Shown here in pieces: positions 1 to 64,000 of a stretch of DNA of 64,000 nucleotides. Source of the stretch: Planctomycetaceae bacterium (GTDB taxonomy: Bacteria > Planctomycetota > Planctomycetia > Planctomycetales > Planctomycetaceae); the NCBI GenBank assembly GCA_020426325.1, contig JAGQQG010000003.1, forward strand, positions 1 to 64,000. The letters are read 5' to 3'. Position 1 is the first letter of the stretch. Each line of letters starts with the position of its first letter. Both the position numbers and the translations under genes were made by a program. The notes under the pieces are model-generated. The model was not told the origin of the DNA and made no database searches. It saw only the letters and a list, made by a program, of their open reading frames with translations.

Positions 1-801
1 AGTCTGCCGCATGAACTCGGCATACTCCTCCTGCGTGCAGAACCCCATCACCTTCTCGACGCCGGCCCGGTTGTACCACGAGCGGTCGAACAGCACGATC
101 TCACCGGCGGTCGGCAGATGCTCAACGTAGCGTTGGAAGTACCACTGACCCCGCTCAACTTCGGTCGGCTTCTCCAACGCAACAACACGTGCACCGCGAG
201 GGTTGAGGTGCTCCATCAACCGCTTGATCGTGCCTCCCTTGCCGGCCGCATCACGGCCTTCAAACAGGATCACGACTTTCTGCCCAGTCTTCTTCACCCA
301 CGACTGCAGCTTCAATAGCTCGACCTGAAGCACGTACTTTTGTTTCTCATAATTCTTGCGAGTCATGAGATTCTTGTAGGGGTACCCGCCGTCTCGCCAG
401 TTGGAGGAGAGCACATCGTCCGGTTTGGGACCAGACGTCTTCCTGGTCGGGCTGGGCTTCTTCGAAAGGGCATTCCTCAGGACCTCAGCATCGTCAGACG
501 AAGTTCCTTCCAGAATGGCCTCGAAGACCTTGGTCAGCGTGCCCACATCATGAGGCGGCAAGTTTGAGACGATATCCGTTACCGCGCTGATCTTCGACTC
601 CTGCGCAGCCTCAGTCTCTTTCGAAACAACGAATCGTTGAATTCCCTCTTGCGTATGCGACGGCAGTGTGTCACCGCTCGACACCTTCCGCGGACTCCCG
701 TTGGACGACTCGGTCGAGTCGTGTGTCGACTTCTTCACTTTCCGCGACCCCTTTGAGGAACCTGACGCCTTGACCTCCGCTGCTTTCTTTTTCGAACTCA
801 T
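1..801 (-). CDS. ppk2: Polyphosphate kinase 2 (PPK2) family, 3' end outside window
   Basis: The first 267 codons of a PPK2-family kinase, read from an ATG at 801; the C-terminal part lies beyond the left edge. PPK2 enzymes move phosphate between inorganic polyphosphate and nucleoside di- or monophosphates in the cytoplasm. The Walker A motif GRDAAGKG is near residue 185 and the Walker B/lid motif [10 protein letters not shown] near residue 245. The family signatures [11 protein letters not shown] and VMGFC also match. About 125 residues before the catalytic core are Lys/Ser-rich and low in complexity at first, longer than in compact PPK2 proteins. The family call is secure; the subclass (ADP-, GDP- or AMP-phosphorylating) cannot be settled without the C-terminus. 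Transcribed divergently from the esterase at 1148. Confidence 0.93.
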
Positions 802-1147
802 GTGACTCGTTACCTGCCTGGAGACCAATCTCGTGACCGGATGGTTTGCCTTTCCACAATGGAGCATGTCTCGCTCTGCTTCAAGTCTGACCGAACACGT
901 CGCATAGAGGCCGCGTTTCCGGACGACATCAAAAAGCCCCCGGCACCACCTCGAAGTGGACGACCTTTTCCAGTATATCCTGTCGGCGACCGTTTGCAGG
1001 TACTGATTGATCAATCGTGACGACAACTGCCAGTTTGTGCTTCCTGGCACCCCGCTCGCTCGGCAAGACTGCACGATGCCCGATTGCTATGATCTCTGCA
1101 CCTCATTTTTTGCTCCAAACTCATAGGCATTCCAACGGAGACGACTG
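802..1147. other. Intergenic region between divergent ppk2 and esterase genes
   Basis: 346 bases between two divergent starts. A 72-codon open frame in it has no recognisable protein character. Promoters for both flanking genes must lie here, but I see no confident -35/-10 pair or operator. Confidence 0.5.
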
Positions 1148-2386
1148 ATGTCGTATCACATTCCACGTGGTCTCTTTGTGTCGCTGTTGATAGGCCTCCT
1201 CGCCGTGTCGGATTCTGCGTTCGCAGAGCCGCCGGAACCGATCCTGCTTTGGCCCGACGGTGCACCCGGTGCCGTGGGGGAGGAGGACGCGGATCGGCCG
1301 TCGATTCGTATCTACGAAGCCGACAAGCCAAACGGGTGTGCGATCGTCATCTGCCCCGGCGGTGGCTACGGCGGGTTGGCGTTCGATCATGAGGGGCATC
1401 AGATCGCCAAGTGGTGCAACACCATCGGCGTGACAGGCATTGTGCTTAAGTACCGTCTCGGACGACGCTATCAGCACCCGGCTCCGCTGAACGATGTGCA
1501 ACGGGCCATTCGCTATGTGCGGGTACACGCCGATGAGTTGAAGGTCGCTCCGAATCGCGTCGGCGTGATGGGCTTCTCGGCCGGCGGTCACCTCGCCTCG
1601 ACCGTCTCGACGCATTACGACATGGGCAATAGAGTCGCAGAATATCCAATCAACATGGCGAGTTGCCGGCCCGACTTCACGATCCTGGGCTACCCGGTCG
1701 TCAGCTTCACGGAAGACTTCACGCATGCAGGCTCACGCCGCAACTTGTTGGGCGATGATCCCGATCCCGCGCTGGTCGAGTCGCTCTCGAACGAGACTCA
1801 AGTGAACGCACAAACGCCGCCCGCGTTCCTCTTCCACACCAGCGAAGACAAAGCGGTCCCGGTCGCGAACAGCCTTGCTTACTACGCCGCCTGCATCAAA
1901 CACGGCGTCCCCGCAGAACTGCACGCCTACCAGAACGGCCCCCACGGCGTCGGCCTCGGCATCGCCGACCCGGTCCTGTTCACCTGGAAAGAACGCCTCG
2001 CCGACTGGCTCCAGACCAACGGCTTCCTCACCAGCGCGGGTGCGGAGCGACTGGAGGTCGGCGGCAGCGTTTCGCTCAATGGCGAACCGATCCGCTGGGG
2101 GACCATTACGTTCGTCCCCACCATCGGCAAGCAGATGCCGATCGCGGGCGGGCGCATCGGCGGTGGTAAATACATGATTCCGCGTTCCCGCGGCGTCATC
2201 AAGGGAAGCTACAGCGTCATCATCCGCACTCTCGGCAGCGTCGTTCCAGAGCCAACGATCGACGACGTGGTCACCCTCACCGGTCAATCCAACAGAGAGA
2301 TCATCATTGACGTACTGGCTGACACAGTCGACCTCAACTTTGACATCGAAACGACATCACTGCCTGACGTAAAGCTCAAACCGTAA
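1148..2386 (+). CDS. Secreted alpha/beta hydrolase (acetylxylan-esterase-like) with C-terminal beta domain
   Basis: 412 residues. A signal peptide (residues 1-26, ending SDSAFA) predicts export. The core is an alpha/beta hydrolase of the BD-FAE/acetylxylan-esterase-like group: the oxyanion segment is CPGGGYGGL, the nucleophile serine lies in GFSAGG near residue 143, the acid is probably the Asp in SEDKAVP, and the His is in GPHGVGLG. These enzymes usually remove acetyl or feruloyl esters from plant or algal polysaccharides; the substrate here is not known. After residue about 300 comes a second domain of about 105 residues opening VGGSVSLNGEPI and containing GTITFVPT. That is the style of the small carboxypeptidase-regulatory-like domains planctomycetes add to lipoproteins and secreted proteins. 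Such a fusion to an esterase is less usual. Confidence 0.85.
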   Translation: MSYHIPRGLFVSLLIGLLAVSDSAFAEPPEPILLWPDGAPGAVGEEDADRPSIRIYEADKPNGCAIVICPGGGYGGLAFDHEGHQIAKWCNTIGVTGIVLKYRLGRRYQHPAPLNDVQRAIRYVRVHADELKVAPNRVGVMGFSAGGHLASTVSTHYDMGNRVAEYPINMASCRPDFTILGYPVVSFTEDFTHAGSRRNLLGDDPDPALVESLSNETQVNAQTPPAFLFHTSEDKAVPVANSLAYYAACIKHGVPAELHAYQNGPHGVGLGIADPVLFTWKERLADWLQTNGFLTSAGAERLEVGGSVSLNGEPIRWGTITFVPTIGKQMPIAGGRIGGGKYMIPRSRGVIKGSYSVIIRTLGSVVPEPTIDDVVTLTGQSNREIIIDVLADTVDLNFDIETTSLPDVKLKP

Positions 2387-2538
2387 AGCGGTCCGACGAA
2401 CATCCACCCACGAGCCACGCCAACGGCAAGGTCTCACCCACCATCAACAAGTTCAACCTCAACCTCGAAACCAAAACCTTGCCAGACCACCCGGCTGTCG
2501 GCACAGAGCAATCACCGTAATTCGACTTAAGCAAGCAT

Positions 2539-3489
2539 CTATGAGAAGGCTTGCGTCTCATGCAGCAGTGACAGGCAGGCCATGCGGATGAAGAGGCCGT
2601 TGGTGACCTGATTGAGGATGACGGAGTGGTCGCCGTCGGCGACGTCGGGGGTGATCTCGACTCCCCGGTTGATCGGGCCGGGGGCGAGAATCAGGACGTC
2701 GTCCTTCGCGCGTCGCATGCGTTCGCTCGTCATGCCGAACAGGTGAGCGTACTCAGCGATGCTGGGGAAGAAGGCACCCCGTTGTCGCTCGAACTGCACG
2801 CGGAGCAGGTTGACGCAGTCGGTCTCTGCAAGCACGTCGTCGAGGTTGTGTGAGACTTCGACGCCGAGTTGATCGATGTGCGGCGGGATGAGGGTCGCTG
2901 GCCCACAGACGATCACACGGGCACCGAGCTTCTTGAGGCCCCAGATGTTCGAGCGTGCGACACGGCTGTGCAGAATGTCGCCGACGAGTGTGACGGTGAG
3001 TCCTGCGAACGAGCCGCGCTTCTCCCGGATGGTGAAAATGTCGAGCAGACCTTGCGTCGGGTGCTCGTGCGTGCCGTCGCCTGCGTTGAGGACGTTGCAG
3101 TCGAGATGCCGCGAGAGCAGCAGCGGGGCGCCCGGCGATTTGTGCCGAACCACCATGATGTCGACCCCCATCGACTGGATGGTCAGAGCCGTGTCGATGA
3201 AGGTTTCCCCCTTCGACAGGCTGCTGCCCGAGGCGGTGAAATCGACTGTGTCGGCACTCAGTCTCTTCGCTGCGAGGCTGAAGCTGGTTTTGGTGCGGGT
3301 CGACGGCTCGAAGAACAGGTTGGCGACAACGCATCCTGCAAGTACGCTCGACTTCGGTTCGCCCTGTTCGGCCCGCCGTTTGAACTCGGCAGCAACATCG
3401 AGAATTCGTGTGATTTCTTCGGCGGAAAGGTCTTCGAGGGCGAGCAAATGCCGTCTGGTCCACGGGGCGAGTTCGGTCTGTCGAGTCAT
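2539..3489 (-). CDS. pyrB: Aspartate carbamoyltransferase catalytic chain
   Basis: Joins carbamoyl phosphate and aspartate to give N-carbamoyl-aspartate, the committed step of pyrimidine synthesis, in the cytoplasm. The carbamoyl-phosphate loop [12 protein letters not shown], the HPTQGLLD motif and the C-terminal [10 protein letters not shown] segment are all present. The frame stays open to 3573, but the ATG at 3489 ([10 protein letters not shown]) begins at the normal PyrB N-terminus and gives 316 residues, the usual catalytic-chain size; the upstream 28 residues look like untranslated leader. No pyrI regulatory chain is adjacent. The degenerate dihydroorotase 6 kb away at 9587 suggests this is the PyrB type that assembles with PyrC', as in Pseudomonas; that link is inference. 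Confidence 0.95.
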
Positions 3490-3761
3490 GTCCACACCGG
3501 GAGTTGGTGGTTCAAACAGCAAGCAAAAACGGCTCGCAACCGGTGTCGAATCTAACGGCCTGACGGCGGTCAATCAACGCGCAGACAGGTTCATCACGAA
3601 CGTTAACCGAGCGTCGGACGGTGTGGCTTCGGGGAGGGCGGATTTTTTCCGAAGTTCAGCGCTTGACAAGGTTGGACCCAATGCATTATCGAAGCCCGCA
3701 ACGGTGCCCGTCTTCCGACACAGGCGCAATCGACTGAATGACTTATCGAGGATGCTAACAG

Positions 3762-4052
3762 ATGCGAGTTGCTCTCCCTGAGACCGACCTCACCATGCCC
3801 TTCACAGCGAGCGAAAGCAACGCACAGGAGTTCGCGACAACTCCGTTCGAGGATCGCCCGTTGTGGATCGTCGCTGAAGACGATGAAGACTTCGATGACG
3901 AAGATGATTTCGACGACGATGATGACGACGAAGATGACTTCGACGACGAAGATGATTTCGACGACGACTTCGACGACGATGACTTCGATGACGAAGACGA
4001 GGACGAGGACGACGAAGAAGAAGATTACTTCGAAGATGATGATGACTTCTAA
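3762..4052 (+). CDS. Extremely acidic Asp/Glu-rich small protein
   Basis: 96 residues. From residue 39 on the chain is nearly all Asp and Glu with regularly spaced Phe (DDFDDEDDFDDD and similar), and it ends in Phe. The N-terminal 38 residues are ordinary. A second ATG at 3795 (MPFTASESN) could be the true start. A GAGG about 9 bases before 3762 supports the longer form. The coding DNA is an imperfect GAY/GAR triplet repeat, so length change by slippage is likely. No transmembrane segment or known domain is visible. Very acidic tails occur in planctomycete small proteins, but no function is established. A cation- or nucleic-acid-mimic role would be speculation. A perfect hairpin follows the stop codon directly. 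Confidence 0.7.
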   Translation: MRVALPETDLTMPFTASESNAQEFATTPFEDRPLWIVAEDDEDFDDEDDFDDDDDDEDDFDDEDDFDDDFDDDDFDDEDEDEDDEEEDYFEDDDDF

Positions 4053-4069
4053 GTCATTCGGTGAATGAC
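4053..4069 (+). terminator. Hairpin right after the acidic-protein stop codon
   Basis: GTCATTC, loop GGT, GAATGAC: a perfect 7-bp stem starting on the base after TAA. There is no T-run behind it, so it may be a weak terminator or an RNA-stabilising stem. Confidence 0.4.
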
Positions 4070-4206
4070 GTGTTTGGCACGGGCACCGAGTCTGCGCCAG
4101 CATCGATGGCTTTCCTGCGCCGGTCTCACGAGGTGTGATACCGGCTGCTTTGCTTTGGGGCAGGGGTTGACCGCAGGCGGTCCCCCTTCGATCATGCCCT
4201 TTTCTG

Positions 4207-8583
<4,377 letters not shown>

Positions 8584-8599
8584 TTGAGGTCATCTCGCG

Positions 8600-8806
8600 A
8601 TGAGCCCAGCAAAGCAAGCCCTTGTCGATCTTTCTGCTCAACTACCAGCAGACTGTTCCTGGGACGAAGTCATGTCGCAACTGTACGTCCGACAGAAGAT
8701 TCAGCAGGGGTTGGCAGACGTGGAAACCGGTCGATTGTTGTCTACTGAAGAAGTCTGCTTCGAGTATGCCGATACTCGCCCTCTGACCTCGAGTGCAAGG
8801 AGTTGA
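8600..8806 (+). CDS. Small antitoxin-like protein
   Basis: 68 residues (MSPAKQALVDLSAQLPADCSW...). The pattern of a short helical protein with DEVMSQLYVRQKIQQGLADVETGR followed by STEEV resembles the small antitoxins usually encoded before ParE/RelE toxins. No toxin gene follows: the next gene, 2 bases downstream, is a membrane protein. It is either an orphan antitoxin or a regulator from the same fold. The start lies 16 bases after ileS. The assignment rests on pattern resemblance only. Confidence 0.6.
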   Translation: MSPAKQALVDLSAQLPADCSWDEVMSQLYVRQKIQQGLADVETGRLLSTEEVCFEYADTRPLTSSARS

Positions 8807-8808
8807 GA

Positions 8809-9054
8809 ATGTCGTTTCTGTGGTTCCTTATCATTGGTGCTCTCGCTGGTTGGCTGGCGGGGAAGATTACTCGTGGGGCAGGGTTTGGTGTGCTGGCTAA
8901 TCTGTTGATTGGCATTGTCGGGGCCGTGCTGGGTGGTTTGCTGTTCCGTTTGGTGGGGATGACTTCGATCGGATTGATCGGCGAGTTGTTCACCGCGACG
9001 GTCGGGGCGATCGTGTTTCTGTTCATTCTCGGGAAGGTGAAGTCCGCTCCCTAA
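8809..9054 (+). CDS. GlsB/YeaQ/YmgE family small membrane protein
   Basis: 81 residues with three hydrophobic segments and the Gly-rich family pattern GALAGWLAGKITRGAGFG, then LLIGIVGAVLGGLLF and GAIVFLFILGKV. The family is made of small inner-membrane proteins often linked to stress responses; its molecular role is not established. An AAGGAG at 8797-8802, 6 bases before the ATG at 8809, fixes the start and overlaps the end of the antitoxin-like gene, so the two are probably co-transcribed. Confidence 0.88.
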   Translation: MSFLWFLIIGALAGWLAGKITRGAGFGVLANLLIGIVGAVLGGLLFRLVGMTSIGLIGELFTATVGAIVFLFILGKVKSAP

Positions 9055-9103
9055 CATTGCTGATCCGGTGATCCGCAAATCAACTTTTTTTTGAGACAGT
9101 CTC

Positions 9104-9478
9104 TTGATCATTCAGCTCGCAAATGGTTGGACACTGACGGTCGACGAGGGACCGGAGTGGTTGTTCTTTCGACTGTCAAAAGCATCTGCTGATGCGACGC
9201 TTGAACCTCCGCTCGCGGCGAAGATCTGGGATTGTGCCGTTCACAATGGTCGACATCGCCTCGTCTTCGAGCTTGACGATCAGACGATGCTCACGAGTTA
9301 CCTTGTCGGTCAGATGGTACTGTTGCACAAGCGGGCCGAAATTGAGGGGGGAGTATTTCGCGTGTGCCGTCTCTCCGAGTATGCCTACACAACATTGAGA
9401 ATCATGAAAATGGCGGACCGGTTTCCCAATTACCGCAACCGTGAAGACGCTGTCATGGGCCATTTGCCAACGAACTGA
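9104..9478 (+). CDS. STAS-domain (anti-anti-sigma factor-like) protein
   Basis: 124 residues from a TTG start; no ATG or GTG is better placed. The chain has the alternating strand-helix pattern of a SpoIIAA-like STAS domain: WTLTVDEGPEWLFFRLS, HRLVFELDDQTMLTSYLVGQMVLLHKRA, VFRVCRLSEYAYTTLRIMKMADRFP. STAS proteins relay partner-switching signals between anti-sigma kinases and phosphatases. The usual phosphorylatable Ser (DxSG) is replaced around ELDDQTMLTS, so phosphoregulation is uncertain. No kinase or sigma gene is adjacent. Confidence 0.75.
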   Translation: MIIQLANGWTLTVDEGPEWLFFRLSKASADATLEPPLAAKIWDCAVHNGRHRLVFELDDQTMLTSYLVGQMVLLHKRAEIEGGVFRVCRLSEYAYTTLRIMKMADRFPNYRNREDAVMGHLPTN

Positions 9479-9586
9479 GTTCTGCGACGGGTGTGTTTCG
9501 CTGAACGCGGATTCCGGTATACTCAGGTTGTGACAAGAGAGCACTGCTGTCTCTGATTCTCACTCCTGGAAGGACGTCTGGAGCCG

Positions 9587-10861
9587 ATGGGCACACTGCT
9601 GATACGCGGCGGTCGGATTATCGACCCGGCATCGAGTCGGGATGCGTTTGATGATTTGCTGATCGTCGATGGGCGGATCGCAGATCGCGGGATCGCTCTC
9701 GAAGATGTCGATGTGACGATTGATGCAGGAGGGATGATCGTCTGTCCCGGGCTGATCGATGCCCGTGTCTCGCTCCGGGAGCCGGGCTTTGAGGAAGATG
9801 AGACCATTGAGACAGGGACGGCTGCTGCATTAGCAGGGGGCTTCACGACCGTCGGATGCATGCCGGACACGGAGCCGCCGGTCGATACTCGGGCGTCTGC
9901 GGAGTTTGTCTCACGTCAGGCTGAGCGGGCCAATCATTGCCGGGTCGTGCCGTTGGGAGCCGTCACCAAGAAGCAAGCAGGTGAGGAACTCGCTGAGATG
10001 GGGCAGCTGGTCGACGGGGGAGCGGTGGCCTTCACGGACGGGAAACGGGCGATTGCCAATTCCGAGGTGATGCGGCGCGCCCTCCAATATGCCGGGATGC
10101 TCGACTGCCCCATCCTGCATCATCCTCAGGTGCCTCAGCTGGTCGCTGATGGTGTGATGCATGACGGGTTCTACTCGACCAAACTCGGTCTGCGGGGCAT
10201 GCCTGCGGCTGCAGAGGAGATCATGGTCCGGCGAGACATTGCGCTGGCTGAGCTGACCGGCAGCCGGATTCACCTGATGGGGGTCTCTTCCAAGAACAGC
10301 GTTGATGAGATTCGCCGTGCACAACAGCGGGGGATTGCAGTCACGGCGGATGTGACGCCTCATCATATCGCACTGACTGATGCCTGTCTGGAATCGTACG
10401 ATTCCAACTACAAGGTTGATCCGCCGCTGCGCACTCAGCAGCACGTCGACGCACTGATCGACGGCCTGCAGGACGGGACACTCGATCTGATCTGCTCGGA
10501 CCATCAACCCTGGGCGGAAGAGAAGAAGCACCTGGAGATCGACCTGGTTCCGTTCGGGATCGTGGGACTGGAGACGCTGATCCCCGTATGTATTGAAGCT
10601 TTGATCGGGCCGGGACATCTGACCTGGCTGCAGTTGATCTCAAAACTGACTGTTGGCCCTGCTCAGTTGCTGGGTCTCAAGTCGGGTACGCTCAGCCCCG
10701 GTGCGGTTGCAGATGTGACGATCATCGACCCGTCAGCCGAGTGGACGATCGACGCGAGTCAGTTTGAGTCACGCAGCCGCAACACACCGTTCGACGGCCG
10801 CACGGTTCGAGGCAGGGCATTTGCGACGATTGTTGGGGGTGAAGTGCGGCATCAACTGTGA
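9587..10861 (+). CDS. pyrC': Dihydroorotase-like pseudo-enzyme (PyrC' type)
   Basis: 424 residues, aligning along the full length with type I dihydroorotases: ECPGLID-like start, EDETIETGTAAALAGGFTTV, GLRGMPAAAEEIMV, ADVTPHHIALTD and PFGIVGLETLIP are all there. The metal-binding HxH of the invariant DxHVHLREPG is replaced: the segment reads DARVSLREPGF. The His usually found in the HIAHVS motif is Gly here (HLMGVSS), and the TDHAPH motif reads SDHQPW. It should not bind the normal zinc pair. In Pseudomonas a zinc-less PyrC' is a structural partner of PyrB; the same role is the best guess here, with the active dihydroorotase elsewhere. Upstream GGAG and ATG at 9587 are well placed. Confidence 0.87.
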   Translation: MGTLLIRGGRIIDPASSRDAFDDLLIVDGRIADRGIALEDVDVTIDAGGMIVCPGLIDARVSLREPGFEEDETIETGTAAALAGGFTTVGCMPDTEPPVDTRASAEFVSRQAERANHCRVVPLGAVTKKQAGEELAEMGQLVDGGAVAFTDGKRAIANSEVMRRALQYAGMLDCPILHHPQVPQLVADGVMHDGFYSTKLGLRGMPAAAEEIMVRRDIALAELTGSRIHLMGVSSKNSVDEIRRAQQRGIAVTADVTPHHIALTDACLESYDSNYKVDPPLRTQQHVDALIDGLQDGTLDLICSDHQPWAEEKKHLEIDLVPFGIVGLETLIPVCIEALIGPGHLTWLQLISKLTVGPAQLLGLKSGTLSPGAVADVTIIDPSAEWTIDASQFESRSRNTPFDGRTVRGRAFATIVGGEVRHQL

Positions 10862-10865
10862 CTCG

Positions 10866-10944
10866 AGGTGGCACGGGCATTCCTGCCTGTGGCGGTCTTG
10901 TAACAACACTTATCTGCCAGACAGGAATGTCTGGCCCACCGCAG
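10866..10944. repeat. Palindromic element D between convergent pyrC' and fabF
   Basis: Imperfect inverted repeat with arms at about 10866-10893 and 10918-10944. The core CCAGACAGGAATGTCTGG (10917-10934) is itself a palindrome. A 14-base core AGACAGGAATGTCT is shared with the pdxA copy at 63368-63381. Sitting between two convergent genes it may also end transcription of both. Confidence 0.65.
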
Positions 10945-10963
10945 GAAGGGTAAATCACCACAA

Positions 10964-12208
10964 TCAGGCGGCTTTGCCGACGATCAGGCAGGCGTTGTGG
11001 CCGCCGAAGCCGAAGCTGTTGGTGAGCACCTTGTTGATCGGCATCTCGCGGGCATCGTGTGGGATGTAGTCGAGATCACAATCGGGATCCGGATTGTCGA
11101 GATTGATTGTTGGTGGCGCCACCTGGTTCATCGAAGCGAGCACGGAGATCACAAACTCCACTCCTCCAGAGGCACCGAGCAGGTGTCCAATCTGGCTCTT
11201 CGTGCTGGAGACGGGCATCTGTTTGACGTGCGACTCGAAGACCGTCTTGATCGCGATCGTCTCTGCAATATCTCCCAGAGGCGTGCTAGTGCCGTGAGCG
11301 TTGACATAGTTGATGGCAGTCGGATCAAGCTTGGCGTCACGAAGAGCGGCTCCCATGGCCCGGGCAGCACCGCGCCCTTCGGGATCAGGGGCCGTCATGT
11401 GGGTCCCATCAGCCGACATACCGTAACCATAGATCTCTGCGAGGATTTCGGCTCCGCGGGCCTTGGCATATTCGTACTCTTCGAGAATGACGATGCCAGC
11501 CCCTTCGCCGAGGACGAAACCGTCTCGATCTTTGTCGAAGGGACGGGAGGCCGCTTGTGGGTTGTCGTTCCGAGTGGAAAGGGCCTGCATGCGACCGAAA
11601 CCAGAGACTCCCATCGGCGTAATGGCTGCTTCGCTGCCGCCGGTGACCATGACGTCGGCCATGTCATTCTGAATGAGCTTGAAGGCATCGCCGATCGCGT
11701 TGGTGGCGGAGGCACAGGCGGTCGCAACTGCACTGTTGGGGCCACGCAGCCCCCAGTGGACAGAGATATTTCCGCTGGCGGCATTGACCATCAGCTTGGG
11801 GATCATAAATGGCGAAACGCGGGAGGGCCCTTTGTCGAAGAGCTGCGCGTGATTGGCTTCGATTTCACTCAATCCGCCGATACCACTGCCGACCAGGACA
11901 CCGTGACGGAACGGGTCACCCGCCTGGAGGTCAATCCCCGACTGTTGAATTGCCTTATGTGCAGCGACGAGCCCGAAGTGCACGAAGCGGTCGATCCGCT
12001 TGAGCTCTTTCGGGGACATGTCGATATGGTCTTCAGGCCGAAACCCTTGGATCTCGCCAGCGAACTTCACTTTGAAGGTCGCCGGATCAAACCGGGTAAT
12101 CGGACCGATTCCACTCTTGCCGGCGCACAGCCGGTCCCAGAATTCGGGGACGTCGCAACCCAAAGTGGAGACGACGCCCAATCCCGTCACAACGACGCGT
12201 CTGCCCAT
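10964..12208 (-). CDS. fabF: 3-oxoacyl-[acyl-carrier-protein] synthase II
   Basis: 414 residues. Condenses malonyl-ACP with acyl-ACP in fatty acid elongation. The nucleophile Cys is in ATACASATNAIGDAF (near residue 166), the two catalytic His are in NAHGTSTPLGD and KSQIGHLLGASG, and the N-terminus RRVVVTGLGVVSTLG is typical. It starts 3 bases after the acpP stop codon, so the two form an acpP-fabF operon, the order seen in many bacteria. Its start ATG at 12208 follows the GAGGAG present at the end of acpP. Confidence 0.96.
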   Translation of the reverse strand: MGRRVVVTGLGVVSTLGCDVPEFWDRLCAGKSGIGPITRFDPATFKVKFAGEIQGFRPEDHIDMSPKELKRIDRFVHFGLVAAHKAIQQSGIDLQAGDPFRHGVLVGSGIGGLSEIEANHAQLFDKGPSRVSPFMIPKLMVNAASGNISVHWGLRGPNSAVATACASATNAIGDAFKLIQNDMADVMVTGGSEAAITPMGVSGFGRMQALSTRNDNPQAASRPFDKDRDGFVLGEGAGIVILEEYEYAKARGAEILAEIYGYGMSADGTHMTAPDPEGRGAARAMGAALRDAKLDPTAINYVNAHGTSTPLGDIAETIAIKTVFESHVKQMPVSSTKSQIGHLLGASGGVEFVISVLASMNQVAPPTINLDNPDPDCDLDYIPHDAREMPINKVLTNSFGFGGHNACLIVGKAA

Positions 12209-12211
12209 GGG

Positions 12212-12442
12212 CTACGACTTCTCCTCAATGTAGTCGATGGCGTCGCCAACGGTCTGGATCTTCTCGTAATCATCATCGGGGATACTGATGCCGAAGTCGT
12301 CCTCGAACGCCATCACCAGCTCGACGACATCGAGGGAGTCGGCTTTGAGATCATCGACGAATTTACTTTCGCGAGCGATCTCTTCCTTCGGGACGCTGAG
12401 CTGTTCGCTCACGATTGCGATAACTTTTTCTTCCGTTCCCAC
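12212..12442 (-). CDS. acpP: Acyl carrier protein
   Basis: 76 residues. Carries growing acyl chains on a phosphopantetheine attached to the Ser of [10 protein letters not shown]. The frame is open to 12508, but a GTG at 12442 preceded by AAGGAG about 6 bases upstream gives the normal ACP length and N-terminus ([14 protein letters not shown]). The longer form adds an implausible basic leader. First gene of an acpP-fabF pair. Confidence 0.95.
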
Positions 12443-13061
12443 CTGACTCTCCTTCTTGGCAGCGGCTTTTCTTCTTGATTCATGCAGATTGACACAACTG
12501 CGGACCATGACAGCTGTTGAGCCAGAACGTGACCGCTCGGCCGAAATGTGCCTCCCTCGTCATTTAGTCCTATCGTGGTGTCACCAGCGAAGATATAGCG
12601 GCTTTCGCGAAGCGTGTAAACGTCAAAGGGTGTCAACCTGACAATCCCTGCTGATTGCCCCAATTTCCGTGGATTTCCAGCAAAGGCACCTCGTCATGGT
12701 CAGACGCCTTCGGGGACTGGGTGAACCCCGCTCCCCGTCATGATCCATCAGGTCTTTGGGAGCGTATGCAACACGCGTAACCTGCAAGGTTTGGGGGTCC
12801 GACTGAAGGAATCAACGGATCAGTTGGCATCTGGTCTGAGGCATCATGTATCCTTAATCGGGTGTTCCCACCATGAAGGGAGATCGTGCAGTGTCCGCGC
12901 CTGCGTGCAGGACGGTACCACGATCGACCGCACCCGCGACCCATGGGTCGTCCTGCCTGAAAACACCGTCCGGTTCGTTGCCCGGTCAAACCACCCGTCA
13001 ACAGCCGATGGACGATCATTTCCAGAATTGAGTCCGTACTCCGATTCGGAAGGCTCTGAGA
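12443..13061. other. Intergenic region between acpP and the giant secretin-module gene
   Basis: About 620 bases between divergent genes. Open frames on both strands here lack protein-like composition or conserved motifs. Promoters for acpP-fabF and for the 13062 gene are expected, but none can be assigned with confidence. No palindromic element was seen. Confidence 0.45.
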
Positions 13062-16000
13062 ATGTTTGCTCGTCAATCTCGTTTCTCGTTATTGCTGATC
13101 TGTCTGGCTCTCGCTTTGCCATGTGTTGCGTTTGCACAGGAAGGGGGATCTGTCTCTGATTTTGACCGACTGCTCGATCCAGCGATTGCCAGTAGTCTGC
13201 AGTTGACTGAAGAACAGAAAGCCCGGCTCTCAGAGATCATCCAACAACGCGATGTTCGCCTCGCTGAAACTGCGGACGATCAGAAGGCCGCAATCAGAGA
13301 AGAAGCGGCAAGCACACTGGCTGATGTGCTCTCAGACGAGCAGCGTTCGCTCTTCGACTCGCTGTACCGCAAAAGGTTGCAGTTTAACTTCCAGTATCAG
13401 AAGTGGTCGGACGTCCTGGAGTGGATCGCGGAGGAGTCCGGGCTGTCACTGGTGCGTGATGCACCGCCCGCCGGTCAGGAAGCCCCACCCCCGGGAACTT
13501 TCAACTACACCGACACAAAAGAATATTCGCCGATCGAGGCCATCGATCTGTTGAACGGGTGGTTGCAGACGAAAGGGTTCGCCCTGTTGCGTCGCGACCG
13601 GCTGCTCATGTTGATCGACCTTTCCAACGGGCTTCCCAAGGGAGTGGTCCCGCGAATCCCGCTGGCGGAGTTACCCTTACGTGGTCGATTCGAGTTGGTC
13701 AGCGTGATGCTCCCGCTTGAAGGACGTGCCCCGGATGCGGTGACGGCCGAGATTGAACCGCTGCTGGGAGCTTACGGCTCTGTCGAATCCTTACCCGCCA
13801 ACAAACAGTTGCTGCTCACCGATACTGCTGGCAACCTGCTGACCGTGCAGCAGGTTGCGATGGGAGTGCCCGTTCCACCCGGTCCACAACCAAAGCCGCC
13901 CGAGCCTCCAAAGCCAGTGATGGAGGTCATCGCATTCGAGCATGCCAATCCGGAAAAACTCGAAGAAGTCCTCAAACAGTTTGTCAGCGGCACTGTGATG
14001 GTCGATGGGGATGCGCGACAAATTACTTTGAACGCGGTTCCCGACCAGATCGCCAATGCCAAGTCCATCCTCGCCCGATTGGAGGAGAATCAGGGGCCCA
14101 ACAAACAACCACGACTCAGTGTCTACCCGGCTCCTCAGCGAAACACGAACGAAGTCCTGAACACGCTTCAACTGGTCGCACCCGGCTCGCGAATTCGCGT
14201 CGATGATCAATCCCAGCAATTGCAGGTCTTCGCGACTCCCGAAGAGCAGGCGGTCATTGTCGCCACGCTCGAAAAACTGGGCAATGACTCAACGTCGGAC
14301 AGAGGTGATCGGCAGTTGCAGATCTACCCCATCACGGGCATGACACCGGAAGCGGCAGCCGAGGCACTCCGGGCCGTGATGCCACGCCTGCAATTGACAG
14401 TCGACTCGCAGGGCAAGCGGTTAATCGTCTTCGGTTCCCTGGCCGAACATCAGGCCGTGGCTTCGCTCGTTGAGGAAGTGGCGCGACAGCCGGAGGGGCC
14501 GAGTGCCCCAATGCTCAAGGCCTATCCCATCGACCGCTCTGTCGACACTGCACTTGTCACTTCGGTGATCACCGCAGCGGTGCCGCAGGCGGTCGTCACC
14601 TCAGATCCGGCACAAAATCGACTGCTCGTGGTTGCCCCTGCCGGAGAACAAGAGAAGATCGCAAAACTGGTCGAACAGACAGGGCAAAGGAACCCGGCAT
14701 CCAGGCAGTCTCTCGTGATTTATCCGGTCGATCGCGATGCGGACACGTCACTGATCAGTTCGTTGCTGTCGTCACTCGTCCCCACTGTGACGGTCAACAT
14801 TGACTCCAATCTCCATCGTTTGCTCATCATGGCCTCTGCGGCCGATCATGAGCGCGTGGTGGAGATCATTCAGGAAATCGGGCAAGGCACGCCGTCTTCG
14901 GTTCGCAAACTGATCGCATATCCCATCGACCGAGCACTCAGCCTCGACACCGTCTCCTCGCTGTTGGCGAACGTCGTGCCTCAGGCACAGGTCACGCAGG
15001 ATGCGACGAACCAGCGGCTGATTGTGATTGCAACGGAAGCGGACCACGCTCAGGTCACAAGCACGATTGAACAATTGTCGCGAGATGCGGGGGTCTCTTT
15101 GCCAGAGTTGAAGTTCTACACACTCAACAATGTCGATGGGACCAAGGCGACGTCGATTCTAATGTCACTGATTCCAGCCGCTTCACTGTCGTTTGATCCA
15201 ACGTCCAAGCGTCTGACCGTGACCGCCTCACCACGAGATCATGAGGTGATTACCGAGACGCTCGCCAAGTTGGAAGAAGTCTCGACCGATCGAGAGGAGC
15301 CAGCGCTGAAAGTGTATGACGTGACACCGACTCAGAAGTCACGGTTTACGTCTCTGTCAGCCAGTCTCGCTCCGCAACTGCCGCACATGCAGAACATCAG
15401 CGGAAACGAGCCGGGAGAACTGGCCGTGTGGGCGACACCCTCCGAGCATGCGGTCATCGAGCAGATTCTTGTCCAACTCAAACGTGAAATCCCCGCTGAC
15501 CTCAAATCCAAACTGGTCGTCTATCCACTGTTGAAGGTCGATGCGGCGAGCACAGCTGCTGTGCTGCAGCCACTGTTCCCGGACGCGACGATCACCGTCG
15601 ACCCGAAGGTCAATCGGCTGCAGATCTTCGCCAAACCGGCTCAGCACGAGACGCTCAAGCAAGCGATCGAACAACTCGATACCGACGTGCCAACCGCAAC
15701 AGAGATCAAGCTTCTGTCGTATCCGGTCAAGGGGATCAATCCTGCAATTGCAACTCAGTTGATCAGTCAGCAGTTTCCCAATGTCACCGTCCTCTCGGAC
15801 ACGACGGCCGAGGCATTGATCGTGCGGGCGTTGCCGCGCGAGCATGAACAGGTCTCGACACTGCTTGATGACCTGCGAGCCTCATCAAGTGCCGTCGCGG
15901 AGCATCGGGTTGTGATCTATCCCGCCGTCTCCGGAGACTCCGGGTCAATTTACAACTTCTTCGCCTCAGCCTTCCCCACGGCTCGCGTGCTGGTCGATCC

Positions 16001-19000
16001 CGCGACAAATCGGATGACTGTCTGGGCCTCAACAGAGGAGCATGAGCAGTTTCGTCGTGCTGTCGATGAGATGGTCAACAATGATACGAACAACGTGTCC
16101 CTGAAGTCGTACGACCTCAAGGGTGTTGCTTACAGCACGATGTCGACGCTGATGAGTCAGATGCTGAAGAGCCCCCGGTTTGCGATCAGCCCGGACGGTA
16201 AGCGGATGGTTGTCTGGGCCAGCGACTCCGAGCAGGAACTGGTCGGTAAGCTCGTCAGCGACCTCAACAGTGATGATGCTCGCCCTGAAGTCACACTCAA
16301 AACTTACGACATCGAAGGCGTCCCGCAGTCCACGATCTCGTCCATCATCGGACAGGTCCTGACAACCCCGAAGTACGCCTTCAGCCCGGACGGCAAACGC
16401 CTCGTGCTCTGGGCCGAGGACGAGGAACATCAACTGGTTGACAGCATCGTCAGGAATTTGACCGATGACGATTTTCGGGCTGCAAACGGTCAGGTCGCTG
16501 TGTTCAAGGTACAACCGCTCAGCACATCAGCCGCCCGCGCACTCCTCGCACCGATTGTCCCCACCGTGTCGTTCACCGACACGCCTGACGGCACGGCACT
16601 GCTCGCCTGGGTCGACGAGGCAGACCGCACACGCATTCGCGAGACCCTCGATCAGGTCCTCGCAGATAAGGAACTGGCCGGTCAAAGGCAGATGCGGATC
16701 TACGACATTTCCGAAGTCGGAGGTGCAAAAGCACAGCAGGTTCTGGCGACCGTCGTCCCCGGTGCACCGATGACATTGCCCGACGGGGGGAGAACGCTCA
16801 TTGTCATGGCTCGCGAGGATGAGCACCAGCAAATCACTTCAGCACTCGAGCAACTCACTCAAGAAGGACCGTTTCGCGAGGACCGGAAGATGGAACTCTA
16901 TTCCATCCGCGACCTCGGCCCCAATGTCAACAGCGTCATCAGCACCCTTGTGCCTCACGCCAGCATCAATGCAGGGCCGGTGGGCGACCAACTTGCCGTC
17001 ATCGCCACCGCTGAAGAGCACGCGAAGGTCCGAGAACTGGTCGACCGTCTGACACAAGCGAAACGCTTTCGCCCGCTAACAGTAGCCACTTACGAACTTG
17101 GCCGGGCTAACCCGGACGCCATTCGTCAGGCGTTAGCCCCCTTCATGAACAATGACGTACAAATCAGTGTCGATCCCAATACCCGCCGGGTCTTCGTTCG
17201 CACGTTCGCAGACAAGCAGCAGGATCTGGCGAACGTCATTAAGCAAATGGTCCAACCTCCCGCCGAGGATAAGGCACTCGTCACCAGAACTTACCGCACG
17301 AAAGTCGGCGATGCAGACGAAGCTGTCGAGGTTTTGACGGCTCTGATGCCCGATGCCAAATTTGTACGCGACGGTGACAACATGATGGTCGCGGCCACAG
17401 CGACTGTCGAACAGCAGGAGACGATCGCTGCTGTCCTCGAGGACATCCGGAAAACAGCACAGGAAGATGACGGGACGATTCCTCAGACCTATCCACTCAA
17501 AACGGCTGATCCAGATGCAGCCTATCAGGCGCTCGCTCAACTTTTTGCAAGGACTCCGAATGTCTCCTTCTCACTCGACCGGCCTGCGCGGACGCTTGTT
17601 GTGATCGCACGTCAGGAACAGCATGAAAAAATCCGTGCTCTCGTGGCTCAGCTCGACTCTCCGTCTGGAGAGGCTCCCGGCCGTATGGTCACCAGAACCT
17701 ACCGCATGAATGCGGGTGAGGCTGATGAGGCACAGCAGGTGCTTCAGGCACTGCTGCGATCGGCCACGATCATCACTGACGACAACCGCCGGGTGCTCGC
17801 AGCGACTGCGACCGAAGCTGAGCACGAGATCATCGCCTCAGTGATCGAAGAGATGCGAACCGAGACTGGAGGCGAAGGCGGACTGCAACCAGTGACCTAC
17901 CGTCTGAAAGTCGCCGATCCGCGCGACGTGCAGCGGGCTTTGGAGGAGCTTTTTTCGAAATCCCGGAATGTTTCTCTGTCTGTCGATCGAGGAACACGGA
18001 CGCTCGTTGCGATCGCCCTGCCGGAAGAACAGGAGACGATCAGAACTCTTATCGAACAGATCGACTCGACCAGTGACGATGGCCGCGGCCGTACGACACA
18101 AGTCTACAAGCTCAGACAGACCGACAACCGCACTGCTGTTCAAATGGTGCAGGACATGCTTGCGTTGATCGATCCTGACGCGAGTGTGACGTTCAATGAT
18201 CAATCTCGGCAACTGGTCGTTACCACAAGCCAGGAAGGGCATGCACAGGTCAGCGAACTCTCGACGCAACTTGGACAGCGCGATGAGCGAACAATTGAAG
18301 TTTTTCAACTGGAATATCTTGAACCGTTCGATGCAATGATCGCGATCGATACGGTCTTCTCCGACGACGGGACTGATCCCGAGGACCAGCCGTCGACGCA
18401 GACGAATGATGATGCTCAGCAACTGATCGTGCGCGGAACGCCCGAACAAATCACGCAGATCCGCACACTCCTGACGAAGATGGGCGAAACGTCGCTCGCA
18501 TCGGAAGGGGGGCCGTCACGTCGCCGCAATCTGCGAGTCATCCCACTCGATGGAAACATCGATCAGGCGGTGCAGCGCATCGAAAAACTTTGGCCACAGA
18601 TCCGTCGGAATCCGATCCGCATTCTCAAGCCCGGCTCCGTACAGCCGGCTCCGCAGCGCGACGTTCCCTCACAGCCGATGCCCCAGCCAGACAACGAACT
18701 CCCTCCTGGAGATGATAGCGCCCAAAGTCACCCAGGACGCAATAACCACGCCTCTCCGGTCTCACTCAATTCAACTCCCATCGACACATTCCCATCGGAG
18801 TTCATCGACGGCACGCTGCCTGTTGCCTTCTACCAGGATGAAGAAGAATCACAGCCTGTAGGGGAACCCGAAGCTCCGCCGGTTGTCATTATCCCGGGTC
18901 AGGATCGCATCACGATCGCATCGGAAGACACGGAAGCCCTCAACCAGCTGGAGGACCTGCTGAGAAGTGTGCTGTCCCCCGGTCGTCAACTACGGGGCAG

Positions 19001-19613
19001 AGATTTCACGGTTTACGCGCTGGAGAACGCTGGAGCAGCCGATGTCGCAGAGTCGCTGATGCAGTTCTTCTCCGGTCGTAGTCGCATTGCGACCGGGACG
19101 GTCCAGATCGTGCCCGATGAACGACTGAACGCATTGATCGTTTACGCTGGCCGGAGTGAACGACAGCACATCGAGTCACTGCTGGAAGTTCTCGACTCGC
19201 CCAACGTGCCGCAGACTCTCAATTCTTATGAGACACGCGTGGTCCGCCTTGAGTACGCCGATGCGGTCCGTGTCCGCAACACGCTCCAGGAGATCTATCG
19301 AGTTCAACTGCGAAACGGAGGTCGTCCGCCGACGATTCCGATTCCCGAGGGTGTCTCTCTGGAGGTCGTGACCGCCTTGAATCTGATCAATGCGGCAGCA
19401 GCAGCACCTCTGCTGACGATCGAGGATGATCCGACGACGAACTCGCTCGTCATGCTGGGACCGACCACCTTGCTCGACGAAGTGGAATCACTGATCCATG
19501 AACTTGATCAGTCGGTCGCCGAGAACCCTGCGCGCGGTGTCTCGATCATCCCGCTGAAGAGCACTCGCGCAACAAAAGTCATGCAGATCCTGCAACAACT
19601 CCGTTCGCGTTAG
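13062..19613 (+). CDS. Giant periplasmic protein of ~25 secretin-N (NolW-like) modules
   Basis: 2183 residues. A signal peptide (1-25, ending PCVAFA) sends it across the inner membrane. Residues ~45-100 are helical with LTEEQKARL and LSDEQRSLF (Spy/LTxxQ-like). Residues ~105-185 resemble a secretin N0/STN domain. From ~200 to the end there are about 25 modules of roughly 66 residues, each with the pattern [VIL]YP[IV]x...LxxLxPxAxVxxDxxxxRLxVxAxxxEHxxIxxxLxQL, as in the N1-N3 domains of secretins. A Pro-rich linker lies near 1853-1940. No pore-forming secretin domain follows and the last module is cut short (ends ILQQLRSR). It precedes gspE in the same direction. A periplasmic scaffold or ring partner of the GspD at 30942 is the natural inference. 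GGAAGG precedes the start. Confidence 0.85.
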   Translation: MFARQSRFSLLLICLALALPCVAFAQEGGSVSDFDRLLDPAIASSLQLTEEQKARLSEIIQQRDVRLAETADDQKAAIREEAASTLADVLSDEQRSLFDSLYRKRLQFNFQYQKWSDVLEWIAEESGLSLVRDAPPAGQEAPPPGTFNYTDTKEYSPIEAIDLLNGWLQTKGFALLRRDRLLMLIDLSNGLPKGVVPRIPLAELPLRGRFELVSVMLPLEGRAPDAVTAEIEPLLGAYGSVESLPANKQLLLTDTAGNLLTVQQVAMGVPVPPGPQPKPPEPPKPVMEVIAFEHANPEKLEEVLKQFVSGTVMVDGDARQITLNAVPDQIANAKSILARLEENQGPNKQPRLSVYPAPQRNTNEVLNTLQLVAPGSRIRVDDQSQQLQVFATPEEQAVIVATLEKLGNDSTSDRGDRQLQIYPITGMTPEAAAEALRAVMPRLQLTVDSQGKRLIVFGSLAEHQAVASLVEEVARQPEGPSAPMLKAYPIDRSVDTALVTSVITAAVPQAVVTSDPAQNRLLVVAPAGEQEKIAKLVEQTGQRNPASRQSLVIYPVDRDADTSLISSLLSSLVPTVTVNIDSNLHRLLIMASAADHERVVEIIQEIGQGTPSSVRKLIAYPIDRALSLDTVSSLLANVVPQAQVTQDATNQRLIVIATEADHAQVTSTIEQLSRDAGVSLPELKFYTLNNVDGTKATSILMSLIPAASLSFDPTSKRLTVTASPRDHEVITETLAKLEEVSTDREEPALKVYDVTPTQKSRFTSLSASLAPQLPHMQNISGNEPGELAVWATPSEHAVIEQILVQLKREIPADLKSKLVVYPLLKVDAASTAAVLQPLFPDATITVDPKVNRLQIFAKPAQHETLKQAIEQLDTDVPTATEIKLLSYPVKGINPAIATQLISQQFPNVTVLSDTTAEALIVRALPREHEQVSTLLDDLRASSSAVAEHRVVIYPAVSGDSGSIYNFFASAFPTARVLVDPATNRMTVWASTEEHEQFRRAVDEMVNNDTNNVSLKSYDLKGVAYSTMSTLMSQMLKSPRFAISPDGKRMVVWASDSEQELVGKLVSDLNSDDARPEVTLKTYDIEGVPQSTISSIIGQVLTTPKYAFSPDGKRLVLWAEDEEHQLVDSIVRNLTDDDFRAANGQVAVFKVQPLSTSAARALLAPIVPTVSFTDTPDGTALLAWVDEADRTRIRETLDQVLADKELAGQRQMRIYDISEVGGAKAQQVLATVVPGAPMTLPDGGRTLIVMAREDEHQQITSALEQLTQEGPFREDRKMELYSIRDLGPNVNSVISTLVPHASINAGPVGDQLAVIATAEEHAKVRELVDRLTQAKRFRPLTVATYELGRANPDAIRQALAPFMNNDVQISVDPNTRRVFVRTFADKQQDLANVIKQMVQPPAEDKALVTRTYRTKVGDADEAVEVLTALMPDAKFVRDGDNMMVAATATVEQQETIAAVLEDIRKTAQEDDGTIPQTYPLKTADPDAAYQALAQLFARTPNVSFSLDRPARTLVVIARQEQHEKIRALVAQLDSPSGEAPGRMVTRTYRMNAGEADEAQQVLQALLRSATIITDDNRRVLAATATEAEHEIIASVIEEMRTETGGEGGLQPVTYRLKVADPRDVQRALEELFSKSRNVSLSVDRGTRTLVAIALPEEQETIRTLIEQIDSTSDDGRGRTTQVYKLRQTDNRTAVQMVQDMLALIDPDASVTFNDQSRQLVVTTSQEGHAQVSELSTQLGQRDERTIEVFQLEYLEPFDAMIAIDTVFSDDGTDPEDQPSTQTNDDAQQLIVRGTPEQITQIRTLLTKMGETSLASEGGPSRRRNLRVIPLDGNIDQAVQRIEKLWPQIRRNPIRILKPGSVQPAPQRDVPSQPMPQPDNELPPGDDSAQSHPGRNNHASPVSLNSTPIDTFPSEFIDGTLPVAFYQDEEESQPVGEPEAPPVVIIPGQDRITIASEDTEALNQLEDLLRSVLSPGRQLRGRDFTVYALENAGAADVAESLMQFFSGRSRIATGTVQIVPDERLNALIVYAGRSERQHIESLLEVLDSPNVPQTLNSYETRVVRLEYADAVRVRNTLQEIYRVQLRNGGRPPTIPIPEGVSLEVVTALNLINAAAAAPLLTIEDDPTTNSLVMLGPTTLLDEVESLIHELDQSVAENPARGVSIIPLKSTRATKVMQILQQLRSR

Positions 19614-20132
19614 CGATCTCTTGTGCAGTCGCTTCACAGAAGACACATCATCAAGAGGATCCGTTCGTGGGAATTCCGTGTGGTGTGATATGCATCCGCC
19701 CCCATCATGCACACGATTCGAGAAACTCGCTCATCCTTCATCAATTTTGCGCAGGAGGGTTTTTACCATCAGGAACGAGTTCGGTTCGAGACTTTCGATG
19801 CCGATACCGAACGTGTAACGGTATAGATGGATTGACAGAGTCGAATTGGAATCGATATCTATCCCTAAGCGGATTCGCGACTTGCGTTCATTTCAGAGCG
19901 ACGGAATTTCGAAACTGCTCTCGACAGCCAACGTCCCATGAACCAAAATCTTGACATCTCCTCTACCTTGCCCTAACAATAGTGCCTGACAAACCGGCTG
20001 AGTAATCAGACGACTTGATGCGATCCCGGAGTTCAACACAACTCCGGTCCTACCTTTGGAACTCCCCACCTTTTAGTTCCTGCCTCGCACCTTGGGTCGT
20101 CCCCATGAATCCTACCAGAAACACTCACCGCC
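19614..20132. other. Intergenic region between the giant gene and gspE
   Basis: 519 bases, AT-richer than its neighbours, with no convincing gene. It includes one strong hairpin (20026-20047, listed separately). It may hold the gspE operon promoter or a decayed remnant of more array modules, but I see no module pattern in any frame. Confidence 0.45.
20026..20047. terminator. Perfect hairpin upstream of gspE
   Basis: CCGGAGTT, six-base loop, AACTCCGG: an 8-bp perfect stem 85 bases before the gspE start. No T-run follows on the + strand, so it could be a terminator for the giant gene, a regulatory stem in the gspE leader, or a small dispersed repeat. Confidence 0.4.
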
Positions 20133-21845
20133 ATGACGACAACCCAAACAGCGATACTGACGTTGCAGAGTGACACTGCGCAACATCTCTCCTCAGCTGA
20201 CCTGCGACGTGCCCGCGACCTTTTTCGTGCAGACGGTCATTTCGAGCAATTTGCCTTTGAGCTGGGTCTCGATGACGAGCAACAGGCAATCGAACGGCTT
20301 GCCGACGCACTTGCCATTCCTTGGATCGACTTAACGGCATTCCCTGTCGATACGGAACTGGTCTCCCGCTTTCCGGTCCGCCTGATTCACCGTCATGGTG
20401 TATTTCCGTTGCGTGAGGTCAACAGCGTCCTTGAGTTGGCCATCGCCAATCCGTTCGACACCGATGCGATCGACGCAGCCGGTGCGGCCATGGAAATGAG
20501 TATTGTCCCGGTCATCGTCTCATCCAGCGAATTGGCAACCGTCATCAAATCGCAGTTCGGTGTGGGTGCGGAGACGCTGGACGGACTAATCGCACAGAAG
20601 GACGAAGAGACTGAAGGCGTCGAGATCGTCGGCGACATGGAGTGGGATGAGTCGGAAGCCGCTGAGATGGCTCAGCAGGCATCGGTCGTCAAGCTCGTCA
20701 ACGATATCCTCACCGAAGCCATCGAATCGCGGACCAGCGACATCCATCTGGAAGCTCAGCCGCACGGCATGAAGATTCGTTACCGCATCGACGGTGTCCT
20801 GCAGACACAGCCGGTGCCCCGGGAGTTGAATCGGTTTCAGGCAGCCATCATCAGCCGCCTGAAAATCATGTCGAAGATGAACATCGCCGAGAAACGCGTG
20901 CCGCAGGACGGTCGCATCAAGCTGCGGGTTTCCGGGCGTGAGGTCGATATTCGCGTGTCGATGATTCCCATGCATCACGGCGAAGGTGTCGTCATGCGTG
21001 TGCTCGATAAGGATGCCATGTCGTTCTCGCTCAAAGGCGTCGGCATGGAGCAGGAGACGTACGACACGTTCCGTGAACTCATTCGTATGCCGCACGGCAT
21101 CGTGCTCGTCACGGGTCCCACCGGCTCCGGAAAAACGACGACCCTTTACAGCTCACTCGCTGAGATTAAGAGCGAGCGCAACAAGATCATCACGACCGAA
21201 GATCCCATCGAGTATCAACTGGAAGGCATCAACCAGATTCAGGTGAATCCCAAGGTCGGACTCACCTTCGCTGCCGGACTGAGAAGCATTCTGCGTCACG
21301 ACCCGGATGTGGTGCTCGTCGGAGAAATCCGCGATCTCGAAACAGCAGAGAACGCGGTGCAGGCATCGCTCACCGGTCACATGGTGTTCAGCACGCTACA
21401 CACCAACGACGCGGCGGGTTCATTCATGCGTCTTACTGACATGGGTGTCGAGCCGTTCCTCGTCAGCAGCACGCTCGAAGGCGTGCTGGCTCAGCGGCTC
21501 GTCAGAACGCTCTGTGAAGAATGTCGTCAACCCTGGATGCCCCACCATGACGACGTCCCAGCGGACTTTCCTCTGGACGAAATCACTCACAGCCGACCCA
21601 TCTACGGGGCACGCGGTTGTCGCTCTTGCCGGGGAACAGGATATCGAGGACGATTGGGCATCTACGAGCTGCTTGTTGCCAACGAGAAGATTCGACAGTT
21701 GGCCAGTGAAAGAAGTTCGACGATCGAAATCAAAAAAGCCGCAGTCGCCAGTGGCATGAAGACGCTGAGAATGGATGGTTGGCGTAAGGTTGCCGCAGGT
21801 CTCACAACGATTGATGAAGTCTTGCGAGTAACGAAGTCCGACTGA
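20133..21845 (+). CDS. gspE: Type II secretion / type IV pilus assembly ATPase
   Basis: 570 residues. Cytoplasmic hexameric ATPase that powers pseudopilus assembly. An N-terminal GspE-N domain (~20-150) is followed by the RecA-like core: Walker A GPTGSGKTTTLY (~328), Asp box region ITTEDPIEYQLEGINQIQVN, Walker B-type LRHDPDVVLVGEIRDLETAE, and the His box TGHMVFSTLHTNDAAGS. A zinc-binding tetracysteine is made by CEEC (~463) and CRSC (~495). First gene of a nearly continuous gspEFGHIJK-L-M-D series. Confidence 0.95.
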   Translation: MTTTQTAILTLQSDTAQHLSSADLRRARDLFRADGHFEQFAFELGLDDEQQAIERLADALAIPWIDLTAFPVDTELVSRFPVRLIHRHGVFPLREVNSVLELAIANPFDTDAIDAAGAAMEMSIVPVIVSSSELATVIKSQFGVGAETLDGLIAQKDEETEGVEIVGDMEWDESEAAEMAQQASVVKLVNDILTEAIESRTSDIHLEAQPHGMKIRYRIDGVLQTQPVPRELNRFQAAIISRLKIMSKMNIAEKRVPQDGRIKLRVSGREVDIRVSMIPMHHGEGVVMRVLDKDAMSFSLKGVGMEQETYDTFRELIRMPHGIVLVTGPTGSGKTTTLYSSLAEIKSERNKIITTEDPIEYQLEGINQIQVNPKVGLTFAAGLRSILRHDPDVVLVGEIRDLETAENAVQASLTGHMVFSTLHTNDAAGSFMRLTDMGVEPFLVSSTLEGVLAQRLVRTLCEECRQPWMPHHDDVPADFPLDEITHSRPIYGARGCRSCRGTGYRGRLGIYELLVANEKIRQLASERSSTIEIKKAAVASGMKTLRMDGWRKVAAGLTTIDEVLRVTKSD

Positions 21846-21905
21846 ATCGGCAGCGATTGAAGAGGGGGAGACGTACGGGGACATCCCGTTGCGTCACAGG
21901 GGGAA

Positions 21906-23114
21906 ATGCCCGAGTTCGCCTACACAGCCCGCAACGCGAGCGGGCGAGACATTACCGGCCTCGTCTCTGCGGAGACGAAGCGGGATGTCCTCGCCATGCT
22001 GACTGAACGCGCCCTGTTCCCCATCAAAGTCGAGGAATCGAAGGCCAAAGGTGCGGGATGGGCTTTCAAAAGGCCAATCAAGGCTGAGGTCCTCGCTGCG
22101 ACCCTCACACAGCTTTCAGATCTGTTGCAAAACGGCGTTCCGCTGATGCGGTCGCTGGAAGTTCTCGCGGAACAGGCAACACATCCGCGACTCGGAGAGG
22201 TCCTGGACAAGATCCGTGGACGCATCGCAGAGGGCGAACCACTCAACGAAGCAATGGCCGCTCACCCCGACGTGTTCAACGAACTGACAGTGAACATCGT
22301 TCGCGCGGGAACAGAGGGTGCATTCCTCGAAGAGTCCCTCCGACAAACGGCAGAGTTCCTGGAACGTCAGGAGGAACTTCGCAGTCGAGTGCGGGGTGCG
22401 ATGGCGTATCCGGCGTTCCTTGCCACGGCTGGCTCGATCGTGACCATTGTTCTGATCGTCTTTTTTGTCCCCAAGTTCGCAGAGATCTTCGCTCAGCAGG
22501 AGGAACAGGGGACGCTTCCAGGACCAACAGTCGCCCTCTTGTTTCTCAGTAACCTTCTGGGCACATACGGGATCGTCATTCTTGCGGCATTCATCGGAAT
22601 TGTCATCCTGATTCGGAAATGGGCGGTGACTCCTCAGGGCCGGCAATCCATCGATCAGTGGAAGATCAAATTGCCACTCTTCGGGCCGATCTTTCTGAAC
22701 AGTGCTGTTTCCCGCTTCTGTCGCATACTCGGGACTCTTCTCCGCAATGGTGTCCCGCTCATCAAGGCTCTCGATATCAGCAGTGAATCGTCGGGCAACG
22801 TGGTCCTCGGACAGGCGATCCGAAACTCAGCAGAGAATGTTTCCTCTGGTGAGTCACTCTCCGGACCACTCGCCAGTTGCGGATTGCTTCCCTCGAATGT
22901 GATGGCCATGATCGCTGTCGCGGAAGAATCCAATAATCTCGAAAACGTCTTGAACAACGTCGCAGAAACCATTGATCGCAAGATCAGCCGGCAATTGGAC
23001 ACTATGGTCCGCCTGATCGAACCGGCTCTCCTGATGGTCATGGGAAGTGCGGTGCTGTTCGTGATCTCTGCCCTGCTGCTCCCTGTGTTCGAAATGAGCA
23101 CGAACATGGGATAA
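21906..23114 (+). CDS. gspF: Type II secretion inner-membrane platform protein
   Basis: 402 residues. Polytopic platform protein that contacts GspE. It has the duplicated GspF/PilC domain: first copy around LTQLSDLLQNGVPLMRSLEVLAEQ, second around FCRILGTLLRNGVPLIKALDISSES, with transmembrane segments near 170-195, 220-240 and 375-395. GGGGG sits just before the ATG, 60 bases after gspE. Confidence 0.95.
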   Translation: MPEFAYTARNASGRDITGLVSAETKRDVLAMLTERALFPIKVEESKAKGAGWAFKRPIKAEVLAATLTQLSDLLQNGVPLMRSLEVLAEQATHPRLGEVLDKIRGRIAEGEPLNEAMAAHPDVFNELTVNIVRAGTEGAFLEESLRQTAEFLERQEELRSRVRGAMAYPAFLATAGSIVTIVLIVFFVPKFAEIFAQQEEQGTLPGPTVALLFLSNLLGTYGIVILAAFIGIVILIRKWAVTPQGRQSIDQWKIKLPLFGPIFLNSAVSRFCRILGTLLRNGVPLIKALDISSESSGNVVLGQAIRNSAENVSSGESLSGPLASCGLLPSNVMAMIAVAEESNNLENVLNNVAETIDRKISRQLDTMVRLIEPALLMVMGSAVLFVISALLLPVFEMSTNMG

Positions 23115-23127
23115 CGAACACAAACTC

Positions 23128-23148
23128 CTCAGCGAAAGGTTCGCTGAG
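23128..23148 (+). promoter_or_regulatory. Perfect stem-loop between gspF and gspG
   Basis: CTCAGCGAA, loop AGG, TTCGCTGAG: a 9-bp perfect stem 89 bases before the gspG start. It could block 3' decay or separate expression of the major pseudopilin from gspEF. No U-tract follows. Confidence 0.5.
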
Positions 23149-23236
23149 ACGTGAACGAATCACATCAAAAAGCATCGAACGAACTCTCAACCACGGATCG
23201 AGCGTTCTTTTGAAAACAGACCTGAAAGGAAAAAAC

Positions 23237-23806
23237 ATGCACCGCTCAACTCGGCAAACCAAGCGACCCTCGTTACGTCACGGCTTCACGTTGACCGAAC
23301 TCCTGATCGTGATGGCGATCTTGGTATTGCTGGTCTCGATGGTCGGCCCCCGTCTCCTGGGAAGCAAGAAGAAAGCCGACATCAACGCGGCCAAGACTCA
23401 GATCGGCATGTTCCAGGCCGCGTTGGAGCGGTATGCCATTGACGTCAACACATTTCCCAACACGGAAGAGGGCCTCGACGCACTCGTGTCTGAACCGGGA
23501 GACTCAGAGGGTGGTGACTCGGAGAGCGAAGGCAGAAGCTCTTCATGGGATGGACCGTATCTCAAGCAGAATACGCTTCCCCTTGACCCTTGGGGCAACA
23601 GCTACGGTTACGAGTTTCCGCCAAAGCACAGCAAAGGAGACCAACCGGAAATCTGGTCATTCGGACCGGATGGCGAGGATGACACGGACGATGACATCCT
23701 GAGTTGGACCGGTGGTCGCGACGGCGAGGCAGACGGAGAAGACGGCGGTTCGTTTGACGATGACCGCTCCTCGGCTGAAACGACGTCCACGTTCGGCGAC
23801 GAGTAA
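23237..23806 (+). CDS. gspG: Major pseudopilin
   Basis: 189 residues from ATG 23237, which follows AAAGGA. The prepilin leader ends at G16, then FTLTELLIVMAIL with Phe+1 and Glu+5, the sites read by prepilin peptidase. The GspG core has ALERYAIDVNTFPNTEEGLDAL and the C-terminal DPWGNSYGYEFPP calcium-site region. Unusual for GspG, an acidic tail of about 40 residues (DDTDDDILSW...FDDDRSSAETT) extends past the core, and a Ser/Glu/Gly-rich loop sits after LVSEPGDSEGG. Both neighbouring gaps hold strong hairpins, consistent with separate dosage control of this high-copy subunit. Confidence 0.93.
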   Translation: MHRSTRQTKRPSLRHGFTLTELLIVMAILVLLVSMVGPRLLGSKKKADINAAKTQIGMFQAALERYAIDVNTFPNTEEGLDALVSEPGDSEGGDSESEGRSSSWDGPYLKQNTLPLDPWGNSYGYEFPPKHSKGDQPEIWSFGPDGEDDTDDDILSWTGGRDGEADGEDGGSFDDDRSSAETTSTFGDE

Positions 23807-23822
23807 ACTCGAGTTTCCACAC

Positions 23823-23862
23823 ACGCGTCTCTGTCCGCCGCGTGGCAGCCGAGACGCGTTTT
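23823..23862 (+). terminator. Terminator-like hairpin after gspG
   Basis: ACGCGTCTC pairs with GAGACGCGT (9 bp) around an inner GCC-GCGT-GGC stem, followed by TTTT. It lies 17 bases after the gspG stop codon. Partial read-through into gspH would give less minor pseudopilin than major pseudopilin. Confidence 0.6.
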
Positions 23863-23879
23863 CATGCGCTCAGTGAACC

Positions 23880-24644
23880 ATGCAACGTCAACCTCCTCAG
23901 CGACTGATCCGAAAGCGGCGATCCGGGCTGCGTTGTGACGGATTCACGCTTGTGGAGTTGCTGATTGTGTGCGGATTGCTTGCAGCAATCGCGGCGATGA
24001 GTTGGCCGGCTGTCCGGGGCTCACTGGCCAAGAGCAGACTCAAGAAGGCCGCATCCGATCTCCGCACGACGATCGGACGTACGCGCAATGATGCTATCCG
24101 AAAAGGGCAATCCTTCAGCCTGCGATACGAACTGAATGGCAGCCGCTATCGCATTGAGCGTTTCTCCGGACAGACTCCTGACGGATCAGACGGAACTGGC
24201 GATCTGCCGGTCAGCTTGAACGATGGCTCCACCTTTGGTTTGGAACCATCTTCCAATGAAGAAGGTGACTTCGAGCCAATCGAGAAGGAATTGCCGGAGG
24301 GCGTGCGGTTCACGTCCGTCGATGTTGAATCCACGGATGCCTCGATTGAGTCATTTCCGATCGCCGGGGAACTCGCTCCGGCTGAAGAAATCCTAGGGAC
24401 GGAAGTGGCGGAATCGACGGAATGGTCCGAGCCGATCGTCTTTCACGCCAATGGACGGACTGACAATGCGCAGCTGCGGGTGATTAATCAGCGGGACTTC
24501 TTCATCGACCTCTCACTGCGAGGGCTGACCGGGATCGTGACCTCCACGCCACCTGCCCGAATTGTGACGAGCGACGAAAGCGACAGCCTGCTGAGTGACG
24601 GGGCCGACGACTCTCCGCTTCCGATGGAGGCAGACGAGCCATGA
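23880..24644 (+). CDS. gspH: Minor pseudopilin, GspH-like
   Basis: 254 residues. A basic leader ends at G21, then FTLVELLIVCGLLAAIAAM with Glu+5. Next comes the GspH-type segment KKAASDLRTTIGRTRNDAIRKGQSFSLRYEL, in which a long helix precedes a beta domain. The C-terminal half is acidic and of low complexity. It lies between gspG and a gspI-like gene and overlaps the latter by four bases (ATGA). Assignment to GspH rests on order and the DAIRKG-type pattern. Confidence 0.85.
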   Translation: MQRQPPQRLIRKRRSGLRCDGFTLVELLIVCGLLAAIAAMSWPAVRGSLAKSRLKKAASDLRTTIGRTRNDAIRKGQSFSLRYELNGSRYRIERFSGQTPDGSDGTGDLPVSLNDGSTFGLEPSSNEEGDFEPIEKELPEGVRFTSVDVESTDASIESFPIAGELAPAEEILGTEVAESTEWSEPIVFHANGRTDNAQLRVINQRDFFIDLSLRGLTGIVTSTPPARIVTSDESDSLLSDGADDSPLPMEADEP

Positions 24645-25246
24645 GGCGACTGCGCTCCAACGATGACACACCTGCCGCTTCACGTTCAGGGTTCTCTCTG
24701 ATCGAAGTGATTCTGGCAACCGCGATCCTGATGGGAAGCGTTGTCGTCCTGGGAGAACTCGCGGGTATCGGACGACGACAGGCCCAACGCGGTCGCGACT
24801 TCGCAGAGGCGCACGAGCGATGTGAACTGCTCCTTAATGAGATCCTCCTGGGACTGAAACCACTTCTTCCCGTTGAGCAGGAGCCTCTTGAGGAAGCGGT
24901 CAACCTGTTTCAGAAGATCAATGTCGACTTCGACAGCGAAGCGTTTGACGAGTTTGATCCGTTCGCACCGGACATGACCGACAGCGAGGCGTTCTCTTCG
25001 GATGGGGGTATCGATGAGCCCCAACCGGACTGGCTGTATTCAATCATTGTCGAACCACTTCCTGAACGCCCCGGCCTGGCTCTGCTGCGAGTGAGCGTTG
25101 AGCAGTCGCCAGAGAAATTTCCTCGGCCAGTCTACTTCGAGTTGTCCCGCTGGATTGAAGACCCGTCGCCCCAGGAAGAAAGCGAGTTTGGTTCGTTCGA
25201 TAACCCGCGTCAGCTGTCGTCAACCGGGAGAGGGGCCCTCCCATGA
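24641..25246 (+). CDS. gspI: Minor pseudopilin, GspI-like
   Basis: 201 residues. The leader ends at G17, then FSLIEVILATAILMGSVVVLGELAG with Glu+5, a typical GspI/PilV type of helix. The rest has the pattern of a small beta domain (WLYSIIVEPLPERPGLALLRVSVEQ) with acidic insertions. Overlaps both neighbours by four bases (ATGA at each end), so it is translationally coupled to gspH and gspJ. Confidence 0.83.
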   Translation: MRRLRSNDDTPAASRSGFSLIEVILATAILMGSVVVLGELAGIGRRQAQRGRDFAEAHERCELLLNEILLGLKPLLPVEQEPLEEAVNLFQKINVDFDSEAFDEFDPFAPDMTDSEAFSSDGGIDEPQPDWLYSIIVEPLPERPGLALLRVSVEQSPEKFPRPVYFELSRWIEDPSPQEESEFGSFDNPRQLSSTGRGALP

Positions 25247-26628
25247 GAAGAGCCGACAGCAAAGTCCGTTCGCCAGTCAGGCAGGCTGCATTCAGAGCCG
25301 CGTCCGTCAGGAAGCGGCCGCTCAGACGCGTTGCTCGATTCGACAACCATTCAAAGCACACACATGGCCGCTTCCTCACGGGCGCGGCTCTGATATCGCT
25401 TTCGTCAACGAGAGCACCGATCAAACGATCGGCATACACCTTGGTTGAGATGCTGATCGCTTCGATTCTGGTCGCGACTCTCATGGCGACGGTCTGGAAT
25501 CTGACTTCGCTATACTCCGGTTTCCTGACAGCTGGTCGCGCACAGGCGGAGGAGCAACAACTCGCCAGGTCGCTGATCGACATCATCTCCACAGACCTGC
25601 ATGCACTGACTCTCACAAGATCCGATCACTCCACAGTTGCCGTGCCCCCTGCGATGCCGTCGAATGAGTCGACGGGTTCGGGGAATGAGAGTCTGCTGCC
25701 CAGTTCTGCAGATTCATTCCCCGGTGCCGTTGAGTTGCCTGAGCTGGAGTCCGCCTCGGTCGAACTCAATCGATTGTTCGGAATTGACGGTGGCGGCAAT
25801 GTCTTGCCAACGTTCGACATTCGTGGCCGCGCTCACATGTTGACTCTGACCGTCTCTGAGATTGAGCCGGGTATCGAAGTTCTTCCCGTTGACGAAGAGA
25901 CCGGCATGCCGACGCTGGAGGAGGCACTGTCCCCTGATGCGAGCACACAGACATCAGAGCCGGATCAACTTCCCGGTCCTCCGCTGGCCCCCGAGTATCG
26001 GCGGGTCGTGTATGAGTTTGTGCCACCCCGGATGGCCGAAGGGACGAGCGCCGAGAGCGAGGACGATTTGTTACCCGGCTTGTATCGTTACGAAATTCCT
26101 GTCGAACATCTGAGCCTGCTGACACTCGACAACGAGACGTCCAGAATTGAGGCTCCACCTGAATTGAACAACGTCAGTCAGATGATTCGGTACCTGTCGG
26201 AACAAGGCATCACGTCGATCAAACAGGAGCATGTGCCGGAGGTCGTTGGCTGTGAATTCGAGTACCTGACCGACACCGGCTGGACCTCGTCATGGACACC
26301 GAAGGACGATGGACGGATGCTCCAGGCGGTCCGCATCCGTTTGCGGCTGCTCTCGCCGGACGAGTATCAGGAGTTAATGACGGCACTCGGTGTCACCGTC
26401 GACGACGATTCGGAAGGCGACATCCCGGCGACAGCCGAGGAACCCCTGGACCTGACCGCGGAGTTCGAGGCAGAACAGGATCCGTTTGAGCAATTTGAAC
26501 CGCGAACATTCGAGCGAATCGTTCTGTTGGGAACACCGAAGCGGTTGTCGTTAGGGGAAAGTGACGAAACATCCTTCGGGCAATCCTTTGACGCATTCAC
26601 ACCTCCACCCTTTGGAGGTCAGCCGTGA
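25243..26628 (+). CDS. gspJ: Minor pseudopilin, GspJ-like, with a 64-residue leader
   Basis: 461 residues. The pseudopilin helix is YTLVEMLIASILVATLMATVW with Glu+5 at residue 69. The processing site would be after Ala64, not the usual Gly. The leader of 64 residues is far longer than the 6-25 normal for prepilins, because a palindromic repeat (25294-25391) is translated within it. No ATG, GTG or TTG lies between the repeat and the helix, so translation must pass through the repeat. The periplasmic part is long, with LQAVRIRLRLLSP near the C-terminus as in GspJ. Overlaps gspI by four bases and gspK by four (GTGA). Confidence 0.83.
   Translation: MRRADSKVRSPVRQAAFRAASVRKRPLRRVARFDNHSKHTHGRFLTGAALISLSSTRAPIKRSAYTLVEMLIASILVATLMATVWNLTSLYSGFLTAGRAQAEEQQLARSLIDIISTDLHALTLTRSDHSTVAVPPAMPSNESTGSGNESLLPSSADSFPGAVELPELESASVELNRLFGIDGGGNVLPTFDIRGRAHMLTLTVSEIEPGIEVLPVDEETGMPTLEEALSPDASTQTSEPDQLPGPPLAPEYRRVVYEFVPPRMAEGTSAESEDDLLPGLYRYEIPVEHLSLLTLDNETSRIEAPPELNNVSQMIRYLSEQGITSIKQEHVPEVVGCEFEYLTDTGWTSSWTPKDDGRMLQAVRIRLRLLSPDEYQELMTALGVTVDDDSEGDIPATAEEPLDLTAEFEAEQDPFEQFEPRTFERIVLLGTPKRLSLGESDETSFGQSFDAFTPPPFGGQP
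25294..25391. repeat. Palindromic element C inside the gspJ leader
   Basis: Arms 25294-25319 and 25366-25391 (26 bases each) are near-perfect reverse complements, beginning AGAGCCGCG and ending CGCGGCTCT, with the shared core GGAAGCGGCC/GGCCGCTTCC. In another frame the right arm reads LPHGRGSD, a string I recall as very frequent in planctomycete repeat-derived open frames. Confidence 0.85.
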
Positions 26629-28226
26629 AATCAATTCGAGTATTTCCGCTTGCGGGTCATGGTGCTCGGCGCGGTTTTGTGTTGATCGTCGTGATGGTGC
26701 TGGTGATTTCCGTCGCGTTCGCCGGTTTCTCGTTCGTTGAGACCATGAGCAACGAGTACCGTGCCGTCCATATCAACGGCGACCTGCTGGAGGCTGAGCA
26801 AGTCCTCGCATCAGCGGAGGTGCTGCTTCGTCAGATCATTGGCATGCCTCGAGAGCAGCGGGCAATCATCGGAGGAGTGGAGAACAATCCGGAACAATTC
26901 CGGGATCAGGTCATCGCGGTCTCTGTCGAGGAAGGGGAACTTGAACAGAATGATCCTCTCAAGTGGCGGTTCAGTGTCGTCTCTCCTCCAGCCAATGAAG
27001 GGATGAATACGATTGAGGTCGCAGAAGTCAGCTATGGGTTGGGAAATGAATCAGCCAGATTCAACCTTGCTCAACTGATGACGATTGATCAGATGTCACC
27101 TCTCGGGGGACGCACTGCACTGATGAGCTTACCCGGCATGACCGAGATCGCTGCAGACAGCATCCTGGACTGGATTGACGCGGACGATTTGCCTCGTGAG
27201 TTTGGGGCTGAGTCGGAGTATTACCAGGAGTTGCCCAACCCATACCGACCCCGCAACAGTCTCCCGACGACGCTCGACGAACTGTTGCTCGTGCGGGGAG
27301 TTCATCGGGCATTGCTGTATGGACCGGACAAGAATCGCAACTTCCGCATCGATGACGATGAACAGCAGGCGGCACAACTCATTGAACAGCTGACGCAAAC
27401 GGAGGAAGAGACACAGCTTGAAGGGCAAGGTTGGACCGACTGTCTGACGCTTCATAGTGCAGAGCGAGACGACGATCGCTTTGGCGTCCCGCGGATCAAT
27501 CTCAATCAGCCCGATCTCAGCCAGCTTCACATGGAACTGTCCGAAGTACTGCCTGCCGAAGTCGTGGAATTCATCATTCACTGGCGGCAGTATGGTCCTG
27601 CTCCCGCCGGGAGTGCGAGTCTATCCGCAAACAACCCCGCGGACCTGTCGGTCCCCCCTCAGCACCTTTTTACGTCAGTCGTGGACATCGTCGAAGCCCA
27701 CACATTCGCAACGATGAGTCCCACTCCCGTTACGATCGTGAGTCCGGTCACACAGGCGTCACACGATGAGCTGACTCTGCTGCTCGATCACACGACGGTC
27801 CATGCCGAACCCGTGCTGAGGGGGCGTCTCAACATCAACATGGCGACTCAATCTGTGTTGATGACGATCCCCTTTTTCACGGAAGAACTGGTGGACCAGC
27901 TCATCAACCGACGGGAGACGCTGGATAAGGAGGCGATGAGCACTCCGGCCTGGCTGCTGAGTGAGCAGGTGTTGTCGCTGGAAACGTTCAAAGCGGTTCT
28001 GCCGTTCGTGACGACAGGAGGGGACGTGTTTCGGGCGCAGGTTGTGGCCTGGCGACCCATCGGAGGACCGTATCGACGCGTGGAGTGCCTGATCGATGGT
28101 GCAAGTGATCCGGTCAAGCGAGTAGGCTGGAGCGACCTGACGGTGCTGGGGGTCGGATTCTCAGTGGAATCGATCTCTGGAGAAGGAACTGAATCCCCCT
28201 TCGCGAATGAGATTTCCGGCCCATAA
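26625..28226 (+). CDS. gspK: Minor pseudopilin, GspK-like
   Basis: 533 residues from a GTG that overlaps the gspJ stop (GTGA). The N-terminus ends at G17, then FVLIVVMVLVISVAFAGFSFVE; position +5 is Val, and GspK is the family member known to lack Glu+5. The GspK-type periplasmic domain follows: EQVLASAEVLLRQ, SARFNLAQL, LMSLPGMTEIAADSILDWIDAD and LINRRE, which form the alpha-helical SAM-like insert. GspK caps the pseudopilus tip with I and J. Confidence 0.88.
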   Translation: MKSIRVFPLAGHGARRGFVLIVVMVLVISVAFAGFSFVETMSNEYRAVHINGDLLEAEQVLASAEVLLRQIIGMPREQRAIIGGVENNPEQFRDQVIAVSVEEGELEQNDPLKWRFSVVSPPANEGMNTIEVAEVSYGLGNESARFNLAQLMTIDQMSPLGGRTALMSLPGMTEIAADSILDWIDADDLPREFGAESEYYQELPNPYRPRNSLPTTLDELLLVRGVHRALLYGPDKNRNFRIDDDEQQAAQLIEQLTQTEEETQLEGQGWTDCLTLHSAERDDDRFGVPRINLNQPDLSQLHMELSEVLPAEVVEFIIHWRQYGPAPAGSASLSANNPADLSVPPQHLFTSVVDIVEAHTFATMSPTPVTIVSPVTQASHDELTLLLDHTTVHAEPVLRGRLNINMATQSVLMTIPFFTEELVDQLINRRETLDKEAMSTPAWLLSEQVLSLETFKAVLPFVTTGGDVFRAQVVAWRPIGGPYRRVECLIDGASDPVKRVGWSDLTVLGVGFSVESISGEGTESPFANEISGP

Positions 28227-28281
28227 TTGAGCAAGCTGACCGTTATACCTCTGGTTCGTTCGTTTCGATTGACTCTGAGAA

Positions 28282-29826
28282 ATGCCCAAAATTGTCGCCA
28301 TTGATCGTACGGAGAATTATCTCCGATATGTCATCGCCGATGTCGGCGCGCGCGGCAAGGTACAAGTTCAGGCAGCCGAGTCGCTGGCCATTAATGCCGA
28401 TGCGGAGTCTGTACCAAATCAGTTGGGTGAGCAATTACGTGAGGGCCTGACGAGGCATAAGGCAACGAAGGCAGTTGTGCTGTTCGGGGTCGGTCGCGGG
28501 GCGATTGAGACGGTTGACTTCACTGTGCCGATGGCGGAGGAAGCGGAACTTCCCGGCATGGTCCGTAATCTGGCGATGCGAAACCTGAGCAGCATCAGCG
28601 ACGAATCACCACTCGACTTCCTGGCCTCCGCACCCAAGCCAGATGGATCTCGGAACGTCATCGCGATGGCACTCCGTGAGGAGGTGCGACGTGAGCTGAA
28701 CTTGCTGGCGGGCGCCGCCCAGATAAGGTCGTCCCGCATCCTTGTGCGTCCGCAAGAATTGCGTGCCTTTACAACTGCAGAAGAGTCGTTGTCGGAAGTG
28801 ATGTTGCTCGTCAGCCGATCGGATCAGATGGCGGATGTTTTGCTGTTGCACCCGCAAGGGACAGCCCTCCCCCGTTCGATCCGCCTTCCGGAGACGTCCT
28901 CGTCTGCCAAGTCTGCACAGCTAACGGTAAACGAGATTCGTCGCACATTATTCTCGTTGCCGGTTGATGACTTTGACGCGACTCAAATCGATCAAATCCT
29001 GCTCCTCTGCGGTGAGGGCGAACTTCCTTACCTTGCTACGGAGTTGGGAACAGCGCTCGATGCCCGGGTTCAGCGGCGTGATCCGTTTGACATCCCCGGA
29101 GTGACGTGCCAATTTGAAGTCACGAACCGCTCGCAGTTCGCACCACTGATCGGGATGTTGGTCAATGAGTCACTCCAACAACATCCGATCGACTTTCTCA
29201 ATCCGCGAAAACCACCTGCTCCCGTCAATCGTCGCAAAACGGTGTTGAGTGCGGTCGCTGCGGCAGCCATGGTGATCGGGGGGGGCTGGTATTACGTCAA
29301 TTCTCAATTCGCAGAAGTCGATGACGAAAATGCCCGTCTGAACACAAGGTTACGTGAACTCAAAGAGACCGTCGAGAAAGTCGAGCCGAAACTCGCGCTC
29401 GCAAAAGGTCTGTTGAGTTGGGAACGGTCTCGTATCAGCTGGCTGGACGAACTTCGTGACCTGACTCTGCGCATGCCTTCCAGTCGCGATCTGACAGTGC
29501 AGCGGTTCTCAGCGTCGGCATCTCGTGATGGCGGAGCGAATGTGTCGTTCGGCGGCGTCGCACAGGCACCCGAGTTCGTCAGTGAGATGGAAGACGACCT
29601 GCGTGACAAGCATCACCTCCCGCGGACCCCCGGTTTGCGAGAGCGTCAGAATGGTGATCAAACGGTCTGGACGTTTCAGACATCCATGTCGATCACTGCC
29701 CGCAAACCGGACGAATACATTCGTCATCTGCCTCCGTCAGAAACACAACCGACCGATACTGAGCCTGTTCAGGATGAAGAGATATCCGAGGTTTCCGAGA
29801 CGGATGAGACTTCTGACAAACCGTAA
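28282..29826 (+). CDS. gspL: Fused GspL/PilM-PilN-like inner-membrane protein
   Basis: 514 residues. Residues 1-~290 resemble the actin-like cytoplasmic PilM/GspL fold (KIVAIDRTENYLRYVIADV at the start, IDQILLLCGEGELPYLATELG at the phosphate-2-type segment). A single transmembrane segment at ~321-340 (VLSAVAAAAMVIGGGWYYV) is followed by a coiled coil (ENARLNTRLRELKETVEKV) and a periplasmic PilN-like ferredoxin-like domain. The tail is acidic and disordered. In T2SS the cytoplasmic domain binds GspE. One chain covers what PilM plus PilN do in pili. Confidence 0.83.
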   Translation: MPKIVAIDRTENYLRYVIADVGARGKVQVQAAESLAINADAESVPNQLGEQLREGLTRHKATKAVVLFGVGRGAIETVDFTVPMAEEAELPGMVRNLAMRNLSSISDESPLDFLASAPKPDGSRNVIAMALREEVRRELNLLAGAAQIRSSRILVRPQELRAFTTAEESLSEVMLLVSRSDQMADVLLLHPQGTALPRSIRLPETSSSAKSAQLTVNEIRRTLFSLPVDDFDATQIDQILLLCGEGELPYLATELGTALDARVQRRDPFDIPGVTCQFEVTNRSQFAPLIGMLVNESLQQHPIDFLNPRKPPAPVNRRKTVLSAVAAAAMVIGGGWYYVNSQFAEVDDENARLNTRLRELKETVEKVEPKLALAKGLLSWERSRISWLDELRDLTLRMPSSRDLTVQRFSASASRDGGANVSFGGVAQAPEFVSEMEDDLRDKHHLPRTPGLRERQNGDQTVWTFQTSMSITARKPDEYIRHLPPSETQPTDTEPVQDEEISEVSETDETSDKP

Positions 29827-29891
29827 TCGTTTCTGATTCATCACATCGTCAAAACATTCCTCCGTCGACCAACAACGACAGATATCTTTCG

Positions 29892-30770
29892 ATGAAATTC
29901 AACCGTCAACAAGTCCTGCTGATCGTGCTCGCCGGCTTTGGATTGCTGCGCGCGGGGGACTGGGCATTGACGACGCTGATTCAGGGACCCCTCGATCAGC
30001 GGAAGGCGAAAACTCGTGCACTTGAGAAGGAAATTGAAAAAAACGAAAAGATCTTGGCTGATGGACGCAAGGCCGGAAAGTTCCTCGAAGAATGGCGACA
30101 GCAATCGCTGCCTGCCGACACGGAAGTCGCCCGATCGCTGTACCGCTCCTGGCTGCTCGAACGTGTGGAGGCGGCACATCTGCTTTCCCCGACGGTTGAT
30201 TCACGGAGCCCGTCGAATCGTGGCCGGTATCGCGTTCTGCCGTTCAGCATGCGGGCACGCGGCACGCTGGATCAGTTCGTGCAGTTCCTGTTCGATTTCT
30301 CGGAAACGGGCATCCTGCATCGGATCCAGTCACTCGATCTGAACCCGGCCGGGTCATCAGGATTCTTCGACATCACGCTCAGCATCGAAGCGGTCATGAT
30401 CCCGGGGACAGAGGCGGACGAGTTGAACACAGAACCTTCAGATTGGCTCGTCTCCGATTTCGTCAGCGATTACCAAGTGATCAGCCGTCAGAACATCTTC
30501 GGTGTCGGAATGGCCGTCGATCCGCGGCGTCAGACATTCGTGACCGCGATCACTCGCAGTAATGATCAGCCGCAGGTCTGGTTCAAGGTGCGTGATCAGG
30601 ACCAGACTTTAAAACTCCGCGAGGGAGATACGATCGACGTCGACGATTTCCGTGGCACGATCGCGGAGATCCTCGAACATGACGTGACGATCGACGCCGA
30701 TGGCGAACGCTGGTTGCTCTCGATCGGCGACAGTTTGGCCGATGCTTCGGCTGTGTCGCCCGAACGCTGA
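29892..30770 (+). CDS. gspM: Fused GspM/PilO-like and GspC-HR/PilP-like protein
   Basis: 292 residues. A transmembrane segment (7-24), a coiled coil (KAKTRALEKEIEKNEKILADGRK), then a PilO/GspM-like domain (FSMRARGTLDQFVQFLFDFSETGILHRIQSLDL). After residue ~195 the chain turns to a GspC homology-region/PilP-like pattern: SRQNIFGVGM, then a beta domain with LKLREGDTIDVDDFRGTIAEILEHDVTIDADGERWLLSIGD. In standard T2SS GspC is a separate gene that touches the secretin N0 domain; here the linker seems to be fused to GspM. No other gspC is in the window. Confidence 0.78.
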   Translation: MKFNRQQVLLIVLAGFGLLRAGDWALTTLIQGPLDQRKAKTRALEKEIEKNEKILADGRKAGKFLEEWRQQSLPADTEVARSLYRSWLLERVEAAHLLSPTVDSRSPSNRGRYRVLPFSMRARGTLDQFVQFLFDFSETGILHRIQSLDLNPAGSSGFFDITLSIEAVMIPGTEADELNTEPSDWLVSDFVSDYQVISRQNIFGVGMAVDPRRQTFVTAITRSNDQPQVWFKVRDQDQTLKLREGDTIDVDDFRGTIAEILEHDVTIDADGERWLLSIGDSLADASAVSPER

Positions 30771-30941
30771 GTGCAGGAACGCATCAATAGTCGTTGATAC
30801 TGCGGGCCAGACGCCTGGCCAGCTCAATCGGTCGAGCGACCGGCAGATTTGACCGATATTTCTCTGGCAGGAAACGCCGAATTGGGGTGATTTCTAGCCC
30901 TTTCACCGCACGAAACGCTGGATGACGTCGCCGTCCTCGCG

Positions 30942-33900
30942 ATGATCTCTTACCTTTCGCGATCTCTCATCGACAGCGTTTCACCTTCACGACACGGAAG
31001 CCCAGTGCATACGTCGCAGCTATTGCGCTCAACCCGGTTCTGGCTGGCCGCATTCGGCCTGCTTACGGTGATCGCAGTCTGTATTGCGGTCCCGCTTCGA
31101 GCGGCTGAGTTCGACGTCTACTCACTACAGCATGCGTCTCCCAACGAGGCACGCCGCATGTTGAAGGACTTGGCCGATGATCGCGCAGATCAACTGCACA
31201 TTGTGGTCGACTCGCAGACAAACGAACTCATGGTTCGTGGTCCACAGGAATTGAGAGATCTTGCGCGAGAGTTCCTCGACGAATTCGATCGACCAGCGAT
31301 TCCTCAGACGGCACCACCAACAGACGCATCAGTCCTGCAGGACGAAGTCCGGAGTTATCGCATTCCAGCGGGCAGTAGTAACGAGATCCTTCAGCGGTTG
31401 AAGCAGACGCTTCCCCGCAATGCCCGCATCTCCACCGACACCACCGGTTCGCGACTGATCGTTGTGGCCAGCCCGGCGATTCACGATCAAGTCACATTGC
31501 AACTTGAGAGTATCGAGCGTACAGCTGATAGCAACGAACCAATCTCGCGCCGTCATGTGCTGGAACAGGATCTGAGAACGACCTCGACTTTCTCTCGGCA
31601 GGCAACTGGGGACGACGTTCCCTTCATGCGTCTTGATGATGTTCGGCCTCAAGAGTCCATTACTCCGGTCAATAACACGCAACGTGTCCATGAGTACCGG
31701 TTTCACGTTCGACCTCTTCAGGACGTTCGCCGCATCATCGAACAGCTGTTGTCTGATCGCCTGGAGCCGTTTGGTTCATCGGGCTTCATTTACGTCACTC
31801 CGGATGATCGGCGAGTTGTGGTGCAGTTTGACGCCTCGCAGAGCATGTGTGTGCTGTCGGGACCGGACTCTCTGGTCACTCAATTCACAAATCTGCTGAC
31901 ATCGCTCGACGCTTCTCAACCAGAAGCGGGTGAAAAACTCCGTATGATTCCGGTCCGAAACGTCGAACCGGCCAAGCTCGAACGGGCGATTAACCTCTGG
32001 CGCAGCAGATCGTCTGGAGGCTCAGCTCAGAAGATGGACCCCCACAGTGCCATCACTCGGAAACAATCGGGCATCCAGCAGACCGCCTTTCAACAATCAG
32101 CACCCGGTGGTCAGGGGAACGTTGAAATTGTCCCTGCCGATCCGCTCGACCCGGACTCGTTGCGTCGACCAACGTCGGATGTCGAGATTCAGTCGCTGCC
32201 AGATCTGGATGTCATCATACTGCGTGGCCGCGACGCGGACATTGAAGAGCTGACACGGATCATCAATGAGATCGAACGCATCAGTGCGGAAACGACGCCC
32301 GAGATTGAGTTGTATCATTTGCAGCACGTTCGCGGAGAAAGCCTGAATGTCCTCGTCAGTCAGGTCATTCAGGACTTGACCGGTGCCATGCAGGGACGTG
32401 TCAGTATCACACCGCTCGTCAGGCCGAACGCCCTGTTGATCATCGGCTGGGGTGAAGCCGTGGAGGCGGTGAAGAAGCTCGTCGCAGAACTGGATCAACC
32501 CGTAGATGCCAACGCACAGATGAGAGTCTTTCCGTTGAAGAACGCACCTGCTCAACAGGTCCAGTCGACGATTCGCCAGTTCTATTCCGGACGACAGGGG
32601 CTCGCACCTCAAATTGAAATTACTGCTGATACCCGCACGAACTCAGTCATTGTCAACGCTTCTCCTCGCGACATGCTCGAGTTGGAAGTGCTCATTCAGC
32701 GGCTCGACGCGGGTGAATCGCAGACAGTGAATGAGGTCCGCACAATTCGCCTGCAGAACTCACTCGCAAACGACATCGCACAGACGTTGCAGGCAGCCAT
32801 CGTCGCGGCTCAAGGAGGGGGGACGGAACCATCAGCTGTGCTTGAGATGCTGCTCGTCGACCCCGAAGGCGAGCGTGTCGTCAAGTCCGGCCTGCTCAAC
32901 AACCTCCGGATTACACCTGATCCAAGGACAAACTCGCTGATTGTCACAGGGCCGCGTGAGAGTATGGATCTCATCGAGACTCTCATCCGGCAGCTTGACG
33001 AAAATCCGGCGTCGAGTGCACAGATCAAGGTCTTCCAGATCATTAACAGCGATGCAACCGAAACGGTGCAGATGTTACGCACGCTGTTTCCCGGACAGGC
33101 GGCAACCTCGAATGTGCCTCAACTCCCCACAGCCGAGGGGGAAGGCACGCTCGTCCCCGTTCGCTTTTCGGTCGACATCCGCACCAACAGCATCATCGCT
33201 ACGGGATCATCCGGCGACCTGCGAATTATCGAGGCACTCATTTCACGACTCGATTCAGAAGAAGCTCAGCAACGCGTCAACGAGGTGTACAGACTGCGGA
33301 ATTCACCGGCGACCTATGTTGCAGCTGCTGTGAATGACTTCCTTCGTAACGAACAGAACGTGCAGTCAGCCCTTCCTGGCCGACAAAACCCCTTCCAGAA
33401 AATCGAAACGGAAGTGGTCGTCGTCGCGGAAGAGGTGACCAATTCGTTGATCATCAGCGCGTCTCCAAGGTACTTCGATGAGATCTTCCGGCTGGTCAAA
33501 GAGTTGGATGAGCAGCCACCGCAGGTCCTGATTCAAGTCATCCTCGCGGAGGTGGAACTCGACAACGTCCATGAACTGGGTATCGAGTTGGGCCTGCAGG
33601 ACTCGGTCCTGTTCGACCGCAGCTTGTTGGGCGACCTAGTCACGACCACGATGTCGAGTGCCCTGTCGACACCTGCAGGTGTCGTCACGACGACCGATCA
33701 GGTCATCCAGGCGGCCTCGAATACTCCCGGTTTCAATTTCAACAACTTTCCGCTGGGCAACAGTGGGAGTGATGCCGCACTCGCATCGAGTGGAACTGTC
33801 GGAGGGCAATCCCTGTCGCACTTCGGCGTGGGCAGAACAAACACCGAACTCGGTTACGGAGGGCTCGTCCTCTCAGCATCCAGTGAGAATGTCAGTGTCC

Positions 33901-34913
33901 TCATTCGGGCCCTTGAACAGACTCGTAACGTCGAGATCCTGAGCAGACCACAGGTTATGACGCTCGACAATCAGCCCGCATTCATCCAGGTGGGAGAACG
34001 CGTGCCTCGCGTGACGGCCACCAGCATCACTCAAGTGGGACAGGTAAATACGGTCGAACTCGAAGATGTGGGACTCATTCTCGATGTCACACCACGCATC
34101 AGTCCGGAGGGCATGGTGGTGATGAACGTCAACGCCATCAAATCCGCATTGGGACCAATCGCAGACGGCATCCCCGTCTCCTTCTCTGCCGATGGGACTG
34201 TCATCAGATCACCCCGCATCAAGATCACGGCTGCCGAAACCACCGTGAGTTCCGCCAGTGGACAGACGATCGTCATCGGCGGACTCATTACCAAGGACAA
34301 CACGTCAATCAATCGCAAGGTACCGTGGCTCGGGGATATTCCGATTCTGGGACATCTGTTCCGGTATGACACGCAACTTCACAACCGCAAAGAGCTGCTG
34401 ATCATCCTCACACCACACGTGATCCGCAGCCGGGATGAAGCGGAGTATCAGAAGCAGCTGGAGATGGCTCGCATGTCGTGGTGCTCGGCCGACTTCTTCG
34501 ATCTCTATGCACCGGCTACACCTCCCATGTTGCATGGGATGACAGATGAAGAAGGGATTCCCGTCATTTTCCCGGACCAGACTCCGGGCGTCGAATGGGA
34601 TCTTGCCCCCACCTACGGCGAAGGGCCAATGCCAATTCCTGAGGAAGGGTATGGCGAACGACTGCCAACTCCCATGAACGCACCACCGGCACTTCAGCCG
34701 GATGCGCCGGAAGAACCTTTCTTTCAGCTCGATCCCCAGACTCCCGATGGTGCCGGACAGAAGCCCAACCTGGAAGCCGAGCCAATCCAGTCTATTCAAC
34801 AGATGAACCACCAACGTCTCGCACCAATCAGTCAGTCATCGACAAAGACCGAGCAGTCATCTCCTCGTCGCATCTGGCCTTTTGGCCGTCGTACTGAATC
34901 ATCGACTCCATGA
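30942..34913 (+). CDS. gspD: Type II secretion secretin with nine N-modules
   Basis: 1323 residues. Forms the outer-membrane pore. A long basic N-region precedes a signal-anchor segment at ~33-53. Nine secretin-N modules follow (FDVYSLQHASPNEAR first, NEVYRLRNSPATYVA last); standard GspD has three or four. The secretin domain starts at VLIQVILAEVELDNVHELG and carries SRPQVMTLDNQPAFIQVGERVP, VGLILDVTPRISPEG, GQTIVIGGLI and VPWLGDIPILGHLFR. A Pro-rich tail of about 130 residues follows ELLIILTPHVI. Its N-modules are the same type as those of the giant protein at 13062. Confidence 0.94.
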   Translation: MISYLSRSLIDSVSPSRHGSPVHTSQLLRSTRFWLAAFGLLTVIAVCIAVPLRAAEFDVYSLQHASPNEARRMLKDLADDRADQLHIVVDSQTNELMVRGPQELRDLAREFLDEFDRPAIPQTAPPTDASVLQDEVRSYRIPAGSSNEILQRLKQTLPRNARISTDTTGSRLIVVASPAIHDQVTLQLESIERTADSNEPISRRHVLEQDLRTTSTFSRQATGDDVPFMRLDDVRPQESITPVNNTQRVHEYRFHVRPLQDVRRIIEQLLSDRLEPFGSSGFIYVTPDDRRVVVQFDASQSMCVLSGPDSLVTQFTNLLTSLDASQPEAGEKLRMIPVRNVEPAKLERAINLWRSRSSGGSAQKMDPHSAITRKQSGIQQTAFQQSAPGGQGNVEIVPADPLDPDSLRRPTSDVEIQSLPDLDVIILRGRDADIEELTRIINEIERISAETTPEIELYHLQHVRGESLNVLVSQVIQDLTGAMQGRVSITPLVRPNALLIIGWGEAVEAVKKLVAELDQPVDANAQMRVFPLKNAPAQQVQSTIRQFYSGRQGLAPQIEITADTRTNSVIVNASPRDMLELEVLIQRLDAGESQTVNEVRTIRLQNSLANDIAQTLQAAIVAAQGGGTEPSAVLEMLLVDPEGERVVKSGLLNNLRITPDPRTNSLIVTGPRESMDLIETLIRQLDENPASSAQIKVFQIINSDATETVQMLRTLFPGQAATSNVPQLPTAEGEGTLVPVRFSVDIRTNSIIATGSSGDLRIIEALISRLDSEEAQQRVNEVYRLRNSPATYVAAAVNDFLRNEQNVQSALPGRQNPFQKIETEVVVVAEEVTNSLIISASPRYFDEIFRLVKELDEQPPQVLIQVILAEVELDNVHELGIELGLQDSVLFDRSLLGDLVTTTMSSALSTPAGVVTTTDQVIQAASNTPGFNFNNFPLGNSGSDAALASSGTVGGQSLSHFGVGRTNTELGYGGLVLSASSENVSVLIRALEQTRNVEILSRPQVMTLDNQPAFIQVGERVPRVTATSITQVGQVNTVELEDVGLILDVTPRISPEGMVVMNVNAIKSALGPIADGIPVSFSADGTVIRSPRIKITAAETTVSSASGQTIVIGGLITKDNTSINRKVPWLGDIPILGHLFRYDTQLHNRKELLIILTPHVIRSRDEAEYQKQLEMARMSWCSADFFDLYAPATPPMLHGMTDEEGIPVIFPDQTPGVEWDLAPTYGEGPMPIPEEGYGERLPTPMNAPPALQPDAPEEPFFQLDPQTPDGAGQKPNLEAEPIQSIQQMNHQRLAPISQSSTKTEQSSPRRIWPFGRRTESSTP

Positions 34914-36085
34914 GTGACATCAACTTCCAATCGGTCGATCACCTGTGCTGGCGAACGCGTCGACATCACGTGTTCCGCCGTGCTGGCATCTGCGCTGCCT
35001 TCCTACTACTGGCCTTGTGCTCAGGGTGTACCCAGCTCTCATTAAAAACTCCTAAAATCACGTTCGAGGGAGATGACGACCCCAAGACTCCGACACGCAT
35101 GATCCCTGTCTGGACGGACACGACGCTCACACGAGCCGGCAAACCGGGCGTGCGTGGGTTCGGAGGGCGCCTGCTGTTTTACGAAACAAGCGATGGTCAA
35201 TCTGTGCGAGTGGATGGATCAGTCGTCGTGTATGCCTGGGATGACACGAACACCAGCAGCCTCGACCGTGTCCCCGATCGCAAATACGTCATCACCGCCG
35301 AGGAACTACCCCGTCATTTCAGCGACTCAGGAGCTGGGCCATCCTACAGCATCTGGGTTCCCTGGGATGAGATCGGAGGCGAACACCGGAAGATCACGCT
35401 CGTCACCCGCTTCATCGGCCGAAACGGAGCCGAGCTGACCGCACCTCCGTCACCAACCATTCTGCCAGGACCGGACGACAAGACCCGCCTGCTGGAAGCG
35501 AGCATGCTCGTCGAACGAGAGCGTCGAGCAGCCGGTGTGACGGATTCCCCATCGACATTCAGTGAAGGCACGATATCCCACAAGACAGGCATCCAGCAGG
35601 CCAGTTGGCAGACGGAAGCGACAGCACCTGCCAGAGTTCAGAATGGGACACCGGAACGGATGGAGACGACGACCATCAACGTCCCATCGGACTTTGCTGA
35701 ACGCCACTTGAATGTTGAGCAAAGTTCACTCGATCTGAATTCAGTCGCGTCTCGACCGAATTTCTACACGACGATCAATCGTGCTCAGCCGTACGCCGCA
35801 TCCAATCCCGATGCAGGCGCAATCGACATGACATCGGATGTCACTCCTGCGACGTATTCGACGGAATCTCCACCGTCAGCTGATTTTCCACATGATCAAT
35901 CCCCGGCTCAAACGAGGCCACCAGTTCTGCACGGTTCCGATCGCTTGCGGAGGCAACAAAGCCACGCAACGTGGCGGTCCGATTCACGACGGTCACCTCA
36001 ATGGGAGCGCGCGAGCCGGTATCCAACGTTTTCTCAAGGGATTCCTGAACCCGCTGGGCCGGATCAACCAACAGCGGTGCGGTGA
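34910..36085 (+). CDS. T2SS-locus lipoprotein with 3' end antisense to a BON gene
   Basis: 391 residues as read. A basic N-region, a hydrophobic segment and LCSGC (Cys40) form a lipoprotein signal. Residues ~50-190 are a conserved-looking beta domain (IPVWTDTTLTRAGKPGVRGFGGRLLFYE, VDGSVVVYAWDD, SIWVPWDEIGGEHRKITLVTRFIG). I do not recognise it beyond a planctomycete secretion-locus lipoprotein. The rest is Ser/Thr/Pro-rich. The start overlaps the gspD stop by four bases. From residue 311 the frame runs antisense through the BON domain of the next gene; this tail (rich in Arg, Ser, Gln, Pro) looks like read-through sequence. Confidence 0.75.
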   Translation: MSDINFQSVDHLCWRTRRHHVFRRAGICAAFLLLALCSGCTQLSLKTPKITFEGDDDPKTPTRMIPVWTDTTLTRAGKPGVRGFGGRLLFYETSDGQSVRVDGSVVVYAWDDTNTSSLDRVPDRKYVITAEELPRHFSDSGAGPSYSIWVPWDEIGGEHRKITLVTRFIGRNGAELTAPPSPTILPGPDDKTRLLEASMLVERERRAAGVTDSPSTFSEGTISHKTGIQQASWQTEATAPARVQNGTPERMETTTINVPSDFAERHLNVEQSSLDLNSVASRPNFYTTINRAQPYAASNPDAGAIDMTSDVTPATYSTESPPSADFPHDQSPAQTRPPVLHGSDRLRRQQSHATWRSDSRRSPQWERASRYPTFSQGIPEPAGPDQPTAVR

Positions 36086-36545
36086 CATCGCGAGACTGCT
36101 GAAATGACATCGCCCTTCCCTGCAGAGATCGTTCGATGCCATCACGGGTTTCAGTCGATCTCGACGGGGCAATTGGTTCAAAGGCAATCGTGAGTCGGGG
36201 CGAATAGATGCCGGCCGATGTGCGAATCGCCACTGCCTCATTGACATTCTCAATGAACTCTTCCTGAAGCCCTTCCGTCGCTGCGACGACCGGAACCGGC
36301 GTGATCGACTCTGAAACACCGATGAAACCTGTCTGATCAGTCGGATCAGCACCGACGAATGCACCTGTTCCGCGACTTGACGGAATGCCCAGGTCTGCTC
36401 CAAACAGCGACGAGTTCCCGGTCGAACTGCGTCGATCAGCCAGACTCAACTTGCGATGTTCATTCGGACCAAACAGCTGTGCCTGAAGCGTCGCTGACGA
36501 TGGCACACACACGATCAAGAACAGTAACAAGACGCGAAACTTCAT
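35841..36545 (-). CDS. Secreted BON-domain protein
   Basis: 234 residues. A signal peptide (1-22, ending ATLQA) precedes a low-complexity middle and a C-terminal BON domain at ~165-230: QRVQESLEKTLDTGSRAPIEV, VVNRTATLRGFVASASDRNRAELVAS, GIDHVENQLTVE. BON domains bind membranes or other envelope components and occur in secretin partners and osmotic-shock proteins. The last 245 bases overlap the lipoprotein gene at 34910 tail to tail. The BON domain is the better-supported reading in the overlap. A role with the adjacent T2SS is inference. Confidence 0.83.
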   Translation of the reverse strand: MKFRVLLLFLIVCVPSSATLQAQLFGPNEHRKLSLADRRSSTGNSSLFGADLGIPSSRGTGAFVGADPTDQTGFIGVSESITPVPVVAATEGLQEEFIENVNEAVAIRTSAGIYSPRLTIAFEPIAPSRSTETRDGIERSLQGRAMSFQQSRDVTAPLLVDPAQRVQESLEKTLDTGSRAPIEVTVVNRTATLRGFVASASDRNRAELVASFEPGIDHVENQLTVEIPSNTSQE

Positions 36546-36673
36546 GACTCAACTCTCTGGATGAACATTCCCTGTCTGTCAAATCGGACGTCGGAGACCG
36601 GCGATTCCATCATACCCAAAACACGACCGAATGTACGGCGGGGCTCAGCGCGAGCAACGGCGCCTCTGACGAT

Positions 36674-37297
36674 TCATCCGGTTGCACGGCTTAGAACAGC
36701 GACGAGTTGTGGAATGAGACGCTCGAATGCGCGAGCCCGATGGCTGAGTTGCTGCTTGACCAGCGGGCTTAACTCGCCAAAGGTGCGATGGTACTCCGGG
36801 ATCTCAAAATAGGGGTCGTAGCCGAATCCGTTGGTCCCTCGTGCTTCGGTCGTGATGCGACCTCGGCAGGTCGCTTCGACACTCAGTCGCACGTTCCCCT
36901 CGGGATCGGAGACGGCCACGTGACAGACGTACCCCGCGCCCCGTTTGTTCGTGGGGACGCCGTTTAGCTCAGCCATCAACTTCAGGTTGTTCGAGTCGTC
37001 AGTCGCACCTTCACCGCTGTACCGTGCTGAGTACACGCCCGGGGCTCCTTTGAGCGCGTCGACACGCAGACCGCTGTCCTCACCGATGGCCCACATGCCA
37101 AGGTGCCTGGCGGTTTGCGTCGCTTTCTTCGCTGCGTTAGCTGCGAAAGTGTCGCCGTCCTCGATCACGTCCGGCACATTCTCAAACTCCGCGACGCTCT
37201 TGAGGTCGATGTGATACGGCGCGAGCAGGTCGCGAATCTCCCCACTCTTTTTGACGTTGCGGCTGGCAAGAACAACAATGGGAAGCGGGTCTGGCAT
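36674..37297 (-). CDS. rdgB: XTP/dITP diphosphatase (HAM1/RdgB)
   Basis: 207 residues. Hydrolyses non-canonical purine triphosphates (ITP, XTP, dITP) to monophosphates, keeping them out of nucleic acids. Family motifs: VVLASRNVKKSGEI (substrate site), EDSGLRVDALKGAPGVYSARYSG, and GFGYDPYFEIPE with TFGELSP and SHRARA near the C-terminus. Length is typical. The start ATG at 37297 lies next to a short repeat at 37306-37368. Confidence 0.95.
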   Translation of the reverse strand: MPDPLPIVVLASRNVKKSGEIRDLLAPYHIDLKSVAEFENVPDVIEDGDTFAANAAKKATQTARHLGMWAIGEDSGLRVDALKGAPGVYSARYSGEGATDDSNNLKLMAELNGVPTNKRGAGYVCHVAVSDPEGNVRLSVEATCRGRITTEARGTNGFGYDPYFEIPEYHRTFGELSPLVKQQLSHRARAFERLIPQLVAVLSRATG

Positions 37298-37305
37298 GGA
37301 TGATC

Positions 37306-37368
37306 AAGTTTGTAGCTGAATTCAGCCTAACAAGTTCGTAGCTGGATTCGCCAGAATTCAGCCTAACA
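37306..37368. repeat. Direct/inverted short repeat upstream of rdgB
   Basis: Two copies of AAGTT(T/C)GTAGCTG(A/G)ATTC...CAGCCTAACA at 37306-37332 and 37332-37368. The second contains GATTCGCCAGAATTC, which is nearly palindromic. It fills half of the gap between rdgB and the YHYH gene. Confidence 0.6.
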
Positions 37369-37420
37369 GGATTGGGTGTCGTGCTGTCTGAACTCTTGCG
37401 AGTTCAGCAACGGCTGTTTG

Positions 37421-38347
37421 TCAACGGGGACGTGGAGGCGGCGGACGTCGCTGAGGCGGGAAGGGCGGTCGTCCGCCGAGACCTCGGCCGCCCGGGGGCG
37501 GCCCTTTCCGCTCGAAACTCTCGTCCGGCGTGCCTCGAAATGCACGGGGAATGAATGGGAATGTATCAGTCAGCACATAATAGTAAGTGCCTCCGGGAGA
37601 TTCAGGTGTCACGCCAAATCGACCATTGCACTCATCCAGATCCCCCAGCTCTTCGATGTACTCCCAGTCCTGAACGAATGAGCCGTCGTACTTGCCGCCC
37701 GGACCGCCCGGCCGCGTCCCTCGCTTGATCTGGTAGCTCGACGTCATCGGCTTCAGGCCACTCTCCGGATCGTCCGCATCGACGTAGGCATTCGGCGCGT
37801 AGATCGGAAATCCGTCTGCCGCCCATCCCAGCAACAGCATGTCGTCCTCGTTCCCGCCGAGCTTCTCAATCAGCTTTGTGGGAATGCCGTGATAGTGATA
37901 TGCACCGGTTGGCTGGACATGAGCATGATTCACATCCATCCCCAAGTCGACGGCTCCGGAGAGTGCCTCGTATTGCCACCCCGAACGCGGGTCACGCCGC
38001 CAGAACTCAGCCGCTCCCGGATCGAACACGACACCATTCACTGCGACGCCGAACGGCTGCAAACCGAAAGGCGTGATCTTCTCCGCCACCTCCGGATTGG
38101 CGGGAACTCGATAGCGATACCGCTGTGGACTGATACGGTTCGGGTTCCGTCGATTCGGGAACTGCCCGTGCTCATGATCGGGCAGCCCGTTCGCTTCGAT
38201 AATGCGGTCATTCCCCTCGACTCGAATCGTCACCTGACTGTCATTTGCCGCGCCACCCTCTCCTCCTGGATGGGGTCCCTCATGGGCAACCAACATTGAC
38301 GTCACAGCGAACATGTTGATCGCGATGACAATGGAACGGCTGCACAT
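37421..38347 (-). CDS. Secreted YHYH-domain protein
   Basis: 308 residues from ATG 38347, preceded by GAGG; the frame stays open to 38608, but the added N-terminus would translate palindrome-derived sequence. A signal peptide (MCSRSIVIAINMFAVTSMLVA) precedes the domain named after its YHYH motif, seen in GAYHYHGIPTKLIEKLG. Flanking conserved features are DVNHAHVQPTG, LLLGWAADGFPIYA and DLDECNGRFGVTPE. The tail is Pro/Arg/Gly-rich. The YHYH domain has no established biochemical function; the clustered His suggest metal binding, which is inference. Confidence 0.9.
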   Translation of the reverse strand: MCSRSIVIAINMFAVTSMLVAHEGPHPGGEGGAANDSQVTIRVEGNDRIIEANGLPDHEHGQFPNRRNPNRISPQRYRYRVPANPEVAEKITPFGLQPFGVAVNGVVFDPGAAEFWRRDPRSGWQYEALSGAVDLGMDVNHAHVQPTGAYHYHGIPTKLIEKLGGNEDDMLLLGWAADGFPIYAPNAYVDADDPESGLKPMTSSYQIKRGTRPGGPGGKYDGSFVQDWEYIEELGDLDECNGRFGVTPESPGGTYYYVLTDTFPFIPRAFRGTPDESFERKGPPPGGRGLGGRPPFPPQRRPPPPRPR

Positions 38348-38472
38348 GATATAAAACCTCACAAAGAATGATCGGCGGTAGAGCAACAACGGACTTACCG
38401 TGAAGTGTTCCGCAAATTCAACAGGTTCGCAGGAAGATCGCCGACATTGATCTCGAATGCGAGCTTTATCAG

Positions 38473-38499
38473 ACAGGGGACTGACGTCCCCCGCTCGCC
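38473..38499. repeat. Half-copy of element B between YHYH and SUI1 genes
   Basis: 27 bases exactly complementary to 7671-7697 in ileS (ACAGGGGACTGACG...CCCGCTCGCC). It has only one arm, so it is a solo half-element next to the 3' end of the SUI1/YciH gene. Confidence 0.85.
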
Positions 38500-38502
38500 G
38501 AG

Positions 38503-38841
38503 CTATCGAATTCGATAGCCGATCTGTCTCAGCGCCTCGCGAACGCGGTCCGCTTGATCGCCCTGAATCTCGATCTCGCCGTCCTTGAGAGTGCCCCCCG
38601 CTCCGCACTGCGATTTGAGTTTCGTCAACAACTCCGCGAGGTTTGATTCATCAGGCGAGAGGCCACGCACGACGGTCACTTGCTTGCCCCGCTTGCGCTT
38701 CTCGACCGCGATGCGAGCCGTCTGCTTCTCCGGCGCCAGCCGCGCCTTCTCCGGCGGCGGACAGGTGCACTCTGCCTCCAACTCCCCACACACCTCACAA
38801 CGCGGCGGACGATCGAACTCGGTGCCTTCAAAGAGTCTCAT
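38503..38841 (-). CDS. yciH: SUI1/YciH translation-initiation-factor-like protein
   Basis: 112 residues. The C-terminal half is a SUI1/eIF1-like domain: [43 protein letters not shown]. The N-terminus has [15 protein letters not shown], a possible zinc-binding cluster often present in bacterial YciH forms. It probably binds the small ribosomal subunit and influences start-codon fidelity, as eIF1 does; this role is weakly defined in bacteria. The repeat at 38473 begins just past its stop. Confidence 0.92.
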
Positions 38842-38869
38842 GGTGTCTCATCGATCTCGTATCACTCAA

Positions 38870-39011
38870 TCCCTCGTTCCCAAACTCCAGTTTGGAAACG
38901 TCTAGACGAGAAACTCTGTTTCTCGTCAACAGAAGTGTATCGTACCCGTACGAGATGCGAAGCAGAGGTTCGATGCCCCTTGTTACCAAACTGGAGTTTG
39001 GGAACAAGGGA
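38870..39011. repeat. Composite palindromic element F
   Basis: Outer arms 38870-38900 and 38977-39011 both contain the self-complementary core CCAAACT(C/G)(C/G)AGTTTGG. An inner hairpin, GACGAGAAAC-TCT-GTTTCTCGTC at 38905-38927, has a perfect 10-bp stem. In one frame it reads VPKLQFGN, a string I recall as common in planctomycete repeat-derived open frames. It separates the SUI1 gene from the hydrolase. Confidence 0.8.
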
Positions 39012-39027
39012 ATCATGGGGCACCCCG

Positions 39028-39828
39028 TCACAGTGATGACAGAAACTCTTCAATCGCTGCGTTGACGGCCTCCGGTTCCTCGACGGATGAGGTGTGGCCG
39101 GCGCCGGGGATGATTTTGAGTTGAGAGCCGGCGATGCGGGCGTGCATGCGTTCGGACTTGGCGGGGACAGTGGCGAGGTCCTGATCGCCGACGAGGATCA
39201 GTGTCGGCGTTGTGATCTTATCCAGATCGTCGTACACGCCCTGACGGTCGATGACGCCGTTGGTCGCGCGGCTGATCCCCACCTTGTGGTTTGAGATGGC
39301 CCGCTGTCGCCACAGTTTCCGTTCGTCGGCTCGATCCGGATCGGTGAGGAACTTCTGGCCGAACATAATCTTCTCAACCTTGCCAGCGACCAGCCCCATG
39401 CCGATCCAGCGGGAGATGAAGTTTAGCAGCCGATACTTCCCGACGTTCTCCTGCGGCTCCGGGTCAGCGGTCGTCTCGACGAGGATGAGTGACCGCAGCA
39501 GTTCCGGACGGCGAAGGGCCAGCCTCATGCCGATGAAGCCCCCCATCGACAGGCCGAGAAAGTGACAAGGCGAAGCGTTCAGTCCTTCAATCAGTGCAGC
39601 GGCATCTTCGCAGAGCGTGTCCATATCGTAGCCGTCCTGCGTGACCTCGCTTTGCCCCTGCCCACGAAAGTCGAACGTGATGCAGCGATAGCGATCCTTG
39701 AGAGCAGCGACCTGTTTCTCAAACATCAGGCCGCTCCAGAGCAGTCCATGAGCGAACACGATCGTCTCCGCACCGCTGCCGTGTTCCTCGTAGTACAACT
39801 CGGCTCCGTTGACTTTCAACACAGGCAT
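39028..39828 (-). CDS. Alpha/beta hydrolase
   Basis: 266 residues from ATG 39828, which follows GGAG; the frame opens 48 bases earlier. A soluble cytoplasmic enzyme with the fold marks VFAHGLLWSG (oxyanion), FDFRGQGQS, nucleophile Ser in GLSMGGFIG, acid Asp in LVGDQDLATVP and His in GAGHTSSVEEPEAV. It resembles 3-oxoadipate enol-lactonase-like or lipase-like members; the substrate cannot be inferred. Confidence 0.88.
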   Translation of the reverse strand: MPVLKVNGAELYYEEHGSGAETIVFAHGLLWSGLMFEKQVAALKDRYRCITFDFRGQGQSEVTQDGYDMDTLCEDAAALIEGLNASPCHFLGLSMGGFIGMRLALRRPELLRSLILVETTADPEPQENVGKYRLLNFISRWIGMGLVAGKVEKIMFGQKFLTDPDRADERKLWRQRAISNHKVGISRATNGVIDRQGVYDDLDKITTPTLILVGDQDLATVPAKSERMHARIAGSQLKIIPGAGHTSSVEEPEAVNAAIEEFLSSL

Positions 39829-39977
39829 GACGACTCCGAAAATCTCTGAAAGGACGCCTGACGATGTCATAATCACCCTGAGGAGTCCAGTCGCCCCTTG
39901 ATTGTGTGCGACTTGATCCGCGTCTCATTCTGGCCGATGATGCGGACGTGAACTGCCTTTTCAATTGGGGTGAACTC

Positions 39978-41024
39978 ATGCGTGTTCTGGTACTGGTCTG
40001 CATGCTTTCTGTGATCCATCCTGCGACAACAAGGGGCGAGGACGTAGTGGTCAAGGTGCTGGTCGGGAATCGCCTGCCTGAAGAAGGTGGCCCGGCGAAT
40101 CCTGATGCAAGCCCGTTGACCAATCCTTTCGGTGTCGACTTCGATTCGAGCGGCAATCTGATCATCGTCGAACTCGAAGGGGGACGAGTCCATCGTCTCG
40201 ACACGAATGGCCATTTGACGAAGTTTGCAGGCGACGGCAGTCGCACCTACACGGGCGATGGCGGACCAGCAGCCAACGCTACGTTCAATGCGATGCACAA
40301 CTTGGCGATCGCAAAGTCGGATGACATCTACATCGCAGACAGTTGGAACAACTGCATTCGGAAGATTGACGCCAAGACCGGCATCATCACCACATTTGCG
40401 GGCACCGGGGAGTCAGGGTTCAGCGGCGACGGCGGACCATCGGACGAGGCCACGTTTACCTATGTGATGTGTATCACGTTCAGTCCGGACGAACGTTACC
40501 TCGACATCGCAGACATAAACAATCATCGCGTGCGTCGGATCGACATGGCGACCAACATTGTGACCACGATTGCCGGTAACGGTGAGAAAGGCGTGCCGAC
40601 CGATGGTGCCATCGCCATGGAAAGTCCGCTGGTCGACCCGCGAGCCGTCACGTCGGACGAAGAGGGCAACGTCTATATTCTCGAACGGGGAGGCCATGCG
40701 TTGCGGGTCGTCTCTCCGGATGGTCGCATTCGCACGATTGCAGGGACTGGCAAGCAAGGCTTCCATGATGGACCAGCCATGCAGGCGATGTTCGGGGCAC
40801 CCAAACACCTCTGCCGTGGCCCCGAGGGGGTTCTGTTCATTGCAGATGACCAGAACCAAGCGATCCGAAAGTACGACCCGCACTCACAAACCGTGACCAC
40901 AATTCTCGGTCGAGGCCATGGCGACCCTGATATCCGACTCAAGAATCCGCACGGCGTCACCTTTGCCAACGATCGGCTCTACGTGGTCGACATGGGCCAC
41001 GACCGCATTCTGACGGTGGAGTGA
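39978..41024 (+). CDS. Secreted NHL-repeat beta-propeller protein
   Basis: 348 residues from ATG 39978 (GGGG upstream). A signal peptide (MRVLVLVCMLSVIHPATT) is followed by six NHL-type blades, for example NPFGVDFDSSGNLIIVE, AIAKSDDIYIADSWNNCIRKID, ITTFAGTGESGFSGDGG, YLDIADINNHRVRRID, IRTIAGTGKQG and GVLFIADDQNQAIRKYD. Such propellers bind proteins or ligands in the planctomycete periplasm; nothing indicates catalysis. It points away from the hydrolase gene. Confidence 0.9.
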   Translation: MRVLVLVCMLSVIHPATTRGEDVVVKVLVGNRLPEEGGPANPDASPLTNPFGVDFDSSGNLIIVELEGGRVHRLDTNGHLTKFAGDGSRTYTGDGGPAANATFNAMHNLAIAKSDDIYIADSWNNCIRKIDAKTGIITTFAGTGESGFSGDGGPSDEATFTYVMCITFSPDERYLDIADINNHRVRRIDMATNIVTTIAGNGEKGVPTDGAIAMESPLVDPRAVTSDEEGNVYILERGGHALRVVSPDGRIRTIAGTGKQGFHDGPAMQAMFGAPKHLCRGPEGVLFIADDQNQAIRKYDPHSQTVTTILGRGHGDPDIRLKNPHGVTFANDRLYVVDMGHDRILTVE

Positions 41025-41100
41025 CGATGTGACAGTGATTCACTCGATCGGCATTCAGTTGCCGGTCGGTCCGTCACCGTCAGCTTGATGCATACGATGG

Positions 41101-41298
41101 TCACTTCATCTCATCAGGACGTCGCGTCAGAGCAAAGTAGATGACGTAAAACCATGAGAGAATTCCCGCCAGGATGGCCCAGAGGATTGAACGGTTTCTC
41201 TGCCAGGAGCAAACGACCGCGATTGCAGAGCCGAGCCCGATTCCTGTTTGTGTGGCGGTGTGTGTCGCCTCACGACTGATTTCAGCCAAAATGACCAT
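41101..41298 (-). CDS. Small two-helix membrane protein
   Basis: 65 residues (MVILAEISREATHTATQTG...). Two hydrophobic stretches, IGLGSAIAVVC and ILWAILAGILSWFYVIYFAL, are followed by a basic end. A strong AGGAG lies about 6 bases before the ATG at 41298, which supports a real gene despite its size. Function unknown. Confidence 0.72.
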   Translation of the reverse strand: MVILAEISREATHTATQTGIGLGSAIAVVCSWQRNRSILWAILAGILSWFYVIYFALTRRPDEMK

Positions 41299-41363
41299 CG
41301 TCGCTCCTGAGAATCTTCCTGTTGAATTTCACTTGGTTTCCGCGACGTTGACTTGATGCTTTT

Positions 41364-41996
41364 TCAGGTCATCTCTTCCCGCTCTTCATCTGTGAAGGCA
41401 TTGTCAACCAATCCTCCGGAACTGCTTTGCTGACGCATCCGTGAAACCTTGCCTCCGGTGACAGCCATCGTTGCCCTCATTTTGTGAGGTGCAAAGTTGG
41501 CAGCCCCACCCCGATGGATTCCCAGCGAATCTGCTTCGGCGAAGGCATCCTGATTTGCTCCCAGGAAGGTGAAATGCCAATTGTAAACACCCTGCTGCCG
41601 TTCGATCATCTCCTTGATCCGTACACTCGTGAACTCTCTGCTCGAGTTCTCAAGACCGTCTGTCATGACGACGAAAATGACAAGCCCGGGTCGATCCTGC
41701 TCCTTCATGGCTGCCAGTCGTTCACCCGTCTCATTGATGGCCCGACCAACGGCATCGAGCAGGGCAGTCGCTCCACGCGGGTGCAACTCGTAACGGGGAA
41801 CCTTCTTGATGGGAGTCCCCTTGTGCACAAACTCGTATTCCGTGTCGAATTGTACCAATGTGAGCAGCGCTTCTCCGGGTTCCTCTGCCTGCTTGTGGAT
41901 GAATGCATTGACACCACCTTCAGCATCCCCCCGGATCGCATCCATGGAACCACTGCGATCAACAACAAGTGTGATATCCGTCAGGTCAGATCTCAT
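41364..41996 (-). CDS. Von Willebrand factor A domain protein
   Basis: 210 residues from ATG 41996, with AGGAGG just upstream; the frame opens earlier at 42053. A complete MIDAS metal site is present: DRSGSM near the N-terminus, Thr in RGATALLDA and Asp in VMTDGLEN. No signal peptide, so it is cytoplasmic. Similar stand-alone VWA proteins act with MoxR-type ATPases or in tellurite/stress operons; neither is nearby. The C-terminal GGKVSRMRQQSSSGGL is unstructured. Confidence 0.9.
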   Translation of the reverse strand: MRSDLTDITLVVDRSGSMDAIRGDAEGGVNAFIHKQAEEPGEALLTLVQFDTEYEFVHKGTPIKKVPRYELHPRGATALLDAVGRAINETGERLAAMKEQDRPGLVIFVVMTDGLENSSREFTSVRIKEMIERQQGVYNWHFTFLGANQDAFAEADSLGIHRGGAANFAPHKMRATMAVTGGKVSRMRQQSSSGGLVDNAFTDEEREEMT

Positions 41997-42191
41997 GAAT
42001 GCCTCCTGTGGAAGAGAGTCGACGAAAGAGCAGCATCGCTCCGAATTGAACAAGGTGTGACCGCTATTTTACTCAACCGCATTCGATTTGAGTGAAGAGA
42101 ATCGTGGAATTCGTGACACGTGCGTGCCACCGCAGAATCGGATGATTTGCCGATTGCCGAATAAAATCTTCAGGATTCAGGAGGTTTTCCT

Positions 42192-43004
42192 TCAAGGCTG
42201 GTCTGATTCTGGTAGGAGGCCGAACGCTCGGCAGCCTTCCAGAACGCCACTTGTGGCGACGGCCTCAGCGAGGTGCATGCGGTTGGACCACTGCTTTGCT
42301 TCGTGCTCGTCTCGGACCTGTTTAGCCAGTCGGCGATCCGCATTGCCGACGACGATTGCACGATATCCGGCTGTGAGAGCAGCCAGATCATTTCCCGAGT
42401 CTCCTGCGTATACGACCTCTCGCTGATCCCAGTCATGATGGTCGCACCACCACTGAATCGCGAGAGCTTTGGAGACACCGTGAGGTAGCAGGTCGATGAG
42501 ACCGTCTCCGGTAAAGGGATCGATGCTGCTGATGAGTGTCCACGCAGAGTTCACTTCAGCCAGTCTGTCAGTGATGCGGGTGACCAGTTCGTCCAGCTCT
42601 TTGGGATCGGTGTAGAAACTGACCTTATATTCGCTCAGCTTTTCCTGCTCCTGCAGGATCAACCCCTCGATTGAACGCGTGATTGATTGCAGGCGGAGAG
42701 CTGACATCTCGCCGCAGAGACTGGCAAGATGTTGATGGTAGGCGGGTTCTTCGGTCCATCCCTCTGGGTTTTTCCCATAGATGGCGGTGCCCACGTTGCC
42801 GATGATCCAATCGGGCTGCGGCAGATCATGCTCGCGGATCGCATCTTCGATGATCGCGAGGTGCCGGCCGCTGACATACACCAGCGTCGTGTCCTGCTGC
42901 TCAAGCTGATCTCGGAGGATTTCGAGATCGAGAAGATTCTGTTTGTCGCCCTCCAATGGAATGAAGGTTCCGTCAAGATCTGTCGCTAAAACGCGGGGAT
43001 TCAT
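42192..43004 (-). CDS. spp: Sucrose-phosphate phosphatase (HAD-IIB)
   Basis: 270 residues from ATG 43004. Dephosphorylates sucrose-6-phosphate, the last step of sucrose synthesis. HAD motif I DLDGTFIPLEG, motif II SGR (YVSGRHL), Lys near SEYKVSF, and motif [13 protein letters not shown] are all in place, with a cap between. It is divergent from sucrose-phosphate synthase (start 113 bases away), so a shared control region is likely. The frame's extra N-terminal 38 codons overlap that control region and are probably not translated. Confidence 0.9.
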   Translation of the reverse strand: MNPRVLATDLDGTFIPLEGDKQNLLDLEILRDQLEQQDTTLVYVSGRHLAIIEDAIREHDLPQPDWIIGNVGTAIYGKNPEGWTEEPAYHQHLASLCGEMSALRLQSITRSIEGLILQEQEKLSEYKVSFYTDPKELDELVTRITDRLAEVNSAWTLISSIDPFTGDGLIDLLPHGVSKALAIQWWCDHHDWDQREVVYAGDSGNDLAALTAGYRAIVVGNADRRLAKQVRDEHEAKQWSNRMHLAEAVATSGVLEGCRAFGLLPESDQP

Positions 43005-43116
43005 CCAGGACACTCGATGATCAGAGCACAGCCTGCTAGGGTGAACGCGGTTGAGCTGCGTGAAACGAAATCTCAACCGTCCCATCCAACTCGAAAGGTC
43101 CCAAGCATAACACATC

Positions 43117-45276
43117 ATGCCCGTTCAGAAATCGGAGAAACCTCTTAAGATTGCACTCCTCAGTCTTCACGGTCTCATTCGAGCACAAGATCCGGAGCTT
43201 GGCCGAGACGCCGACACAGGTGGTCAAGTGAAGTATCTGCTGGAAACCGCGGCCGAGCTGTCGCGACAACCAGGGGTCAGCAGTGTGGAGTTGATCACTC
43301 GTCAGATTGTCGATGACTCTGTGAGTTCTGATTATGCTCAGCTGGAGGAGCCGATCACCTCGAATGCGAAGATCGTTCGCCTGCCTTTTGGTCCCAAGCG
43401 GTACTTGCGGAAGGAACTGTTGTGGCCCTATCTCGAGATCTTCATTGATCAGGCGCTCAGCCATTTTCGCAGATCCGGATTGCCGGACGTCATTCATGGC
43501 CACTATGCCGATGCAGGATACGCGGGAGCACAGTTGGCAAGTCTGCTGCATATCCCCTATGTGTTCACTGGTCATTCGCTGGGTCGCGTCAAGCGTGAGC
43601 GATTACTGCACGGCGGGGCGAGTCCTGAGTCGTTAGAAAAGCGATACTCACTCACCACTCGTATCGAAGCCGAAGAAGTCGCACTGGAGACAGCCGCGAT
43701 GGTTGTCGCCAGCACCAGTCAGGAGGTTCAGGACCAGTATGCGCGGTATGAACATTACGTTCCCGAGCGCATGGAGGTGATTCCTCCGGGTGTTGATCTC
43801 GGATCGTTCCGCCCTCCCAGGAAATCGGAGAAGCGTCCGCCGTATGCTGATGTCCTGGCCCGGTTCCTCAGCGATCCGAAGAAACCGTTCATCCTGACGA
43901 TGGCGAGACCGGATGAACGAAAGAATCTGCAGACCCTCGTGCGAGTCTACGGCGAAAGCCCACAACTTCAGGAACAGGCAAACCTCGTGATGCTCATGGG
44001 CTCGCGGGACGATCTTCGCACGATGGAGCCTGCTCAACAGAAGATCGTTCAGGAGATTCTCACACTCGTGGACGTCTATGACCTCTACGGCAAAATGGCC
44101 TACCCCAAGGCACATGAGTCAGCAGACGTCCATGATCTGTACCGGCTTGCCGCCAAGCAGCGCGGCGTCTTTATCAACCCAGCTTTGACCGAGCCGTTCG
44201 GCCTGACTCTGCTGGAAGCCGCAGCTTCCGGATTGCCGATTGTGGCCACCAATGACGGCGGGCCCCGAGATATCATCGCGAACTGTCAGAACGGCCAGCT
44301 CATTGATCCGTTGGACACTCATGAGATTGAGCACGCCCTGTTGCGAGCGCTGAATGAAGCGGAGCTGTGGGAGAAATGGTCAGCCAACGGCATCACCGGG
44401 ACACGCGAACATTATTCGTGGAGCAACCATGCTCGGCGATATCTCCGGGATGTCAGAGACATCATCTCGCACTCAGCCACTCCCGCTCTCGCACAGCCTC
44501 CACACCGCCGTCGTCTTCCTGAGTTCGACAGGCTGATCATCACTGACCTCGACAACACACTGACCGGCGATGAGGAGGCCCTGAGAGAATTTCTGGATCG
44601 AATCAGCGAGCACGAATACGTCGGCTTCGGGATCGCGACGGGACGTCGGATTGATGACGCATTGCGACTCGTCAAGGAATTGAATCTGCCCATGCCGGAT
44701 GTGTTTGACACCTCCTGCGGAACGGAACTGCATTACGGTGCCAATCTGACTGCCGATAAAAGTTGGCGGAACCAGATCGGTTATCAATGGAAGCCAGACG
44801 CAGTTCGATCGCTTCTTGATGAGATTCAGGGACTGTTCCCTCAACCCGAGAACGAACAGTCCCGTTTCAAGGTCAGCTATGAAGTGGACAAGGAAATCGC
44901 CCCGGAACTGTCGGAAATCAAGAAATCTCTGCGCGAAGCGGGTTTGCGGGCCAAGTTGGTCTTTTCGCTCGGCATGTATCTCGACATCATCCCCGTCCGG
45001 GGAGGGAGCGACCTCTCGATGCGACATCTACTGTACAAATGGGGGTTCGCGCCAGAGAAGGTGTTGGTCGCCGGCGACTCGGGGAATGATGAAGGCATGC
45101 TCAAGGGGCGTACGCTGGGAGTGGTTGTAGGGAATCACAGTCTGGAGCTGGACAAACTTCGCAAGTGGCCGCGGATTTATTTCGCCGAAGCTTCCCATGC
45201 ACGGGGCATCCTTGAGGGAATCGACTACTACAACTTCTGGGACCACATCACGATTCCCAATGACCGGATCGACTGA
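43117..45276 (+). CDS. sps: Sucrose-phosphate synthase with C-terminal HAD domain
   Basis: 719 residues. The GT4 glycosyltransferase part (1-~455) makes sucrose-6-phosphate from a UDP- or ADP-glucose donor and fructose-6-phosphate. Motifs include [52 protein letters not shown] and the [16 protein letters not shown] donor site. Residues ~468-705 are a sucrose-phosphate-phosphatase-like HAD domain ([37 protein letters not shown]), probably with its motif residues intact. A dedicated phosphatase gene lies next to it. Overlaps the amylosucrase gene by 17 bases. Confidence 0.92.
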
Positions 45277-47245
45277 CAATGGCCGCCCGTTCGATGCCAC
45301 TCACGAAGCCGACCTGACGCTCAAGCGCCTGCGGCCTCGCTTGGACTCGATCTGGACGCAGGAACAGGCCTCGACTGAGACGATCAGCAGCTTTGAACAA
45401 CGCCTGGCTGAGCAATGGCCACGGTTGTTCGAGTTGCTCTTTCGCCTCTATGGTGATCGCTATGACTTCTTCTATCACCTCGAACAGATTCTGTTGACCG
45501 CCGCTCACGGGTGGGCTAGCCGTCCTGGCCCGCTCAAACTGTTGGACGATCGTCGCGTCAACGAACCGCATTGGTTCGAGTCCGAGAGGATGGTCGGCGG
45601 AGCGTTGTACGTCGACCTGTTCAGCGAGAACCTGGGTCGCCTGCGGGAACAGATCCCCTACTTTCAGAAACTGGGACTGACCTACCTGCACCTGATGCCA
45701 TTGTTCGCAGTTCGACCGGGCGATAACGACGGCGGATATGCGATCAGCAACTATCGCTCGATCGACCCGGAACTCGGGACGATCGATGATCTCGTCCAAC
45801 TTGCGACCGAACTGCGAGAAGCCGGCATTTGTCTTGTTCTCGATTTCGTCTTCAATCACACATCGGATGATCACGATTGGGCTCAACGAGCCAAATCGGG
45901 AGATCGCGAGTACCAGGACTTCTACTACATCTTCCCGGACCGCACGCTCCCCGATCAGTATGAGCGGACTCTACGTGAGATCTTTCCCACCGTCCGTCGC
46001 GGTAACTTCACCTGGGACGACGGCATGCGGTCCTGGGTCTGGACGACCTTTAACAGCTTTCAATGGGATCTCAACTACCGCAACCCGGCTGTCTTCCGTG
46101 CTATGCTGGACGAGCTGCTGTTCCTCGCCAACACGGGTGTCGACATCCTGCGACTGGATGCCGTCGCCTTCATCTGGAAGCAGATGGGCACGTCCTGTGA
46201 AAATCTTCCTCAGGCCCACTTGATCATTCAGGCCTTCAACGCGGTCGTGCGAATCGTCGCTCCCGGTGTGCTTTTCAAGTCCGAAGCGATTGTGCATCCC
46301 GATGATGTCGCCAAATATATCAGTCCCCATGAGTGCCAACTCTCATACAATCCGACATTGATGGCCCTGTTGTGGGAGTCGCTCGCCACGCGGAGCGTCC
46401 GACTGCTGACACGATCGTTAAGCCATCGACATCGCCTGCCCGAGTTCACCACATGGGTGAACTACCTCCGTTGTCACGATGATATCGGCTGGACCTTTGA
46501 CGATGCGGACGCCGCTGCGATTGGCATTAACGCTTTCAATCATCGCCAGTTTCTCAACGAATTTTACACCGGTCAGTTTGAAGGCTCATTCGCACGGGGG
46601 GTTCCCTTCCAACACAATCCCGCGACGGGCGACATGCGGATCTCCGGCACTCTGGCCTCGCTCGCAGGGTTGGAGCAGGCGATTGAGCTGGATGATGATC
46701 GCCTCAAGGAGATGGCCTTGCAGCGGATGGCTATTCTGCACGGGATCACGATCAGCATCGGCGGTATCCCGCTTCTCTATCTCGGAGAAGAGTGGGGCCT
46801 GCTCAATGATTACGACTACGTCAAGGACCCTGCCAAATCGGGCGATACCCGCTGGATTCATCGCCCGAAAATGAAATGGGAATACCTCGAAACCCTCGAC
46901 GATACTATCAAGACGGACGGAGACGGCTCCATCCGCAAACGGATCTTCAACTCATTGAAGACCCTGATCAGCCTGCGCAAGTCACACCCTGCATTTGCCG
47001 GAGTGGACATGCAGCTGATTCCGGTGGACAACCCGCACGTGCTGGGGTTCTCCCGAAAGCACGAGGGGAACACGATCGTTGTCCTGGCGAATTTCTCTGA
47101 AAGCCCCCAGACCATCAAGGGGAACACCTTGCGCACAGCCGGCATGGGCCGCTTCTTCGAGGACCTCATCACCTCCGCCGCAATCGCCACCTCCGAAGAC
47201 CTCACGCTCAAACCCTACCAACTCATGTGGCTCCATCGCGTGTGA
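45260..47245 (+). CDS. ams: Amylosucrase-like GH13 enzyme
   Basis: 661 residues from ATG 45260; an earlier in-frame ATG at 45197 lies inside the sps gene. GH13_4 amylosucrases break sucrose and pass glucose to a growing alpha-1,4-glucan. The nucleophile Asp is in [10 protein letters not shown] (~300), the acid/base Glu in [10 protein letters not shown] (~341), and the stabiliser Asp in [11 protein letters not shown] (~406). The N-terminal helical domain [24 protein letters not shown] is the amylosucrase hallmark that separates it from other GH13 enzymes. With sps and spp it would link sucrose to glycogen-like storage. No signal peptide. Confidence 0.9.
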
Positions 47246-47448
47246 GGTTGACCTGACAGTTAACGATCGTTCGTTCCTGACGCCGAAGATGCCCAGCAGG
47301 GATCTCCTCGTTACCTGCCTCGTCTGTGTGAGAACGTCTTTGGGGAGACGGTCTGTGAAAGTGCATCCTCGTTGAATTATCTTGTAGCTTTGCTGGCTGA
47401 AGCTCGGATAAGATGAGCGCGTTGACTCATTCACCGAGGAGGTTTGTC

Positions 47449-49008
47449 ATGGTCGCTCGCAATCGTCGTCAGTTTTTGGAGGAAGTGGGACGCGGGATGC
47501 TGGTCGCCAGCGTCGGGACGGCGACAGCAGTGGACCTGGGGTTGATGCGGTCACTTCAGGCAGCAGAAGCTGATGAGGCTCGGCTGACGTTTGGCGCCCT
47601 CGAGCCGCTCGTCTCACTCATGCAGGAGACGTCTCCGGAGTCGTTGTTGCCGCTGCTTGTTGATCGTCTGCGACAGGGCACGAGTCTGCAAACGGTGGTG
47701 TCTGCTGCGGCCCTCGCCAATGCTCGGGCCTTCGGCGGACAGGACTACACCGGTTATCACACGTTGATGGCTCTGGTGCCTGCTTATCAGATGTCCAAAT
47801 TGCTCCCAGCTGAGCGTCAGGCGCTCCCTGTGCTCAAGGTGGTGCATCGCAATGCGAGTCGCATCCAGGAGCAGGATGCCCACCACCACGACACGCTACA
47901 TGTTGTCCCACACCGTTCACCGGTGGATGCCGTCGACGCGGGCAGGCAGTTGAGAGACTCGGTCCACGCGGTCGACTGGGACAGGGCCGAATCACAGTTT
48001 GCACAGATCGCATCGGGCCCGGTGGGAGAGGCCTTTAATCATCTGCAGTTTGCCGTCCAGGATGAGGTTGACGTTCATCGCGTGGTGCTGGCGTGGCGAT
48101 CGTGGTCTTTGCTCGATCTTACCGGCCAGGAGCATGCTCATTCGTTACTGCGCCAGTCGGTCCGCTACTGTCTGCAGGTCGAGAGCAGTATCAATGAGCG
48201 GAATTACCCCCGCTGCTCCATCCGCGAGCTATTACCCACGCTTCTTGATCAACACGACCTGATGGACCGATTGACCGGCACGCGACCGGCCGACGATTCG
48301 TGGATCGAAGAGTTGGCCCATGTGATCTTCACCGGAACACGCGAGCAGGGAGCCACGGCCGTCGCAGCCGCGCTCTCCGAAGGCTTCGATCAGGAAGACG
48401 TGGGGGCCGCCATTTCCCTCGCAGCCAATCTGCTCGTGCTTCACGATCCTGGCCGTATCGAGAGATACAGCACTCCGGTGAAACCGCCGGGATGCGTGCA
48501 TGGAGACTCGGTTGGTGTGCACGCATCCGATGCTGCCAATGCCTGGCGACAGATCGCACGGGTGAGCAATCAACGGAATCAACTCGCCAGCCTGATTGTC
48601 GCCGGCTACCACACCGCCGGGCAACAGGAGCTTGTGACCAGCAGTCCCTACCCGTACTTCAGCCAGTTGGAGGAAGTGACCTCAATCGGAGGTCCAGCAT
48701 TACTCGACGACCTCGACGAAGCCATTCGTTCCAACGATCAAGCGAGGGCCTGTGCAGTCGCACATCGTTATGGTGAACAAAACCTCGCCCCCCGTCCGCT
48801 GTTCGACCTGCTTCTGAAGTACGCCGTCAGCGAAGAAGGAGCCCTGCATGCCGAGAAATACTTCCAGACGGTCTCGGAGGAATTCGCAACGGCTCGCCCC
48901 GCATTCCGCTGGCGACAGGCCGTCGCCCTGGCGCGTGTCACCGCCAGCGAATACGGCTTCCCCAGCCCCGGCTATCATCAGGCCTGCGAACTGCTGGGCG
49001 TCACCTGA
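47449..49008 (+). CDS. Tat-signal protein of unknown function
   Basis: 519 residues from ATG 47449 with GAGGAGG about 8 bases upstream. The N-terminus RNRRQFLEEVGRGMLVASVG is a twin-arginine signal, so it is exported folded, often with a cofactor. The body is mostly helical with many His (DAHHHDTLHVVPHRSP and VQDEVDVHRVV), plausible metal ligands. I do not recognise the family. Confidence 0.75.
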   Translation: MVARNRRQFLEEVGRGMLVASVGTATAVDLGLMRSLQAAEADEARLTFGALEPLVSLMQETSPESLLPLLVDRLRQGTSLQTVVSAAALANARAFGGQDYTGYHTLMALVPAYQMSKLLPAERQALPVLKVVHRNASRIQEQDAHHHDTLHVVPHRSPVDAVDAGRQLRDSVHAVDWDRAESQFAQIASGPVGEAFNHLQFAVQDEVDVHRVVLAWRSWSLLDLTGQEHAHSLLRQSVRYCLQVESSINERNYPRCSIRELLPTLLDQHDLMDRLTGTRPADDSWIEELAHVIFTGTREQGATAVAAALSEGFDQEDVGAAISLAANLLVLHDPGRIERYSTPVKPPGCVHGDSVGVHASDAANAWRQIARVSNQRNQLASLIVAGYHTAGQQELVTSSPYPYFSQLEEVTSIGGPALLDDLDEAIRSNDQARACAVAHRYGEQNLAPRPLFDLLLKYAVSEEGALHAEKYFQTVSEEFATARPAFRWRQAVALARVTASEYGFPSPGYHQACELLGVT

Positions 49009-49699
49009 GCGAGCAGGTGCGACTTGAGCGGATTACGGACGAGTTCTCCTCTTCGCCCTGAGATCAACTCACGCGCTGACTGCGAGTGCAGGTAGGACAC
49101 TTCAGCCCCCTAATCATCAACGGGTCCAAAGCAAGTCCAGGCTGTCACCTCATTCCGCTGTGGGATAACTCTGGTTCGCAAGACTGCAGAAGAAGAAAGG
49201 CGAGAGGACAGATATCGTCGGACTACTCGGCCAGTTCCACGAGCTTGCCTGTGTCTGCAACCATTCCGCTACCCGTGCCGATTCACAAACGGAGAGGCCA
49301 GCAAGCCAGGACGTGACGCATCAGCATGTCCACGCATCGAGGCGAAGAGAACGCTTCCCCAGACCAATTACCGTGAGGTTGCGCGAAGTCCCGTCAGGTC
49401 GAGAGGTCGAATTCTGGGATGTCAGCAGACTCTTTTTGCTCACCCGAGCTTGGCCCTCGACGGAATTCGCGAGAGCAAGGCCGGACGAGCGATCGAAGAG
49501 CGTACATTCGGGGTGACGACCTAAACTGTGATTTGAGCTTCTGAAGAGTCCTTTTTTAGTAACCGCATAATTGATGTCGGGCAAACTTTGCACTTCGTCA
49601 GATCCGAAGACACAGACACGTTGGCCGATGTCTGCTGGCATCGACAGAGAACGAGATCGATCAGCGATGATCTTACAAACATCATACAGGAACGATCAG
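49009..49699. other. Long gap before the caspase-like gene
   Basis: About 690 bases. Open frames up to 106 codons exist on both strands, but they show no domain pattern and overlap one another. I see no strong hairpin or palindromic element. It may be a decayed region or the long leader of the next gene. Confidence 0.4.
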
Positions 49700-51985
49700 A
49701 TGCGAAACTGGACGAGGAAATCAGTGAGGAGATCAATCATTGCGACTTTCGCGTTTAGCCAACTGCTATCGGTCACAGTCGCCTTCGGCCAAGTGATTCG
49801 GCTCAAAGAATCAATCCGAACTGTCCTCGATCGACCGGAAGTCGACGGAGTACTGAACCATGAATCTCTACTCTATTTGCACCGCAAGCATCACGAGAAT
49901 GATGATGCAGTCCATTGCAGAAGTGCTGTTCGTGTGTCTCCCGATGGTCAGTTCGCCGTCTTTATTACATCAGATTCGAACAACGCCACCCGCCAATTAC
50001 TGAGAGTCTGGAATTTAAGAACTGGGGCTGAAACTCGTCGTATGTCACTGGGACCACACCCAGATCATCCAGGTCGCTTTTCAGGATCTTGGTATTTGGG
50101 CTTGTCGCCCTATGGAACGCTCGCAGTGACGTCTCACTACGACAATCAGATCCCGTTACAGGTTTGGGATCTTGCCAGGGGAGAAGAAATTCACCGTATA
50201 AACCGGGAAACGTCCAAATACCAGGATCAGAGATTTGCTTTCTCACAAGATGAAAAGTCTTTGGTCGTTGCGCGAATTGCTGAATCGGAATCGCTTGACG
50301 TGTACGACACCAAGACTTGGCGAGTTAAAAAGACATTTCCTGCCCCCTCTGTGACTGTCTACGGCTACGGTGGGTTGATGTATTCGCAGACCGGAGACTG
50401 GTTGGTGGCCGGGAATAGCGCAGATTTCGTGTCACACCACTTTCTGTTTTGGAAAACATCGACAGGAGAAGTCGCAAGTCTGACGAGTGAAAAACTCCTT
50501 GGAGAAAAAATGGGGCTGTGCTGTTTCAATCAGGCGGCCGATGGACGCTGGGTAACTGTTCACAAGGATCAGACTTACCGCTCCGGTGACGATGTCGTGA
50601 TCACAATCTGGGAGCGACTTTCGGAACGAAAGCTTCGCGAGTGGAAGATCCCAAGATTGTTCTTCTTTCCGGATCGTGTGGATTTTGTATCCTCAGACCG
50701 GAAGCTCTTCGTCTCTTCTTTATCGCTCAGTACTGGGCCAAGTGGCATCTTGCTTGACACCGAGTCTGGTGAGCTTCTGGGAATGACAGGAGTTGGTGGA
50801 GGCTGCCTGCTCCCAGACGGTCAACACGTGATTGGAGCCGCTGGAAACACGGTCGAGATATGGTCTCTTGATACACAACATCCTGTCGTACGTTTTTTGC
50901 CACTGAGTGAACCTCGTCACTGGACCACGGTTGCCATTGGCAAGGCTTTCGCTGCCGATGCGGATACTGTCGAACTCATTCAAGCACAGGATGAATCAAC
51001 ATGGAAGTACGACCTTAAGTCCAGTCAGCAGGACTATGAGACCATTGACGACTGGCTGACTGATCGCCACCGGCCCGATGTTGTGGCTGATACGTTAGCC
51101 AGCATCATGACACCACCGCAAATTTCAAGGCCTGAATTAAATCATCCTGCGGAAGACGAGAATGGCATCACGCGACATCTGTTTTTCCTCGGGATGGGGA
51201 TCGCCCAGCACAAGTACAAAGAGTACAATCTCAACTTCTGTGACCATGACGTTGAAGCCGTTGCCGATGCGCTCAGGAAGCAGCAGGGCAAACTGTACGG
51301 TCGCGTCCACTCGCAGGTCTACACCAACGAACAGGCGACTCGTGACAACCTCGAGACCGGCCTCAACTGGGTTGCAGACGGCTGCAAAGCTGAGGATACG
51401 GTCGTGATCATGTTTGCCGGACATGGCCTGAAAGCTCGTCGTGGACTTTACTATCTACCGTATGATGGCGACTTCGAGAGTTTGGCCGCGACATGCCTCA
51501 ACTGGGATAAGGTCGGTGAAGCCCTGCGACGTTGTCGTGCAAAAAAAATCCTCTTTCTCTCGGATGCCTGCCATGCCGGCGCATTTGGCAAGAGTCTGCT
51601 GCCCTTACAGGAGGACCTTGTGAACGGACTGGTTAAGTCAGCGGGAGTCATGGTTTTGGCCAGTTCCACAGGGACCGAAGAGTCTTTCGAGGTGGACAAC
51701 CTTCGTCATGGTGTCTTCACAGCCACGTTACTCAAAGGACTTGCAGGGCACGGCGATTCGAATAAGGATCAGCAGGTAACGCTCGGGGAACTCGCAGATT
51801 ACGTGATTGCGGAAGTGCCGGCTGAGACTCAAAGACTGCAACATCCGTGCATTCCGGATGTCGGCACGTTCGACCGGGATCTCATCCTGTCACATGTCGC
51901 TCCAGCATCTCCTGAAGACGAGCCTGCGAACGCGACGCCTGCTCCCCCTCAACAAGAAGTGCCCTCACAACCCAAAGCGTTGTAA
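49700..51985 (+). CDS. Secreted WD-like protein with C-terminal caspase-like (peptidase C14) domain
   Basis: 761 residues from ATG 49700 (AGGAA upstream; the frame opens at 49571). A signal peptide-like start (RSIIATFAFSQLLSVTVAFG) is followed by a ~430-residue beta-propeller region with WD-like repeats (AVRVSPDGQFAVF, LSPYGTLAVTSHYD, FAFSQDEKSLVVARI, TVEIWSLD). Residues ~488-695 are a caspase/metacaspase-like domain: catalytic His in IMFAGHG (~574) and Cys in LSDACHAG (~624). The tail is Pro-rich. It is AT-richer than its neighbours. Such proteases paired with repeat sensors are frequent in large-genome bacteria; the target is unknown. Confidence 0.87.
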   Translation: MRNWTRKSVRRSIIATFAFSQLLSVTVAFGQVIRLKESIRTVLDRPEVDGVLNHESLLYLHRKHHENDDAVHCRSAVRVSPDGQFAVFITSDSNNATRQLLRVWNLRTGAETRRMSLGPHPDHPGRFSGSWYLGLSPYGTLAVTSHYDNQIPLQVWDLARGEEIHRINRETSKYQDQRFAFSQDEKSLVVARIAESESLDVYDTKTWRVKKTFPAPSVTVYGYGGLMYSQTGDWLVAGNSADFVSHHFLFWKTSTGEVASLTSEKLLGEKMGLCCFNQAADGRWVTVHKDQTYRSGDDVVITIWERLSERKLREWKIPRLFFFPDRVDFVSSDRKLFVSSLSLSTGPSGILLDTESGELLGMTGVGGGCLLPDGQHVIGAAGNTVEIWSLDTQHPVVRFLPLSEPRHWTTVAIGKAFAADADTVELIQAQDESTWKYDLKSSQQDYETIDDWLTDRHRPDVVADTLASIMTPPQISRPELNHPAEDENGITRHLFFLGMGIAQHKYKEYNLNFCDHDVEAVADALRKQQGKLYGRVHSQVYTNEQATRDNLETGLNWVADGCKAEDTVVIMFAGHGLKARRGLYYLPYDGDFESLAATCLNWDKVGEALRRCRAKKILFLSDACHAGAFGKSLLPLQEDLVNGLVKSAGVMVLASSTGTEESFEVDNLRHGVFTATLLKGLAGHGDSNKDQQVTLGELADYVIAEVPAETQRLQHPCIPDVGTFDRDLILSHVAPASPEDEPANATPAPPQQEVPSQPKAL

Positions 51986-52164
51986 CTCAGCTTTCACTGC
52001 GATAGGTTTTGAGAAATCCAGCTAGTTCAGGAATACTCATGGGAATCAGCGATGATTCGATTCTTCATTTCTCGTTACTTTGTGGCGCGGTGACTGAATC
52101 CGCTGACTCTTCCTGGTTGAATGAATGTTGGCAAACATCAAGAGGCGACCTGAAAGAACACTTC

Positions 52165-53430
52165 ATGCATAAACTGTCATTTCTTCTGGCTGTTGCAATC
52201 GCATGTTCCATGTCACATGGTGTGAACGCGGACAACCCTTCAGGGCAGTCGTTCAACCTCAGTCATCCGCATCCGGTGACGAATCCGGAGTCGCAACTGA
52301 TGCTGCGGGGGGCATGGGTGCCGGATGAGACGCAGTCGGTCGACTTTGACCATCTGCCGCTGGTGCCCGCGGAGTATGCGGTCATCAGCGACGTTCGTGG
52401 AGATCGGAGCGTGCCGCCTCGGGAGACTACACGACAGAAAGCCGACTATGAGAGTGGCGGTGTCAATCAGCACAACTATCTCGTGCATCACAATGGCGAG
52501 TTCTGGGCCATGTGGAGTGATGGCCCCGGGGTCGAGGACCGTGTAGGCCAGCGGGTCAAGTTCTCGAAGAGTCCTGACGGTCTCCATTGGAGTCAGCCGC
52601 AACATCTTTCGCCCGTGCCGCCGGAGTCAGGGCCAGACTCGCCTCACTACGGTACGCGGGGTAGCGAGGGCTTTCGCTACATCTCACGGGGCTTCTGGCA
52701 GCGGGACGGGGAACTGCTGGCACTCGCGTCCCTCGACGAGGCGGCTGGTTTCTTCGGTCCCAGCCTCGAACTTCACGCCTTTCGCCTCGAACCGGACGAG
52801 ACCTGGAAAGACCTGGGAGTGATCTCGGACAACACGATCAACAACTTCCCGCCCAAGAAGATCGCGTCCGGCCAGTGGATGATGTCCCGACGCACGTGGG
52901 ACTACAAGACCGCCGGAGTGCACTTCCTCGTCGGTGGCACGAGTGGCATCGACCAGTGGGAATCCTTTCCCGTCCTCGGCTCGGGAAGTGAACTCTCCGC
53001 TGAGGAACCGCTGTGGTGGGAATTGCCGGATGGCAACCTCATGGCACTGTTTCGCGACAACCGCAAAAGCGGCTACCTGTATCGTTCCTTCTCGATCGAT
53101 GACGGACGCACGTGGAGCCGACCGGTGCAGACGAATTTCCCGGACGCAACTTCCAAGATTCACGGTTTGCGCCTCAGCGATGGACGTTACGTGCTCGTCT
53201 CCAACTCGAAGCCGGGCAAACGTGACCCGATGACGATTGCCCTCAGCGACGATGGCAAGGTCTTCCATTCGCTCCTCAAGCTCGAAGGAGGTCGTCGTAT
53301 CGACTACCCCCATTTGATCGAGCACCAAGGGCATCTCCTTGTTGCCTTCTCCGGCGGTAAACAGACAGTCGAAGTCTTGAAAATTCGTATCCGCGATCTG
53401 GACAATCTGCGAAACGCATACGAGCGTTGA
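52165..53430 (+). CDS. Secreted sialidase-like (BNR/Asp-box) protein
   Basis: 421 residues from ATG 52165; the frame opens at 52009. A signal peptide (MHKLSFLLAVAIACSMSHGVNA) and a six-blade propeller pattern with Asp boxes, SPDGLHWSQP and SIDDGRTWSRP, place it with the BNR-repeat exo-sialidase superfamily. Other conserved pieces are GFRYISRGFWQRDGELL and LMALFRDNRKSGYLYRSFS, where an Arg lies as expected for the acid-binding triad. Many planctomycete members do not act on sialic acid, so the substrate should be left open. Confidence 0.85.
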   Translation: MHKLSFLLAVAIACSMSHGVNADNPSGQSFNLSHPHPVTNPESQLMLRGAWVPDETQSVDFDHLPLVPAEYAVISDVRGDRSVPPRETTRQKADYESGGVNQHNYLVHHNGEFWAMWSDGPGVEDRVGQRVKFSKSPDGLHWSQPQHLSPVPPESGPDSPHYGTRGSEGFRYISRGFWQRDGELLALASLDEAAGFFGPSLELHAFRLEPDETWKDLGVISDNTINNFPPKKIASGQWMMSRRTWDYKTAGVHFLVGGTSGIDQWESFPVLGSGSELSAEEPLWWELPDGNLMALFRDNRKSGYLYRSFSIDDGRTWSRPVQTNFPDATSKIHGLRLSDGRYVLVSNSKPGKRDPMTIALSDDGKVFHSLLKLEGGRRIDYPHLIEHQGHLLVAFSGGKQTVEVLKIRIRDLDNLRNAYER

Positions 53431-53532
53431 GTCCTGCAAGACTTCGACGCACCCTTTCTCAACCTCCGCGTTGGCTGTATCTCGACGTCTCTGTCTGCAT
53501 GCAGCCTGGTGTCACCCGTGGTGAGTCACCGC

Positions 53533-53826
53533 TTAGGGCAACAGGTTGTACAGAAAGATGACTGGCAGTCCGATGAGAAACAGCCACCCAAAGACATCGA
53601 CAAACATGGGTGGTGATTTGTGAAAGACGCCCCGCTTGAAGCCGACACTGCTGAGTGCTCCGCGATACCAGATCAACAGCAATCCGGGCAGAGACAAGAG
53701 GAACGCAGCTCCTGCCAAAATCCCCAGGCTTGGTGACACCGTCGAAAACGTCGATGCACAGAGCACCTGCACCAGCACGATGCCAAGTGCGACAATCCGT
53801 TCGATCGTCAATTGTGTGTGATTCAT
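53533..53826 (-). CDS. Small three-helix membrane protein
   Basis: 97 residues from ATG 53826, with GAGGTG a few bases upstream. Three hydrophobic stretches: IVALGIVLVQVLCAS, LGILAGAAFLLSLPGLLLIWY and VFGWLFLIGLPVIFLYNLL. No conserved motif recognised. It is convergent with the sialidase-like gene, about 100 bases apart. Confidence 0.65.
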   Translation of the reverse strand: MNHTQLTIERIVALGIVLVQVLCASTFSTVSPSLGILAGAAFLLSLPGLLLIWYRGALSSVGFKRGVFHKSPPMFVDVFGWLFLIGLPVIFLYNLLP

Positions 53827-54998
53827 CAGGCACCTCGAACTTGTCAATTCAGACGCCACTCATCGCAATCCGCGTCCACGGAGCGATGGCTGCATTATAC
53901 CGAAAGTGCCGCTCCCGTGCCGCTGGGCGAAGCTGATTTCAAAGCCGTCGAAAGACTGATCTGCACGTTTTCAAATTGAGTGTTACTTCGTTTAAAGAGC
54001 AACTGCGTTGAGAGCGTCTGACAATCAACGGGCGTACCCGCAGAGTTTGACACTGCCAATGCTTGACTGGTCGACAGTCCACGTCGGCAGTGGGTTCAGC
54101 GACGATTCGGCCGGGTAAGCTGTGCCGAATTACGATAGAACGCTCTCACAGCCCGACCGATGCAGTGGCACGACCACTCGTCAATCATAGGAGACCGGGA
54201 CAAGTCAAGACGAAAGTCATCAACACAGGTGGGTGAATGTGCCACTGTCGTCCCAACAGTGCGAGTACGCTGAGACCGATGAACGAACCTTGTGCGTGAC
54301 AATCTCAATCGCCCCCAACATTCACACGGCGCTGCCGACACTGTCGTTGCACACGATGAATAGTTCAACAGGGCTCGCAGCCAGCGTCAAAGCGTAGACA
54401 TCACCATCAGCATGAGTGCTCGTGGGTGGCATGCTCTCACGCCGTCAGGCGAGTGAGCATGTTCGGTTGCAGCATCCAAGCATGGTGACCCGGCTATCGC
54501 CGTGACACCATGCCAACCGCCGTCGGACGCGACGGTGGATGTGTCTTCAATACGCATCGTCGACCGGCAAAGCCGGCCCTACATCTTGCCGTGTTCGCGA
54601 ACGTGACTCCGCCACGCGCCGTGTCACGGACGGAGCAGCCACAAGTCGACGACGTGAGCCTGACGGGCATGCCCGACGACTCTAATCCAGTTCGTCTATT
54701 CACCTATTAATACGAGTGGAATCGCAAAACCTTACAGGCCGATTGGAAAAATTCTGCAAGTTCTTTGAGAGGCATCGCTGAAGTCCCGGACGAACCGCAG
54801 AGGCCGCGGAGAATGCAGAGGTGATCATTCTTGAATCTCAGCGTCCCCTGTAATCTCTGCGGTTCATTTTCGTGAGCCATTCGACACTCACTTGTCACCC
54901 GCAGTTTGCTGGACCTGCGAACCTCGGACGATACTCGGTTGTCTTCACGACGTGATCGACCGACAAACGACAGCTGTCTTTCCATCTTAGGCTGACTC
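53827..54998. other. 1.2-kb gene-poor region with repeat H
   Basis: No convincing gene. It contains the first copy of repeat H (54058-54190). Near 54560 there is a CCGGCAAAGCCGG palindrome typical of small dispersed repeats. Frames of 60-115 codons here are low-complexity or antisense to repeats. It looks like an accumulation of repeats. Confidence 0.5.
54058..54190. repeat. Repeat H, copy 1
   Basis: About 130 bases, diverged from the copy at 55528-55661. Shared blocks are TGCTTGACTGG(T/C)CGACA near the left end and CAGCCCGACCGA-GCAGTGGCACGACCAC near the right end. The two copies lie either side of the GNAT gene in the same orientation. Confidence 0.7.
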
Positions 54999-55493
54999 AT
55001 GACCATATTGCTTCGACACGTCGAGTCTCGCGATTCGATTGCTCTGCAGGACATCTATAGTGATCCGGACGCATACGGTGGAACGCTTCAGACTCCATAT
55101 CCCACAGAGGACACCTGGAAGCGGCGGATCGAGAGTCTGCCCGAGGGGAGCGTCAGCCTCGTAGCGGAGTCGGACGGCAAGATCATTGCTCACGGAGCCG
55201 TCATCTGTGCGGCCAGATCACCCCGCCGCAAGCACGTCGGCCAACTCGGCATAGTCGTGCATCGCGACTGGCGACAGCAAGGCGTAGGCAGTACGCTGCT
55301 CGCCGCCCTCATCGACACCGCTGAAAACTGGCTGAACCTCAGCCGCATCGAACTGGACGTCTACACCGACAACGCCCCCGCCATCGCCCTCTACAAAAAA
55401 CACAACTTCCAAACCGAAGGCACTCACCCCCACTACGCCTTCCGCAACGGCGAATACGTCGACTGCTATAGCATGGCCCGCATCCGAGAGTAG
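54999..55493 (+). CDS. GNAT-family N-acetyltransferase
   Basis: 164 residues. Transfers acetyl from acetyl-CoA to an amine. The acetyl-CoA site is DWRQQGVGSTLLAALIDTAEN (Q/RxxGxG/A), preceded by the HVGQLGIVVHR strand and followed by RIELDVYTDNAPAIALYKKHNFQTEG, the RimI/phosphinothricin-like end. The substrate is unknown. It sits alone between two copies of repeat H. Confidence 0.92.
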   Translation: MTILLRHVESRDSIALQDIYSDPDAYGGTLQTPYPTEDTWKRRIESLPEGSVSLVAESDGKIIAHGAVICAARSPRRKHVGQLGIVVHRDWRQQGVGSTLLAALIDTAENWLNLSRIELDVYTDNAPAIALYKKHNFQTEGTHPHYAFRNGEYVDCYSMARIRE

Positions 55494-55527
55494 AGCGGCT
55501 CGGAAGCGAACCAATCACAGCAGACGT

Positions 55528-55661
55528 GCCACTGCTTGACTGGCCGACACTCCGCGTCAACCGCGCACTCCGCACTGCATCGGCCAGGCAAAGCAGTGCG
55601 GATTCGCGGTAGAAAGCTCCCCCAGCCCGACCGAAGCAGTGGCACGACCACGTGTCAATCA
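55528..55661. repeat. Repeat H, copy 2
   Basis: Same family as 54058-54190. In this copy the ends are inverted repeats: GTGCCACTGCTT at 55527 and AAGCAGTGGCAC near 55635. The whole can fold into a hairpin, so this may be a palindromic transposable-type element. Confidence 0.7.
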
Positions 55662-55683
55662 GGCGCACCTGACACAGCTTGGC

Positions 55684-56634
55684 TTATTCAACGAATGAAT
55701 GTAATAGATGGGCCTTGAATTGATCGTGAGGAACATGCTCGATCACGACGGCGATGCGTTTGAGATTGTGTTGGTTCTCTGAGTGCCACAACAGAATGTC
55801 ATGTGCCTTTGGCAACAAGTTATCAGTTGCCAGTACATCGACACTGTGCGCAACGCGACCCAATCGACTTGAGACGGAGGTCGAGATTTCCGACCACGCG
55901 CCAGCTGCAATGTCAGGTATAGCGAGAATATCCTCAATGCTCATTGAGCCATCGTCGCTTTGGGCTGTACCAATACGGATGTGTCCCAGTTGATGTGGAA
56001 GATAACCAGTCAGGACAGATGCGATTGCGTTTGTTGCTTGCTTGTGTTTTTCGAGGTTGGCCGTAATCGCATCTTGGTCCGATATCCAAAAGATGTGTTG
56101 TTTGGAACGGGACAGTCCTGCAATAAGGAGTGCGCCGAGATGAGATACTCGAAGCAACTTCTCAAGAGTTTTCGGTTTCCAAGTAGTTCGATCAAATACA
56201 TCTGACCCGATTGCCACGTCATCCGGACAGAAGAACGACTTGATCCGGCGGTCAACCAAGAATGTTGCGATGACCCCCCGAATCTTGTTTGCCGCTGCCA
56301 GAAACGGCTGAAGCATCTTTGCTCTTTGGCGGTCGCTGAGCCGTTTGTAGGAAAGACGTCGCCCATCATTTGCAAACTGAGAACGGATGTTGCGTCGCTT
56401 TGGCTCCCATCTTGCTTGAATGCTGTCGAGATCAGCCACGAGAATTGAAATCGTTTGGTATTGAGCCTCGCGGTGTTCGCCTCCGTAGTCGGACGCGAGA
56501 AAGAGCGTGTCAGAATCTCGGATGTCAGTGAGCAAAGACGGGTTACGCCATTCTTCAGCAAGGATCATCTCGCTGATAGAGTCCGCCATCCCAAGGTGCG
56601 GTCGTCGAAGTGGATTCCATACGTGCGTTGGCAT
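55684..56634 (-). CDS. Unrecognised protein
   Basis: 316 residues; an inner ATG (MADSISEMILAEEWRN) at about 56589 could be the real start. I recognise no domain. N-terminal DTLFLASDYGGEHREAQYQTISILVADLDS looks like a first strand-turn-strand with an Asp, as in RNase H-like folds. A basic helical region follows (KRLSDRQRAKMLQPFLAAANKIRGVIATFLVDRR). The gene is AT-richer than its surroundings and stands alone, which fits recent transfer. Function cannot be stated. Confidence 0.6.
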   Translation of the reverse strand: MPTHVWNPLRRPHLGMADSISEMILAEEWRNPSLLTDIRDSDTLFLASDYGGEHREAQYQTISILVADLDSIQARWEPKRRNIRSQFANDGRRLSYKRLSDRQRAKMLQPFLAAANKIRGVIATFLVDRRIKSFFCPDDVAIGSDVFDRTTWKPKTLEKLLRVSHLGALLIAGLSRSKQHIFWISDQDAITANLEKHKQATNAIASVLTGYLPHQLGHIRIGTAQSDDGSMSIEDILAIPDIAAGAWSEISTSVSSRLGRVAHSVDVLATDNLLPKAHDILLWHSENQHNLKRIAVVIEHVPHDQFKAHLLHSFVE

Positions 56635-56909
56635 GTCTTTGCTCAGACACCAGAGCGATCTTCATGGTTCATTTGAAAGGGCCAAATAATGAGTCCTTCG
56701 TTGACCGTATGATGATCGATCATTCATGAGAGAAGTGTGAATTGAACGACACGCTCTCCGAGTGGTTGACGATCAACGTATCCTTCAAGTTATCACTTGA
56801 ACTTAATCGCAGCGATTGTGCATGGAAACTTCAGGTTGTCGGGAGTCCGAGGATGGCTTAGATTCTGGGTTCTACAGTTGCCTCATTCCCTACAATCCTG
56901 AGCACGCCC

Positions 56910-58244
56910 ATGTCCACCTCATCCCGTCGTGACTTTCTCAAGAAATCTGTCCTCGCCTCTGCCGGGGCCGCTGTGATGCCGGTGTTTGCTTGGGCACCGC
57001 GGGCTTATGCGAATAACTCGCCGAACGAGCGGCCGGGGGTGGGGCAGATAGGGCTCGGCGGCATGGGGACGTGGGATGCTCGCGATCACATGGCGTTTGG
57101 GGATGTGCTCATCTGCTGTGATTTGGATGGCAGCCATGCAGGGCGAGCGATTGGGCAGGACTCGATCGGACATCGGCAGGCGATCGCGGTCACCGATTAT
57201 CGCCGCGTGCTGGACCGGGATGATATCGCCGTGGTCAGCATCGCCACGCCCGATCACTGGCATGTGAAGATCGCCATCGAAGCCCTCGAAGCGGGCAAGC
57301 ACGTCTTCTGTCAGAAGCCGCTGACGCTCACGCTTGAGGAGAACCAACTCATCCGCAGAGCCTGTCAGAAGTACAAGGATCAGGTGTTCTTCATCGGCAC
57401 CCAACAGCGAAGCGACAAAGACCGTTTCCTGCGGGCAGTCAATATGGTGCAGAAGGGGTTGCTCGGCGACATCAAGAAGGTCACGTGCAGCGTCGGAGGG
57501 GGCGATGTCGGCGGGCCGTTCGAGAAGGCGGAGGTTCCACGAGAACTGGATTGGGAACGCTGGTTGGGGCAGGCACCGGTTGTCGACTTCCGAACCGAGC
57601 GATGTCATAACTCGTTCCGCTGGTGGTACGAGTACTCGGGCGGAAAGTTCACCGATTGGGGTGCTCATCATGTCGATATCGCCCTGTGGGCACTCGACCG
57701 CAATAGCGAAGGGCAGGGGCCCATCTCATTCGATGGTACGGATGCTCAGCATCCGGTCCCCTACGAGCACGGTTACACCAAAGTCGACGACAGCTTCAAC
57801 ACGGCGAGCGACTACGCGGTCGTCGCCACGTTTGACGACGGCATTGAGATGATTGTGACCAGCCGGGGCGATAACGGCCTGCTGTTCGAGGGAACCAAAG
57901 GCCGCATGTTTGTCAGTCGCGGCCGCATCACCGGCACGCCCATCGAAGAGAACTGGGACGATGGTGCGTTCACCCAGGCGGACCTCGAACGACTGTACAA
58001 GGGTAAGCCATTCGAAGGACACAAAAACAACTTCTACCGCTGCATCGCGGAGGGAGGACTACCGGTCTCCGATGTGTACTCACATCTGCAGACTATGAAC
58101 AGCTGCCACCTGAGCGCGATCGCTGCCCGGCTGGGCCGTGTCATCACCTGGGACCCGAAGGCCGAACAAATCACCGGCGATCCGGAAGCATCCGCCTTCT
58201 TCGCCCGTGAGCGACGCAAGGGGTACGAGATTCCCAAAGTCTAA
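56910..58244 (+). CDS. Tat-exported Gfo/Idh/MocA oxidoreductase
   Basis: 444 residues. A Tat signal (SRRDFLKKSVLASAGAAVM) precedes an NAD(P)-binding domain with GQIGLGGMGTWDARDH. The catalytic-site segment EAGKHVFCQKPLTLT carries the Lys of the usual EKP motif as QKP. The C-terminal substrate domain has GGKFTDWGAHHVDIALWAL, with the His of the family. These secreted dehydrogenases are highly expanded in planctomycetes and probably process sugars; the substrate is unknown. Confidence 0.93.
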   Translation: MSTSSRRDFLKKSVLASAGAAVMPVFAWAPRAYANNSPNERPGVGQIGLGGMGTWDARDHMAFGDVLICCDLDGSHAGRAIGQDSIGHRQAIAVTDYRRVLDRDDIAVVSIATPDHWHVKIAIEALEAGKHVFCQKPLTLTLEENQLIRRACQKYKDQVFFIGTQQRSDKDRFLRAVNMVQKGLLGDIKKVTCSVGGGDVGGPFEKAEVPRELDWERWLGQAPVVDFRTERCHNSFRWWYEYSGGKFTDWGAHHVDIALWALDRNSEGQGPISFDGTDAQHPVPYEHGYTKVDDSFNTASDYAVVATFDDGIEMIVTSRGDNGLLFEGTKGRMFVSRGRITGTPIEENWDDGAFTQADLERLYKGKPFEGHKNNFYRCIAEGGLPVSDVYSHLQTMNSCHLSAIAARLGRVITWDPKAEQITGDPEASAFFARERRKGYEIPKV

Positions 58245-58342
58245 CTGTTTCCAGATTCTGGAGTGTCACGACAGGTTCCGCTGATTTGACTTTGTAAGCT
58301 TTCAACAATCCGGCTGTCCGGGTTCAATCGCGAGCCTTTCTG

Positions 58343-59404
58343 ATGATGTTGGATTTCACAACGCTTCCGACCGGCGTGAACATCGTGTTGTTGCTGGCCG
58401 GTGGAAGTGTTGTCTGGGCATCGGGGACCAAACTGGCCCACCTGGCGGATGCGATCTCCGAGCGGACGGGGCTTTCGCAAGTGCTTGCCGGTGCGCTGCT
58501 CCTGGGAGTGTCGACGTCTCTGCCTGAGATCGCGACCACCTTCACTGCCTGTTGGATCGGCAACGCCACCCTGGCCGTCAACAACCTGTTTGGTAGTATC
58601 GTCATCCAGGTTGCTCTGCTGGGGGTCATCGACATCTGGCTGGTCCGGAACGGTCCGCTGACCTTCTTTTCTCCTGATCCTGTGCTGTTGATGGGAGGCG
58701 TGCTTCTTATCTTGCAGATCGCACTCGCTATCGTGGCGATCGCGACCGGGGACATCGCGGTCTTTGCTCATGTTGGCTTTTGGCCAATCCTGCTCGCAGT
58801 CGTCTATCTGATCTCGCTGTATCTGATGAACCGATACTCGTATCGTAGTGCGTGGCTGCCCGGCCATCTGCCTCCGCAGCCGGTCGAACGCGAGACCTCA
58901 GCCGCATTGACACACGATGGCGCCCAACAGACGGCAGCACGCTTGTCGGTCGTGTTTGCTTTCAACTGTGCCTGTGTTCTCGTCGGTGGATGGCTGGTGT
59001 CTGTGACGTGTGATGCTTTGTCCCTGCAAACGGGCATCGGAAGCGGATTCCTGGGAGCGACTCTGCTTGCCCTCACCACTTCGCTACCGGAGATCAGCAC
59101 GACGGTCGGCGCGATCCGCCTTGGCGCTTATACGATGGCGATCTCCAACATCTTCGGGACGAACTCGCTGGATGTTGCATTGCTCTTCCCCAGTGATCTG
59201 ACTTATCGGGAAGGACCAGTGGTCAATGCGATCGGAGATTCCGTCATCCTGATGGCAGGGACAGGAATTGTGGTGACTTCCCTGTATCTCTGGGGACTGC
59301 TCGAGCGTCGCAACACGACGGTGCTCCGCATGGGACTGGATTCCTTCTGGGTGTTGATGGCCTATTTCATCTCCACCGGCATTCTATATTTCATGACGAG
59401 TTAG
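58343..59404 (+). CDS. Ca2+/Na+ exchanger-like membrane transporter
   Basis: 353 residues with ten or so hydrophobic segments in two inverted halves. The alpha repeats carry the cation site: GVSTSLPEIATTF in the first half and ALTTSLPEISTTVGAI in the second, each with Ser-Leu-Pro-Glu. Each is followed by an NxFGS/NIFGT motif (NNLFGSIVIQ; SNIFGTNSLDVALLF). This is the CaCA superfamily; ion and coupling cannot be read from sequence alone. ATG at 58346 is an equal alternative start. Confidence 0.9.
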   Translation: MMLDFTTLPTGVNIVLLLAGGSVVWASGTKLAHLADAISERTGLSQVLAGALLLGVSTSLPEIATTFTACWIGNATLAVNNLFGSIVIQVALLGVIDIWLVRNGPLTFFSPDPVLLMGGVLLILQIALAIVAIATGDIAVFAHVGFWPILLAVVYLISLYLMNRYSYRSAWLPGHLPPQPVERETSAALTHDGAQQTAARLSVVFAFNCACVLVGGWLVSVTCDALSLQTGIGSGFLGATLLALTTSLPEISTTVGAIRLGAYTMAISNIFGTNSLDVALLFPSDLTYREGPVVNAIGDSVILMAGTGIVVTSLYLWGLLERRNTTVLRMGLDSFWVLMAYFISTGILYFMTS

Positions 59405-59422
59405 CTGCTCGTCCTTCCCAGG

Positions 59423-59962
59423 TCAGTTGTGACGTGCAGTCAGCTGTTGTCGGTACCACTGAATTGCCTTCTCCTCGACCTGCTTGATCCAAGCGTCTTT
59501 GGCGTCGTTGTAGGCGTTGATGTCGCTGGGGAAGCGTGCATACGCTTCCCGTTTGATTCTGACATACTCACGCTGTAACTCGAGGTCCTCTCGCAGCAGT
59601 GCGCAGAAGGCGAGGTGACGCTCGATGCTAGGATTGCCGGTCTGATACATGTGGATGTTGTGCGTGCGATGACCCTGGTGGTCCTTCGTGAAGAAACGCC
59701 GACCAGCCAGTCCATACTCGCCCCAACTGCGATAACCGGTTTTCGTCAAAGCGGACGTAGCTGCGTCAACCTGCCGAATGTCTCGTACAACAGGAAGCAG
59801 GTCAATGATCGGCTTCGCCGCCAGACCCGGCACGGATGTGCTCCCGATATGATGGACCGTCACAATCACATCACCCAGCAACGCCCGCAACAAACCCTCC
59901 TCCCGACGAAAGGCCTCCGGCCAATCGGGCGAGTAGTCCGTGAACGTGTACTGGCTGGGCAT
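59423..59962 (-). CDS. GrpB/UPF0157 family protein
   Basis: 179 residues. Family marks: YSPDWPEAFRREE, HHIGSTSVPGLAAKPIIDLL and THNIHMYQ...HLAFCALLRED. The GSTSVPG-xx-AKPIIDL segment gives a nucleotidyltransferase-like fold; some members are linked to CoA kinase, but no general activity is established. Convergent with the exchanger gene, 19 bases apart. Confidence 0.92.
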   Translation of the reverse strand: MPSQYTFTDYSPDWPEAFRREEGLLRALLGDVIVTVHHIGSTSVPGLAAKPIIDLLPVVRDIRQVDAATSALTKTGYRSWGEYGLAGRRFFTKDHQGHRTHNIHMYQTGNPSIERHLAFCALLREDLELQREYVRIKREAYARFPSDINAYNDAKDAWIKQVEEKAIQWYRQQLTARHN

Positions 59963-60157
59963 CGAGGTTCATCCGTGAATTGGTGAAAGCTCAGTTGAGC
60001 TGTGGTACGATCTACTGTTGGTCGCGACAAGGGGCTTCAATCATACCGACGAACTGAACTTCGTCTCAGAGCAATGCTAATCGAACATCGATGGCACAGT
60101 AATCATAGTGCTGGACTACTCAATAGCGGCATCTGACCCCAGAAGAAGTACAGAGTA

Positions 60158-62359
60158 ATGTCGTCACCTTTATATTTTGAAGCAAACGCAGTTCGAATTC
60201 TTGCGTTGGCGATTGGCATGAGTGTCACGGTTGAATGCCTCGGTCAGGATTCTGACACAGAAGCAATCGGGAAGGACATACCAACAGCAACGGTCGTTTG
60301 CAGTGTCGTGAACGATGAGGGCAAGCCACTGCCTGGCGTGCAGGTCGAACTTCTCAAATGGACAGGTAAGTTTGAAAGTTTTGGTGCTCACGCAGGGACT
60401 GATGTTGCGGGTGAGGCCGAATTGACCTTTGCGCATAGTGATGACTATTTCTACATGCTCTTCTCAGCCGATGGTTACGCTCGCAGCATGCTCAATTTTC
60501 AGATTGACGCTGGCGAAACGCAGCATCTGAGTTTTCAGTTGAGCCCTGCCGTACGCCCATGGGTCGAGGTAAAAGCTGATGGACAACCACTCGCAGGGGT
60601 TGAAGTCAGCCGGATTGACTTCGTTGATCGCAATGGCAGCAAGGTTTATCTATTGAAAGACAGCGCTCCGGCTCTGGGGTTCGAGTTCCTTCAGAGCGAC
60701 AATACGGGCAGGCTAACTCTCCCCTCATTACCCGCAAACGCAAAGTTTGACTTGTGGGTTGTGCACCCAAAGTGGAAGACAGCCAAGGTGGAGGGGTTGC
60801 TCGCGACCACTGAAAAAGTGGCGAATATCGAGTTGGAATCTGGGGTTCCCGTGACACTCGTCGTGTCCACCGAGTCAGAGGATGTTTCTGTCTTGGAGGG
60901 ACAGGAGGTGTCCGTTCTGATGATGCCAACCTCAGGGGGTTCTTCAGCACCACAGACTGTAAGGCATGTGTTTCCGATTCGCGACGGCGAACTTCGCTTT
61001 ACCGCGAATCCCGTTGAGTACTCAACGTTGCGAACGGAGTTCGACGATTATTTTCCGACACCGTACTTGATGAATTATCCTCAGTTTCCGATGCCCGAAC
61101 TGGATTTATCGGACAATGAACCTGCAGAGCTCAAGATTCATTTGCGAAAGAAGGTGAAGGCTCGTGGCCGGGTAATTGGTCCTCAGGGAGAAGGCGTTTC
61201 AGGTGCATTAGTGACCAGCTCTATCGCCAATGATCACAGCTCCACAACTCAAACGACAACCAAAGCCAGTGATCAAGAGGAGACCGCAACACCTCCAACT
61301 GATCCGTTGTGGGTCTCGCTACGAAATTGGACGTCAGGCGGTAGTGGGCAATCGGATGCTGAGGGCCGCTATGAAATCGATGTTGCTCTTGGACCGGTCA
61401 AACTCGAAGTCATTCGGGAAGGCTATTTCAGTTCGCCGGTGCAAACGGAAGCTGTTGTAACCGATCCGGAGCATGAAACGCTGCCTGATCTCAAAGTACT
61501 GCCAGTGCCGGAACTTCAGGGAGTTGTGCAGGATGAAGACGGCCGGCCTGTCATCGGTGCCATTGTCAGGATGCGGCATCGTGGACGAGGGGATGCTGAT
61601 CCTGTTGGCGAAACGTCCGCCGATGGTTCGTTTCAACTGAGCATGTCTCGCATCCCATATGCAAGCGATGGATCCGGTCTGCAAACCGATGTTTCAGTTG
61701 TGGCGATTGACCCTCGATCGAATCGTGGTGGAATTGCGGATGTGGATCTGACAGACATGTCGAGTTCGAGCGAAATCAGAATTACTGTCTCAGAGCGATC
61801 ACCCGATTGGGCACTGACCGTCGTTCAGCCAGAAGCCTCGCTGACGGATGAGCAAAGGCGAGCTTTGATGAAGGAGCGGGCAGAGCAGTTCCCTGAAGGG
61901 ATCACAGGGAAAGTGTCGCCTGACTTGTCACAGGGAACTTGGCTGAACACAGAAGCCCGCAGCCTGCAAGATTTTCGTGGCAAATTCGTACTGCTTGATT
62001 TCTGGTTCATCGGCTGTGGCCCCTGCCATCGCGATATGCCAACAGTCAAGCTATTACACAAGAAGTTTCTCGATCAAGGATTCTCGGTGATCTCCGTGCA
62101 CACGGACGGGCAGACCCCAGAAGCAGTGCAGAAGTTTGCTGCCGATAACGGGATGGATTATCCAATCGTCGTTGATACGCCGGATGGTGCAATCACCAGC
62201 GAGTATGCGTCACTTGGTGTCTCATCCTATCCTATGTACATCTTGCTTGGGCCCGACGGAAGAATCATCCATAACGATGCCACTGCAACCGACGCTTTTT
62301 CACTCCGGATGTATAAGATCGAAATGATCTATCGCGAGCTACGTGAACAATCGCACTGA
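60158..62359 (+). CDS. Secreted regulatory-domain protein with C-terminal TlpA-like thioredoxin
   Basis: 733 residues. A signal peptide (~1-28) precedes three or more carboxypeptidase-regulatory/SpaA-like beta domains: TVVCSVVNDEGKPLPGVQVEL (~50), VKARGRVIGPQGEGVSGALV (~330), and LQGVVQDEDGRPVIGAIVRM (~450). The C-terminal ~150 residues are a TlpA/AhpC-type thioredoxin with FVLLDFWFIGCGPC (~620), a CxxC redox pair, then cis-Pro in GVSSYPMYILLGPDG. It probably reduces periplasmic disulphides. Multi-domain TlpA fusions of this size are typical of planctomycetes. The GPC is followed by HRDMP, as in this family. Confidence 0.88.
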   Translation: MSSPLYFEANAVRILALAIGMSVTVECLGQDSDTEAIGKDIPTATVVCSVVNDEGKPLPGVQVELLKWTGKFESFGAHAGTDVAGEAELTFAHSDDYFYMLFSADGYARSMLNFQIDAGETQHLSFQLSPAVRPWVEVKADGQPLAGVEVSRIDFVDRNGSKVYLLKDSAPALGFEFLQSDNTGRLTLPSLPANAKFDLWVVHPKWKTAKVEGLLATTEKVANIELESGVPVTLVVSTESEDVSVLEGQEVSVLMMPTSGGSSAPQTVRHVFPIRDGELRFTANPVEYSTLRTEFDDYFPTPYLMNYPQFPMPELDLSDNEPAELKIHLRKKVKARGRVIGPQGEGVSGALVTSSIANDHSSTTQTTTKASDQEETATPPTDPLWVSLRNWTSGGSGQSDAEGRYEIDVALGPVKLEVIREGYFSSPVQTEAVVTDPEHETLPDLKVLPVPELQGVVQDEDGRPVIGAIVRMRHRGRGDADPVGETSADGSFQLSMSRIPYASDGSGLQTDVSVVAIDPRSNRGGIADVDLTDMSSSSEIRITVSERSPDWALTVVQPEASLTDEQRRALMKERAEQFPEGITGKVSPDLSQGTWLNTEARSLQDFRGKFVLLDFWFIGCGPCHRDMPTVKLLHKKFLDQGFSVISVHTDGQTPEAVQKFAADNGMDYPIVVDTPDGAITSEYASLGVSSYPMYILLGPDGRIIHNDATATDAFSLRMYKIEMIYRELREQSH

Positions 62360-62401
62360 AGTAGCACGCATGAAGCAAAGCAAAATGCACTGGAGGTTGT
62401 G

Positions 62402-62683
62402 GTGCGTTTTGTATTGCTTCATGAAGCCTACCTGCCTGTCGTTTGGTTGCAACGATCGATGAAAATGGCGCCGCGTAATCTCAGCCTTGTTCGCTTCGAT
62501 TTCGATTCGGTTCCGCGAGATTATCATGACAAGTACCCGTTCCAACCGGACCGTGTCTACATTTTCTTTGGTGAAATCCCGAACATGCCGGGCCATTGCA
62601 TTGTCGCGGATCGCAAGACCGGACAGCTATTTTCCGGTTATCACATCGAGAATTTTTTGGAACTCGATGGAGACCAGGCATAG
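62402..62683 (+). CDS. Small conserved-looking protein
   Basis: 93 residues from GTG 62402, spaced 5 bases from GGAGG; ATG 62465 is an alternative giving a 72-residue core. That core, YPFQPDRVYIFFGEIPNMPGHCIVADRKTGQLFSGYHIENFLEL, has the even composition of a conserved domain. I cannot name the family. It follows the TlpA-like gene by about 40 bases and may be in the same transcript. Confidence 0.6.
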   Translation: MRFVLLHEAYLPVVWLQRSMKMAPRNLSLVRFDFDSVPRDYHDKYPFQPDRVYIFFGEIPNMPGHCIVADRKTGQLFSGYHIENFLELDGDQA

Positions 62684-62795
62684 GCCTTACTTCTGTGATG
62701 GGGATGACGAGTTGTACTCGACGTGGAACGAAGTGGAATACGTGGAGACGTGCATTTCATTTTGAATTGCTGCATGGATCCGACGCTTGTGGTCA

Positions 62796-63836
62796 TCATG
62801 CAGCAGGCGGAGGAGTCTGCGACAATCGGGCGGCGACTCGAATGGCTTCGAGCATGCCGGTGGGGTTGGCTTCGTATCGTGCGGCGATGTCGAAGGCGGT
62901 GCCGTGGCTGGGACTGGTGCGAGTGATCGGGAGGCCAAGGGTGACGTTGACGGCGTGGCCGAAGGCGATCAGTTTGAGCGGGATGTGCCCCTGGTCGTGA
63001 TACATGGCGACAATGCCGTCGAACTCGCCGTCGACCGCTCGTTTGATCAGCGTGTCTGCGGGGAGTGGACCCTGGGCGTTGATGCCTGTCTGCTGGAGTG
63101 ACTCGACAGCGGGCCGGATGAGGCGTGCTTCTTCGTCCCCGAACAGGCCGTCTTCTCCCGCGTGTGGATTGAGGGCACAGACGCCGACACGGGGAGCGTC
63201 GCAACCGACTCGTCGCAGAAAGCTGTTCGTGAGTTTGATCGTGTCTGCGATGCGGTCTTGTGACAGGAGGCCCGGGACGCTGGCGATGGAGGTGTGCAGC
63301 GTCGTGTGGGCGACGGCGAGGCCGTGTGGTCCTTTGATACCTGCAGGTTGACAGACAGGCGGTTCACAGACAGGAATGTCTGTGCTACTGGGGACGTAGA
63401 GCATCATTGCGAATTCGCGGACGCCGCAGCGTTCTGCGAGGATCTCGGTGTGGCCCGGATAATCGTGACCGGCAAGGTGGAGGGCGTACTTGTTCAATGG
63501 GGCGGTCACGATGCCATCGACCTGACCACTCAGTGCGAGGTTGATCGCGGTCGTCAAACAGTCGAAGGCCGCTGCGCCGGCACGGGCATCGATGGTTCCC
63601 AGTTTGACGTCGCCCAGACCGGGGGTGGTGACAACGACTTTCTCAATCCCGTCAAGAGATGACGTGAGGCCGAGGCAATTTGCTGTGCGTTGCAGAATAG
63701 TTTCGTCGCCGATGACGACCGGCTGACACACAGCACGGATGGACTCATCAGCCAATGCACGTACGACGACCTCGGGGCCGATGCCTGCGACGTCGCCGAG
63801 TGTGATGGCCAGACGGGGGAGAGCGGAGTCGGTCAC
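62796..63836 (-). CDS. pdxA: 4-hydroxythreonine-4-phosphate dehydrogenase
   Basis: 346 residues from a GTG at 63836 that overlaps the rfbC stop (GTGA), with GGAG about 8 bases upstream; an earlier in-frame GTG at 63845 has no room for a ribosome site. Makes 3-amino-2-oxopropyl phosphate for pyridoxal phosphate. Conserved: ITLGDVAGIGPEV, TAPLNKYALHLAGHDYPGHTEILAERCG, ALNPHAGEDGLFGDEE and MYHDQGHIPLKLIAF with metal-binding His. A stretch SSTDIPVCEPPVCQPAGIK (~150-168) after MMLYVP is not in usual PdxA and comes from a palindromic repeat. Confidence 0.93.
   Translation of the reverse strand: MTDSALPRLAITLGDVAGIGPEVVVRALADESIRAVCQPVVIGDETILQRTANCLGLTSSLDGIEKVVVTTPGLGDVKLGTIDARAGAAAFDCLTTAINLALSGQVDGIVTAPLNKYALHLAGHDYPGHTEILAERCGVREFAMMLYVPSSTDIPVCEPPVCQPAGIKGPHGLAVAHTTLHTSIASVPGLLSQDRIADTIKLTNSFLRRVGCDAPRVGVCALNPHAGEDGLFGDEEARLIRPAVESLQQTGINAQGPLPADTLIKRAVDGEFDGIVAMYHDQGHIPLKLIAFGHAVNVTLGLPITRTSPSHGTAFDIAARYEANPTGMLEAIRVAARLSQTPPPAA
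63365..63384. repeat. Palindromic element D core inside pdxA
   Basis: CACAGACAGGAATGTCTGTG is a near-perfect palindrome and shares the 14-base core AGACAGGAATGTCT with 10919-10932. Its arms extend into ACAGACAGGCGG on the left. It is translated, in frame, as STDIPVC in PdxA. Confidence 0.75.
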
Positions 63837-64000
63837 GGAAAGCACTCCGCTTCAGCGAGAGGAAGCCCCGCTTTGTCCTTCTCGGACAGAACGGGCGGCT
63901 CGGTCAGCGGCCAGTCGATGCCGATGTCGGGATCGTTCCAGTACACGGTTCGCTCATACTCCGGTGCGTAGAAGTCGGTGCATTTGTAGAGCACGTCGGC
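63833..64000 (-). CDS. rfbC: dTDP-4-dehydrorhamnose 3,5-epimerase, C-terminal end only
   Basis: The last 55 codons and stop of an RmlC/RfbC gene; the rest lies beyond the right edge. The visible part, DVLYKCTDFYAPEYERTVYWNDPDIGIDWPL then PPVLSEKDKAGLPL, is the characteristic RmlC C-terminus. RmlC epimerises dTDP-4-keto-6-deoxyglucose on the way to dTDP-rhamnose. The stop codon overlaps the pdxA start (GTGA), so the two are coupled. Confidence 0.9.
   Translation of the reverse strand, partial: ADVLYKCTDFYAPEYERTVYWNDPDIGIDWPLTEPPVLSEKDKAGLPLAEAECFP

What the first reader, a model, noticed from the sequence alone, without database searches (positions are those of the whole stretch)
13062..19613. 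Pore-less giant array of ~25 secretin-N modules next to a T2SS operon
Seen directly: signal peptide, an N0-like domain, then about 25 repeats of roughly 66 residues of the same pattern as the nine N-modules of GspD at 30942, with no secretin pore domain. Known: secretin N1-N3 domains stack into periplasmic rings and contact GspC or other partners. Inference: a periplasmic scaffold that extends or regulates the secretin channel, perhaps matched to the planctomycete envelope. It may be an undescribed T2SS component.
Basis: partly seen in the sequence, partly recalled or inferred. Interest (0 to 1): 0.82.

Follow-up and report, generated by a model that had tools for sequence, protein, structure and literature searches.

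The report
Pore-less giant partner of a secretin
Planctomycete bacteria carry a giant envelope protein built from the ring-forming front modules of a secretion channel but lacking the channel itself, and the real channel gene beside it lacks the very first module, so the channel seems to have been divided between two proteins.

Summary
Gene 13062-19613 (2183 aa) is a signal peptide, a short LTXXQ-type helical segment, a true secretin N0-N1, 23 tandem Secretin_N modules at a strict 66-residue period, three more modules and a terminal half module. It has no pore.

It is a real gene: dN/dS is about 0.1, and orthologues of the same size and module number exist in two congeners. It is also a large planctomycete family. 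Short versions (about 900-1,500 aa) and giant versions (up to at least 48 modules) end in the same C-terminal block.

The unexpected result is division of labour. GspD of the window, and 16 other GspDs from array-bearing genomes, run from signal peptide into an N-module and have no N0. In those systems the only N0 found is on the pore-less array. Other planctomycetes have single-chain GspDs of 2,175-5,073 aa with N0, many modules and pore. One genome shows such a chain split in two (a separate, independent origin).

Most likely it is a GspD-derived, pore-less subunit of a two-chain T2SS secretin. It would form the inner-membrane-facing periplasmic vestibule and dock through N0. Homology and genetics are shown; assembly and function are inferred.

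Caveats: many Pirellulales copies lie away from gspE, and one GspD subtype keeps a divergent N0 although an array is present.

The parts
13062..13136 (+). Signal peptide (residues 1-25, cleavage after AFA)
   Evidence: Read directly from the translation; no signal-peptide program was available.
13137..13376 (+). Helical LTXXQ-type (Spy/CpxP-like) segment, residues 26-105
   Evidence: Pfam PF07813 E 5e-5, exactly at its cut-off; the C22 paralogue has a clear LTXXQ match, E 2e-10.
13377..13622 (+). Secretin N0 domain, residues 106-187
   Evidence: Profile A1 to PDB GspD/PilQ; AF2 fold versus 4jtm_A Z 11.2, rmsd 2.1 over 80 residues, and 3oss_D Z 9.8; the block with the lowest pN/pS (0.04) covers it.
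13695..13871 (+). N1-type module, residues 212-270
   Evidence: AF2 beta-alpha-beta-beta-alpha at model residues 112-170; in profile A1.
13926..18482 (+). Tandem array of 23 Secretin_N modules, 66-residue period, residues 289-1807
   Evidence: AF2 of the first three of these modules.
18528..18977 (+). C-block module split by a Pro-rich disordered insert (residues 1823-1972)
   Evidence: Alignment A4; insert pLDDT under 45; aligns with the split module of GspD in the second-ranked hhalign register.
19002..19196 (+). C-block module C2 (residues 1981-2045)
   Evidence: homologous to the GspD residues 505-717 region, hhalign E 3e-18.
19227..19511 (+). C-block module C3 with long loop (residues 2056-2150)
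19530..19613 (+). Terminal half module (beta-alpha only) and stop; shared end point of the giant arrays
   Evidence: Alignment A4 and C-termini; no continuing frame or pore before gspE.
20133..21845 (+). gspE (T2SSE PF00437, MshEN)
21906..23114 (+). gspF
   Evidence: Named from T2SS gene order and from the matching ORFs of related clusters; not scanned with Pfam.
23210..23806 (+). gspG (T2SSG, N_methyl)
23880..28226 (+). pseudopilin genes gspH, I, J and gspK
   Evidence: N_methyl, weak T2SSJ, T2SSK; H/I assigned by order.
28282..29826 (+). gspL-like
   Evidence: By position; no Pfam match above cut-off.
29892..30770 (+). gspM-like protein with a C-terminal GspC-HR/PilP-like beta domain (candidate N0 receptor)
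   Evidence: By position and reading of the sequence; the HR fold could not be confirmed.
30942..34913 (+). GspD: N-modules and pore, no N0
   Evidence: PF00263 residues 990-1162; TIGR02517 384 bits over cut-off 351; signal peptide runs into an N-module.

Best explanation
The gene encodes a pore-less subunit derived from the secretin GspD. In these planctomycetes the T2SS secretin is divided between two polypeptides. GspD supplies the outer-membrane pore and the outer N-modules but has lost N0. The array protein supplies N0, N1 and a long regular run of N-modules. Most likely several copies assemble side by side through the ring-building N-modules into a periplasmic vestibule or tube that continues the GspD rings towards the inner membrane, where N0 docks on the GspC-type domain of the assembly platform (probably the GspM-like protein at 29892). 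The module number would set how far it reaches across the deep planctomycete periplasm. Shown here: domain content, fold, purifying selection, the N0-less GspD partner, co-occurrence, single-chain equivalents and one natural split. Inferred: oligomer, stacking on GspD, N0 docking, length adaptation.
For: Secretin_N E 9e-113 and no pore. N0-N1 profile hits GspD/PilQ structures; AF2 pLDDT 83 with XcpQ N0-N1-N2 as best Foldseek hit, E 2.8e-10, and N0 superposing on the GspC-bound GspD N0 3oss_D at 1.8 A over 77 residues. dN/dS 0.09-0.11, like gspD 0.08-0.13. C-block homologous to the GspD pre-pore region, E 3e-18. Seventeen GspDs from array-bearing genomes, the window's included, lack N0. Arrays and large GspDs are both present in 15/15 genomes and both absent in 5/5 relatives. 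Single-chain N0 + modules + pore GspDs of 2,175-5,073 aa in other families. In G249 such a chain is split into N0-array (1698 aa) and signal-peptide-modules-pore (2418 aa), 40 nt apart, nested with a single-chain 4830-aa relative in the pore tree (100/98) and N0 tree (84/90). Constant 66-residue period in the giant arrays. Precedent: the XcpQ N-domain self-assembles into rings without its pore (PMC5646246); Thermus PilQ stacks six N rings (PMC5745081); GspC HR binds GspD N0 (PMC6882859).
Against: No biochemical or imaging evidence. Many copies, mostly in Pirellulales, are not next to gspE. In one subtype (C22 type) GspD keeps a divergent N0 although an array is present, so the array is not simply the missing N0. 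The HR domain on the GspM-like protein could not be confirmed. The array is 520 bp from gspE with a weak promoter-like site between, so co-transcription is not shown. Ring formation was not modelled; the C-block and half module were predicted with low confidence. The C-block aligns to GspD in two competing registers.
Confidence: 0.6

Rival explanations
1. The array is an assembly or targeting factor for GspD (pilotin/GspB-like or a mould): it co-assembles with GspD N-modules transiently, guiding ring formation or keeping pores closed, and is not part of the finished channel.
For: Homologous modules could pair with GspD modules. Arrays ending in a half module might cap or exchange with a GspD module. 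OutB and N0 are needed for secretin targeting and gating in Dickeya (PMC9239104). Unlinked copies fit an accessory role.
Against: Up to at least 48 modules at a strict 66-residue period and single-chain giant GspDs elsewhere point to a structural length role; the assembly factors known to me are small.
Confidence: 0.18
2. A periplasmic giant protein with a job outside secretion (envelope spacer, binding scaffold) that merely descends from GspD and lies beside T2SS genes by history.
For: Many Pirellulales copies lie away from gspE; several genomes carry further array types of about 900-1,100 aa without an extra large GspD; LTXXQ segment and Gly/Arg-rich tails.
Against: N0, the docking domain, lies in the most constrained block; in the genomes sampled the N0-less GspD always occurs with an array; two T2SS clusters of one genome each begin with an array; the split of a single-chain GspD in G249.
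Confidence: 0.17
3. A decaying gspD copy (pseudogene) or an artefact of assembly.
For: It lacks the pore and ends in half a module.
Against: dN/dS about 0.1 and 2167-2183 aa in three species; the same end point in giant arrays across genera and families; found in many independent assemblies.
Confidence: 0.02

Closest known systems
GspD, type II secretion system secretin (TIGR02517; PDB 5wln, 5wq7, 3ezj, 6hcg)
   Same: Signal peptide, N0, N1-type modules, T2SS gene cluster; 224 bits to TIGR02517 over the N domains.
   Different: No pore; about 27 N-modules instead of 3; below the curated GspD cut-off of 351 bits; a separate true GspD sits in the same cluster.
Thermus thermophilus PilQ (N0-N5 ring stack, PMC5745081)
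   Same: Extended stack of N-domains that spans a wide periplasm, so it may work in a similar way.
   Different: Six rings on one chain with the pore; here 27 to at least 48 modules on a chain without the pore.
Isolated XcpQ N0-N1-N2 fragment (PMC5646246)
   Same: Secretin N region without pore, shown to self-assemble into rings.
   Different: A laboratory fragment, not a natural gene.
KilC secretin of the Myxococcus Tad-like system (PMC8460266)
   Same: A secretin that lacks N0.
   Different: I saw no mention there of a second protein carrying N0 and an N-module array.
Single-chain giant planctomycete GspDs (L043, L044, L050, L051, L131-L135)
   Same: N0, many N-modules, same phylum; gene order L-M-D in most.
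   Different: Pore on the same chain; looser module spacing (about 68-78 in those measured).

Membership tests
GspD / T2SS secretin (TIGR02517) | Score above the curated equivalog cut-off (351.35 bits) | tested here: not met
   224 bits, best stretch covers model 127-333 of 600; the window GspD scores 384.
GspD / T2SS secretin (TIGR02517) | C-terminal secretin pore domain PF00263 | tested here: not met
   No match in 2183 aa, none in the whole-genome scan at this locus apart from GspD, none in the gap to gspE.
GspD / T2SS secretin (TIGR02517) | N0 domain | tested here: met
   Profile to PDB and fold.
GspD / T2SS secretin (TIGR02517) | N1-type beta-alpha-beta-beta-alpha modules | tested here: met
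   PF03958 E 9e-113; AF2; Foldseek.
GspD / T2SS secretin (TIGR02517) | Forms an outer-membrane multimer | not testable with these tools
   Needs purification or cryo-EM.
Secretin_N domain family PF03958 | Gathering score 28.2 bits | tested here: met
   369 bits.
T2SS component | Encoded with T2SS core genes | tested here: inconclusive
   Yes in the window, in the C22 cluster and in most f1 loci sampled; no in many Pirellulales.
T2SS component | Needed for secretion | not testable with these tools
   Needs a deletion mutant.
LTXXQ (Spy/CpxP-like) proteins | PF07813 gathering score | tested here: inconclusive
   Exactly at the cut-off for the window N-terminus, clear for the C22 paralogue; only a small N-terminal part.

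The most novel reading that the evidence does not exclude
A two-chain secretin whose inner part is a modular periplasmic tube of adjustable length, with tens of rings per machine, and which helps to build the crateriform inner-to-outer membrane contact structures of planctomycetes, whose composition I found no report of.
Probability: 0.15. Interest if true: 0.92.

Novelty: new variant of a known kind. Interest (0 to 1): 0.74.

Why it matters
All secretins known to me carry the periplasmic rings and the pore on one chain. Here the inner-membrane-facing domain N0 sits on a separate protein of up to at least 48 ring modules, while GspD has lost it. If the two chains form one machine, this is a new secretin architecture. 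It offers an explanation of how an envelope-spanning machine copes with the deep and variable planctomycete periplasm, and a testable candidate for the crater-like membrane contacts. Planctopirus limnophila, which appears to carry a short version (G217, identified from memory by its chromosome length of 5,423,075), can be genetically modified (PMC11958385), so the question is directly open to experiment.

Tried and rejected
1) GspC-HR fold of the GspM-like C-terminal domain: a profile search of the PDB gave designed Pizza proteins and other unrelated chains; Pfam gave T2SSB for 2 of 11 members, E 0.0019. Left as inference.

2) The first related-loci query (A1) had no conserved stretch; repeated with closer sequences.

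3) Simple fission as the general origin: rejected for the window system, because the array C-block is homologous to the GspD pre-pore region, so both chains hold equivalent modules. Duplication followed by loss of pore and loss of N0 fits better. True fission fits only G249.

4) 'The array replaces N0 everywhere': rejected, since C22-type GspDs keep a divergent N0.

5) Crateriform structures as a firm claim: not supported directly; kept only as the novel case. The array-less f2 genome G030 has a chromosome length that I recall as that of Isosphaera pallida, and Isosphaera cells are said to have pits (both from memory), which speaks against a universal role.

7) Pfam side hits such as KH_DEAH11 and Maelstrom are most simply explained by the shared KH-like fold or chance.

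8) Literature: nine searches found no description of pore-less secretin-N arrays; the library lacks most subscription papers.
Full report
OBSERVATION. The open frame 13062-19613 (+) is 2183 aa and stop-free. Pfam finds Secretin_N at E 9.2e-113 with 16 independent stretches and no Secretin pore; GspD at 30942 has both. An HMM built from the repeats places 23 tandem modules at residues 293-1807, then a split module with a Pro-rich insert, two further modules and a terminal half module. With the N1 module I count about 27 complete modules. Within the array the modules are only 23% identical at the median, yet the spacing is 66 residues with sd 2.4. The region is more than chance by any measure.

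FOLD. A profile of the N-terminal 160-residue region across relatives (A1) hits GspD and PilQ chains in the PDB over N0 and N1 (5mp2 E 4e-8; 5wln E 6e-7 over profile 4-158). AlphaFold2 of residues 101-480 gives pLDDT 83 and the pattern N0, N1 and three beta-alpha-beta-beta-alpha modules. Foldseek's best matches are XcpQ N0-N1-N2 (E 2.8e-10) and other T2SS secretin N regions. Whole-model TM-scores are low, probably because the relative placing of the domains differs; single domains superpose well (N0 on 4jtm_A, Z 11.2, 2.1 A over 80; N0 on GspC-bound GspD 3oss_D, Z 9.8, 1.8 A over 77; single modules on GspD/PilQ N domains, Z about 9, 1.6-1.8 A). The C-terminal block was predicted with low overall confidence (65), because the insert is disordered and the half module is uncertain.

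IT IS A REAL, CONSERVED GENE. Orthologues in two congeners have 2167-2174 aa with 74-83% identity; dN/dS is 0.09-0.11, compared with 0.06-0.07 for gspE and 0.08-0.13 for gspD, and the block with the lowest pN/pS (0.04) covers N0. Arrays grow by duplication: G004 has three modules copied as a 202-residue block at up to 92% identity, G209 three neighbouring modules at 70-75%. The longest arrays seen are cut by contig ends at 46 and 48 modules (L161, L185).

THE FAMILY. In 40 relatives 35 have a match, including all members of the same family sampled; the five without are four f2 and one f4 genome. In 294 genomes of the phylum, 95 have the N0-N1 profile. A pattern scan of 84,980 species gave 107 relatives; of the 80 listed, every one whose record title names a taxon is a planctomycete (for example Thalassoglobus neptunius, Alienimonas chondri, Schlesneria, Fuerstiella, Thermogutta; two are titled only 'bacterium'). 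Arrays come in a giant type (15 or more modules, strict 66-residue period, ending at or close to the half module) and a short type (about 900-1,500 aa, mostly with a Gly/Arg-rich tail). The giant arrays form one clade in the N0 tree (98/88).

GENOMIC SETTING. The window order is array, E, F, G, H, I, J, K, L, M, D (gspF, H, I, L and M named from order). The same genome has a second T2SS-type cluster on contig C22 that also begins with a pore-less array (1152 aa), directly before gspE, and ends with its own GspD. Across loci with enough sequence downstream, gspE lies within 4 kb in 9 of 15 giant-array loci (two more have GspD about 2 kb upstream) and in 26 of 61 short-array loci; many Pirellulales copies show no T2SS gene nearby. 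So linkage is strong in the window's own family and loose elsewhere.

DIVISION OF LABOUR. The window GspD runs from signal peptide straight into an N-module; there is no N0. The same holds for GspD of G001, G002, G004, G021, G209 (giant system), G313 (giant system), G264, G305, G029, G033, G254, G317, G228, G276 and both GspDs of G239: 17 with the window's (in G029 a long linker precedes the first module). All come from genomes that carry arrays. Nine GspDs of the short system in family f1 keep a divergent N0. In 20 genomes scanned for secretins, the 15 with arrays all have a large GspD of about 1,200-1,500 aa, and the five without arrays lack it and show no Secretin_N match at E 1e-5. N0 absence was judged by a profile and by eye; a very divergent N0 is excluded for lack of space only where the first module starts close behind the signal peptide.

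SINGLE-CHAIN AND SPLIT FORMS. Other planctomycete families have GspDs with N0, many modules and pore on one chain: 2175-3269 aa in the same class (L043, L044, L050, L051) and 3575-5073 aa in more distant families (L131-L135). In G249 (L130) the corresponding protein is in two genes 40 nt apart: N0 plus array (1698 aa) ending in a clean stop, and a second gene with its own signal-peptide-like start, modules and pore (2418 aa). Its pore groups with the single-chain 4830-aa GspD of G184 (100/98) and its N0 does too (84/90). So the two-chain state seems to have arisen more than once. In the window's system the array C-block is homologous to GspD residues 505-717 (E 3e-18) or, in a second register that pairs the two split modules, 250-618 (E 8e-16). 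This favours duplication of gspD followed by loss of the pore in one copy and of N0 in the other.

MECHANISM. Known facts: GspC HR binds GspD N0, and PulD with its bound HR domains protrudes about 20 nm into the periplasm (PMC6882859); the XcpQ N region self-assembles without its pore (PMC5646246); Thermus PilQ uses six stacked rings to span a wide periplasm (PMC5745081); planctomycete cells have a strongly enlarged periplasm, and their crateriform structures connect outer and inner membrane (PMC5394234). Inference: array subunits form the inner part of the secretin vestibule, N0 docks at the assembly platform, GspD forms the outer part and the pore. If every module made one ring at about 3 nm, 27 modules would reach roughly 80 nm; this is an estimate, not a result. 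The docking partner is probably the GspM-like protein at 29892 with an HR/PilP-like tail, but that fold was not confirmed.

VERDICT. The finding is real and, as far as the literature tools reach, undescribed: NCBIfam sees the protein only as a sub-threshold GspD (224 against 351 bits). It is not a GspD by membership, because it lacks the pore, but it probably works as part of one. I rate it a new variant of a known kind.

Noticed in passing
L131-L135 (for example L134, G063:C2 1658001-1678000): Single-chain giant GspDs of 3575-5073 aa with N0 at the start, 21-28 confidently scored modules (more by a refined model) and pore at the end; gspL/M-type genes upstream in most.
   Followed up: partly
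L130 (G249:C165), 3660-16052: Natural split of a giant secretin into N0-array and modules-pore genes 40 nt apart, in a family where other members have one chain of 4830-5000 aa.
   Followed up: yes
L006 and L036 (own genome, contig C22): A second T2SS-type operon in the same genome, with a short array, a GspD that keeps a divergent N0, and a GspM-like protein with inserted Ig-like (He_PIG/cadherin) domains.
   Followed up: partly
L101, L107, L111, L120 and other short arrays: Short arrays end in long Gly/Arg-rich low-complexity tails, often ...GRGGR; the giant arrays mostly do not.
   Followed up: no
L124, L127, L128, L129: Further pore-less array subtypes of about 900-1,100 aa that are not next to gspE and have no extra large GspD of their own.
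   Followed up: partly
window 18816-18842, 32073-32096, 35591-35611 (approximate): A short motif like Q-Q-x-A-F/W-Q (VAFYQ, IQQTAFQQ, IQQASWQ) recurs in low-complexity stretches of the array, GspD and the downstream protein; the array copy is not conserved in the more distant giant arrays.
   Followed up: no
L246-L248 (G027, G030, G034): Array-less relatives of the same class carry a different large secretin (1545-2180 aa) with no detectable N-modules and a weaker pore match.
   Followed up: no
window 13137-13376; L006 10189-11028: LTXXQ (Spy/CpxP-like) segment between signal peptide and N0, longer and clearer in the short array.
   Followed up: partly
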